Origin: Odiellus spinosus
Taxonomy: Eukaryota; Arthropoda; Arachnida; Opiliones; Phalangiidae
Length of the DNA stretch: 64,000 nt
NCBI GenBank assembly: GCA_963920705.1
Contig: OY987232.1
Coordinates: 3,162,001 to 3,226,000 of the forward strand
Reading direction: 5' to 3'
The translations under genes were made by a program, and so were the position numbers. The first letter of the stretch is position 1. Each line of letters begins with the position of its first letter. Under the pieces are notes generated by a model, which saw only the letters and a program-made list of their open reading frames with translations, was not told the DNA's origin and made no database searches. Of this stretch, positions 1-64,000 are shown piece after piece.

Positions 1-2304
1 TTTGAATTGGCCATATTTTCCATGCTTTTCAACGGATTTTCCAAAATTCTTGTTTCTTAGATAGACCAATATTGGCTCTTTCGAATGGTGTTGATTTTGT
101 CTAAATCGCTTAAAAATCAAATGTTTTGTGTCCATTTGAATACAATAATCTTTGTTTTTTAAGCGTTTTTGCTTAATTTTAACCAATTTTGTATTTGTCA
201 CGTTTTGGCAATTTAGACAAAACCAAAGTCATTCGAAAGAGCAAATAATGGACAGTCTAAATTATAAGAGTTTTCAAAAATCCGTTTAAAAACAAGAAAA
301 ATATGGCCAATTCAAGAAATCATACAATATCAAAATAGTCAAATTTCAGATTTTAAAAATTCGCTTTTTGATATTAGATTTTTTTTGAATTGGCCATATT
401 TTCCATGCTTTCAACGGATTTTCCAAAATTCTTGTTTTTTAGATAGACCAATATTTTTTCTTTTGATTGGTGTTGATTTTGTCTAAATCGCTTAAAAATC
501 AAATGTTTTGTGTCCATTTGAATCCAATAATCTTTGTTTTTTAAGCGTTTTTGCTTAATTTTAACCAATTTTATATTCGTCCCGTTTTGGCAATTTAGAC
601 AAAACCAAAGTCATTCGAAAAATCCATTAATGGACAGTCTAAATTATAAGAGTTTTCAAAAATCCGTTTAAAAACAAGAAAAATATGGCCAATTCAAGAA
701 ATCATACAATATCAAAATAGTCAAATTTCAGATTTTAAAAATTCGCTTTTTGATATTAGATTTTTTTTTAATTGGCCATATTTTCCATGCTTTTCAACGG
801 ATTTTCCAAAATTCTTGTTTTTTAGATAGACCAATATTTGTTCTTTTGATTGGTGTTGATTTTGTCTAAATCGCTTAAAAAACAAATGTTTTGTGTCCAT
901 TTGAATCCAATAATCTCTGATTTTTAAGCGTTTTTGCTTAATTTTAACCAATTTTATATTTGTCACATTTTGGCAATTTAGACAAAACCAAAGTCATTCG
1001 AAAGAGCAAATAATGGACAGTCTAAATTATAAGAGTTTTTAAAAATCCGTTTAAAAACAAGAAAAATATGGCCAGTTCAAGAAATCATACAATATCAAAA
1101 TAGTCAAATTTCAGATTTTAAAAATTCGCTGTTTGATATTAGATGTTTTTTTGAATTGGCCATATTTTCCATGCTTTTCAACGGATTTTCCAAAATTCTT
1201 GTTTTTTTAGATAGACCAATATTTGTTCTTTTGATTGGTGTTGATTTTGTCTAAATCGCTTAAAAATCAAATGTTTTGTGTCCATTTGAATCTAATAATC
1301 TTTGTTTTTTAAGCGTTTTTGCTTAATTTTAACCAATTTTATATTCGTCACGTTTTGGCAATTTAGACAAAACCAAAGTCATTCGAAAAAGCAATTAATG
1401 GACAGTCTAAATTATAAGAGTTTTCAAAAATTCGTTGAAAAACAAGAAAAATATGGCCAATTCAAAAAATCATACAATATCAAAATAGTCAAATTTCAGA
1501 TTTTAAAAATTCGCTTTTTGATATTAGATGTTTTTTGAATTGGTCATATTTTCCATGTTTTTCAACGGATTTTCCAAAACTCTTGTTTTTTAGATAGACC
1601 AATATTGGCTATTTCGAACGTAGTTGATTTTGTCTAAATCGCTTAAAAAACAAATGTTTTGTGTCCATTTGAATCCAATAATCTCTGATTTTTAAGCGTT
1701 TTTGCTTAATTTTAACCAATTTTATATTTGTCACATTTTGGCAATTTAGACAAAACCAAAGTCATTCGAAAGAGCAAATAATGGACAGTCTAAGTTATAA
1801 GATTTTTCAAAAATCCGTTTTAAAAACAAGAAAAATATGGCCAATTCAAGAAATCATACAATATCAAAATAGTCAAATTTCAGATTTTAAAAATTCGCTT
1901 TTTGATATTAGATGTTTTTTTGAATTGGCCATATTTTCCATGGTTTTACACGTATTTTCAAAAACTCTTGTTTTTTAGATAGACCAATATTTGCTCTTTC
2001 GATTGGTGTTGATTTTGTCAAAATCGCTTAAAAATCAAATGTTTTGTGTCCATTTGAATCCAATAATCTTTGATTTTTAAGCGTTTTTGCTTAATTTTAG
2101 CCCATTTTTTATTTGTCACGTTTTGGCAATTTAGACAAAACCAAAGTCATTCGAAAGAGCAAATAATGGACAGTCTAAATTATAAGAGTTTTCAAAAATC
2201 CGTTTAAAAACAAGAAAAATATGGCCAATTCAAGAAATCATACAATATCAAAATAGTCAAATTTCAGATTTTAAAAATTCGCTTTTTGATATTAGATGTT
2301 TTTT
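1..2304. repeat. Diverged monomers without a clear HOR
   Basis: Landmarks at 4, 387, 769, 1153, 1537 and 1922. The monomers mix C-like (CATGCTTTTCAACGG, 1-1500) and G-like (CATGGTTTTACACG, ~1940) features. Several carry private changes, such as TAATTGGCC at 769 and TTGGTCATATT at 1540. No multi-monomer unit repeats cleanly here. The bases before position 4 belong to a monomer cut by the window edge. Confidence 0.85.
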
Positions 2305-3835
2305 GAATTGGCTATATTTTCCATGTTTTTCAACGGATTTTCCAAAAATCTTGTTTTTTAGATAGACCAAAATTTGGTCTTTCGAGTGGTCTTAATGTTG
2401 TCTAAATCGCTTTAAAATCAAAAGTTTTGTGTCCATTTGAATCCAATAATCTTGGATTTTTAAGCGTTTTAGCTTCATTTCAACCCATTTTATATTTGTC
2501 ACGTTTTGGCAATTTAGACAAAAGCAAAGTCATTCGAAAGAGCAATTAATGGACAGTCTAAATAATAAGAGTTTTCAAAAATCTGTTGAAAAACAAGAAA
2601 AATATGGCCAATTCAAGAAATCATACAATATCAAAATAGTCAAATTTCAGATTTTAAAAATTCGCTTTTTGATATTAGATGTTTTTTGAATTGGTCATAT
2701 TTTCCATGTTTTTCAACTTATTTTCCAAAACTCTTGTTTTTTAGATAGACCAATATTGGCTCTTTCGAAAGGTGTTGATTTTGTCTAAATCGCTTAAAAA
2801 ACAAATGTTTTGTGTCCATTTGAATCCAATAATCTCTGATTTTTAAGCGTTTTTGCTTAATTTTAACCAATTTTATATTTGTCACATTTTGGCAATTTAG
2901 ACAAAACCAAAGTCATTCGAAAGAGCAAATAATCGACAGTCTAAGTTATAAGAGTTTTAAAAAATCCGTTTTAAAAACAAGAAAAATATGGCCAATTCAA
3001 GAAATCATACAATATCAAAATAGTCAAATTTCAGATTTTAAAAATTCGCTTTTTGATATTAGATGTTTTTTTGAATTGGCCATATTTTCCATGGTTTTAC
3101 ACGTATTTTCAAAATCTCTTGTTTTTTAGATAGACCAATATTGGCTCTTTCGAACGGTGTTGATTTTGTCTAAATCGCTTAAAAAACAAATGTTTTGTGT
3201 CCATTTGAATCCAATAATCTTTGATTTTTAACCGTTTTTGCTTAATTTTAACCAATTTTATATATGTCACATTTTGGCAATTTAGACAAACCCAAAGTCA
3301 TTCGAAAGAGCAAATAATGGACAGTCTAAATTATAAGAGTTTTCAAAAATCCGTTTAAAAACAAGAAAAATATGGCCAATTCAAAAATCATACAATATCA
3401 AAATAGTCAAATTTCAGATTTTAAAAATTCGCTTTTTGATATTAGATTTTATTGAATTGGCCATATTTTCCATGCTTTTCAACGGATTTTCCAAAATTCT
3501 TGTTTTTAGATAGACCAATATTTGTTCTTTTGATTGGTGTTGATTTTGTCTAAATCGCTTAAAAATCAAATGTTTTGTGTTCATTTGAATCCAATAATCT
3601 TTGTTTTTAAGCGTTTTTGCTTAATTTTAACCAATTTTATATTCGTCAAGTTTTGGCAATTTAGTCAAAACCAAAGTCATTCGAAAAAGCAATTAATGGT
3701 CAGTCTAAATTATAAGAGTTTTCAAAAATCCGTTTTAAAAACAAGAAAAATATGGCCAATTCAAGAAATCATACAATATCAAAATAGTCAAATTTTAGAT
3801 TTTAAAAATTCGCTTTTTGATATTAGATGTTTTTT
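2305..3835. repeat. 4-mer HOR, left block, copy 1
   Basis: Monomers at 2305, 2688, 3073 and 3454; unit 1531 bp. The first monomer is the most distinctive in the window: GGCTATATTTTCC, then CCAAAATTTGGTC, GAGTGGTCTTAATG and CGCTTTAAAATCAAAAG. The second has TTGGTCATATT and TCAACTTATTTTCC. The fourth has AGATTTTATTGAATTGG and GTTCATTTGAATCC. All recur in the same order in copies 2 and 3. Confidence 0.92.
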
Positions 3836-5365
3836 GAATTGGCTATATTTTCCATGTTTTTCAACGGATTTTCCAAAAATCTTGTTTTTTAGATAGACCA
3901 AAATTTGGTCTTTCGAGTGGTCTTAATGTTGTCTAAATCGCTTTAAAATCAAAAGTTTTGTGTCCATTTGAATCCAATAATCTTGGATTTTTAAGCGTTT
4001 TAGCTTCATTTCAACCCATTTTATATTTGTCACGTTTTGGCAATTTAGACAAAAGCAAAGTCATTCGAAAGAGCAATTAATGGACAGTCTAAATAATAAG
4101 AGTTTTCAAAAATCTGTTGAAAAACAAGAAAAATATGGCCAATTCAAGAAATCATACAATATCAAAATAGTCAAATTTCAGATTTTAAAAATTCGCTTTT
4201 TGATATTAGATGTTTTTTGAATTGGTCATATTTTCCATGTTTTTCAACTTATTTTCCAAAACTCTTGTTTTTTAGATAGACCAATATTGGCTCTTTCGAA
4301 AGGTGTTGATTTTGTCTAAATCGCTTAAAAAACAAATGTTTTGTGTCCATTTGAATCCAATAATCTCTGATTTTTAAGCGTTTTTGCTTAATTTTAACCA
4401 ATTTTATATTTGTCACATTTTGGCAATTTAGACAAAACCAAAGTCATTCGAAAGAGCAAATAATCGACAGTCTAAGTTATAAGAGTTTTAAAAAATCCGT
4501 TTTAAAAACAAGAAAAATATGGCCAATTCAAGAAATCATACAATATCAAAATAGTCAAATTTCAGATTTTAAAAATTCGCTTTTTGATATTAGATGTTTT
4601 TTGAATTGGCCATATTTTCCATGGTTTTACACGTATTTTCAAAAACTCTTGTTTTTTAGATAGACCAATATTGGCTCTTTCGAACGGTGTTGATTTTGTC
4701 TAAATCGCTTAAAAAACAAATGTTTTGTGTCCATTTGAATCCAATAATCTTTGATTTTTAACCGTTTTTGCTTAATTTTAACCAATTTTATATATGTCAC
4801 ATTTTGGCAATTTAGACAAACCCAAAGTCATTTGAAAGAGCAAATAATGGACAGTCTAAATTATAAGAGTTTTCAAAAATCCGTTTAAAAACAAGAAAAA
4901 TATGGCCAATTCAAAAATCATACAATATCAAAATAGTCAAATTTCAGATTTTAAAAATTCGCTTTTTGATATTAGATTTTATTGAATTGGCCATATTTTC
5001 CATGCTTTTCAACGGATTTTCCAAAATTCTTGTTTTTAGATAGACCAATATTTGTTCTTTTGATTGGTGTTGATTTTGTCTAAATCGCTTAAAAATCAAA
5101 TGTTTTGTGTTCATTTGAATCCAATAATCTTTGTTTTTAAGCGTTTTTGCTTAATTTTAACCAATTTTATATTCGTCAAGTTTTGGCAATTTAGTCAAAA
5201 CCAAAGTCATTCGAAAAAGCAATTAATGGTCAGTCTAAATTATAAGAGTTTTCAAAAATCCGTTTTAAAAACAAGAAAAATATGGCCAATTCAAGAAATC
5301 ATACAATATCAAAATAGTCAAATTTCAGATTTTAAAAATTCGCTTTTTGATATTAGATGTTTTTT
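3836..5365. repeat. 4-mer HOR, left block, copy 2
   Basis: Monomers at 3836, 4219, 4603 and 4984; unit 1530 bp. It is almost base-for-base identical to copy 1 over long stretches, with single differences such as TTGAAAGAGC at ~4832 against TTCGAAAGAGC in copy 1. The high identity implies recent tandem duplication. Confidence 0.92.
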
Positions 5366-6897
5366 GAATTGGCTATATTTTCCATGTTTTTCAACGGATT
5401 TTCCAAAAATCTTGTTTTTTAGATAGACCAAAATTTGGTCTTTCGAGTGGTCTTAATGTTGTCTAAATCGCTTTAAAATCAAAAGTTTTGTGTCCATTTG
5501 AATCCAATAATCTTGGATTTTTAAGCGTTTTAGCTTCATTTCAACCCATTTTATATTTGTCACGTTTTGGCAATTTAGACAAAAGCAAAGTCATTCGAAA
5601 GAGCAATTAATGGACAGTCTAAATAATAAGAGTTTTCAAAAATCTGTTGAAAAACAAGAAAAATATGGCCAATTCAAGAAATCATACAATATCAAAATAG
5701 TCAAATTTCAGATTTTAAAAATTCGCTTTTTGATATTAGATGTTTTTTGAATTGGTCATATTTTCCATGTTTTTCAACTTATTTTCCAAAACTCTTGTTT
5801 TTTTAGATAGACCAATATTGGCTCTTTCGAAAGGTGTTGATTTTGTCTAAATCGCTTAAAAAACAAATGTTTTGTGTCCATTTGAATCCAATAATCTCTG
5901 ATATTTAAGCGTTTTTGCTTAATTTTAACCAATTTTATATTTGTCACATTTTGGCAATTTAGACAAAACCAAAGTCATTCGAAAGAGCAAATAATCGACA
6001 GTCTAAGTTATAAGAGTTTTAAAAAATCCGTTTTAAAAACAAGAAAAATATGGCCAATTCAAGAAATCATACAATATCAAAATAGTCAAATTTCAGATTT
6101 TAAAAATTCGCTTTTTGATATTAGATGTTTTTTTGAATTGGCCATATTTTCCATGGTTTTACACGTATTTTCAAAAACTCTTGTTTTTTAGATAGACCAA
6201 TATTGGCTCTTTCGAACGGTGTTGATTTTGTCTAAATCGCTTAAAAAACAAATGTTTTGTGTCCATTTGAATCCAATAATCTTTGATTTTTAACCGTTTT
6301 TGCTTAATTTTAACCAATTTTATATATGTCACATTTTGGCAATTTAGACAAACCCAAAGTCATTCGAAAGAGCAAATAATGGACAGTCTAAATTATAAGA
6401 GTTTTCAAAAATCCGTTTAAAAACAAGAAAAATATGGCCAATTCAAAAATCATACAATATCAAAATAGTCAAATTTCAGATTTTAAAAATTCGCTTTTTG
6501 ATATTAGATTTTTTTGAATTGGCCATATTTTCCATGCTTTTCAACGGATTTTCCAAAATTCTTGTTTTTAGATAGACCAATATTTGTTCTTTTGATTGGT
6601 GTTGATTTTGTCTAAATCGCTTAAAAATCAAATGTTTTGTGTTCATTTGAATCCAATAATCTTTGTTTTTTAAGCGTTTTTGCTTAATTTTAACCAATTT
6701 TGTATTTGTCACGTTTTGGCAATTTAGACAAAACCAAAGTCATTCGAAAGAGCAAATAATGGACAGTCTAAATTATAAGAGTTTTCAAAAATCCGTTTAA
6801 AAACAAGAAAAATATGGCCAATTCAAGAAATCATACAATATCAAAATAGTCAAATTTCAGATTTTAAAAATTCGCTTTTTGATATTAGATTTTTTTT
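5366..6897. repeat. 4-mer HOR, left block, copy 3 (leaves register at its end)
   Basis: Monomers at 5366, 5749, 6135 and 6516; unit 1532 bp. The first three match copies 1 and 2. In the fourth, the 3' part changes to TTTGTATTTGTCACG and TTTAGACAAAACC (~6690-6740), where the other copies have ATTCGTCAAG and TTTAGTCAAAACC. The exchange boundary therefore lies inside this monomer. Confidence 0.9.
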
Positions 6898-8817
6898 GAA
6901 TTGGCCATATTTTCCATGCTTTTCAACGGATTTTCCAAAATTCTTGTTTTTTAGATAGACCAATATTGGCTATTTCGAACGGTGTTGATTTTGTCTAAAT
7001 CGCTTAAAAAACAAATGTTTTGTGTCCATTTGAATCCAATAATCTTTGATTTTTAAGCGTTTTTGCTTAATTTTAACCAATTTTATATTCGTCCCGTTTT
7101 GGCAATTTAGACAAAACCAAAGTCATTCGAAAAAGCAATTAATGGTCAGTCTAAATTATAAGAGTTTTCAAAAATTCGTTGAAAAACAAGAAAAATATAG
7201 CCAATTCAAGAAATCATACAATATCAAAATAGTCAAATTTCAGATTTTAAAAATTCGCTTTTTGATATTAGATGTTTTTTTGAATTGGCCATATTTTCCA
7301 TGGTTTTACACGTATTTTCAAAAACTCTTGTTTTTTAGATAGACCAATATTTGCTCTTTCGATTGGTATTGATTTTGTCTAAATCGCTTAAAAATCAAAT
7401 GTTTTGTGTCCATTTGAATCCAATAATCTTTGATTTTTAAACGTTTTTGCTTAATTTTAACCAATTTTATATTTGTCACGTTTTGGCAATTTAGACAAAA
7501 CCAAAGTCATTCGAAAGAGCAAATAATGGACAGTCTAAATAATAAGAGTTTTCAAAAATCCGTTTAAAAACAAGAAAAATATGGCCAATTCAAGAAATCA
7601 TACAATATCAAAATAGTCAAATTTCAGATTTTAAAAATTCGCTTTTTGATATTAGATGTTTTTTTGAATTGGCCATATTTTCCATGGTTTTACACGTATT
7701 TTCCAAAACTCTTGTTTTTTAGATAGACCAATATTTGCTTTTTCGATTGGGGTTGATTTTGTCAAAATCGCTTAAAAATCAAATGTTTTGTGTCCATTTG
7801 AATCCAATAATCTTTGATTTTTAACCGTTTTTGCTTAATTTTAACCAATTTTATACTCGTCACGTTTTGGCAATTTAGACAAAACCAAAGTCATTCGAAA
7901 AAGCAATTAATGGTCAGTCTAAATTATAAGAGTTTTCAAAAATTCGTTGAAAAACAAGAAAAATATGGCCAATTCAAGAAATCATACATTATCAAAATAG
8001 TCAAATTTCAGATTTTAAAAATTCGCTTTTTGATATTAGATGTTTTTTTGAATTGGCCATATTTTACATGTTTTTCAACGGATTTTCCAAAACTCTTGTT
8101 TTTTAGATAGACCAATAATGGCTCTTCCGATTGGTATTGATTTTGTCTAAATCGCTTAAAAATCAAATGTTTTGTGTCCATTTGAATCCAATAATCTTTG
8201 ATTTTTAAGCGTTTTTGCTTAATTTTAACCAATTTTATATTCGTCACGTTTTGGCAATTTAGTCAAAACCAAAGTCATTCGAAGAAGCAATTAATGGTCA
8301 GTCTAAATTATAAGAGTTTTCAAAAATTCGTTGAAAAACAAGAAAAATATGGCCAATTCAAGAAATCATACAATATCAAAATAGTCAAATTTCAGATTTT
8401 AAAAATTCGCTTTTTGATATTAGATGTTTTTTGAATTTTTTCATATTTTCCATGTTTTTCAACGGATTTTCCAAAACTCTTGTTTTTTAGATAGACCAAT
8501 ATTGGCTATTTCGAACGGTGTTGATTTTGTCTAAATCGCTTAAAAAACAAATGTTTTGTGTCCATTTGAATCCAATAATCTCTGATTTTTAAGCGTTTTT
8601 GCTTAATTTTAACCAATTTTATATTTGTCACATTTTGGCAATTTAGACAAAACCAAAGTCATTCGAAAGAGCAAATAATGGACAGTCTAAATTATAAGAG
8701 TTTTTAAAAATCCGTTTAAAAACAAGAAAAATATGGCCAGTTCAAGAAATCATACAATATCAAAATAGTCAAATTTAAGATTTTAAAAATTCGCTTTTTG
8801 ATATTAGATGTTTTTTT
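6898..8817. repeat. Five singleton monomers between HOR blocks
   Basis: Landmarks at 6898, 7282, 7666, 8050 and 8433. Most carry ATTCGTTGAAAAACAAG in the left arm. The monomer at 8433 reads GAATTTTTTCATATT, which destroys the GGCC core of the dyad. The stretch 7666-8150 recurs 40 monomers away (see 23004-23475). Confidence 0.88.
7666..8150. repeat. Block shared with 23004-23475, 40 monomers away (left copy)
   Basis: It carries the linked rare variants GCTTTTTCGATTGGGGTTG (~7738), ATACTCGTCACG (~7853), CATACATTATC (~7985) and AATAATGGCTCTTCCG (~8115). The same set in the same order occurs at 23004-23475, offset about 15,338 bp, and I saw no other copy of the full set. Confidence 0.86.
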
Positions 8818-11506
8818 GAATTAGCCATATTTTCCATGGTTTTACACGTATTTTCAAAAACTCTTGTTTTTTAGATAGACCAATATTGGCTCTTTCGAAC
8901 GGTGTTGATTTTGTCAAAATCGCTTAAAAATCAAATGTTTTGTGTCCATTTGAATCCAATAATCTTTGATTTTTAACCGTTTTTGCTTAATTTTAACCAA
9001 TTTTATACTCGTCACGTTTTGGCAATTTAGACAAAACCAAAGTCATTCGAAAAAGCAATTAATGGTCAGTCTAAATTATAAGAGTTTTCAAAAATTCGTT
9101 GAAAAACAAGAAAAATATGGCCAATTCAAGAAATCATACAATATCAAAATAGTCAAATTTCAGATTTTAAAAATTCGCTTTTTGATATTAGATGTTTTTT
9201 TGAATTGGCCATATTTTCCATGGTTTTACACGTATTTTCCAAAACTCTTGTTTTTTAGATAGACCAATATTTGCTCTTTCGATTGGTGTTGATTTTATCA
9301 AAATCGCTTAAAAATCAAATGTTTTGTGTCCATTTGAATCCAACAATCTTTGATTTTTAAGCGTTTTTGCTTAGTTTTAGCCCATTTTATATTTGTCACG
9401 TTTTGGCAATTTAGACAAAACCATAGTCATTCGAAAGAGCAAATAATGGACAGTCTAAATAATAAGAGTTTTCAAAAATCCGTTTAAAAACAAGAAAAAT
9501 ATGGCCAATTCAAGAAATCATACAATATCAAAATAGTCAAATTTCAGATTTTAAAAATTCGATTTTTGATATTAGATGTTTTTTTTTTGAATTGGCCATA
9601 TTTTCCATGTTTTTCAACGGATTTTCCAAAACTCTTGTTTTTTAGATAGACCAATATTGGCTCTTTCGAACGGTGTTCATTTTGTCTAAATCGCTTAAAA
9701 AACAAATGTTTTGTGTCCATTTGAATCCAATAATCTCTGTTTTTTAAGCGTTTTTGCTTAATTTTAACCAATTTTATATTCGTCACGTTTTGGCAATTTA
9801 GACAAAACCAAAGTCATTCGAAAAAGCAATTAATGGACAGTCTAAATTATAAGAATTTTCAAAAATTCGTTGAAAAACAAGAAAAATATGGCCAATTCAA
9901 GAAATCATACAATATCAAAATATTCAAATTTCAGATTTTAAAAATTCGCTTTTTGATATTAGATGTTTTTTGAATTGGCCATATTTTCCATGTTTTTCAA
10001 CGGATTTTCCAAAACTCTTATTTTTTAGATAGATCAATATTTGCTCTTTCGATTGGTGTTGATTTTGTCAAAATTGCTTAAAAATCAAATGTTTTGTGTC
10101 CATTTGAATCCAATAATCTTTGATTTTTAACCGTTTTTGCTTAATATTAACCAATTTTATATTCGTCACGTTTTGGCAATTTAGACAAAACCAAAGTCAT
10201 TCGAAAAAGCAATTAATGGTCAGTCTAAATTATAAGAGTTTTCAAAAATTCGTTGAAAAACAAGAAAAATATGGCCAATTCAAGAAATCATACAATATCA
10301 AAATAGTCAAATTTCAGATTTTAAAAATTCGCTTTTTGATATTAGATTTTTTTTGAATTGGCCATATTTTCCATGCTTTTCAACGGATTTTCCAAAATTC
10401 TTGTTTTTTAGATAGACCAATATTGGTTCTTTCGAACGGTGTTGATTTTGTCTAAATCGCTTAAAAAACAAATGTTTTGTGTCCATTTGAATCCAATAAT
10501 CTCTGATTTTTAAGCGTTTTTGCTTAATTTTAACCAATTTTATATTTGTCACGTTTTGGCAATTTAGACAAAACCAAAGTCATTCGAAAGAGCAAATAAT
10601 GGACAGTCTAAATTATAAGAGTTTTCAAAAATCCGTTTAAAAACAAGAAAAATATGGCCAATTCAAGAAATCATACAATATCAAAATAGTCAAATTTCAG
10701 ATTTTAAAAATTCGCTTTTTGATATTAGATGTTTTTTTGAATTGGCCATATTTTCCATGGTTTTACACGTATTTTCCAAAACTCTTGTTTTTAGATAGAC
10801 CAATATTTGCTCTTTCGATTGGTGTTGATTTTGTCTAAATCGCTTAAAAACAAATGTTTTGTGTCCATTTGAATCCAATAATCTTTGATTTTTAACCATT
10901 TTTGCTTAATTTTAACCAATTTTATATTTGTCACGTTTTGGCAATTTAGACAAAACCAAAGTCATTCGAAAGAGCAAATAATGGACAGTCTAAATTATAA
11001 GAGTTTTCAAAAATCCGTTTAAAAACAAGAAAAATATGGCCAATTCAAGAAATAATACAATATCACAATAGTCAGATTTCAGATTTTAAAAATTCGCTTT
11101 TTGATATTAGATGTTTTTTTTTGAATTGGCCATATTTTCCATGTTTTTCAACGGATTTTCCAAAACTCTTGTTTTTTAGATAGACCAATATTGTTTCTTT
11201 CGAACGGTGTTGATTTTGTCTAAATCGCTTAAAAAACAAATGTTTTGTGTCCATTTGAATCCAATAATCTCTGATTTTTAAGCGTTTTTGCTTAATTTTA
11301 ACCAATTTTATATTTGTCACATTTTGGCAATTTAGACAAAACCAAAGTCATTCGAAAGAGCAAATAATGGACAGTCTAAATTATAAGAGTTTTTAAAAAT
11401 CCGTTTAAAAACAAGAAAAATATGGCCAGTTCAAGAAATCATACAATATCAAAATAGTCAAATTTAAGATTTTAAAAATTCGCTTTTTGATATTAGATGT
11501 TTTTTT
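8818..11506. repeat. 7-mer HOR, copy 1
   Basis: Monomers at 8818, 9202, 9589, 9972, 10355, 10739 and 11123; unit 2689 bp. Linked markers are TTGAATTAGCC at 8818, TTGATTTTATCAAAATCGC at ~9290, GTTCATTTTG at ~9676, CTTATTTTTTAGATAGATC at ~10018 and CCATTTTTGCTTAA at ~10905. Each recurs about 2686-2689 bp downstream. Homology appears to begin earlier, near 8515. The last monomer (11123, TTGTTTCTTTCGAAC) is outside the clean match, which ends near 11053. Confidence 0.9.
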
Positions 11507-13739
11507 GAATTAGCCATATTTTCCATGGTTTTACACGTATTTTCAAAAACTCTTGTTTTTTAGATAGACCAATATTGGCTCTTTCGAACGGTGTTGATTT
11601 TGTCAAAATCGCTTAAAAATCAAATGTTTTGTGTCCATTTGAATCCAATAATCTTTGATTTTTAACCGTTTTTGCTTAATTTTAACCAATTTTATACTCG
11701 TCACGTTTTGGCAATTTAGACAAAACCAAAGTCATTCGAAAAAGCAATTAATGGTCAGTCTAAATTATAAGAGTTTTCAAAAATTCGTTGAAAAACAAGA
11801 AAAATATGGCCAATTCAAGAAATCATACAATATCAAAATAGTCAAATTTCAGATTTTAAAAATTCGCTTTTTGATATTAGATGTTTTTTTGAATTGGCCA
11901 TATTTTCCATGGTTTTACACGTATTTTCCAAAACTCTTGTTTTTTAGATAGACCAATATTTGCTCTTTCGATTGGTGTTGATTTTATCAAAATCGCTTAA
12001 AAATCAAATGTTTTGTGTCCATTTGAATCCAACAATCTTTGATTTTTAAGCGTTTTTGCTTAGTTTTAGCCCATTTTATATTTGTCACGTTTTGGCAATT
12101 TAGACAAAACCATAGTCATTCGAAAGAGCAAATAATGGACAGTCTAAATAATAAGTTTTCAAAAATCCGTTTAACAACAAGAAAAATATGGCCAATTCAA
12201 GAAATCATACAATATCAAAATAGTCAAATTTCAGATTTTAAAAATTCGATTTTTGATATTAGATGTTTTTTTTTGAATTGGCCATATTTTCCATGTTTTT
12301 CAACGGATTTTCCAAAACTCTTGTTTTTTAGATAGACCAATATTGGCTCTTTCGAACGGTGTTCATTTTGTCTAAATCGCTTAAAAAACAAATGTTTTGT
12401 GTCCATTTGAATCCAATAATCTCTGTTTTTTAAGCGTTTTTGCTTAATTTTAACCAATTTTATATTCGTCACGTTTTGGCAATTTAGACAAAACCAAAGT
12501 CATTCGAAAAAGCAATTAATGGACAGTCTAAATTATAAGAATTTTCAAAAATTCGTTGAAAAACAAGAAAAATATGGCCAATTCAAGAAATCATACAATA
12601 TCAAAATATTCAAATTTCAGATTTTAAAAATTCGCTTTTTGATATTAGATGTTTTTTGAATTGGCCATATTTTCCATGTTTTTCAACGGATTTTCCAAAA
12701 CTCTTATTTTTTAGATAGATCAATATTTGCTCTTTCGATTGGTGTTGATTTTGTCAAAATTGCTTAAAAATCAAATGTTTTGTGTCCATTTGAATCCAAT
12801 AATCTTTGATTTTTAACCGTTTTTGCTTAATATTAACCAATTTTATATTCGTCACGTTTTGGCAATTTAGACAAAACCAAAGTCATTCGAAAAAGCAATT
12901 AATGGTCAGTCTAAATTATAAGAGTTTTCAAAAATTCGTTGAAAAACAAGAAAAATATGGCCAATTCAAGAAATCATACAATATCAAAATAGTCAAATTT
13001 CAGATTTTAAAAATTCGCTTTTTGATATTAGATTTTTTTTGAATTGGCCATATTTTCCATGCTTTTCAACGGATTTTCCAAAATTCTTGTTTTTTAGATA
13101 GACCAATATTGGTTCTTTCGAACGGTGTTGATTTTGTCTAAATCGCTTAAAAAACAAATGTTTTGTGTCCATTTGAATCCAATAATCTCTGATTTTTAAG
13201 CGTTTTTGCTTAATTTTAACCAATTTTATATTTGTCACGTTTTGGCAATTTAGACAAAACCAAAGTCATTCGAAAGAGCAAATAATGGACAGTCTAAATT
13301 ATAAGAGTTTTCAAAAATCCGTTTAAAAACAAGAAAAATATGGCCAATTCAAGAAATCATACAATATCAAAATAGTCAAATTTCAGATTTTAAAAATTCG
13401 CTTTTTGATATTAGATGTTTTTTTGAATTGGCCATATTTTCCATGGTTTTACACGTATTTTCCAAAACTCTTGTTTTTAGATAGACCAATATTTGCTCTT
13501 TCGATTGGTGTTGATTTTGTCTAAATCGCTTAAAAACAAATGTTTTGAGTCCATTTGAATCCAATAATCTTTGATTTTTAACCATTTTTGCTTAATTTTA
13601 ACCAATTTTATATTTGTCACGTTTTGGCAATTTAGACAAAACCAAAGTCATTCGAAAGAGCAAATAATGGACAGTCTAAATTATAAGAGTTTTCAAAAAT
13701 CCGTTTAAAAACAAGAAAAATATGGCCAATTCAAGAAAT
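11507..13739. repeat. 7-mer HOR, copy 2 (six monomers retained)
   Basis: Monomers at 11507, 11891, 12275, 12658, 13041 and 13425. It follows copy 1 until 13739, where copy 1 goes on AATAATACAATATCAC and this copy goes on AATCATACAATATCAAAA. A small private deletion and a base change sit near 12150-12175 (AATAAGTTTTC, TTTAACAACAAG). Confidence 0.88.
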
Positions 13740-15343
13740 CATACAATATCAAAATAGTCAAATTTCAGATTTTAAAAATTCGCTTTTTGATATTAGATGT
13801 TTTTTTGAATTGGCCATATTTTCCATGGTTTTACACGTATTTTCCAAAACTCTTGTTTTTTAGATAGACAAATATTTGCTCTTTCGATTGGTGTTGATTT
13901 TATCAAAATCGCTTAAAAATCAAATGTTTTGTGTCCATTTGAATCCAACAATCTTTGATTTTTAAGCGTTTTTGCTTAGTTTTAGCCCATTTTATATTTG
14001 TCACGTTTTGGCAATTTAGACAAAACCATAGTCATTCGAAAGAGCAAATAATGGACAGTCTAAATAATAAGAGTTTTCAAAAATGCGTTTAAAAACAAGA
14101 AAAATATGGCCAATTCAAGAAATCATACAATATCAAAATAGTCAAATTTCAGATTTTAAAAATTCGATTTTTGATATTAGATGTTTTTTTTTGAATTGGC
14201 CATATTTTCCATGTTTTTCAACGGATTTTCCAAAACTCTTGTTTTTTAGATAGACCAATATTGGCTCTTTCGAACGGTGTTCATTTTGTCTAAATCGCTT
14301 AAAAAACAAATGTTTTGTGTCCATTTGAATCCAATAATCTCTGTTTTTTATGCGTTTTTGCTTAATTTTAACCAATTTTATATTCGTCACGTTTTGGCAA
14401 TTTAGACAAAACCAAAGTCATTCGAAAAAGCAATTAATGGACAGTCTAAATTATAAGAATTTTCAAAAATTCGTTGAAAAACAAGAAAAATATGGCCAAT
14501 TCAAGAAATCATACAATATCAAAATATTCAAATTTCAGATTTTAAAAATTCGCTTTTTGATATTAGATGTTTTTTGAATTGGCCATATTTTCCATGTTTT
14601 TCAACGGATTTTCCAAAACTCTTATTTTTTAGATAGACCAATATTGGCTCTTTCGATTGGTGTTGATTTTGTCAAAATTGCTTAAAAATCAAATGTTTTG
14701 TGTCCATTTGAATCAAATAATCTTTGATTTTTAAGCGTTTTTGCTTAATTTTAGCCCATTTTATATTTGTCACGTTTTGGCAATTTAGACAAAACCAAAG
14801 TCATTCGAAAGAGCAAATAATGGACAGTCTAAATAATAAGAGTTTTCAAAAATCCGTTAAAAAACAAGAAAAATATGGCCAATTCAAGAAATCATACAAT
14901 ATCAAAATAGTCAAATTTCAGATTTTAAAAATTCGCTTTTTGATATTAGATTTTTTTTTGAATTGGCCATATTTTCCATGCTTTTCAACGGATTTTCCAA
15001 AATTCTTGTTTTTTAGATAGACCAATATTGGTTCTTTCGAACGGTGTTGATTTTGTCTAAATCGCTTAAAAAACAAATGTTTTGTGTCCATTTGAATCCA
15101 ATAATCTCTGATTTTTAAGCGTTTTTGCTTAATTTTAACCAATTTTATATTTGTCACGTTTTGGCAATTTAGACAAAACCAAAGTCATTCGAAAGAGCAA
15201 ATAATGGACAGTCTAAATTATAAGAGTTTTCAAAAATCCGTTTAAAAACAAGAAAAATATGGCCAATTCAAGAAATCATACAATATCAAAATAGTCAAAT
15301 TTCAGATTTTAAAAATTCGCTTTTTGATATTAGATGTTTTTTT
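13425..15343. repeat. 6-mer register, copy 1 (five matching monomers)
   Basis: Monomers at 13425, 13807, 14193, 14576 and 14960, matched 2302-2303 bp downstream. Shared markers are AAAATGCG at ~14082 and ~16384 and TTTTTTATGCG at ~14346 and ~16649. The tail of the 14576 monomer (about 14640-14800) has GCTTAATTTTAGCCC, whereas the downstream copy has GCTTAATATTAACC, so one of the two was replaced. The monomer at 15344 is a G/T chimera. Confidence 0.84.
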
Positions 15344-15727
15344 GAATTGGCCATATTTTCCATGGTTTTACACGTATTTTCCAAAACTCTTGTTTTTTAG
15401 ATAGACCAATATTTGCTCTTTCGAACGGTGTTGATTTTGTCTAAATCGCTTAAAAAACAAATGTTTTGTGTCCATTTGAATCCAATAATCTCTGATTTTT
15501 AAGCGTTTTTGCTTAATTTTAACCAATTTTATATTTGTCACGTTTTGGCAATTTAGACAAAACCAAAGTCATTCGAAAGAGCAAATAATGGACAGTCTAA
15601 ATTATAAGAGTTTTCAAAAATCCGTTTAAAAACAAGAAAAATATGGCCAATTCAAGAAATCATACAATATCAAAATAGTCAAATTTCAGATTTTAAAAAT
15701 TCGCTTTTTGATATTAGATGTTTTTTT

Positions 15728-17645
15728 GAATTGGCCATATTTTCCATGGTTTTACACGTATTTTCCAAAACTCTTGTTTTTAGATAGACCAATATTTGCT
15801 CTTTCGATTGGTGTTGATTTTGTCTAAATCGCTTAAAAACAAATGTTTTGAGTCCATTTGAATCCAATAATCTTTGATTTTTAACCATTTTTGCTTAATT
15901 TTAACCAATTTTATATTTGTCACGTTTTGGCAATTTAGACAAAACCAAAGTCATTCGAAAGAGCAAATAATGGACAGTCTAAATTATAAGAGTTTTCAAA
16001 AATCCGTTTAAAAACAAGAAAAATATGGCCAATTCAAGAAATCATACAATATCAAAATAGTCAAATTTCAGATTTTAAAAATTCGCTTTTTGATATTAGA
16101 TGTTTTTTTGAATTGGCCATATTTTCCATGGTTTTACACGTATTTTCCAAAACTCTTGTTTTTTAGATAGACCAATATTTGCTCTTTCGATTGGTGTTGA
16201 TTTTATCAAAATCGCTTAAAAATCAAATGTTTTGTGTCCATTTGAATCCAACAATCTTTGATTTTTAAGCGTTTTTGCTTAGTTTTAGCCCATTTTATAT
16301 TTGTCACGTTTTGGCAATTTAGACAAAACCATAGTCATTCGAAAGAGCAAATAATGGACAGTCTAAATAATAAGAGTTTTCAAAAATGCGTTTAAAAACA
16401 AGAAAAATATGGCCAATTCAAGAAATCATACAATATCAAAATAGTCAAATTTCAGATTTTAAAAATTCGATTTTTGATATTAGATGTTTTTTTTTGAATT
16501 GGCCATATTTTCCATGTTTTTCAACGGATTTTCCAAAACTCTTGTTTTTTAGATAGACCAATATTGGCTCTTTCGAACGGTGTTCATTTTGTCTAAATCG
16601 CTTAAAAAACAAATGTTTTGTGTCCATTTGAATCCAATAATCTCTGTTTTTTATGCGTTTTTGCTTAATTTTAACCAATTTTATATTCGTCACGTTTTGG
16701 CAATTTAGACAAAACCAAAGTCATTCGAAAAAGCAATTAATGGACAGTCTAAATTATAAGAATTTTCAAAAATTCGTTGAAAAACAAGAAAAATATGGCC
16801 AATTCAAGAAATCATACAATATCAAAATATTCAAATTTCAGATTTTAAAAATTCGCTTTTTGATATTAGATGTTTTTTGAATTGGCCATATTTTCCATGT
16901 TTTTCAACGGATTTTCCAAAACTCTTATTTTTTAGATAGATCAATATTTGCTCTTTCGATTGGTGTTGATTTTGTCAAAATTGCTTAAAAATCAAATGTT
17001 TTGTGTCCATTTGAATCCAATAATCTTTGATTTTTAACCGTTTTTGCTTAATATTAACCAATTTTATATTCGTCACGTTTTGGCAATTTAGACAAAACCA
17101 AAGTCATTCGAAAAAGCAATTAATGGTCAGTCTAAATTATAAGAGTTTTCAAAAATTCGTTGAAAAACAAGAAAAATATGGCCAATTCAAGAAATCATAC
17201 AATATCAAAATAGTCAAATTTCAGATTTTAAAAATTCGCTTTTTGATATTAGATTTTTTTTGAATTGGCCATATTTTCCATGCTTTTCAACGGATTTTCC
17301 AAAATTCTTGTTTTTTAGATAGACCAATATTGGTTCTTTCGAACGGTGTTGATTTTGTCTAAATCGCTTAAAAAACAAATGTTTTGTGTCCATTTGAATC
17401 CAATAATCTCTGATTTTTAAGCGTTTTTGCTTAATTTTAACCAATTTTATATTTGTCACGTTTTGGCAATTTAGACAAAACCAAAGTCATTCGAAAGAGC
17501 AAATAATGGACAGTCTAAATTATAAGAGTTTTCAAAAATCCGTTTAAAAACAAGAAAAATATGGCCAATTCAAGAAATCATACAATATCAAAATAGTCAA
17601 ATTTCAGATTTTAAAAATTCGCTTTTTGATATTAGATGTTTTTTT
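15728..17645. repeat. 6-mer register, copy 2
   Basis: Monomers at 15728, 16110, 16496, 16879 and 17262. It carries CCATTTTTGCTTAA (~15885), TTGATTTTATCAAAATCGC (~16200) and CTTATTTTTTAGATAGATC (~16925), in the same order as the 7-mer block. The 6-mer therefore looks like a derivative of the 7-mer with a different number of monomers. Confidence 0.84.
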
Positions 17646-18943
17646 GAATTGGCCATATTTTCCATGGTTTTACACGTATTTTCCAAAACTCTTGTTTTTA
17701 GATAGACCAATATTTGCTCTTTCGATTGGTGTTGATTTTGTCTAAATCGCTTAAAAACAAATGTTTTGTGTCCATTTGAATCCAATAATCTTTGATTTTT
17801 AACCATTTTTGCTTAATTTTAACCAATTTTATATTTGTCACGTTTTGGCAATTTAGACAAAACCAAAGTCATTCGAAAGAGCAAATAATGGACAGTCTAA
17901 ATTATAAGAGTTTTCAAAAATCCGTTTAAAAACAAGAAAAATATGGCCAATTCAAGAAATAATACAATATCACAATAGTCAGATTTCAGATTTTAAAAAT
18001 TCGCTTTTTGATATTAGATGTTTTTTTTGAATTGGCCATATTTTCCATGTTTTTCAACGGATTTTCCAAAACTCTTGTTTTTTAGATAGACCAATATTGT
18101 TTCTTTCGAACGGTGTTGATTTTGTCTAAATCGCTTAAAAAACAAATGTTTTGTGTCCATTTGAATCCAATAATCTCTGATTTTTAAGCGTTTTTGCTTA
18201 ATTTTAACCAATTTTATATTTGTCACGTTTTGGCAATTTATACAAAACCAAAGTCATTCGAAAGAGCAAATAATGGACAGTCTAAATTATAAGAGTTTTC
18301 AAAAATCCGTTTAAAAACAAGAAAAATATGGCCAATTCAAGAAATCATACAATATCAAAATAGTCAAATTTCAGATTTTAAAAATTCGCTTTTTGATATA
18401 AAATGTTTTTTTGAATTGGCCATATTTTCCATGGTTTTACACGTATTTTCAAAAACTCTTGTTTTTTAAATAGACCAATATTTGCTCTTTCGATTGGTAT
18501 TGATTTTGTCTAAATCGCTTAAAAATCAAATCTTTTGTGTCCATTTGAATCCAATAATCTTTGATTTTTAACCGTTTTTGCTTATTTAGCCCATTTTATA
18601 TTTGTCACGTTTTGGCAATTTAGACAAAACCAAAGTCATTCGAAAGAGCAAATAATGGACAGTCTAAATTATAAGAGTTTTCAAAAATCCGTTTAAAAAC
18701 AAGAAAAATATGGCCAATTCAAGAAATAATACAATATCACAATAGTCAGATTTCAGATTCTAAAAATTCGCTTTTTGATATTAGATGTTTTTTTTGAATT
18801 GGCCATATTTTCCATGTTTTTCAACGGATTTTCCAAAACTCTTGTTTTTTAGATAGACCAATATTGTTTCTTTCGAACGGTGTTGATTTTGTCTAAATCG
18901 CTTAAAAAACAAATGTTTTGTGTCCATTTGAATCCAATAATCT
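17027..18943. repeat. 5-mer HOR, copy 1
   Basis: Starts inside the monomer at 16879 and includes 17262, 17646, 18029, 18413 and part of 18796; unit about 1917 bp. Markers are GCTTAATATTAACC, AATAATACAATATCAC, TTGTTTCTTTCGAAC and the shortened GCTTATTTAGCCC. Unlike copy 2 it reads GATATAAAATG (18398), TTTTTAAATAGACC (~18474) and TCAAATCTTTTG (~18530). Confidence 0.87.
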
Positions 18944-20860
18944 TTGATTTTTAACCGTTTTTGCTTAATATTAACCAATTTTATATTCGTCACGTTTTGG
19001 CAATTTAGACAAAACCAAAGTCATTCGAAAAAGCAATTAATGGTCAGTCTAAATTATAAGAGTTTTCAAAAATTCGTTGAAAAACAAGAAAAATATGGCC
19101 AATTCAAGAAATCATACAATATCAAAATAGTCAAATTTCAGATTTTAAAAATTCGCTTTTTGATATTAGATTTTTTTTGAATTGGCCATATTTTCCATGC
19201 TTTTCAACGGATTTTCCAAAATTCTTGTTTTTTAGATAGACCAATATTGGTTCTTTCGAACGGTGTTGATTTTGTCTAAATCGCTTAAAAAACAAATGTT
19301 TTGTGTCCATTTGAATCCAATAATCTCTGATTTTTAAGCGTTTTTGCTTAATTTTAACCAATTTTATATTTGTCATGTTTTGGCAATTTAGACAAAACCA
19401 AAGTCATTCGAAAGAGCAAATAATGGACAGTCTAAATTATAAGAGTTTTCAAAAATCCGTTTAAAAACAAGAAAAATATGGCCAATTCAAGAAATCATAC
19501 AATATCAAAATAGTCAAATTTCAGATTTTAAAAATTCGCTTTTTGATATTAGATGTTTTTTTGAATTGGCCATATTTTCCATGGTTTTACACGTATTTTC
19601 CAAAACTCTTGTTTTTAGATAGACCAATATTTGCTCTTTCGATTGGTGTTGATTTTGTCTAAATCGCTTAAAAACAAATGTTTTGTGTCCATTTGAATCC
19701 AATAATCTTTGATTTTTAACCATTTTTGCTTAATTTTAACCAATTTTATATTTGTCACGTTTTGGCAATTTAGACAAAACCAAAGTCATTCGAAAGAGCA
19801 AATAATGGACAGTCTAAATTATAGGAGTTTTCAAAAATCCGTTTAAAAACAAGAAAAATATGGCCAATTCAAGAAATAATACAATATCACAATAGTCAGA
19901 TTTCAGATTTTAAAAATTCGCTTTTTGATATTAGATGTTTTTTTTGAATTGGCCATATTTTCCATGTTTTTCAACGGATTTTCCAAAACTCTTGTTTTTT
20001 AGATAGACCAATATTGTTTCTTTCGAACGGTGTTGATTTTGTCTAAATCGCTTAAAAAACAAATGTTTTGTGTCCATTTGAATCCAATAATCTCTGATTT
20101 TTAAGCGTTTTTGCTTAATTTTAACCAATTTTATATTTGTCACGTTTTGGCAATTTATACAAAACCAGTCATTCGAAAGAGCAAATAATGGACAGTCTAA
20201 ATTATAAGAGTTTTCAAAAATCCGTTTAAAAACAAGAAAAATATGGCCAATTCAAGAAATCATACAATATCAAAATAGTCAAATTTCAGATTTTAAAAAT
20301 TCGCTTTTTGATATTAAATGTTTTTTTGAATTGGCCATATTTTCCATGGTTTTACACGTATTTTCAAAAACTCTTGTTTTTTAGATAGACCAATATTTGC
20401 TCTTTCGATTGGTATTGATTTTGTCTAAATCGCTTAAAAATCAAATGTTTTGTGTCCATTTGAATCCAATAATCTTTGATTTTTAACCGTTTTTGCTTAT
20501 TTAGCCCATTTTATATTTGTCACGTTTTGGCAATTTAGACAAAACCAAAGTCATTCGAAAGAGCAAATAATGGACAGTCTAAATTATAAGAGTTTTCAAA
20601 AATCCGTTTAAAAACAAGAAAAATATGGCCAATTCAAGAAATAATACAATATCACAATAGTCAGATTTCAGATTTTAAAAATTCGCTTTTTGATATTAGA
20701 TGTTTTTTTTGAATTGGCCATATTTTCCATGTTTTTCAACGGATTTTCCAAAACTCTTGTTTTTTAGATAGACCAATATTGTTTCTTTCGAACGGTGTTG
20801 ATTTTGTCTAAATCGCTTAAAAAACAAATGTTTTGTGTCCATTTAAATCCAATAATCTCT
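18944..20860. repeat. 5-mer HOR, copy 2
   Basis: Monomers at 19179, 19563, 19946, 20328 and 20711 match copy 1 at a spacing of about 1917 bp. Private changes include a 3-base loss at ~20167 (AAAACCAGTC) and AATTATAGGAG at ~19820. The match ends where copy 2 continues ATCTCTGATTTTTAAGCG and copy 1's continuation reads ATCTTTGATTTTTAACCG. Confidence 0.87.
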
Positions 20861-23003
20861 GATTTTTAAGCGTTTTTGCTTAATTTTAACCAATTTTATA
20901 TTTGTCACGTTTTGGCAATTTATACAAAACCAAAGTCATTCGAAAGAGCAAATAATGGACAGTCTAAATTATAAGAGTTTTCAAAAATCCGTTTAAAAAC
21001 AAGAAAAATATGGCCAATTCAAGAAATCATACAATATCAAAATAGTCAAATTTCAGATTTTAAAAATTCGCTTTTTGATATTAGATGTTTTTTTGAATTG
21101 GCCATATTTTCCATGGTTTTACACGTATTTTCCAAAACTCTTGTTTTTAGATAGACCAATATTTGCTCTTTCGATTGGTGTTGATTTTGTCTAAATCGCT
21201 TAAAAACAAATGTTTTGTGTCCATTTGAATCCAATAATCTTTGATTTTTAACCGTTTTTGCTTAATTTTAACCAATTTTATATTTGTCACGTTTTGGCAA
21301 TTTAGACAAAACCAAAGTCATTCGAAAGAGCAAATAATGGAGTCTAAATTATAAGAGTTTTCAAAAATCCGTTTAAAAACAAGAAAAATATGGCCAATTC
21401 AAGAAATCATACAATATCAAAATAGTCAAATTTCAGATTTTAAAAATTCGCTTTTTGATATTAGATGTTTTTTTGAATTGGCCATATTTTCCATGGTTTT
21501 ACACGTATTTTCCAAAACTCTTGTTTTTTAGATAGACCAATATTTGCTCTTTCGATTGGTGTTGATTTTGTCAAAATCGCTTAAAAATCAAATGTTTTAT
21601 GTCCATTTGAATCCAATAATCTTTGATTTTTAACAGTTTTTGCTTATTTTAGCCCATTTTATATTTGTCACGTCTTGGCAATTTAGACAAAATACAAAGT
21701 CATTCGAAAGAGCAAATAATGGACAGTCTAAATAATAAGAGTTTTCAAAAATCCGTTTAAAAACAAGAAAAATATGGCCAATTCAAAAATCATACAATAT
21801 CAAAATAGTCAAATTTCAGATTTTAAAAATTCGCTTTTTGATATTAGATTTTTTTGAATTGGCCATATTTTCCATGCTTTTCAACGGATTTTCCAAAATT
21901 CTTGTTTTTTAGATAGACCAATATTTGTTCTTTTGATTGGTGTTGATTTTGTCTAAATCGCTTAAAAATCAAATGTTTTGTGTCCATTTGAATCCAATAA
22001 TCTTTGATTTTTAAGCGTTTTTGCTTAATTTTAGCCCATTTTATATTTGTCACGTTTTGGCAATTTAGACAAAACCAAAGTCATTCAAAAGAGCAAATAA
22101 TGGACAGTCTAAATTATAAGAGTTTTCAAAAATCCGTTTAAAAACAAGAAAAATATGGCCAATTCAAGAAAACATACAATATCAAAATAGTCAAATTTCA
22201 GATTTTAAAAATTCGCTTTTTGATATTAGATGTTTTTTTGAATTGGCCATATTTTCCATGGTTTTACACGTATTTTCAAAAACTCTTGTTTTTTAGATAG
22301 ACCAATATTTGCTCTTTCGATTGGTATTGATTTTGTCTAAATCGCTTAAAAATCAAATGTTTTGTGTCCATTTGAATCCAATAATCTTTGATTTTTAACC
22401 GTTTTTGCTTATTTAGCCCATTTTATATTTGTCACGTTTTGGCAATTTAGACAAAGCCAAAGTCATTCGAAAGAGCAAATAATGGACAGTCTAAATTATA
22501 AGAGTTTTCAAAAATCCGTTTAAAAACAAGAAAAATATGGCCAATTCAAGAAATCATACAATATCAAAATAGTCAAATTTCAGATTTTAAAAATTCGCTT
22601 TTTGATATTAGATGTTTTTTTGAATTGGCCATATTTTCCATGGTTTTACACGTATTTTCCAAAACTCTTGTTTTTAGATAGACCAATATTGTTTCTTTCG
22701 AACGGTGTTGATTTTGTCTAAATCGCTAAAAAAACAAATGTTTTGTGTCCATTTGAATTCAATAATCTCTGATTTTTAAGCGTTTTTGCTTAATTTTAAC
22801 AATTTTATATTTGTCACGTTTTGGCAATTTATACAAAACCAAAGTCATTCGAAAGAGCAAATAATGGACAGTCTAAATTATAAGAGTTTTCAAAAATCCG
22901 TTTAAAAACAAGAAAAATATGGCCAATTCAAGAAATCATACAATATCAAAATAGTCAAATTTCAGATTTTAAAAATTCGCTTTTTGATATTAGATGTTTT
23001 TTT

Positions 23004-23475
23004 GAATTGGCCATATTTTCCATGGTTTTACACGTATTTTCCAAAACTCTTGTTTTTTAGATAGACCAATATTTGCTTTTTCGATTGGGGTTGATTTTGT
23101 CAAAATCGCTTAAAAATCAAATGTTTTGTGTCCATTTGAATCCAATAATCTTTGATTTTTAACCGTTTTTGCTTAATTTTAACCAATTTTATACTCGTCA
23201 CGTTTTGGCAATTTAGACAAAACCAAAGTCATTCGAAAAAGCAATTAATGGTCAGTCTAAATTATAAGAGTTTTCAAAAATTCGTTGAAAAACAAGAAAA
23301 ATATGGCCAATTCAAGAAATCATACATTATCAAAATAGTCAAATTTCAGATTTTAAAAATTCGCTTTTTGATATTAGATGTTTTTTTGAATTGGCCATAT
23401 TTTCCATGTTTTTCAACGGATTTTCCAAAACTCTTGTTTTTTAGATAGACCAATAATGGCTCTTCCGATTGGTAT
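23004..23475. repeat. Block shared with 7666-8150 (right copy)
   Basis: It repeats GCTTTTTCGATTGGGGTTG, CATACATTATC and AATAATGGCTCTTCCG. The match stops near 23483, where this copy reads TTTTGTCAAAATCGC and the left copy TTTTGTCTAAATCGC. The monomers around it are unlike those around the left copy, so this looks like a short transferred tract. Confidence 0.86.
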
Positions 23476-23734
23476 TGATTTTGTCAAAATCGCTTAAAAA
23501 TCAAATGTTTTATGTCCATTTGAATCCAATAATCTTTGATTTTTAACCGTTTTTGCTTATTTTAGCCCATTTTATATTTGTCACGTCTTGGCAAATAATG
23601 GACAGTCTAAATAATAAGAGTTTTCAAAAATCCGTTTAAAAACAAGAAAAATATGGCCAATTCAAAAATCATACAATATCAAAATAGTCAAATTTCAGAT
23701 TTTAAAAATTCGCTTTTTGATATTAGATTTTTTT
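23388..23734. repeat. Shortest monomer, 347 bp, with an internal deletion
   Basis: Near 23590 the text runs TCACGTCTTGGCAAATAATGG. The sister copy near 21670 has 34 more bases (TTTAGACAAAATACAAAG... to AGAGCAA) between GGCAA and ATAATGG. Both edges of the lost segment end in GCAA, consistent with a deletion between 4-bp direct repeats. It removes the start of the left inverted arm. Confidence 0.88.
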
Positions 23735-24119
23735 GAATTGGCCATATTTTCCATGCTTTTCAACGGATTTTCCAAAATTCTTGTTTTTTAGATAGACCAA
23801 TATTTGTTCTTTTGATTGGTGTTGATTTTGTCTAAATCGCTTAAAAATCAAATGTTTTGTGTCCATTTGAATCCAATAATCTTTGATTTTTAAGCGTTTT
23901 TGCTTAATTTTAGCCCATTTTATATTTGTCACGTTTTGGCAATTTAGACAAAACCAAAGTCATTCGAAAGAGCAAATAATGGACAGTCTAAATAATAAGA
24001 GTTTTCAAAAATCCGTTTAAAAACAAGAAAAATATGGCCAATTCAAGAAATCATACAATATCAAAATAGTCAAATTTCTGATTTTAAAAATTCGATTTTT
24101 GATATTAGATGTTTTTTTT

Positions 24120-27100
24120 GAATTGGCCATATTTTCCATGTTTTTCAACGGATTTTCCAAAACTCTTGTTTTTTAGATAGACCAATATTGGCTCTTTCGA
24201 ACGGTGTTCATTTTGTCTAAATCGCTTAAAAACAAATGTTTTGTGTCCATTTGAATCCAATAATCTCTGATTTTTAAGCGTTTTTGCTTAATTTTAACCA
24301 ATTTTATATTTGTCACGTTTTGGCAATTTAGACAAAACCAAAGTCATTCGAAAGAGCAAATAATGGACAGTCTAAATTATAAGAGTTTTCAAAAATCCGT
24401 TTAAAAACAAGAAAAATATGGCCAATTCAAGAAAACATACAATATCAAAATAGTCAAATTTCAGATTTTAAAAATTCGCTTTTTGATATTAGATGTTTTT
24501 TTGAATTGGCCATATTTTCCATGGTTTTACACGTATTTTCAAAAACTCTTGTTTTTTAGATAGACCAATATTTGCTCTTTCGATTGGTATTGATTTTGTC
24601 TAAATCGCTTAAAAATCAAATGTTTTGTGTCCATTTGAATCCAATAATCTTTGATTTTTAACCGTTTTTGCTTATTTAGCCCATTTTATATTTGTCACGT
24701 TTTGGCAATTTAGACAAAACCAAAGTCATTCGAAAGAGCAAATAATGGACAGTCTAAATTATAAGAGTTTTCAAAAATCCGTTTAAAAACAAGAAAAATA
24801 TGGCCAATTCAAGAAATCATACAATATCAAAATAGTCAAATTTCAGATTTTAAAAATTCGCTTTTTGATATTAGATATTTTTTTTGAATTGGCCATATTT
24901 TCCATGGTTTTACACGTATTTTCCAAAACTCTTGTTTTTTAGATAGACCAATATTTGCTCTTTCGATTGGTGTTGATTTTGTCAAAATCGCTTAAAAATC
25001 AAATGTTTTGTGTCCATTTGAATCCAATAATCTTTGATTTTTAACCGTTTTTGCTTAATTTTAACCAATTTTATATTCGTCACGTTTTGGCAATTTAGAC
25101 TAAACCAAAGTCATTCGAAAAAGCAATTAATGGTCAGTCTAAATTATAAGAGTTTTCAAAAATTCGTTGAAAAACAAGAAAAATATGGCCAGTTCAAGAA
25201 ATCATACAATATCAAAATAGTCAAATTTCAGATTTTAAAAATTCGCTTTTTGATATTAGATGTTTTTTTGAATTGGCCATATTTTCCATGTTTTTCAACG
25301 GATTTTCCAAAATTCTTGTTTTTTAGATAGACCAATATTTGTTCTTTTGATTGGTGTTGATTTTGTCTAAATCGCTTAAAAATCAAATGTTTTGTGTCCA
25401 TTTGAATCCAATAATCTTTGTTTTTTAAGCGTTTTTGCTTAATTTTAACCAATTTTATATTCGTCACGTTTTGGCAATTTAGACAAAACCAAAGTCATTC
25501 GAAAGAGCAAATAATGGACAGTCTAAATAATAAGAGTTTTCAAAAATCCGTTTAAAAACAAGAAAAATATGGCCAATTCAAGAAATCATACAATATCAAA
25601 ATAGTCAAATTTCAGATTTTAAAAATTCGATTTTTGATATTAGATGTTTTTTTTTTGAATTGGCCATATTTTCCATGTTTTTCAACGGATTTTCCAAAAC
25701 TCTTGTTTTTTAGATAGACCAATATTGGCTCTTTCGAACGGTGTTCATTTTGTCTAAATCGCATAAAAAACAAATGTTTTGTGTCCATTTGAATCCAATA
25801 ATCTCTGATTTTTAAGCGTTTTTGCTTAATTTTAACCAATTTTATATTTGTCACGTTTTGGCAATTTAGACAAAACCAAAGTCATTCGAAAGAGCAAATA
25901 ATGGACAGTCTAAATTATAAGAGTTTTCAAAAATCCGTTTAAAAACAAGAAAAATATGGCCAATTCAAGAAATCATACAATATCAAAATAGTCAAATTTC
26001 AGATTTTAAAAATTCGCTTTTTGATATTAGATGTTTTTTTTGAATTGGCCATATTTTCCATGCTTTTACACGTATTTTCAAAAACTCTTGTTTTTTAGAT
26101 AGACCAATATTTGCTCTTTCGATTGGTATTGATTTTGTCTAAATCGCTTAAAAATCAAATGTTTTGTGTCCATTTGAATCCAATAATCTTTGATTTTTAA
26201 CCGTTTTTGCTTATTTAGCCCATTTTATATTTGTCACGTTTTGGCAATTTAGACAAAACCAAAGTCATTCGAAAGAGCAAATAATGGACAGTCTAAATTA
26301 TAAGAGTTTTCAAAAATCCGTTTAAAAACAAGAAAAATATGGCCAATTCAAGAAATCATACAATATAAAAATAGTCAAATTTCAGATTTTAAAAATTCGC
26401 TTTTTGATATTAGATGTTTTTTTGAATTGGCCATATTTTCCATGGTTTTACACGTATTTTCCAAAACTCTTATTTTTTAGATAGACCAATATTTGCTCTT
26501 TCGATTGGTGTTGATTTTGTCAAAATCGCTTAAAAATCAAATGTTTTATGTCCATTTGAATCCAATAATCTTTGATTTTTAACCGTTTTTGCTTATTTTA
26601 GCCCATTTTATATTTGTCACGTCTTGGCAATTTAGACAAAAACCAAAGTCATTCGAAAGAGCAAATAATGGACAGTCTAAATAATAAGAGTTTTCAAAAA
26701 TCCGTTTAAAAACAAGAAAAATATGGCCAATTCAAAAATCATACAATATCAAAATAGTCAAATTTCAGATTTTAAAAATTCGCTTTTTGATATTAGATTT
26801 TTTTTGAATTGGCCATATTTTCCATGCTTTTCAACGGATTTTCCAAAATTCTTGTTTTTTAGATAGACCAATATTTGTTCTTTTGATTGGTGTTGATTTT
26901 GTCTAAATCGCTTAAAAATCAAATGTTTTGTGTCCATTTGAATCCAAAAATCTTTGATTTTTAAGCGTTTTTGCTTAATTTTAGCCCATTTTATATTTGT
27001 CACGTTTTGGCAATTTAGACAAAACCAAAGTCATTCGAAAGAGCAAATAATGGACAGTCTAAATAATAAGAGTTTTCAAAAATCCGTTTAAAAACAAGAA

Positions 27101-28726
27101 AAATATGGCCAATTCAAGAAATCATACAATATCAAAATAGTCAAATTTCTGATTTTAAAAATTCGATTTTTGATATTAGATGTTTTTTTTTGAATTGGCC
27201 ATATTTTCCATGTTTTTCAACGGATTTTCCAAAACTCTTGTTTTTTAGATAGACCAATATTGGCTCTTTCGAACGGTGTTCATTTTGTCTAAATCGCTTA
27301 AAAACAAATGTTTTGTGTCCATTTGAATCCAATAATCTCTGATTTTTAAGCGTTTTTGCTTAATTTTAACCAATTTTATATTTGTCACGTTTTGGCAATT
27401 TAGACAAAACCAAAGTCATTCGAAAGAGCAAATAATGGACAGTCTAAATTATAAGAGTTTTCAAAAATCCGTTTAAAAACAAGAAAAATATGGCCAATTC
27501 AAGAAATCATACAATATCAAAATAGTCAAATTTCAGATTTTAAAAATTCGCTTTTTGATATTAGATGTTTTTTTGAATTGGCCATATTTTCCATGGTTTT
27601 ACACGTATTTTCAAAAACTCTTGTTTTTTAGATAGACCAATATTTGCTCTTTCGATTGGTATTGATTTTGTCTAAATCGCTTAAAAATCAAATGTTTTGT
27701 GTCCATTTGAATCCAATAATCTTTGATTTTTAACCGTTTTTGCTTATTTAGCCCATTTTATATTTGTCACGTTTTGGCAATTTAGACAAAACCAAAGTCA
27801 TTCGAAAGAGCAAATAATGGACAGTCTAAATTATAAGAGTTTTCAAAAATCCGTTTAAAAACAAGAAAAATATGGCCAATTCAAGAAATCATACAATATC
27901 AAAATAGTCAAATTTCAGATTTTAAAAATTCGCTTTTTGATATTAGATGTTTTTTTGCATTGGCCATATTTTCCATGTTTTTCAACGGATTTTCCAAAAT
28001 TCTTGTTTTTTAGATAGACCAATATTTGTTCTTTTGATTGGTGTTGATTTTGTCTAAATCGCTTAAAAATCAAATGTTTTGTGTCCAATTGAATCCAATA
28101 ATCTTTGATTTTTAAGCGTGTTTGCTTAATTTTAGCCCATTTTATATTTGTCACGTTTTGGCAATTTAGACAAAACCAAAGTCATTCGAAAGAGCAAATA
28201 ATGGACAGTCTAAATAATAAGAGTTTTCAAAAATCCGTTTAAAAACAAGAAAAATATGGCCAATTCAAGAAATCATACAATATCACAATAGTCAGATTTC
28301 AGATTTTAAAAATTCGCTTTTTGATATTAGATGTTTTTTTTTGAATTGGCCATATTTTCCATGTTTTTCAACGGATTTTCCAACACTCTTGTTTTTTAGA
28401 TAGACCAATATTGGTTCTTTCGAACGGTGTTGATTTTGTCTAAATCGCTTAAAAAACAAATGTTTTGTGTCCATTTGAATACAATAATCTCTGATTTTTA
28501 AGCGTTTTTGCTTAATTTTAACCAATTTTATATTTGTCACGTTTTGGCAATTTATACAAAACCAAAGTCATTCGAAAGAGCAAATAATGGACAGTCTAAA
28601 TTATAAGAGTTTTCAAAAATCCGTTTAAAAACAAGAAAAATATGGCCAATTCAAGAAATCATACAATATCAAAATAGTCAAATTTCAGATTTTAAAAATT
28701 CGCTTTTTGATATTAGATGTTTTTTT
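24120..28726. repeat. Mosaic of T1, G, C and T1'' monomers
   Basis: Landmarks at 24120, 24503, 24886, 25270, 25657, 26042, 26424, 26806, 27192, 27575, 27957 and 28343. It includes the last ATTCGTTGAAAAACAAG left arm (~25160), a T1'' monomer at 25657 (CGCATAAAAAAC), CTTATTTTTTAG at ~26469 and the first GCATTGGCC variant at 27957. The stretch 26424-27600 recurs near 38696-39890 at an offset of about 12,272 bp. Confidence 0.83.
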
Positions 28727-30263
28727 GAATTGGCCATATTTTCCATGTTTTTCAACGGATTTTCCAAAATTCTTGTTTTTTAGATAGACCAATATTTGTT
28801 CTTTTGATTGGTGTTGATTTTGTCTAAATCGCTTAAAAATCAAATGTTTTGTGTCCATTTGAATCCAATAATCTTTGATTTTTAAGCGTTTTTGCTTAAT
28901 TTTAGCCCATTTTATATTTGTCACGTTTTGGCAATTTAGACAAAACTAAAGTCATTCGAAAGAGCAAATAATGGACAGTCTAAATAATAAGAGTTTTCAA
29001 AAATCCGTTTAAAAACAAGAAAAATATGGCCAATTCAAGAAATCATACAATATCAAAATAGTCAAATTTCAGATTTTAAAAATTCGATTTTTGATATTAG
29101 ATGTTTTTTTTTAATTGGCCATATTTTCCATGTTTTTCAACGGATTTTCCAAAACTCTTGTTTTTTAGATAAACCAATATTGGCTCTTTCGAACGGTGTT
29201 CATTTTGTCTAAATCGCTTAAAAAACAAATGTTTTGTGTCCATTTGAATCCAATAATCTCTGATTTTTAAGCGTTTTTGCTTAATTTTAACCAATTTTAT
29301 ATTTGTCACGTTTTGGCAATTTAGACAAAACCATAGTCATTCGAAAGAGCAAATAATGGACAGTCTAAATTATAAGAGTTTTCAATAATCCGTTTAAAAA
29401 CAAGAAAAATATGGCCAATTCAAAAATCATACAATATCAAAATAGTCAAATTTCAGATTTTAAAAATTCGATTTTTGATATTAGATGTTTTTTTTTGAAT
29501 TGGCCATATTTTCCATGTTTTTCAACGGATTTTCCAACACTCTTGTTTTTTAGATAGACCAATATTGGTTCTTTCGAACGGTGTTGATTTTGTCTAAATC
29601 GCTTAAAAAACAAATGTTTTGTGTCCATTTGAATCCAATAATCTCTGATTTTTAAGCGTTTTTGCTTAATTTTAACCAATTTTATATTTGTCACGTTTTG
29701 GCAATTTAGACAAAACCAAAGTCATTCGAAAGAGCAAATAATGGACAGTCTAAATTATAAGAGTTTTCAAAAATCCGTTTAAAAACAAGAAAAATATGGC
29801 CAATTCAAGAAATCATACAATATCAAAATAGTCAAATTTCAGATTTTAAAAATTCGCTTTTTGATATTAGATGTTTTTTTGAATTGGCCATATTTTCCAT
29901 GCTTTTACACGTATTTTCAAAAACTCTTGTTTTTTAGATAGACCAATATTTGCTCTTTCGATTGGTATTGATTTTGTCTAAATCGCTTAAAAATCAAATG
30001 TTTTGTGTCCATTTGAATCCAATAATCTTTGATTTTTAACCGTTTTTGCTTATTTAGCCCATTTTATATTTGTCACGTTTTGGCAATTTAGACAAAACCA
30101 AAGTCATTCGAAAGAGCAAATAATGGACAGTCTAAATAATAAGAGTTTTCAAAAATCCGTTTAAAAACAAGAAAAATATGGCCAATTCAAGAAATCATAC
30201 AATATCAAAATAGTCAAATTTCTGATTTTAAAAATTCGATTTTTGATATTAGATGTTTTTTTT
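28727..30263. repeat. HOR-beta copy (C, T1', T2-like, G')
   Basis: Monomers at 28727, 29112, 29497 and 29881; 1537 bp. The beta signature is a run of linked variants: ACAAAACTAAAG after C, GATAAACC and ACCATAGTC in and after T1', then TCAATAATCCG and CCAATTCAAAAATC. The landmark at 29112 is TAATTGGCC. The third monomer has CCAACACTCTTG and TTGGTTCTTTCG. Confidence 0.87.
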
Positions 30264-33200
30264 GAATTGGCCATATTTTCCATGTTTTTCAACGGATTTT
30301 CCAAAACTCTTGTTTTTTAGATAGACCAATATTGGCTCTTTCGAACGGTGTTCATTTTGTCTAAATCGCTTAAAAACAAATGTTTTGTGTCCATTTGAAT
30401 CCAATAATCTCTGATTTTTAAGCGTTTTTGCTTAATTTTAACCAATTTTATATTTGTCACGTTTTGGCAATTTAGACAAAACCAAAGTCATTCAAATAAT
30501 GGACAGTCTAAATTATAAGAGTTTTCAAAAATCCGTTTAAAAACAAGAAAAATATGGCCAATTCAAGAAATCATACAATATCAAAATAGTCAAATTTCAG
30601 ATTTTAAAAATTCGATTTTTGATATTAGATGTTTTTTTTTTGAATTGGCCATATTTTCCATGTTTTTCAACGGATTTTCCAAAACTCTTGTTTTTTAGAT
30701 AGACCAATATTGGCTCTTTCGAACGGTGTTCATTTTGTCTAAATCGCATAAAAAACAAATGTTTTGTGTCCATTTGAATCCAATAATCTCTGATTTTTAA
30801 GCGTTTTTGCTTAATTTTAACCAATTTTATATTTGTCACGTTTTGGCAATTTAGACAAAACCAAAGTCATTCGAAAGAGCAAATAATGGACAGTCTAAAT
30901 TATAAGAGTTTTCAAAAATCCGTTTAAAAACAAGAAAAATATGGCCAATTCAAGAAATCATACAATATCAAAATAGTCAAATTTCAGATTTTAAAAATTC
31001 GCTTTTTGATATTAGATGTTTTTTTGAATTGGCCATATTTTCCATGCTTTTACACGTATTTTCAAAAACTCTTGTTTTTTAGATAGACCAATATTTGCTC
31101 TTTCGATTGGTATTGATTTTGTCTAAATCGCTTAAAAATCAAATGTTTTGTGTCCATTTGAATCCAATAATCTTTGATTTTTAACCGTTTTTGCTTATTT
31201 AGCCCATTTTATATTTGTCACGTTGTGGCAATTTAGACAAAACCAAAGTCATTCGAAAGAGCAAATAATGGACAGTCTAAATTATAAGAGTTTTCAAAAA
31301 TCCGTTTAAAAACAAGAAAAATATGACCAATTCAAGAAATCATACAATATCACAATAGACAGATTTCAGATTTTAAAAATTCGCTTTTTGATATTAGATT
31401 TTTTTTTGAATTGGCCATATTTTCCATGCTTTTCAACGGATTTTCCAAAATTCTTGTTTTTTAGATAGACCAATATTTGTTCTTTTGATTGGTGTTGATT
31501 TTGTCTAAATCGCTTAAAAATCAAATGTTTTGTGTCCATTTGAATCCAATAATCTTTGATTTTTAAGCGTTTTTGCTTAATTTTAGCCCATTTTATATTT
31601 GTCACGTTTTGGCAATTTAGACAAAACCAAAGTCATTCGAAAGAGCAAATAATGGACAGTCTAAATAATAAGAGTTTTCAAAAATCCGTTTAAAAACAAG
31701 AAAAATATGGCCAATTCAAGAAATCATACAATATCAAAATAGTCAAATTTCTGATTTTAAAAATTCGATTTTTGATATTAGATGTTTTTTTTGAATTGGC
31801 CATATTTTCCATGTTTTTCAACGGATTTTCCAAAACTCTTGTTTTTTAGATAGACCAATATTGGCTCTTTCGAACGGTGTTCATTTTGTCTAAATCGCTT
31901 AAAAACAAATGTTTTGTGTCCATTTGAATCCAATAATCTCTGATTTTTAAGCGTTTTTGCTTAATTTTAACCAATTTTATATTTGTCACGTTTTGGCAAT
32001 TTAGACAAAACCAAAGTCATTCGAAAGAGCAAATAATGGACAGTCTAAATTATAAGAGTTTTCAAAAATCCGTTTAAAAACAAGAAAAATATGGCCAATT
32101 CAAGAAATCATACAATATCAAAATAGTCAAATTTCAGATTTTAAAAATTCGCTTTTTGATATTAGATGTTTTTTTGAATTGGCCATATTTTCCATGGTTT
32201 TACACGTATTTTCCAAAATTCTTGTTTTTTAGATAGACCAATATTTGTTCTTTTGATTGGTGTTGATTTTGTCTAAATCGCTTAAAAATCAAATGTTTTG
32301 TGTCCATTTGAATCCAATAATCTTTGATTTTTAAGCGTTTTTGCTTAATTTTAGCCCATTTTATATTTGTCACGTTTTGGCAATTTAGACAAAACCAAAG
32401 TCATTCGAAAGAGCAAATAATGGACAGTCTAAATAATAAGAGTTTTCAAAAATCCGTTTAAAAACAAGAAAAATATGGCCAATTCAAGAAATCATACAAT
32501 ATCAAAATAGTCAAATTTCTGATTTTAAAAATTCGATTTTTGATATTAGATGTTTTTTTTGAATTGGCCATATTTTCCATGTTTTTCAACGGATTTTCCT
32601 AAACTCTTGTTTTTTAGATAGACCAATATTGGCTCTTTCGAACGGTGTTCATTTTGTCTAAATCGCTTAAAAACAAATGTTTTGTGTCCATTTGAATCCA
32701 ATAATCTCTGATTTTTAAGCTTTTTGCTTAATTTTAACCAATTTTATATTTGTCACGTTTTGGCAATTTAGACAAAACCAAAGTCATTCGAAAGAGCAAA
32801 TAATGGACAGTCTAAATTATAAGAGTTTTCAAAAATCCGTTTAAAAACAAGAAAAATATGGCCAATTCAAGAAATCATACAATATCAAAATAGTCAAATT
32901 TCAGATTTTAAAAATTCGCTTTTTGATATTAGATGTTTTTTTGAATTGGCCATATTTTCCATGGTTTTACACGTATTTTCAAAAACTCTTGTTTTTTAGA
33001 TAGACCAATATTTGCTCTTTCGATTGGTATTGATTTTGTCTAAATCGCTTAAAAATCAAATGTTTTGTGTCCATTTGAATCCAATAATCTTTGATTTTTA
33101 ACCGTTTTTGCTTATTTAGCCCATTTTATATTTGTCACGTTTTGGCAATTTAGACAAAACCAAAGTCATTCGAAAGAGCAAATAATGGACAGTCTAAATT

Positions 33201-33711
33201 ATAAGAGTTTTCAAAAATCCGTTTAAAAACAAGAAAAATATGGCCAATTCAAGAAATCATACAATATCAAAATAGTCAAATTTCAGATTTTAAAAATTCG
33301 CTTTTTGATATTAGATGTTTTTTTTTTGAATTGGCCATATTTTCCATGTTTTTCAACGGATTTTCCAAAACTCTTGTTTTTTAGATAGACCAATATTGGT
33401 TCTTTCGAACGGTGTTGATTTTGTCTAAATCGCTTAAAAAACAAATGTTTTGTGTCCATTTGAATACAATAATCTCTGATTTTTAAGCGTTTTTGCTTAA
33501 TTTTAACCAATTTTATATTTGTTACGTTTTGGCAATTTATACAAAACCAAAGTCATTCGAAATAGCAAATAATGGACAGTCTAAATTATAAGAGTTTTCA
33601 AAAATCCGTTTAAAAACAAGAAAAATATGGCCAATTCAAGAAATCATACAATATCAAAATAGTCAAATTTCAGATTTTAAAAATTCGCTTTTTGATATTA
33701 GATGTTTTTTT
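30264..33711. repeat. Mosaic of T1, T1'', G, C and chimeric monomers
   Basis: Landmarks at 30264, 30642, 31026, 31408, 31793, 32176, 32561, 32943 and 33328. An 8-base loss gives GTCATTCAAATAATGG at ~30488. The monomer at 32176 is a G-to-C chimera. The one at 33328 is T2 and is followed by the rare GAAATAGC (~33560). Confidence 0.84.
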
Positions 33712-35248
33712 GAATTGGCCATATTTTCCATGTTTTTCCACGGATTTTCCAAAATTCTTGTTTTTTAGATAGACCAATATTTGTTCTTTTGATTGGTGTT
33801 GATTTTGTCTAAATCGCTTAAAAATCAAATGTTTTGTGTCCATTTGAATCCAATAATCTTTGATTTTTAAGCGTTTTTGCTTAATTTTAGCCCATTTTAT
33901 ATTTGTCACGTTTTGGCAATTTAGACAACACTAAAGTCATTCGAAAGAGCAAATAATGGACAGTCTAAATAATAAGAGTTTTCAAAAATCCGTTTAAAAA
34001 CAAGAAAAATATGGCCAATTCAAGAAATCATACAATATCAAAATAGTCAAATTTCAGATTTTAAAAATTCGATTTTTGATATTAGATGTTTTTTTTGAAT
34101 TGGCCATATTTTCCATGTTTTTCAACGGATTTTCCAAAACTCTTGTTTTTTAGATAAACCAATATTGGCTCTTTCGAACGGTGTTCATTTTGTCTAAATC
34201 GCTTAAAAAACAAATGTTTTGTGTCCATTTGAATCCAATAATCTCTGATTTTTAAGCGTTTTTGCTTAATTTTAACCAATTTTATATTTGTCACGTTTTG
34301 GCAATTTAGACAAAACCATAGTCATTCGAAAGAGCAAATAATGGACAGTCTAAATTATATGAGTTTTCAATAATCCGTTTAAAAACAAGAAAAATATGGC
34401 CAATTCAAAAATCATACAATATCAAAATAGTCAAATTTCAGATTTTAAAAATTCGATTTTTGATATTAGATGTTTTTTTTTGAATTGGCCATATTTTCCA
34501 TGTTTTTCAACGGATTTTCCAAAACTCTTGTTTTTAGATAGACCAATACTGGCTCTTTCGAAGGGTGTTCATTTTGTCTAAATCGCATAAAAAACAAATG
34601 TTTTGTGTCCATTTGAATCCAATAATCTCTGATTTTTAAGCGTTTTTGCTTAATTTTAACCAATTTTATATTTGTCACGTTTTGGCAATTTAGACAAAAC
34701 CAAAGTCATTCGAAAGAGCAAATAATGGACAGTCTAAATTATAAGAGTTTTCAAAAATCCGTTTAAAAACAAGAAAAATATGGCCAATTCAAGAAATCAT
34801 ACAATATCAAAATAGTCAAATTTCAGATTTTAAAAATTCGCTTTTTGATATTAGATGTTTTTTTGAATTGGCCATATTTTCCATGGTTTTACACGTATTT
34901 TCAAAAACTCTTGTTTTTTAGATAGACCAATATTTGCTCTTTCGATTGGTATTGATTTTGTCTAAATCGCTTAAAAATCAAATGTTTTGTGTCCATTTGA
35001 ATCCAATAATCTTTGATTTTTAACCGTTTTTGCTTATTTAGCCCATTTTATATTTGTCACGTTTTGGCAATTTAGACAAAACCAAAGTCATTCGAAAGAG
35101 CAAATAGTGGACAGTCTAAATAATAAGAGTTTTCAAAAATCCGTTTAAAAACAAGAAAAATATGGCCAATTCAAGAAATCATACAATATCACAATAGTCA
35201 GATTTCAGATTTTAAAAATTCGCTTTTTGATATTAGATGTTTTTTTTT
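33712..35248. repeat. HOR-beta copy (C, T1', T1''-like, G)
   Basis: Monomers at 33712, 34097, 34482 and 34865; 1537 bp. It shows GATAAACC (~34153), ACCATAGTC (~34315), TCAATAATCCG and CCAATTCAAAAATC. It aligns with 28727-30263 at an offset of about 4985 bp (13 monomers), and together with the preceding T2 monomer it aligns with 59060-60978. Confidence 0.87.
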
Positions 35249-36015
35249 GAATTGGCCATATTTTCCATGTTTTTCAACGGATTTTCCAAAACTCTTGTTT
35301 TTTAGATAGACCAATATTGGTTCTTTCGAACGGTGTTGATTTTGTCTAAATCGCTTAAAAAACAAATGTTTTGTGTCCATTTGAATACAATAATCTCTGA
35401 TTTTTAAGCGTTTTTGCTTAATTTTAACCAATTTTATATTTGTCACGTTTTGGCAATTTATACAAAACCAAAGTCATTCGAAAGAGCAAATAATGGACAG
35501 TCTAAATTATAAGAGTTTTCAAAAATCCGTTTAAAAACAAGAAAAATATGGCCAATTCAAGAAATCATACAATATCAAAATAGTCAAATTTCAGATTTTA
35601 AAAATTCGCTTTTTGATATTAGATGTTTTTTTGAATTGGCCATATTTTCCATGTTTTTCAACGGATTTTCCAAAATTCTTGTTTTTTAGATAGACCAATA
35701 TTTGTTCTTTTGATTGGTGTTGATTTTGTCTAAATCGCTTAAAAACAAATGTTTTGTGTCCATTTGAATCCAATAATCTTTGATTTTTAACCGTTTTTGC
35801 TTAATTTTAACCAATTTTATATTTGTCACGTTTTGGCAATTTAGACAAAACCAAAGTCATTCGAAAGAGCAAATAATGGACAGTCTAAATTATAAGAGTT
35901 TTCAAAAATCCGTTTAAAAACAAGAAAAATATGGCCAATTCAAGAAATCATACAATATCAAAATAGTCAAATTTCAGATTTTAAAAATTCGCTTTTTGAT
36001 ATTAGATGTTTTTTT
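35249..36015. repeat. T2 monomer and C chimera linking two blocks
   Basis: Landmarks at 35249 (T2, GAATACAATAATCTC) and 35633. The second begins as C but from ~35745 reads CGCTTAAAAACAAATG and then TTTTTAACCG, so it is a within-monomer recombinant. Confidence 0.82.
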
Positions 36016-37164
36016 GAATTGGCCATATTTTCCATGGTTTTACACGTATTTTCCAAAACTCTGGTTTTTTAGATAGACCAATATTTGCTCTTTCGATTGG
36101 TGTTGATTTTGTCAAAATCGCTTAAAAATCAAATGTTTTATGTCCATTTGAATCCAATAATCTTTGATTTTTAACCGTTTTTGCTTATTTTAGCCCATTT
36201 TATATTTGTCACGTCTTGGCAATTTAGACAAAATACAAAGTCATTCGAAAGAGCAAATAATGGACAGTCTAAATAATAAGAGTTTTCAAAAATCCGTTTA
36301 AAAACAAGAAAAATATGGCCAATTCAAAAATCATACAATATCAAAATAGTCAAATTTCAGATTTTAAAAATTCGCTTTTTGATATTAGATTTTTTTGAAT
36401 TGGCCATATTTTCCATGCTTTTCAACGGATTTTCCAAAATTCTTGTTTTTTAGATAGACCAATATTTGTTCTTTTGATTGGTGTTGATTTTGTCTAAATC
36501 GCTTAAAAATCAAATGTTTTGTGTCCATTTGAATCCAATAATCTTTGATTTTTAAGCGTTTTTGCTTAATTTTAGCCCATTTTATATTTGTCACGTTTTG
36601 GCAATTTAGACAAAACCAAAGTCATTCGAAAGAGCAAATAATGGACAGTCTAAATAATATGAGTTTTCAAAAATCCGTTTAAAAACAAGAAAAATATGGC
36701 CAATTCAAGAAATCATACAATATCGAAATAGTCAAATTTCTGATTTTAAAAATTCGATTTTTGATATTAGATGTTTTTTTTGAATTGGCCATATTTTCCA
36801 TGTTTTTCAACGGATTTTCCAAAACTCTTGTTTTTTAGATAGACCAATATTAGCTCTTTCGAACGGTGTTCATTTTGTCTAAATCGCTTAAAAACAAATG
36901 TTTTGTGTCCATTTGACTCCAATGATCTCTTATTTTTAAGCGTTTTTGCTTAATTTTAACCAATTTTATATTTGTCACGTTTTGGCAATTTAGACAAAAC
37001 CAAAGTCATTCGAAAGAGCAAATAATGGACAGTCTAAATTATAAGAGTTTTCAAAAATCCGTTTAAAAACAAGAAAAATATGGCCAATTCAAGAAAACAT
37101 ACAATATCAAAATAGTCAAATTTCAGATTTTAAAAATTCGCTTTTTGATATTAGATGTTTTTTT
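36016..37164. repeat. 3-mer HOR, copy 1
   Basis: Monomers at 36016, 36397 and 36782; 1149 bp. Markers are AAAACTCTGGTTTTTTAG (~36055), TTTTATGTCC, CGTCTTGGC plus ACAAAATACAAAG, and a T1 with TTAGCTCTTTCG, TTTGACTCCAATGATC and CTTATTTTTAAGCG. Confidence 0.9.
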
Positions 37165-38313
37165 GAATTGGCCATATTTTCCATGGTTTTACACGTATTT
37201 TCCAAAACTCTGGTTTTTTAGATAGACCAATATTTGCTCTTTCGATTGGTGTTGATTTTGTCAAAATCGCTTAAAAATCAAATGTTTTATGTCCATTTGA
37301 ATCCAATAATCTTTGATTTTTAACCGTTTTTGCTTATTTTAGCCCATTTTATATTTGTCACGTCTTGGCAATTTAGACAAAATACAAAGTCATTCGAAAG
37401 AGCAAATAATGGACAGTCTAAATAATAAGAGTTTTCAAAAATCCGTTTAAAAACAAGAAAAATATGGCCAATTCAAAAATCATACAATATCAAAATAGTC
37501 AAATTTCAGATTTTAAAAATTCGCTTTTTGATATTAGATTTTTTTGAATTGGCCATATTTTCCATGCTTTTCAACGGATTTTCCAAAATTCTTGTTTTTT
37601 AGATAGACCAATATTTGTTCTTTTGATTGGTGTTGATTTTCTCTAAATCGCTTAAAAATCAAATGTTTTGTGTCCATTTGAATCCAATAATCTTTGATTT
37701 TTAAGCGTTTTTGCTTAATTTTAGCCCATTTTATATTTGTCACGTTTTGGCAATTTAGACAAAACCAAAGTCATTCGAAAGAGCAAATAATGGACAGTCT
37801 AAATAATAAGAGTTTTCAAAAATCCGTTTAAAAACAAGAAAAATATGGCCAATTCAAGAAATCATACAATATCAAAATAGTCAAATTTCTGATTTTAAAA
37901 ATTCGATTTTTGATATTAGATGTTTTTTTTGAATTGGCCACATTTTCCATGTTTTTCAACGGATTTTCCAAAACTCTTGTTTTTTAGATAGACCAATATT
38001 AGCTCTTTCGAACGGTGTTCATTTTGTCTAAATCGCTTAAAAACAAATGTTTTGTGTCCATTTGACTCCAATGATCTCTTATTTTTAAGCGTTTTTGCTT
38101 AATTTTAACCAATTTTATATTTGTCACGTTTTGGCAATTTAGACAAAACCAAAGTCATTCGAAAGAGCAAATAATGGACAGTCTAAATTATAAGAGTTTT
38201 CAAAAATCCGTTTAAAAACAAGAAAAATATGGCCAATTCAAGAAAACATACAATATCAAAATAGTCAAATTTCAGATTTTAAAAATTCGCTTTTTGATAT
38301 TAGATGTTTTTTT
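37165..38313. repeat. 3-mer HOR, copy 2
   Basis: Monomers at 37165, 37546 and 37931; 1149 bp. Every marker of copy 1 is repeated at a spacing of about 1149-1150 bp. Private changes include GATTTTCTCTAAATCGC (~37635) and GGCCACATTTTCC (~37936). Confidence 0.9.
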
Positions 38314-40232
38314 GAATTGGCCATATTTTCCATGGTTTTACACGTATTTTCAAAAACTCTTGTTTTTTAGATAGACCAATATTTGCTCTTTCGATTGGTA
38401 TTGATTTTGTCTAAATCGCTTAAAAATCAAATGTTTTGTGTCCATTTGAATCCAATAATCTTTGATTTTTAACCGTTTTTGCTTATTTAGCCCATTTTAT
38501 ATTTGTCACGTTTTGGCAATTTAGACAAAGCCAAAGTCATTCGAAAGAGCAAATAATGGACAGTCTAAATTATAAGAGTTTTCAAAAATCCGTTTAAAAA
38601 CAAGAAAAATATGGCCAATTCAAGAAATCATACAATATCAAAATAGTCAAATTTCAGATTTTAAAAATTCGCTTTTTGATATTAGATGTTTTTTTGAATT
38701 GGCCATATTTTCCATGGTTTTACACGTATTTTCCAAAACTCTTATTTTTTAGATAGACCAATATTTGCTCTTTCGATTGGTGTTGATTTTGTCAAAATCG
38801 CTTAAAAATCAAATGTTTTATGTCCATTTGAATCCAATAATCTTTGATTTTTAACCGTTTTTGCTTATTTTAGCCCATTTTATATTTGTCACGTCTTGGC
38901 AATTTAGACAAAAACCAAAGTCATTCGAAAGAGCAAATAATGGACAGTCTAAATAATAAGAGTTTTCAAAAATCCGTTTAAAAACAAGAAAAATATGGCC
39001 AATTCAAAAATCATACAATATCAAAATAGTCAAATTTCAGATTTTAAAAATTCGCTTTTTGATATTAGATTTTTTTTGAATTGGCCATATTTTCCATGCT
39101 TTTCAACGGATTTTCCAAAATTCTTGTTTTTTAGATAGACCAATATTTGTTCTTTTGATTGGTGTTGATTTTGTCTAAATCGCTTAAAAATCAAATGTTT
39201 TGTGTCCATTTGAATCCAATAATCTTTGATTTTTAAGCGTTTTTGCTTAATTTTAGCCCATTTTATATTTGTCACGTTTTGGCAATTTAGACAAAACCAA
39301 AGTCATTCGAAAGAGCAAATAATGGACAGTCTAAATAATAAGAGTTTTCAAAAATCCGTTTAAAAACAAGAAAAATATGGCCAATTCAAGAAATCATACA
39401 ATATCAAAATAGTCAAATTTCTGATTTTAAAAATTCGATTTTTGATATTAGATGTTTTTTTTTGAATTGGCCATATTTTCCATGTTTTTCAACGGATTTT
39501 CCAAAACTCTTGTTTTTTAGATAGACCAATATTGGCTCTTTCGAACGGTGTTCATTTTGTCTAAATCGCTTAAAAACAAATGTTTTGTGTCCATTTGAAT
39601 CCAATAATCTCTGATTTTTAAGCGTTTTTGCTTAATTTTAACCAATTTTATATTTGTCACGTTTTGGCAATTTAGACAAAACCAAAGTCATTCGAAAGAG
39701 CAAATAATGGACAGTCTAAATTATAAGAGTTTTCAAAAATCCGTTTAAAAACAAGAAAAATATGGCCAATTCAAGAAATCATACAATATCAAAATAGTCA
39801 AATTTCAGATTTTAAAAATTCGCTTTTTGATATTAGATGTTTTTTTGAATTGGCCATATTTTCCATGGTTTTACACGTATTTTCAAAAACTCTTGTTTTT
39901 TAGATAGACCAATATTTGTTCTTTTGATTGGTGTTGATTTTGTCTAAATCGCTTAAAAATCAAATGTTTTGTGTCCAATTGAATCCAATAATCTTTGATT
40001 TTTAAGCGTGTTTGCTTAATTTTAGCCCATTTTATATTTGTCACGTTTTGGCAATTTAGACAAAACCAAAGTCATTCGAAAGAGCAAATAATGGACAGTC
40101 TAAATAATAAGAGTTTTCAAAAATCCGTTTAAAAACAAGAAAAATATGGCCAATTCAAGAAATCATACAATATCACAATAGTCAGATTTCAGATTTTAAA
40201 AATTCGCTTTTTGATATTAGATGTTTTTTTTT
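38314..40232. repeat. Five monomers leading into the alpha HOR
   Basis: Landmarks at 38314 (G), 38696 (CTTATTTTTTAG variant), 39078 (C), 39464 (T1) and 39847 (H). The last two already have the T1 and H form of HOR-alpha, but the G monomer between them is absent. Confidence 0.84.
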
Positions 40233-41486
40233 GAATTGGCCATATTTTCCATGTTTTTCAACGGATTTTCCAAAACTCTTGTTTTTTAGATAGACCAATA
40301 TTGGTTCTTTCGAACGGTGTTGATTTTGTCTAAATCGCTTAAAAAACAAATGTTTTGTGTCCATTTGAATACAATAATCTCTGATTTTTAAGCGTTTTTG
40401 CTTAATTTTAACCAATTTTATATTTGTCACGTTTTGGCAATTTATACAAAACCAAAGTCATTCGAAAGAGCAAATAATGGACAGTCTAAATTATAAGAGT
40501 TTTCAAAAATCCGTTTAAAAACAAGAAAAATATGGCCAATTCAAGAAATCATACAATATCAAAATAGTCAAATTTCTGATTTTAAAAATTCGATTTTTGA
40601 TATTAGATGTTTTTTTTTGAATTGGCCATATTTTCCATGTTTTTCAACGGATTTTCCAAAACTCTTGTTTTTTAGATAGACCAATATTGGCTCTTTCGAA
40701 CGGTGTTCATTTTGTCTAAATCGCTTAAAAACAAATGTTTTGTGTCCATTTGAATCCAATAATCTCTGATTTTTAAGCGTTTTTGCTTAATTTTAACCAA
40801 TTTTATATTTGTCACGTTTTGGCAATTTAGACAAAACCAAAGTCATTCGAAAGAGCAAATAATGGACAGTCTAAATTATAAGAGTTTTCAAAAATCCGTT
40901 TAAAAACAAGAAAAATATGGCCAATTCAAGAAATCATACAATATCAAAATAGTCAAATTTCAGATTTTAAAAATTCGCTTTTTGATATTAGATGTTTTTT
41001 TGAATTGGCCATATTTTCCATGGTTTTACACGTATTTTCAAAAACTCTTGTTTTTTAGATAGACCAATATTTGCTCTTTCGATTGGTATTGATTTTGTCT
41101 AAATCGCTTAAAAATCAAATGTTTTGTGTCCATTTGAATCCAATAATCTTTGATTTTTAACCGTTTTTGCTTATTTAGCCCATTTTATATTTGTCACGTT
41201 TTGGCAATTTAGACAAAACCAAAGTCATTCGAAAGAGCAAATAATGGACAGTCTAAATTATAAGAGTTTTCAAAAATCCGTTTAAAAACAAGAAAAATAT
41301 GGCCAATTCAAGAAATCATACAATATCAAAATAGTCAAATTTCAGATTTTAAAAATTCGCTTTTTGATATTAGATGTTTTTTTGAATTGGCCATATTTTC
41401 CATGGTTTTACACGTATTTTCAAAAACTCTTGTTTTTTAGATAGACCAATATTTGTTCTTTTGATTGGTGTTGATTTTGTCTAAAT

Positions 41487-41545
41487 CGCTTAAAAATCAA
41501 ATGTTTTGTGTCCAATTGAATCCAATAATCTTTGATTTTTAAGCG
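41487..41545. repeat. 59-bp stem-loop with perfect 15-bp arms (representative, C/H subtype)
   Basis: CGCTTAAAAATCAAA at 41487-41501 is the exact reverse complement of TTTGATTTTTAAGCG at 41531-41545, around a 29-base loop. It lies outside the 103-bp arms, in the junction between successive dyads. C monomers keep the perfect stem. G monomers end TTTTTAACCG, with one mismatch. T monomers keep about 10 bp (CGCTTAAAAA / TTTTTAAGCG). Cruciform extrusion is possible but not demonstrated. Confidence 0.9.
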
Positions 41546-41590
41546 TGTTTGCTTAATTTTAGCCCATTTTATATTTGTCACGTTTTGGCA

Positions 41591-41872
41591 ATTTAGACAA
41601 AACCAAAGTCATTCGAAAGAGCAAATAATGGACAGTCTAAATAATAAGAGTTTTCAAAAATCCGTTTAAAAACAAGAAAAATATGGCCAATTCAAGAAAT
41701 CATACAATATCACAATAGTCAGATTTCAGATTTTAAAAATTCGCTTTTTGATATTAGATGTTTTTTTTTGAATTGGCCATATTTTCCATGTTTTTCAACG
41801 GATTTTCCAAAACTCTTGTTTTTTAGATAGACCAATATTGGTTCTTTCGAACGGTGTTGATTTTGTCTAAAT
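41591..41872. repeat. Imperfect inverted repeat forming most of each monomer (representative copy)
   Basis: Left arm 41591-41693 (ATTTAGACAAAACC...GGCCAATTC) and right arm 41770-41872 (GAATTGGCC...TTTTGTCTAAAT) are both 103 bp. Reverse-complementing one and laying it on the other needs no gap and gives 18 mismatches by hand count, about 82% identity. The arms share GGCCATATTTT, TTTTTCAACGG in some copies, AAAACTCTT, CTCTTTCGAA and TTTTGTCTAAAT. A 76-bp spacer separates them, and in most monomers it holds AATATCAAAA and its exact complement TTTTGATATT. The same layout repeats in every monomer I checked, for example 211-488. Confidence 0.93.
41761..41769. repeat. Length-variable T-tract before GAATTGG (representative, T9)
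   Basis: Every monomer has a T run between GATATTAGAT(G) and GAATTGG. Where the G precedes it, length ranges from T6 (54444-54449) to T11 (ending 52529 and 59059). Most 1-3 bp differences between neighbouring monomer lengths come from this tract, as expected for polymerase slippage. Confidence 0.9.
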
Positions 41873-42155
41873 CGCTTAAAAAACAAATGTTTTGTGTCCA
41901 TTTGAATACAATAATCTCTGATTTTTAAGCGTTTTTGCTTAATTTTAACCAATTTTATATTTGTCACGTTTTGGCAATTTATACAAAACCAAAGTCATTC
42001 GAAAGAGCAAATAATGGACAGTCTAAATTATAAGAGTTTTCAAAAATCCGTTTAAAAACAAGAAAAATATGGCCAATTCAAGAAATCATACAATATCAAA
42101 ATAGTCAAATTTCTGATTTTAAAAATTCGATTTTTGATATTAGATGTTTTTTTTT
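41770..42155. repeat. Reference monomer (subtype T2), with its internal parts
   Basis: A typical 386-bp unit read from GAATTGGCC. Parts in order: right inverted arm 41770-41872 (ends TTTTGTCTAAAT); junction from 41873 to about 41977 holding CGCTTAAAAA...TTTTTAAGCG, GCTTAATTTTAACC and the TCACGTTTTGGC box; left inverted arm from about 41978 (here the AATTTATAC variant) to GGCCAATTC; then an AT-rich centre with AATATC, TTTTAAAAATTCG and GATATTAGATG, closed by a T-tract. Hand count: 102 G or C of 386 and nine CpG sites. T2 markers are TTGGTTCTTTCGAACGG, GAATACAATAATCTCTG and AATTTATAC. Confidence 0.93.
41925..41942. repeat. 18-bp mini-hairpin TTAAGC-GTTTTT-GCTTAA
   Basis: A perfect 6-bp palindrome with a 6-base loop. 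It overlaps the right arm of the junction stem-loop, so the two structures are mutually exclusive. It is present in C and T monomers and lost in G monomers, which read AACCG and carry a shortened GCTTATTTAGCCC. Confidence 0.8.
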
Positions 42156-43306
42156 GAATTGGCCATATTTTCCATGTTTTTCAACGGATTTTCCAAAACT
42201 CTTGTTTTTTAGATAGACCAATATTGGCTCTTTCGAACGGTGTTCATTTTGTCTAAATCGCTTAAAAACAAATGTTTTGTGTCCATTTGAATCCAATAAT
42301 CTCTGATTTTTAAGCGTTTTTGCTTAATTTTAACCAATTTTATATTTGTCACGTTTTGGCAATTTAGACAAAACCAAAGTCATTCGAAAGAGCAAATAAT
42401 GGACAGTCTAAATTATAAGAGTTTTCAAAAATCCGTTTAAAAACAAGAAAAATATGGCCAATTCAAGAAATCATACAATATCAAAATAGTCAAATTTCAG
42501 ATTTTAAAAATTCGCTTTTTGATATTAGATGTTTTTTTGAATTGGCCATATTTTCCATGGTTTTACACGTATTTTCAAAAACTCTTGTTTTTTAGATAGA
42601 CCAATATTTGCTCTTTCGATTGGTATTGATTTTGTCTAAATCGCTTAAAAATCAAATGTTTTGTGTCCATTTGAATCCAATAATCTTTGATTTTTAACCG
42701 TTTTTGCTTATTTAGCCCATTTTATATTTGTCACGTTTTGGCAATTTAGACAAAACCAAAGTCATTCGAAAGAGCAAATAATGGACAGTCTAAATTATAA
42801 GAGTTTTCAAAAATCCGTTTAAAAACAAGAAAAATATGGCCAATTCAAGAAATCATACAATATCAAAATAGTCAAATTTCAGATTTTAAAAATTCGCTTT
42901 TTGATATTAGATGTTTTTTTGAATTGGCCATATTTTCCATGGTTTTACACGTATTTTCAAAAACTCTTGTTTTTTAGATAGACCAATATTTGTTCTTTTG
43001 ATTGGTGTTGATTTTGTCTAAATCGCTTAAAAATCAAATGTTTTGTGTCCAATTGAATCCAATAATCTTTGATTTTTAAGCGTGTTTGCTTAATTTTAGC
43101 CCATTTTATATTTGTCACGTTTTGGCAATTTAGACAAAACCAAAGTCATTCGAAAGAGCAAATAATGGACAGTCTAAATAATAAGAGTTTTCAAAAATCC
43201 GTTTAAAAACAAGAAAAATATGGCCAATTCAAGAAATCATACAATATCACAATAGTCAGATTTCAGATTTTAAAAATTCGCTTTTTGATATTAGATGTTT
43301 TTTTTT

Positions 43307-45228
43307 GAATTGGCCATATTTTCCATGTTTTTCAACGGATTTTCCAAAACTCTTGTTTTTTAGATAGACCAATATTGGTTCTTTCGAACGGTGTTGATTT
43401 TGTCTAAATCGCTTAAACAACAAATGTTTTGTGTCCATTTGAATACAATAATCTCTGATTTTTAAGCGTTTTTGCTTAATTTTAACCAATTTTATATTTG
43501 TCACGTTTTGGCAATTTATACAAAACCAAAGTCATTCGAAAGAGCAAATAATGGACAGTCTAAATTATAAGAGTTTTCAAAAATCCGTTTAAAAACAAGA
43601 AAAATATGGCCAATTCAAGAAATCATACAATATCAAAATAGTCAAATTTCAGATTTTAAAAATTCGCTTTTTGATATTAGATGTTTTTTTGAATTGGCCA
43701 TATTTTCCATGTTTTTCAACGGATTTTCCAAAATTCTTGTTTTTTAGATAGACCAATATTTGTTCTTTTGATTGGTGTTGATTTTGTCTAAATCGCTTAA
43801 AAATCAAATGTTTTGTGTCCATTTGAATCCAATAATCTTTGATTTTTAAGCGTTTTTGCTTAATTTTAGCCCATTTTATATTTGTCACGTTTTGGCAATT
43901 TAGACAAAACTAAAGTCATTCGAAAGAGCAAATAATGGACAGTCTAAATAATAAGAGTTTTCAAAAATCCGTTTAAAAACAAGAAAAATATGGCCAATTC
44001 AAGAAATCATACAATATCACAATAGTCAGATTTCAGATTTTAAAAATTCGCTTTTTGATATTAGATGTTTTTTTTTGAATTGGCCATATTTTCCATGTTT
44101 TTCAACGGATTTTCCAAAACTCTTGTTTTTTAGATAGACCAATATTGGTTCTTTCGAACGGTGTTGATTTTGTCTAAATCGCTTAAAAAACAAATGTTTT
44201 GTGTCCATTTGAATACAATAATCTCTGATTTTTAAGCGTTTTTGCTTAATTTTAACCAATTTTATATTTGTCACGTTTTGGCAATTTATACAAAACCAAA
44301 GTCATTCGAAAGAGCAAATAATGGACAGTCTAAATTATAAGAGTTTTCAAAAATCCGTTTAAAAACAAGAAAAATATGGCCAATTCAAGAAATCATACAA
44401 TATCAAAATAGTCAAATTTCAGATTTTAAAAATTCGCTTTTTGATATTAGATGTTTTTTTGAATTGGCCATATTTTCCATGTTTTTCAACGGATTTTCCA
44501 AAATTTCTTGTTTTTTAGATAGACCAATATTGGCTCTTTCGAACGGTGTTCATTTTGTCTAAATCGCTTAAAAACAAATGTTTTGTGTCCATTTGAATCC
44601 AATAATCTCTGATTTTTAAGCGTTTTTGCTTAATTTTAACCAATTTTATATTTGTCACGTTTTGGCAATTTAGACAAAACCAAAGTCATTCGAAAGAGCA
44701 AATAATGGACAGTCTAAATTATAAGAGTTTTCAAAAATCCGTTTAAAAACAAGAAAAATATGGCCAATTTAAGAAATCATACAATATCAAAATAGTCAAA
44801 TTTCAGATTTTAAAAATTCGCTTTTTGATATTAGATGTTTTTTTGAATTGGCCATATTTTCCATGCTTTTACACGTATTTTCAAAAACTCTTGTTTTTTA
44901 GATAGACCAATATTTGCTCTTTCGATTGGTATTGATTTTGTCTAAATCGCTTAAAAATCAAATGTTTTGTGTCCATTTGAATCCAATAATCTTTGATTTT
45001 TAACCGTTTTTGCTTATTTAGCCCATTTTATATTTGTCACGTTGTGGCAATTTAGACAAAACCAAAGTCATTCGAAAGAGCAAATAATGGACAGTCTAAA
45101 TTATAAGAGTTTTCAAAAATCCGTTTAAAAACAAGAAAAATATGGCCAATTCAAGAAATCATACAATATCACAATAGACAGATTTCAGATTTTAAAAATT
45201 CGCTTTTTGATATTAGATGTTTTTTTTT
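43307..45228. repeat. Dimer and chimeric monomers between alpha and beta
   Basis: Landmarks at 43307 (T2 with CTTAAACAACAAATG), 43691 (C), 44077 (T2), 44461 (C-to-T1 chimera with CCAAAATTTCTTG) and 44845 (G'). The C, T2 pair at 43691-44460 (770 bp) is the same dimer as in 61745-63284. The 44845 monomer is followed by CACGTTGTGGC and ACAATAGACAG, a linked pair of variants. Confidence 0.86.
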
Positions 45229-46763
45229 GAATTGGCCATATTTTCCATGCTTTTCAACGGATTTTCCAAAATTCTTGTTTTTTAGATAGACCAATATTTG
45301 TTCTTTTGATTGGTGTTGATTTTGTCTAAATCGCTTAAAAATCAAATGTTTTGTGTCCATTTGAATCCAATAATCTTTGATTTTTAAGCGTTTTTGCTTA
45401 ATTTTAGCCCATTTTATATTTGTCACGTTTTGGCAATTTAGACAAAACTAAAGTCATTCGAAAGAGCAAATAATGGACAGTCTAAATAATAAGAGTTTTC
45501 AAAAATCCGTTTAAAAACAAGAAAAATATGGCCAATTCAAGAAATCATACAATATCAAAATAGTCAAATTTCAGATTTTAAAAATTCGATTTTTGATATT
45601 AGATGTTTTTTTTGAATTGGCCATATTTTCCATGTTTTTCAACGGATTTTCCAAAACTCTTTTTTTAGATAAACCAATATTGGCTCTTTCGAACGGTGTT
45701 CATTTTGTCTAAATCGCTTAAAAAACAAATGTTTTGTGTCCATTTGAATCCAATAATCTCTGATTTTTAAGCGTTTTTGCTTAATTTTAACCAATTTTAT
45801 ATTTGTCACGTTTTGGCAATTTAGACAAAACCATAGTCATTCGAAAGAGCAAATAATGGACAGTCTAAATTATAAGAGTTTTCAATAATCCGTTTAAAAA
45901 CAAGAAAAATATGGCCAATTCAAAAATCATACAATATCAAAATAGTCAAATTTCAGATTTTAAAAATTCGATTTTTGATATTAGATGTTTTTTTTTTGAA
46001 TTGGCCATATTTTCCATGTTTTTCAACGGATTTTCCAAAACTCTTGTTTTTTAGATAGACCAATATTGGCTCTTTCGAACGGTGTTAATTTTGTCTAAAT
46101 CGCTTAAAAACAAATGTTTTGTGTCCATTTGAATCCAATAATCTCTGATTTTTAAGCGTTTTTGCTTAATTTTAACCAATTTTATATTTGTCACGTTTTG
46201 GCAATTTAGACAAAACCAAAGTCATTCGAAAGAGCAAATAATGGACAGTCTAAATTATAAGAGTTTTCAAAAATCCGTTTAAAAACAAGAAAAATATGGC
46301 CAATTCAAGAAATCATACAATATCAAAATAGTCAAATTTCAGATTTTAAAAATTCGCTTTTTGATATTAGATGTTTTTTTGAATTGGCCATATTTTCCAT
46401 GCTTTTACACGTATTTTCAAAAACTCTTGTTTTTTAGATAGACCAATATTTGCTCTTTCGATTGGTATTGATTTTGTCTAAATCGCTTAAAAATCAAATG
46501 TTTTGTGTCCATTTGAATCCAATAATCTTTGATTTTTAACCGTTTTTGCTTATTTAGCCCATTTTATATTTGTCACGTTGTGGCAATTTAGACAAAACCA
46601 AAGTCATTCGAAAGAGCAAATAATGGACAGTCTAAATTATAAGAGTTTTCAAAAATCCGTTTAAAAACAAGAAAAATATGGCCAATTCAAGAAATCATAC
46701 AATATCACAATAGACAGATTTCAGATTTTAAAAATTCGCTTTTTGATATTAGATGTTTTTTTT
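45229..46763. repeat. HOR-beta copy (C, T1', T1, G')
   Basis: Monomers at 45229, 45614, 45998 and 46381; 1535 bp. T1' has a shortened CTCTTTTTTTAGATAAACC (~45658). The third has GTGTTAATTTTG (~46083), shared only with 52530. It is followed by CACGTTGTGGC. Confidence 0.88.
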
Positions 46764-48299
46764 GAATTGGCCATATTTTCCATGCTTTTCAACGGATTTT
46801 CCAAAATTCTTGTTTTTTAGATAGACCAATATTTGTTCTTTTGATTGGTGTTGATTTTGTCTAAATCGCTTAAAAATCAAATGTTTTGTGTCCATTTGAA
46901 TCCAATAATCTTTGATTTTTAAGCGTTTTTGCTTAATTTTAGCCCATTTTATATTTGTCACGTTGTGGCAATTTAGACAAAACCAAAGTCATTCGAAAGA
47001 GCAAATAATGGACAGTCTAAATTATAAGAGTTTTCAAAAATCCGTTTAAAAACAAGAAAAATATGGCCAATTCAAGAAATCATACAATATCACAATAGAC
47101 AGATTTCAGATTTTAAAAATTCGCTTTTTGATATTAGATGTTTTTTTTGAATTGGCCATATTTTCCATGCTTTTCAACGGATTTTCCAAAATTCTTGTTT
47201 TTTAGATAGACCAATATTTGTTCTTTTGATTGGTGTTGATTTTGTCTAAATCGCTTAAAAACAAATGTTTTGTGTCCATTTGAATCCAATAATCTCTGAT
47301 TTTTAAGCGTTTTTGCTTAATTTTAACCAATTTTATATTTGTCACGTTTTGGCAATTTAGACAAAACCAAAGTCATTCGAAAGAGCAAATAATGGACAGT
47401 CTAGATTATAAGAGTTTTCAAAAATCCGTTTAAAAACAAGAAAAATATGGCCAATTCAAGAAATCATACAATATCAAAATAGTCAAATTTCAGATTTTAA
47501 AAATTCGCTTTTTGATATTAGATGTTTTTTTGAATTGGCCATATTTTCCATGGTTTTACACGTATTTTCAAAAACTCTTGTTTTTTAGATAGACCAATAT
47601 TTGCTCTTTCGATTGGTATTGATTTTGTCTAAATCGCTTAAAAATCAAATGTTTTGTGTCCATTTGAATCCAATAATCTTTGATTTTTAACCGTTTTTGC
47701 TTATTTAGCCCATTTTATATTTGTCACGTTTTGGCAATTTAGACAAAACCAAAGTCATTCGAAAGAGCAAATAATGGACAGTCTAAATTATAAGAGTTTT
47801 CAAAAATCCGTTTAAAAACAAGAAAAATATGGCCAATTCAAGAAATCATACAATATCAAAATAGTCAAATTTCAGATTTTAAAAATTCGCTTTTTGATAT
47901 TAGATGTTTTTTTGAATTGGCCATATTTTCCATGGTTTTACACGTATTTTCAAAAACTCTTGTTTTTTAGATAGACCAATATTTGTTCTTTTGATTGGTG
48001 TTGATTTTGTCTAAATCGCTTAAAAATCAAATGTTTTGTGTCCAATTGAATCCAATAATCTTTGATTTTTAAGCGTGTTTGCTTAATTTTAGCCCATTTT
48101 ATATTTGTCACGTTTTGGCAATTTAGACAAAACCAAAGTCATTCGAAAGAGCAAATAATGGACAGTCTAAATAATAAGAGTTTTCAAAAATCCGTTTAAA
48201 AACAAGAAAAATATGGCCAATTCAAGAAATCATACAATATCACAATAGTCAGATTTCAGATTTTAAAAATTCGCTTTTTGATATTAGATGTTTTTTTTT
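46764..48299. repeat. C, C/T1 chimera, G, H
   Basis: Landmarks at 46764, 47149, 47532 and 47914. Both 46764 and 47149 are preceded by the CACGTTGTGGC / ACAATAGACAG pair, so one monomer was duplicated. The 47149 monomer switches from C to T1 inside GATTTTGTCTAAATCGC. The G, H pair opens the second 17-mer unit. Confidence 0.85.
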
Positions 48300-49836
48300 G
48301 AATTGGGCATATTTTCCATGTTTTTCAACGGATTTTCCAAAACTCTTGTTTTTTAGATAGACCAATATTGGTTCTTTCGAACGGTGTTGATTTTGTCTAA
48401 ATCGCTTAAAAAACAAATGTTTTGTGTCCATTTGAATACAATAATCTCTGATTTTTAAGCGTTTTTGCTTAATTTTAACCAATTTTATATTTGTCACGTT
48501 TTGGCAATTTATACAAAACCAAAGTCATTCGAAAGAGCAAATAATGGACAGTCTAAATTATAAGAGTTTTCAAAAATCCGTTTAAAAACAAGAAAAATAT
48601 GGCCAATTCAAGAAATCATACAATATCAAAATAGTCAAATTTCTGATTTTAAAAATTCGATTTTTGATATTAGATGTTTTTTTTTGAATTGGCCATATTT
48701 TCCATGTTTTTCAACGGATTTTCCAAAACTCTTGTTTTTTAGATAGACCAATATTGGCTCTTTCGAACGGTGTTCATTTTGTCTAAATCGCTTAAAAACA
48801 AATGTTTTGTGTCCATTTGAATCCAATAATCTCTGATTTTTAAGCGTTTTTGCTTAATTTTAACCAATTTTATATTTGTCACGTTTTGGCAATTTAGACA
48901 AAACCAAAGTCATTCGAAAGAGCAAATAATGGACAGTCTAAATTATAAGAGTTTTCAAAAATCCGTTTAAAAACAAGAAAAATATGGCCAATTCAAGAAA
49001 TCATACAATATCAAAATAGTCAAATTTCAGATTTTAAAAATTCGCTTTTTGATATTAGATGTTTTTTTGAATTGGCCATATTTTCCATGGTTTTACACGT
49101 ATTTTCAAAAACTCTTGTTTTTTAGATAGACCAATATTTGCTCTTTCGATTGGTATTGATTTTGTCTAAATCGCTTAAAAATCAAATGTTTTGTGTCCAT
49201 TTGAATCCAATAATCTTTGATTTTTAACCGTTTTTGCTTATTTAGCCCATTTTATATTTGTCACGTTTTGGCAATTTAGACAAAACCAAAGTCATTCGAA
49301 AGAGCAAATAATGGACAGTCTAAATTATAAGAGTTTTCAAAAATCCGTTTAAAAACAAGAAAAATATGGCCAATTCAAGAAATCATACAATATCAAAATA
49401 GTCAAATTTCAGATTTTAAAAATTCGCTTTTTGATATTAGATGTTTTTTTGAATTGGCCATATTTTCCATGGTTTTACACGTATTTTCAAAAACTCTTGT
49501 TTTTTAGATAGACCAATATTTGTTCTTTTGATTGGTGTTGATTTTGTCTAAATCGCTTAAAAATCAAATGTTTTGTGTCCAATTGAATCCAATAATCTTT
49601 GATTTTTAAGCGTGTTTGCTTAATTTTAGCCCATTTTATATTTGTCACGTTTTGGCAATTTAGACAAAACCAAAGTCATTCGAAAGAGCAAATAATGGAC
49701 AGTCTAAATAATAAGAGTTTTCAAAAATCCGTTTAAAAACAAGAAAAATATGGCCAATTCAAGAAATCATACAATATCACAATAGTCAGATTTCAGATTT
49801 TAAAAATTCGCTTTTTGATATTAGATGTTTTTTTTT
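48300..49836. repeat. HOR-alpha copy 3 (T2, T1, G, H)
   Basis: Monomers at 48300, 48686, 49069 and 49451; 1537 bp. The landmark at 48300 is GAATTGGGCAT, a private change in the dyad core. Otherwise it matches copies 1 and 2. Confidence 0.91.
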
Positions 49837-51757
49837 GAATTGGCCATATTTTCCATGTTTTTCAACGGATTTTCCAAAACTCTTGTTTTTTAGATAGACC
49901 AATATTGGTTCTTTCGAACGGTGTTGATTTTGTCTAAATCGCTTAAAAAACAAATGTTTTGTGTCCATTTGAATACAATAATCTCTGATTTTTAAGCGTT
50001 TTTGCTTAATTTTAACCAATTTTATATTTGTCACGTTTTGGCAATTTATACAAAACCAAAGTCATTCGAAAGAGCAAATAATGGACAGTCTAAATTATAA
50101 GAGTTTTCAAAAATCCGTTTAAAAACAAGAAAAATATGGCCAATTCAAGAAATCATACAATATCAAAATAGTCAAATTTCAGATTTTAAAAATTCGCTTT
50201 TTGATATTAGATGTTTTTTTGAATTGGCCATATTTTCCATGTTTTTCAACGGATTTTCCAAAATTCTTGTTTTTTAGATAGACCAATATTTTTTCTTTTG
50301 ATTGGTGTTGATTTTGTCTAAATCGCTTAAAAATCAAATGTTTTGTGTCCATTTGAATCCAATAATCTTTGATTTTTAAGCGTTTTTGCTTAATTTTAGC
50401 CCATTTTATATTTGTCACGTTTTGGCAATTTAGACAAAACTAAAGTCATTCGAAAGAGCAAATAATGGACAGTCTAAATAATAAGAGTTTTCAAAAATCC
50501 GTTTAAAAACAAGAAAAATATGGCCAATTCAAGAAATCATACAATATCAAAATAGTCAAATTTCAGATTTTAAAAATTCGATTTTTGATATTAGATGTTT
50601 TTTTTGAATTGGCCATATTTTCCATGTTTTTCAACGGATTTTCCAAAACTCTTGTTTTTTAGATAAACCAATATTGGCTCTTTCGAACGGTGTTCATTTT
50701 GTCTAAATCGCTTAAAAAACAAATGTTTTGTGTCCATTTGAATCCAATAATCTCTGATTTTTAAGCGTTTTTGCTTAATTTTAACCAATTTTATATTTGT
50801 CACGTTTTGGCAATTTAGACAAAACCATAGTCATTCGAAAGAGCAAATAATGGACAGTCTAAATTATAAGAGTTTTCATTAATCCGTTTAAAAACAAGAA
50901 AAATATGGCCAATTCAAAAATCATACAATATCAAAATAGTCAAATTTCAGATTTTAAAAATTCGATTTTTGATATTAGATGTTTTTTTTTGAATTGGCCA
51001 TATTTTCCATGTTTTTCAACGGATTTTCCAAAATTTCTTGTTTTTTAGATAGACCAATATTGGCTCTTTCGAACGGTGTTCATTTTGTCTAAATCGCTTA
51101 AAAACAAATGTTTTGTGTCCATTTGAATCCAATAATCTCTGATTTTTAAGCGTTTTTGCTTAATTTTAACCAATTTTATATTTGTCACGTTTTGGCAATT
51201 TAGACAAAACCAAAGTCATTCGAAAGAGCAAATAATGGACAGTCTAAATTATAAGAGTTTTCAAAAATCCGTTTAAAAACAAGAAAAATATGGCCAATTC
51301 AAGAAATCATACAATATCAAAATAGTCAAATTTCAGATTTTAAAAATTCGCTTTTTGATATTAGATGTTTTTTTGAATTGGCCATATTTTCCATGCTTTT
51401 ACACGTATTTTCAAAAACTCTTGTTTTTTAGATAGACCAATATTTGCTCTTTCGATTGGTATTGATTTTGTCTAAATCGCTTAAAAATCAAATGTTTTGT
51501 GTCCATTTGAATCCAATAATCTTTGATTTTTAACCGTTTTTGCTTATTTAGCCCATTTTATATTTGTCACGTTGTGGCAATTTAGACAAAACCAAAGTCA
51601 TTCGAAAGAGCAAATAATGGACAGTCTAAATTATAAGAGTTTTCAAAAATCCGTTTAAAAACAAGAAAAATATGGCCAATTCAAGAAATCATACAATATC
51701 ACAATAGACAGATTTCAGATTTTAAAAATTCGCTTTTTGATATTAGATGTTTTTTTT
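49837..51757. repeat. T2, C, T1', C/T1 chimera, G'
   Basis: Landmarks at 49837, 50221, 50606, 50991 and 51375. This matches 43307-45228 except that the third monomer is T1' (GATAAACC, ACCATAGTC) instead of T2. The chimera with CCAAAATTTCTTG is at 50991. TTTTCATTAATCCG at ~50876 is a private form of TTTTCAATAATCCG. Confidence 0.87.
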
Positions 51758-53295
51758 GAATTGGCCATATTTTCCATGCTTTTCAACGGATTTTCCAAAA
51801 TTCTTGTTTTTTAGATAGACCAATATTTGTTCTTTTGATTGGTGTTGATTTTGTCTAAATCGCTTAAAAATCAAATGTTTTGTGTCCATTTGAATCCAAT
51901 AATCTTTGATTTTTAAGCGTTTTTGCTTAATTTTAGCCCATTTTATATTTGTCACGTTTTGGCAATTTAGACAAAACTAAAGTCATTCGAAAGAGCAAAT
52001 AATGGACAGTCTAAATAATAAGAGTTTTCAAAAATCCGTTTAAAAACAAGAAAAATATGGCCAATTCAAGAAATCATACAATATCAAAATAGTCAAATTT
52101 CAGATTTTAAAAATTCGATTTTTGATATTAGATGTTTTTTTTGAATTGGCCATATTTTCCATGTTTTTCAACGGATTTTCCAAAACTCTTTTTTTTTAGA
52201 TAAACCAATATTGGCTCTTTCGAACGGTGTTCATTTTGTCTAAATCGCTTAAAAAACAAATGTTTTGTGTCCATTTGAATCCAATAATCTCTGATTTTTA
52301 AGCGTTTTTGCTTAATTTTAACCAATTTTATATTTGTCACGTTTTGGCAATTTAGACAAAACCATAGTCATTCGAAAGAGCAAATAATGGACAGTCTAAA
52401 TTATAAGAGTTTTCAATAATCCGTTTAAAAACAAGAAAAATATGGCCAATTCAAAAATCATACAATATCAAAATAGTCAAATTTCAGATTTTAAAAATTC
52501 GATTTTTGATATTAGATGTTTTTTTTTTTGAATTGGCCATATTTTCCATGTTTTTCAACGGATTTTCCAAAACTCTTGTTTTTTAGATAGACCAATATTG
52601 GCTCTTTCGAACGGTGTTAATTTTGTCTAAATCGCTTAAAAACAAATGTTTTGTGTCCATTTGAATCCAATAATCTCTGATTTTTAAGCGTTTTTGCTTA
52701 ATTTTAACCAATTTTATATTTGTCACGTTTTGGCAATTTAGACAAAACCAAAGTCATTCGAAAGAGCAAATAATGGACAGTCTAAATTATAAGAGTTTTC
52801 AAAAATCCGTTTAAAAACAAGAAAAATATGGCCAATTCAAGAAATCATACAATATCAAAATAGTCAAATTTCAGATTTTAAAAATTCGCTTTTTGATATT
52901 AGATGTTTTTTTGAATTGGCCATATTTTCCATGCTTTTACACGTATTTTCAAAAACTCTTGTTTTTTAGATAGACCAATATTTGCTCTTTCGATTGGTAT
53001 TGATTTTGTCTAAATCGCTTAAAAATCAAATGTTTTGTGTCCATTTGAATCCAATAATCTTTGATTTTTAACCGTTTTTGCTTATTTAGCCCATTTTATA
53101 TTTGTCACGTTGTGGCAATTTAGACAAAACCAAAGTCATTCGAAAGAGCAAATAATGGACAGTCTAAATTATAAGAGTTTTCAAAAATCCGTTTAAAAAC
53201 AAGAAAAATATGGCCAATTCAAGAAATCATACAATATCACAATAGACAGATTTCAGATTTTAAAAATTCGCTTTTTGATATTAGATGTTTTTTTT
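51758..53295. repeat. HOR-beta copy (C, T1', T1, G')
   Basis: Monomers at 51758, 52143, 52530 and 52913; 1538 bp. It shares CTCTTTTTTTTTAGATAAACC-type spacing in T1' and GTGTTAATTTTG with 45229-46763. The monomer at 52530 has one of the longest T-tracts, T11. Confidence 0.9.
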
Positions 53296-54832
53296 GAATT
53301 GGCCATATTTTCCATGCTTTTCAACGGATTTTCCAAAATTCTTGTTTTTTAGATAGACCAATATTTGTTCTTTTGATTGGTGTTGATTTTGTCTAAATCG
53401 CTTAAAAATCAAATGTTTTGTGTCCATTTGAATCCAATAATCTTTGATTTTTAAGCGTTTTTGCTTAATTTTAGCCCATTTTATATTTGTCACGTTTTGG
53501 CAATTTAGACAAAACTAAAGTCATTCGAAAGAGCAAATAATGGACAGTCTAAATAATAAGAGTTTTCAAAAATCCGTTTAAAAACAAGAAAAATATGGCC
53601 AATTCAAGAAATCATACAATATCAAAATAGTCAAATTTCAGATTTTAAAAATTCGATTTTTGATATTAGATGTTTTTTTTGAATTGGCCATATTTTCCAT
53701 GTTTTTCAACGGATTTTCCAAAACTCTTGTTTTTTAGATAAACCAATATTGGCTCTTTCGAACGGTGTTCATTTTGTCTAAATCGCTTAAAAAACAAATG
53801 TTTTGTGTCCATTTGAATCCAATAATCTCTGATTTTTAAGCGTTTTTGCTTAATTTTAACCAATTTTATATTTGTCACGTTTTGGCAATTTAGACAAAAC
53901 CATAGTCATTCGAAAGAGCAAATAATGGACAGTCTAAATTATAAGAGTTTTCAATAATCCGTTTAAAAACAAGAAAAATATGGCCAATTCAAAAATCATA
54001 CAATATCAAAATAGTCAAATTTCAGATTTTAAAAATTCGATTTTTGATATTAGATGTTTTTTTTTTGAATTGGCCATATTTTCCATGTTTTTCAACGGAT
54101 TTTCCAAAACTCTTGTTTTTTAGATAGACCAATATTGGCTCTTTCGAACGGTGTTCATTTTGTCTAAATCGCATAAAAAACAAATGTTTTGTGTCCATTT
54201 GAATCCAATAATCTCTGATTTTTAAGCGTTTTTGCTTAATTTTAACCAATTTTATATTTGTCACGTTTTGGCAATTTAGACAAAACCAAAGTCATTCGAA
54301 AGAGCAAATAATGGACAGTCTAAATTATAAGAGTTTTCAAAAATCCGTTTAAAAACAAGAAAAATATGGCCAATTCAAGAAATCATACAATATCAAAATA
54401 GTCAAATTTCAGATTTTAAAAATTCGCTCTTTGATATTAGATGTTTTTTGAATTGGCCATATTTTCCATGCTTTTACACGTATTTTCAAAAACTCTTGTT
54501 TTTTAGATAGACCAATATTTGCTCTTTCGATTGGTATTGATTTTGTCTAAATCGCTTAAAAATCAAATGTTTTGTGTCCATTTGAATCCAATAATCTTTG
54601 ATTTTTAACCGTTTTTGCTTATTTAGCCCATTTTATATTTGTCACGTTGTGGCAATTTAGACAAAACCAAAGTCATTCGAAAGAGCAAATAATGGACAGT
54701 CTAAATTATAAGAGTTTTCAAAAATCCGTTTAAAAACAAGAAAAATATGGCCAATTCAAGAAATCATACAATATCACAATAGACAGATTTCAGATTTTAA
54801 AAATTCGCTTTTTGATATTAGATGTTTTTTTT
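53296..54832. repeat. HOR-beta copy (C, T1', T1'', G'), tandem to the previous
   Basis: Monomers at 53296, 53681, 54067 and 54450; 1537 bp. The third monomer is T1'' (CGCATAAAAAAC), as in 34482 and 60213. The fourth has AATTCGCTCTTTG and the shortest T-tract, T6. Confidence 0.9.
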
Positions 54833-55982
54833 GAATTGGCCATATTTTCCATGCTTTTCAACGGATTTTCCAAAATTCTTGTTTTTTAGATAGACCAATA
54901 TTTGTTCTTTTGATTGGTGTTGATTTTGTCTAAATCGCTTAAAAATCAAATGTTTTGTGTCCATTTGAATCCAATAATCTTTGATTTTTAAGCGTTTTTG
55001 CTTAATTTTAGCCCATTTTATATTTGTCACGTTTTGGCAATTTAGACAAAACCAAAGTCATTCGAAAGAGCAAATAATGGACAGTCTAAATAATAAGAGT
55101 TTTCAAAAATCCGTTTAAAAACAAGAAAAATATGGCCAATTCAAGAAATCATACAATATCAAAATAGTCAAATTTCTGATTTTAAAAATTCGATTTTTGA
55201 TATTAGATGTTTTTTTTGAATTGGCCATATTTTCCATGTTTTTCAACGGATTTTCCAAAACTCTTGTTTTTTAGATAGACCAATATTGGCTCTTTCGAAC
55301 GGTGTTCATTTTGTCTAAATCGCTTAAAAACAAATGTTTTGTGTCCATTTGAATCCAATAATCTCTGATTTTTAAGCGTTTTTGCTTAATTTTAACCAAT
55401 TTTATATTTGTCACGTTTTGGCAATTTAGACAAAACCAAAGTCATTCGAAAGAGCAAATAATGGACAGTCTAAATTATAAGAGTTTTCAAAAATCCGTTT
55501 AAAAACAAGAAAAATATGGCCAATTCAAGAAATCATACAATATCAAAATAGTCAAATTTCAGATTTTAAAAATTCGCTTTTTGATATTAGATGTTTTTTT
55601 GAATTGGCCATATTTTCCATGGTTTTACACGTATTTTCAAAAACTCTTGTTTTTTAGATAGACCAATATTTGCTCTTTCGATTGGTATTGATTTTGTCTA
55701 AATCGCTTAAAAATCAAATGTTTTGTGTCCATTTGAATCCAATAATCTTTGATTTTTAACCGTTTTTGCTTATTTAGCCCATTTTATATTTGTCACGTTT
55801 TGGCAATTTAGACAAAACCAAAGTCATTCGAAAGAGCAAATAATGGACAGTCTAAATTATAAGAGTTTTCAAAAATCCGTTTAAAAACAAGAAAAATATG
55901 GCCAATTCAAGAAATCATACAATATCAAAATAGTCAAATTTCAGATTTTAAAAATTCGCTTTTTGATATTAGATGTTTTTTT
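54833..55982. repeat. C, T1, G trimer
   Basis: Landmarks at 54833, 55218 and 55601. The C monomer is preceded by ACAATAGACAG. T1 is preceded by ATTTCTGATTTT and AATTCGATTTTT, the usual T1 lead-in. Confidence 0.84.
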
Positions 55983-57518
55983 GCATTGGCCATATTTTCC
56001 ATGTTTTTCAACGGATTTTCCAAAATCCTTGTTTTTTAGATAGACCAATATTTGTTCTTTTGATTGGTGTTGATTTTGTCTAAATCGCTTAAAAATCAAA
56101 TGTTTTGTGTCCAATTGAATCCAATAATCTTTGATTTTTAAGCGTTTTTGCTTAATTTTAGCCCATTTTATATTTGTCACGTTTTGGCAATTTAGACAAA
56201 ACCAAAGTCATTCGAAAGAGCAAATAATGGACAGTCTAAATAATAAGAGTTTTCAAAAATCCGTTTAAAAACAAGAAAAATATGGCCAATTCAAGAAATT
56301 ATACAATATCACAATAGTCAGATTTCAGATTTTAAAAATTCGCTTTTTGATATTAGATGTTTTTTTTTTGAATTGGCCATATTTTCCATGTTTTTCAACG
56401 GATTTTCCAAAACTCTTGTTTTTTAGATAGACCAATATTGGCTCTTTCGAACGGTGTTCATTTTGTCTAAATCGCTTAAAAACAAATGTTTTGTGTCCAT
56501 TTGAATCCAATAATCTCTGATTTTTAAGCGTTTTTGCTTAATTTTAACCAATTTTATATTTGTCACGTTTTGGCAATTTAGACAAAACCAAAGTCATTCG
56601 AAAGAGCAAATAATGGACAGTCTAAATAATAAGAGTTTTCAAAAATCCGTTTAAAAACAAGAAAAATATGGCCAATTCAAGAAATCATACAATATCAAAA
56701 TAGTCAAATTTCTGATTTTAAAAATTCGATTTTTGATATTAGATGTTTTTTTTGAATTGGCCATATTTTCCATGTTTTTCAACGGATTTTCCAAAACTCT
56801 TGTTTTTTAGATAGACCAATATTGGCTCTTTCGAACGGTGTTCATTTTGTCTAAATCGCTTAAAAACAAATGTTTTGTGTCCATTTGAATCCAATAATCT
56901 CTGATTTTTAAGCGTTTTTGCTTAATTTTAACCAATTTTATATTTGTCACGTTTTGGCAATTTAGACAAAACCAAAGTCATTCGAAAGAGCAAATAATGG
57001 ACAGTCTAAATTATAAGAGTTTTCAAAAATCCGTTTAAAAACAAGAAAAATATGGCCAATTCAAGAAATCATACAATATCAAAATAGTCAAATTTCAGAT
57101 TTTAAAAATTCGCTTTTTGATATTAGATGTTTTTTTGAATTGGCCATATTTTCCATGGTTTTACACGTATTTTCAAAAACTCTTGTTTTTTAGATAGACC
57201 AATATTTGCTCTTTCGATTGGTATTGATTTTGTCTAAATCGCTTAAAAATCAAATGTTTTGTGTCCATTTGAATCCAATAATCTTTGATTTTTAACCGTT
57301 TTTGCTTATTTAGCCCATTTTATATTTGTCACGTTTTGGCAATTTAGACAAAACCAAAGTCATTCGAAAGAGCAAATAATGGACAGTCTAAATTATAAGA
57401 GTTTTCAAAAATCCGTTTAAAAACAAGAAAAATATGGCCAATTCAAGAAATCATACAATATCAAAATAGTCAAATTTCAGATTTTAAAAATTCGCTTTTT
57501 GATATTAGATGTTTTTTT
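55983..57518. repeat. 4-mer with GCATTGGCC landmark
   Basis: Monomers at 55983 (C with GCATTGGCC and AAAATCCTTG), 56370 (T2 lead-in with a T1 body), 56754 (T1) and 57137 (G). The 55983 monomer keeps GTCCAATTGAATCC but not AAGCGTG. It is followed by AAATTATACAATATCAC. Confidence 0.88.
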
Positions 57519-58671
57519 GCATTGGCCATATTTTCCATGTTTTTCAACGGATTTTCCAAAATCCTTGTTTTTTAGATAGACCAATATTTGTTCTTTTGAT
57601 TGGTGTTGATTTTGTCTAAATCGCTTAAAAATCAAATGTTTTGTGTCCAATTGAATCCAATAATCTTTGATTTTTAAGCGTTTTTGCTTAATTTTAGCCC
57701 ATTTTATATTTGTCACGTTTTGGCAATTTAGACAAAACCAAAGTCATTCGAAAGAGCAAATAATGGACAGTCTAAATAATAAGAGTTTTCAAAAATCCGT
57801 TTAAAAACAAGAAAAATATGGCCAATTCAAGAAATTATACAATATCACAATAGTCAGATTTCAGATTTTAAAAATTCGCTTTTTGATATTAGATGTTTTT
57901 TTTTTTGAATTGGCCATATTTTCCATGTTTTTCAACGGATTTTCCAAAACTCTTGTTTTTTAGATAGACCAATATTGGCTCTTTCGAACGGTGTTCATTT
58001 TGTCTAAATCGCTTAAAAACAAATGTTTTGTGTCCATTTGAATCCAATAATCTCTGATTTTTAAGCGTTTTTGCTTAATTTTAACCAATTTTATATTTGT
58101 CACGTTTTGGCAATTTAGACAAAACCAAAGTCATTCGAAAGAGCAAATAATGGACAGTCTAAATTATAAGAGTTTTCAAAAATCCGTTTAAAAACAAGAA
58201 AAATATGGCCAATTCAAGAAATCATACAATATCAAAATAGTCAAATTTCAGATTTTAAAAATTCGCTTTTTGATATTAGATGTTTTTTTGAATTGGCCAT
58301 ATTTTCCATGGTTTTACACGTATTTTCAAAAACTCTTGTTTTTTAGATAGACCAATATTTGCTCTTTCGATTGGTATTGATTTTGTCTAAATCGCTTAAA
58401 AATCAAATGTTTTGTGTCCATTTGAATCCAATAATCTTTGATTTTTAACCGTTTTTGCTTATTTAGCCCATTTTATATTTGTCACGTTTTGGCAATTTAG
58501 ACAAAACCAAAGTCATTCGAAAGAGCAAATAATGGACAGTCTAAATTATAAGAGTTTTCAAAAATCCGTTTAAAAACAAGAAAAATATGGCCAATTCAAG
58601 AAATCATACAATATCAAAATAGTCAAATTTCAGATTTTAAAAATTCGCTTTTTGATATTAGATGTTTTTTT
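57519..58671. repeat. 3-mer version of the preceding unit
   Basis: Monomers at 57519 (GCATTGGCC), 57907 and 58290; 1153 bp. It is the 55983-57518 unit minus the T1 monomer, and identical in its markers. Confidence 0.88.
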
Positions 58672-59443
58672 GCATTGGCCATATTTTCCATGTTTTTCAA
58701 CGGATTTTCCAAAATCCTTGTTTTTTAGATAGACCAATATTTGTTCTTTTGATTGGTGTTGATTTTGTCTAAATCGCTTAAAAATCAAATGTTTTGTGTC
58801 CAATTGAATCCAATAATCTTTGATTTTTAAGCGTTTTTGCTTAATTTTAGCCCATTTTATATTTGTCACGTTTTGGCAATTTAGACAAAACCAAAGTCAT
58901 TCGAAAGAGCAAATAATGGACAGTCTAAATAATAAGAGTTTTCAAAAATCCGTTTAAAAACAAGAAAAATATGGCCAATTCAAGAAATTATACAATATCA
59001 CAATAGTCAGATTTCAGATTTTAAAAATTCGCTTTTTGATATTAGATGTTTTTTTTTTTGAATTGGCCATATTTTCCATGTTTTTCAACGGATTTTCCAA
59101 AACTCTTGTTTTTTAGATAGACCAATATTGGTTCTTTCGAACGGTGTTGATTTTGTCTAAATCGCTTAAAAAACAAATGTTTTGTGTCCATTTGAATACA
59201 ATAATCTCTGATTTTTAAGCGTTTTTGCTTAATTTTAACCAATTTTATATTTGTCACGTTTTGGCAATTTATACAAAACCAAAGTCATTCGAAATAGCAA
59301 ATAATGGACAGTCTAAATTATAAGAGTTTTCAAAAATCCGTTTAAAAACAAGAAAAATATGGCCAATTCAAGAAATCATACAATATCAAAATAGTCAAAT
59401 TTCAGATTTTAAAAATTCGCTTTTTGATATTAGATGTTTTTTT
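58672..59443. repeat. GCATTGGCC C monomer followed by T2
   Basis: Landmarks at 58672 (third consecutive GCATTGGCC unit start) and 59060 (T2, T11 tract). After T2 comes GAAATAGC (~59293), otherwise seen only at ~33560. Confidence 0.86.
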
Positions 59444-60978
59444 GAATTGGCCATATTTTCCATGTTTTTCAACGGATTTTCCAAAATTCTTGTTTTTTAG
59501 ATAGACCAATATTTGTTCTTTTGATTGGTGTTGATTTTGTCTAAATCGCTTAAAAATCAAATGTTTTGTGTCCATTTGAATCCAATAATCTTTGATTTTT
59601 AAGCGTTTTTGCTTAATTTTAGCCCATTTTATATTTGTCACGTTTTGGCAATTTAGACAAAACTAAAGTCATTCGAAAGAGCAAATAATGGACAGTCTAA
59701 ATAATAAGAGTTTTCAAAAATCCGTTTAAAAACAAGAAAAATATGGCCAATTCAAGAAATCATACAATATCAAAATAGTCAAATTTCAGATTTTAAAAAT
59801 TCGATTTTTGATATTAGATGTTTTTTTTGAATTGGCCATATTTTCCATGTTTTCAACGGATTTTCCAAAACTCTTGTTTTTTAGATAAACCAATATTGGC
59901 TCTTTCGAACGGTGTTCATTTTGTCTAAATCGCTTAAAAAACAAATGTTTTGTGTCCATTTGAATCCAATAATCTCTGATTTTTAAGCGTTTTTGCTTAA
60001 TTTTAACCAATTTTATATTTGTCACGTTTTGGCAATTTAGACAAAACCATAGTCATTCGAAAGAGCAAATAATGGACAGTCTAAATTATAAGAGTTTTCA
60101 ATAATCCGTTTAAAAACAAGAAAAATATGGCCAATTCAAAAATCATACAATATCAAAATAGTCTAATTTCAGATTTTAAAAATTCGATTTTTGATATTAG
60201 ATGTTTTTTTTTGAATTGGCCATATTTTCCATGTTTTTCAACGGATTTTCCAAAACTCTTGTTTTTTAGATAGACCAATATTGGCTCTTTCGAACGGTGT
60301 TCATTTTGTCTAAATCGCATAAAAAACAAATGTTTTGTGTCCATTTGAATCCAATAATCTCTGATTTTTAAGCGTTTTTGCTTAATTTTAACCAATTTTA
60401 TATTTGTCACGTTTTGGCAATTTAGACAAAACCAAAGTCATTCGAAAGAGCAAATAATGGACAGTCTAAATTATAAGAGTTTTCAAAAATCCGTTTAAAA
60501 ACAAGAAAAATATGGCCAATTCAAAAAATCATACAATATCAAAATAGTCAAATTTCAGATTTTAAAAATTCGCTTTTTGATATTAGATGTTTTTTTGAAT
60601 TGGCCATATTTTCCATGGTTTTACACGTATTTTCAAAAACTCTTGTTTTTTAGATAGACCAATATTTGCTCTTTCGATTGGTATTGATTTTGTCTAAATC
60701 GCTAAAAAATCAAATGTTTTGTGTCCATTTGAATCCAATAATCTTTGATTTTAACCGTTTTTGCTTATTTAGCCCATTTTATATTTGTCACGTTTTGGCA
60801 ATTTAGACAAAACCAAAGTCATTCGAAAGAGCAAATAATGGACAGTCTAAATTATAAGAGTTTTCAAAAATCCGTTTAAAAACAAGAAAAATATGGCCAA
60901 TTCAAGAAATCATACAATATCAAAATAGTCAAATTTCAGATTTTAAAAATTCGATTTTTGATATTAGATGTTTTTTTT
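59444..60978. repeat. HOR-beta copy (C, T1', T1'', G)
   Basis: Monomers at 59444, 59829, 60213 and 60597; 1535 bp. It shows GATAAACC (~59885), ACCATAGTC and TCAATAATCCG. It has small private changes: CATGTTTTCAACGG (~59847), TAGTCTAATTTC (~60160) and GATTTTAACCG (~60748). Confidence 0.87.
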
Positions 60979-61744
60979 GAATTGGCCATATTTTCCATGG
61001 TTTTACACGTATTTTCAAAAACTCTTGTTTTTTAGATAGACCAATATTTGCTCTTTCGATTGGTATTGATTTTGTCTAAATCGCTTAAAAATCAAATGTT
61101 TTGTGTCCATTTGAATCCAATAATCTTTGATTTTTAACCGTTTTTGCTTATTTAGCCCATTTTATATTTGTCACGTTTTGGCAATTTAGACAAAACCAAA
61201 GTCATTCGAAAGAGCAAATAATGGACAGTCTAAATTACAAGAGTTTTCAAAAATCCGTTTAAAAACAAGAAAAATATGGCCAATTCAAGAAATCATACAA
61301 TATCAAAATAGTCAAATTTCAGATTTTAAAAATTCGCTTTTTGATATTAGATGTTTTTTTGAATTGGCCATATTTTCCATGTTTTTCAACGGATTTTCCA
61401 AAATTCTTGTTTTTTAGATAGACCAATATTTGTTCTTTTGATTGGTGTTGATTTTGTCTAAATCGCTTAAAAATCAAATGTTTTGTGTCCATTTGAATCC
61501 AATAATCTTTGATTTTTAAGCGTTTTTGCTTAATTTTAGCCCATTTTATATTTGTCACGTTTTGGCAATTTAGACAAAACCAAAGTCATTCGAAAGAGCA
61601 AATAATGGACAGTCTAAATTATAAGAGTTTTCAAAAATCCGTTTAAAAACAAGAAAAATATGGCCAATTCAAGAAATCATACAATATCAAAATAGTCAAA
61701 TTTCAGATTTTAAAAATTCGCTTTTTGATATTAGATGTTTTTTT
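60979..61744. repeat. G and C monomers
   Basis: Landmarks at 60979 and 61361. The first G is preceded by the T1-type AATTCGATTTTT, so its start is recombinant. AATTACAAGAG at ~61235 is private. Confidence 0.83.
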
Positions 61745-62514
61745 GAATTGGCCATATTTTCCATGTTTTTCAACGGATTTTCCAAAATTCTTGTTTTTTA
61801 GATAGACCAATATTTGTTCTTTTGATTGGTGTTGATTTTGTCTAAATCGCTTAAAAATCAAATGTTTTGTGTCCATTTGAATCCAATAATCTTTGATTTT
61901 TAAGCGTTTTTGCTTAATTTTAGCCCATTTTATATTTGTCACGTTTTGGCAATTTAGACAAAACTAAAGTCATTCGAAAGAGCAAATAATGGACAGTCTA
62001 AATAATAAGAGTTTTCAAAAATCCGTTTAAAAACAAGAAAAATATGGCCAATTCAAGAAATCATACAATATCACAATAGTCAGATTTCAGATTTTAAAAA
62101 TTCGCTTTTTGATATTAGATGTTTTTTTTTGAATTGGCCATATTTTCCATGTTTTTCAACGGATTTTCCAAAACTCTTGTTTTTTAGATAGACCAATATT
62201 GGTTCTTTCGAACGGTGTTGATTTTGTCTAAATCGCTTAAACAACAAATGTTTTGTGTCCATTTGAATACAATAATCTCTGATTTTTAAGCGTTTTTGCT
62301 TAATTTTAACCAATTTTATATTTGTCACGTTTTGGCAATTTATACAAAACCAAAGTCATTCGAAAGAGCAAATAATGGACAGTCTAAATTATAAGAGTTT
62401 TCAAAAATCCGTTTAAAAACAAGAAAAATATGGCCAATTCAAGAAATCATACAATATCAAAATAGTCAAATTTCAGATTTTAAAAATTCGCTTTTTGATA
62501 TTAGATGTTTTTTT
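61745..62514. repeat. Dimer HOR (C, T2), copy 1
   Basis: Monomers at 61745 and 62131; 770 bp. T2 has CTTAAACAACAAATG (~62238), otherwise seen at ~43415, tying this dimer to the end of HOR-alpha copy 2. Confidence 0.9.
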
Positions 62515-63284
62515 GAATTGGCCATATTTTCCATGTTTTTCAACGGATTTTCCAAAATTCTTGTTTTTTAGATAGACCAATATTTGTTCTTTTGATTGGT
62601 GTTGATTTTGTCTAAATCGCTTAAAAATCAAATGTTTTGTGTCCATTTGAATCCAATAATTTTTGATTTTTAAGCGTTTTTGCTTAATTTTAGCCCATTT
62701 TATATTTGTCACGTTTTGGCAATTTAGACAAAACTAAAGTCATTCGAAAGAGCAAATAATGGACAGTCTAAATAATAAGAGTTTTCAAAAATCCGTTTAA
62801 AAACAAGAAAAATATGGCCAATTCAAGAAATCATACAATATCACAATAGTCAGATTTCAGATTTTAAAAATTCGCTTTTTGATATTAGATGTTTTTTTTT
62901 GAATTGGCCATATTTTCCATGTTTTTCAACGGATTTTCCAAAACTCTTGTTTTTTAGATAGACCAATATTGGTTCTTTCGAACGGTGTTGATTTTGTCTA
63001 AATCGCTTAAAAAACAAATGTTTTGTGTCCATTTGAATACAATAATCTCTGATTTTTAAGCGTTTTTGCTTAATTTTAACCAATTTTATATTTGTCACGT
63101 TTTGGCAATTTATACAAAACCAAAGTCATTCGAAAGAGCAAATAATGGACAGTCTAAATTATAAGAGTTTTGAAAAATCCGTTTAAAAACAAGAAAAATA
63201 TGGCCAATTCAAGAAATCATACAATATCAAAATAGTCAAATTTCAGATTTTAAAAATTCGCTTTTTGATATTAGATGTTTTTTT
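62515..63284. repeat. Dimer HOR (C, T2), copy 2
   Basis: Monomers at 62515 and 62901; 770 bp. It has ATAATTTTTGATTTTTAAGCG-type spelling at ~62657 and AGAGTTTTGAAAAATCC at ~63165 as private changes. Confidence 0.9.
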
Positions 63285-64000
63285 GAATTGGCCATATTTT
63301 CCATGTTTTTCAACGGATTTTCCAAAATTCTTGTTTTTTAGATAGACCAATATTTGTTCTTTTGATTGGTGTTGATTTTGTCTAAATCGCTTAAAAATCA
63401 AATGTTTTGTGTCCATTTGAATCCAATAATCTTTGATTTTTAAGCGTTTTTGCTTAATTTTAGCCCATTTTATATTTGTCACGTTTTGGCAATTTAGACA
63501 AAACTAAAGTCATTCGAAAGAGCAAATAATGGACAGTCTAAATAATAAGAGTTTTCAAAAATCCGTTTAAAAACAAGAAAAATATGGCCAATTCAAGAAA
63601 TCATACAATATCTAAATAGTCAAATTTCAGATTTTAAAAATTCGATTTTTGATATTAGATGTTTTTTTTTGAATTGGCCATATTTTCCATGTTTTTCAAC
63701 GGATTTTCCAAAACTCTTGTTTTTTAGATAAACCAATATTGGCTCTTTCGAACGGTGTTCATTTTGTCTAAATCGCTTAAAAAACAAATGTTTTGTGTCC
63801 ATTTGAATCCAATAATCTCTGATTTTTAAGCGTTTTTGCTTAATTTTAACCAATTTTATATTTGTCACGTTTTGGCAATTTAGACAAAACCATAGTCATT
63901 CGAAAGAGCAAATAATGGACAGTCTAAATTATAAGAGTTTTCAATAATCCGTTTAAAAACAAGAAAAATATGGCCAATTCAAAAATCATACAATATCAAA
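63285..64000. repeat. Partial HOR-beta cut by the window end
   Basis: Landmarks at 63285 (C) and 63671 (T1' with GATAAACC at ~63726, ACCATAGTC at ~63891, TCAATAATCCG and CCAATTCAAAAATC). The window ends inside the left arm and centre of the second monomer. ATATCTAAATAGTC at ~63608 is private. Confidence 0.88.

What the first reader, a model, noticed from the sequence alone, without database searches (positions are those of the whole stretch)
41591..41872. Each satellite monomer is an inverted dimer with 103-bp arms
In a representative monomer the left arm 41591-41693 and right arm 41770-41872 are reverse complements at 85 of 103 positions, with no gap. The same layout fits 211-488 and the other monomers I checked. 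A satellite built from opposed half-units, with ~160 potential large hairpins in 64 kb, is uncommon. From established knowledge, dyad symmetry and non-B DNA have been linked to centromeres whose satellites lack CENP-B boxes. A centromere role here is inference.
Basis: partly seen in the sequence, partly recalled or inferred. Interest (0 to 1): 0.85.

Follow-up and report, generated by a model that had tools for sequence, protein, structure and literature searches.

The report
Satellite repeat with built-in inverted halves
A long run of tandem repeats, probably from a eukaryote that could not be identified, in which every complete repeat carries two mirror-image halves; the symmetry is real but looks like a relic of how the repeat was born rather than a structure now kept by selection.

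Summary
The window is one head-to-tail array of an AT-rich satellite (27% GC, period 384, 166.9 copies). In the cited monomer the arms 41591-41693 and 41770-41872 are reverse complements at 85 of 103 positions (1000 shuffles: mean 33.7, max 46). All 166 complete monomers keep the arms (66-85 of 103 aligned pairs). The dyad is larger than reported: with two single-base gaps it reaches the axis, 113 of 139 consensus pairs matching. A small second dyad follows.

The centromere/non-B reading is not supported by the sequence. Common variants break pairs as often as chance predicts (33 of 42, null 33.3). Arms differ by 18.7%, monomers by 4.8%, and no two-site arm-to-arm conversion was seen, so the inversion predates the array. 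A rough model at sigma -0.06 puts cruciform cost above relief at most sizes. I read it as a satellite born by inverted duplication and then amplified. Such satellites are known (Tribolium brevicornis, TmSat2, Trichogramma brassicae 385 bp). The species is unknown: no genome is held, and the viral, phage and plasmid searches found no relative.

The parts
1..64000 (+). single head-to-tail satellite array, period 384 bp, about 167 copies, one orientation throughout
   Evidence: TRF 166.9 copies, 94% matches; 34,353 forward and 0 reverse-only consensus 25-mers; mean pairwise identity of 166 complete monomers 95.2%
41591..41693 (+). left arm of the major dyad in the cited monomer
   Evidence: 85 of 103 complementary to 41770-41872
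41694..41769 (.). inner segment; in the consensus the arms continue through it to the axis with two single-base gaps; GC 0.19 in the consensus
41770..41872 (-). right arm of the major dyad
   Evidence: single-strand DNA fold of 41591-41872 -68.1 kcal/mol, z -12.1, 0 of 200 shuffles as good
41873..41931 (.). minor dyad (consensus stems of 15 bp, about 29-bp loop); stems imperfect in this copy
   Evidence: both stems exact at 37 places in the window
41932..41976 (.). rest of the monomer, no clear symmetry
   Evidence: read
23211..23941 (+). two monomers with the largest lesion in the array: about 33-34 bp missing at the outer end of a left arm at their junction

Best explanation
A satellite whose 384-bp monomer arose when a half-unit of about 140 bp was duplicated in inverted orientation next to about 100 bp of other AT-rich DNA. 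The composite then amplified head to tail and is homogenised between monomers in direct register (unequal exchange or conversion). The two arms of a monomer are not homogenised with each other, so they drift apart while each stays uniform across the array. The dyad is a fossil of the birth of the monomer. It can fold when single-stranded or transcribed, but nothing here shows that folding is selected. Shown: the dyad, its presence in all complete monomers, one orientation, arm divergence above monomer divergence, no clear selection on pairs. Inferred: the order of events, the exchange mechanism, and that it lacks a function.
For: Arms differ at 18.7% of pairs, monomers at 4.8% (gaps counted). 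At 26 arm-diagnostic sites no monomer of 166 has two neighbouring sites of one arm switched to the other arm's state. Of 42 minor alleles in 5 or more monomers at paired columns, 33 break a pair, 6 restore one, 3 neither; null 33.3 and 3.4. At 2 or more monomers: 69, 9 and 12 of 90; null 71.1 and 7.1. One orientation. No coding signal: arm differences by codon position 6/6/5 in the one frame tested.
Against: At 17 or more monomers 4 of 22 alleles restore pairs, null 1.55, P 0.066. Cis arms pair slightly better than trans, P 0.027, effect 0.06 of 139 pairs. Conservation of left and right partner columns correlates weakly, Spearman 0.17, P 0.04. These hints are small and not corrected for several tests, but weak constraint on the half-unit or on pairing is not excluded. 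One array of one genome cannot show constraint across species.
Confidence: 0.62

Rival explanations
1. Functional non-B DNA: the dyads extrude hairpins or cruciforms that help place CENP-A, as proposed for centromeres rich in dyad symmetry.
For: Strong single-strand fold (z -12.1; two monomers z -15.4 on 20 shuffles), AT-rich tip, present in 166 of 166 monomers. No exact CENP-B box in the consensus: best 7 of 9 fixed positions (motif recalled, chance level not computed).
Against: Pairs not clearly maintained. Rough model at sigma -0.06 with one cruciform per domain: cost exceeds relief at 9 of 9 radii in a 5-kb domain and 8 of 9 in a 10-kb domain; at radius 75 in 10 kb the relief is just larger (92.4 against 91.1), and at radius 90 the gap is 3.4; an artificial perfect palindrome of 280 bp costs 16. 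Larger domains or stronger supercoiling were not modelled. No evidence on chromosomal place.
Confidence: 0.13
2. Hairpin-RNA source: transcripts of either strand fold into a long imperfect stem that Dicer-type enzymes cut into small RNAs, feeding heterochromatin.
For: RNA fold of 41591-41872, + strand, -109.7 kcal/mol, z -15.7, 0 of 200 shuffles as good. Inverted arms make this possible from either strand (inference).
Against: No transcription data. Same lack of clear pair maintenance. No Rfam match in 41001-44000.
Confidence: 0.1
3. The half-units are binding or nucleosome-length modules (384 = 2 x 192): two opposed copies of a site bound by a dimeric protein, or two phased nucleosomes.
For: The period is twice 192 bp. 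The shared motif ATATGGCCAATTC occurs 160 times and its reverse complement 149 times in the window. The strongest WW period was 11.0 bp (not tested against shuffles).
Against: No AA/TT or WW power at 9.8-10.8 bp above 500 base shuffles (P 0.60 and 0.75). The axes of the two dyads are about 169 bp apart, not 192. No factor is known.
Confidence: 0.1
4. The dyad is a tandemised foldback or MITE-type element whose terminal inverted repeats are the arms.
For: Long inverted arms; [quoted passage not shown]
Against: The four bases at the outer arm ends differ (GGCA before, CGCT after), so no target-site duplication is visible at these ends; other ends were not tested. No element sequence was compared.
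Confidence: 0.05

Closest known systems
Trichogramma brassicae 385-bp satellite (Landais et al. 2000; seen only as cited in passages of PMC13081366 and PMC8122249)
   Same: nearly the same period (385 against 384) and 80-bp inverted repeats in the monomer
   Different: sequence not available to me, so kinship is untested; arms here are 103 bp and extend to about 139 pairs with gaps
Tribolium brevicornis 1061-bp satellite (Mravinac et al. 2005; seen only as cited)
   Same: monomer with long inverted segments
   Different: segments of about 470 bp and a period nearly three times longer
Tribolium madens TmSat2 (PMC13081366, abstract, passages and the probe section)
   Same: large imperfect dyad within each monomer
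   Different: 704-bp monomer, ~300-bp inverted repeats, built from a ~110-bp unit, in arrays that change orientation (macro-dyads); here no change in 64 kb
TCAST of Tribolium castaneum
   Same: insect satellite of roughly similar period (recalled, no call)
   Different: two published probe primers (PMC7598501, passages) match the consensus here at best with 8-9 mismatches of 20

Membership tests
satellite DNA | long head-to-tail array of homogeneous noncoding monomers | tested here: met
   codon positions 6/6/5; of 5 ORFs of 40 aa or more listed in 41000-42600 the longest, 82 aa, had two Pfam matches, both below cut-off (17.4 and 14.3 bits against 27)
satellites with inversely oriented subunits in the monomer | long inverted arms in the monomers | tested here: met
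   166 of 166 complete monomers
Tribolium-type macro-dyad arrays | multi-kb subarrays in opposite orientation | tested here: not met
   no reverse-only 25-mer in this window; a change of orientation outside the window is possible
Trichogramma brassicae 385-bp satellite | sequence homology | not testable with these tools
   sequence not found; only period and arm length compared
TCAST | sequence homology | tested here: not met
   two probe primers absent; a test with primers only
centromeric satellite | CENP-A/CENH3 occupancy | not testable with these tools
   no chromatin data, species unknown
centromeric satellite with CENP-B box | NTTCGNNNNANNCGGGN (recalled) | tested here: not met
   best match has 2 mismatches at 9 fixed positions of the consensus; individual monomers not scanned, chance level not computed

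The most novel reading that the evidence does not exclude
A centromeric satellite in which each 384-bp monomer presents two opposed half-units, so that every monomer can seed a hairpin-marked CENP-A site, with the shape tolerated at about 80% pairing rather than perfected.
Probability: 0.1. Interest if true: 0.65.

Novelty: new member of a known kind. Interest (0 to 1): 0.33.

Why it matters
Long inverted arms inside satellite monomers are reported as uncommon and have been tied to ideas about centromeres. An array with 166 complete copies lets one ask whether pairing is under selection, and here no clear selection is seen. That warns against reading dyads in satellites as functional by default. 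If the arms did turn out to sit on CENP-A sites, the array would be a good test of the shape hypothesis.

Tried and rejected
Looking for relatives: own-genome search not possible (none held). Three exact patterns of 21, 25 and 22 bases in viral contigs, 0 hits each. Phages and plasmids, distant blastn of one monomer, no match. A blastn of the doubled consensus against the fetched loci gave hits in three loci of 25-43 bp, all covering the part of the consensus that holds the search pattern (L004, L030, L108). That scan is uninformative and was my error.

Literature: nine sequence fragments, no paper. '384 bp' with 'satellite DNA' and 'inverted repeat': one paper, on a plant mitochondrial genome by its title. 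Trichogramma satellite: no paper with its sequence seen in the listings. Wider searches for dyads and inverted subunits led to the papers cited. PMC13427858 was checked by term search only and held nothing useful. Kasinathan and Henikoff 2018 is not held.

Rejected: protein-coding remnant; known RNA family (0 matches in the 3000 bases given); internal direct repeat (best score 9.0, below the null mean 11.1 of 40 shuffles); arm-to-arm conversion of two or more neighbouring sites; clear higher-order repeats; helical phasing at 9.8-10.8 bp. Region limits printed for the inner, right-arm and outer parts were about 2 bp off, because the consensus T-run is shorter than in the cited monomer; one search gives corrected values. 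The query 41591-41974 is 2 bp short of the cited monomer, which runs to 41976.

Full report
Observation. The window is a single satellite array: TRF reports period 384, 166.9 copies over 1-64000, with GC between 26.5 and 27.4% in every 2-kb step. The cited arms match at 85 of 103 positions without a gap; 1000 dinucleotide shuffles reached at most 46. The wider control, the best inverted alignment anywhere in the consensus monomer, scored 283 against a maximum of 68 in 500 shuffles. I cut the array into 166 complete monomers (lengths 379-388 and one of 350); the partial ends were left out. All 166 keep the arms, 66-85 of 103 aligned pairs.

Anatomy. The consensus monomer is 384 bp. Its major dyad covers about positions 1-280. 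Beyond the 103-bp arms the symmetry continues to the axis with two single-base gaps, 113 of 139 pairs. A minor dyad of about 59 bp follows, with 15-bp stems in the consensus; both stems are exact together at 37 places. About 45 bp show no clear symmetry. A global inverted alignment of the two 192-bp halves matches at 141 of 199 columns, mostly in the major dyad. There is no significant internal direct repeat.

Folding. As single-stranded DNA the cited 282 bases fold at -68.1 kcal/mol, z -12.1; as RNA at -109.7, z -15.7. A 768-base stretch folds with a separate large hairpin in each monomer, z -15.4 on 20 shuffles. Extrusion from duplex DNA is another matter. At radius 75 in 10 kb the relief was just larger (92.4 against 91.1) and at radius 90 it fell short by 3.4. 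The minor dyad was unfavourable at both radii tried (50.5 against 40.1 at the larger, 10-kb domain). The model is crude. I infer that many such cruciforms side by side are unlikely, not that none forms; larger domains and stronger supercoiling were not modelled.

Is pairing selected? Among 42 minor alleles present in at least 5 monomers at paired columns, 33 break, 6 restore and 3 do neither; placing the same changes at random columns with the same base gives 33.3 and 3.4. With a threshold of 2 monomers the figures are 69, 9 and 12 of 90 (null 71.1 and 7.1). With 17 they are 16, 4 and 2 of 22 (null 17.4 and 1.6; P for restoring 0.066). At the nine pairs where both columns vary in more than 3% of monomers, correlations lie between -0.15 and 0.26. 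Arms of one monomer pair with each other 0.06 pairs better than arms of different monomers, P 0.027. Conservation of partner columns correlates weakly, Spearman 0.17, P 0.04. Taken together I see no clear maintenance of the hairpin, with small hints the other way that were not corrected for multiple tests.

History. Arms differ at 18.7% of pairs, monomers at 4.8%. At 26 sites that distinguish the arms, 226 of 8632 arm-site states are of the other arm's type (136 of 4316 and 90 of 4316). Of these, 209 fall at five columns, and no monomer has two neighbouring sites switched in the same arm. So homogenisation works between monomers and not visibly between arms, and the inverted duplication most likely came first. 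Left arm and inner part are more uniform (98.1% and 98.4%) than the right arm (94.9%), the minor dyad (96.9%) and the rest (95.9%). Linked variants at positions 199-359 show haplotype blocks; I read the difference as array history and did not test it. There is no reverse-oriented monomer. Identity by lag rises slightly at lags 4, 7 and 17 (0.9605, 0.9585, 0.9573 against about 0.953), and lag 4 leads among pairs of 99.5% identity or more, 27 pairs: a hint of short higher-order repeats at most.

Comparison. Long dyads within satellite monomers are called 'not so common', with the Trichogramma brassicae 385-bp satellite (80-bp inverted repeats), T. brevicornis (1061 bp, ~470 bp) and TmSat2 (704 bp, ~300 bp) as examples (PMC13081366, abstract and passages). 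A review lists insect satellites with predicted dyad or cruciform structures and mentions nucleosome positioning and recognition of cruciforms by HJURP (PMC8122249, passages). This array is of that kind by structure. The near-equal period to the T. brassicae satellite is a lead, not a test. TCAST is excluded only as far as two primers can exclude it. Fragment searches and a search for a 384-bp satellite with inverted repeats found no printed description in the library; most subscription papers are missing from it, so a description may exist.

Verdict. The centromere reading stays an untested possibility that the sequence evidence does not favour.

Noticed in passing
window 23211-23941: About 33-34 bp missing at a monomer junction (one 350-bp monomer), joining GGCA to AATAATGG; a GCAA microhomology is visible at the join by eye.
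   Followed up: partly
consensus positions 199-359 of the monomer, whole array: Common variants fall in tightly linked blocks (for example 248/259/260/291/326, r 0.82-0.96), pointing to a few recombining haplotypes.
   Followed up: partly
T-run of the inner segment, e.g. 41761-41769: This homopolymer is the most frequent site of length change between monomers, with a few other short-indel sites (consensus 291, 350, 106, 227).
   Followed up: partly
consensus positions 78-102 and 139-153: Most uniform stretches of the monomer (15-mers exact in 96.4-99.4% of monomers), one of them at the tip of the major dyad; could be binding sites.
   Followed up: no
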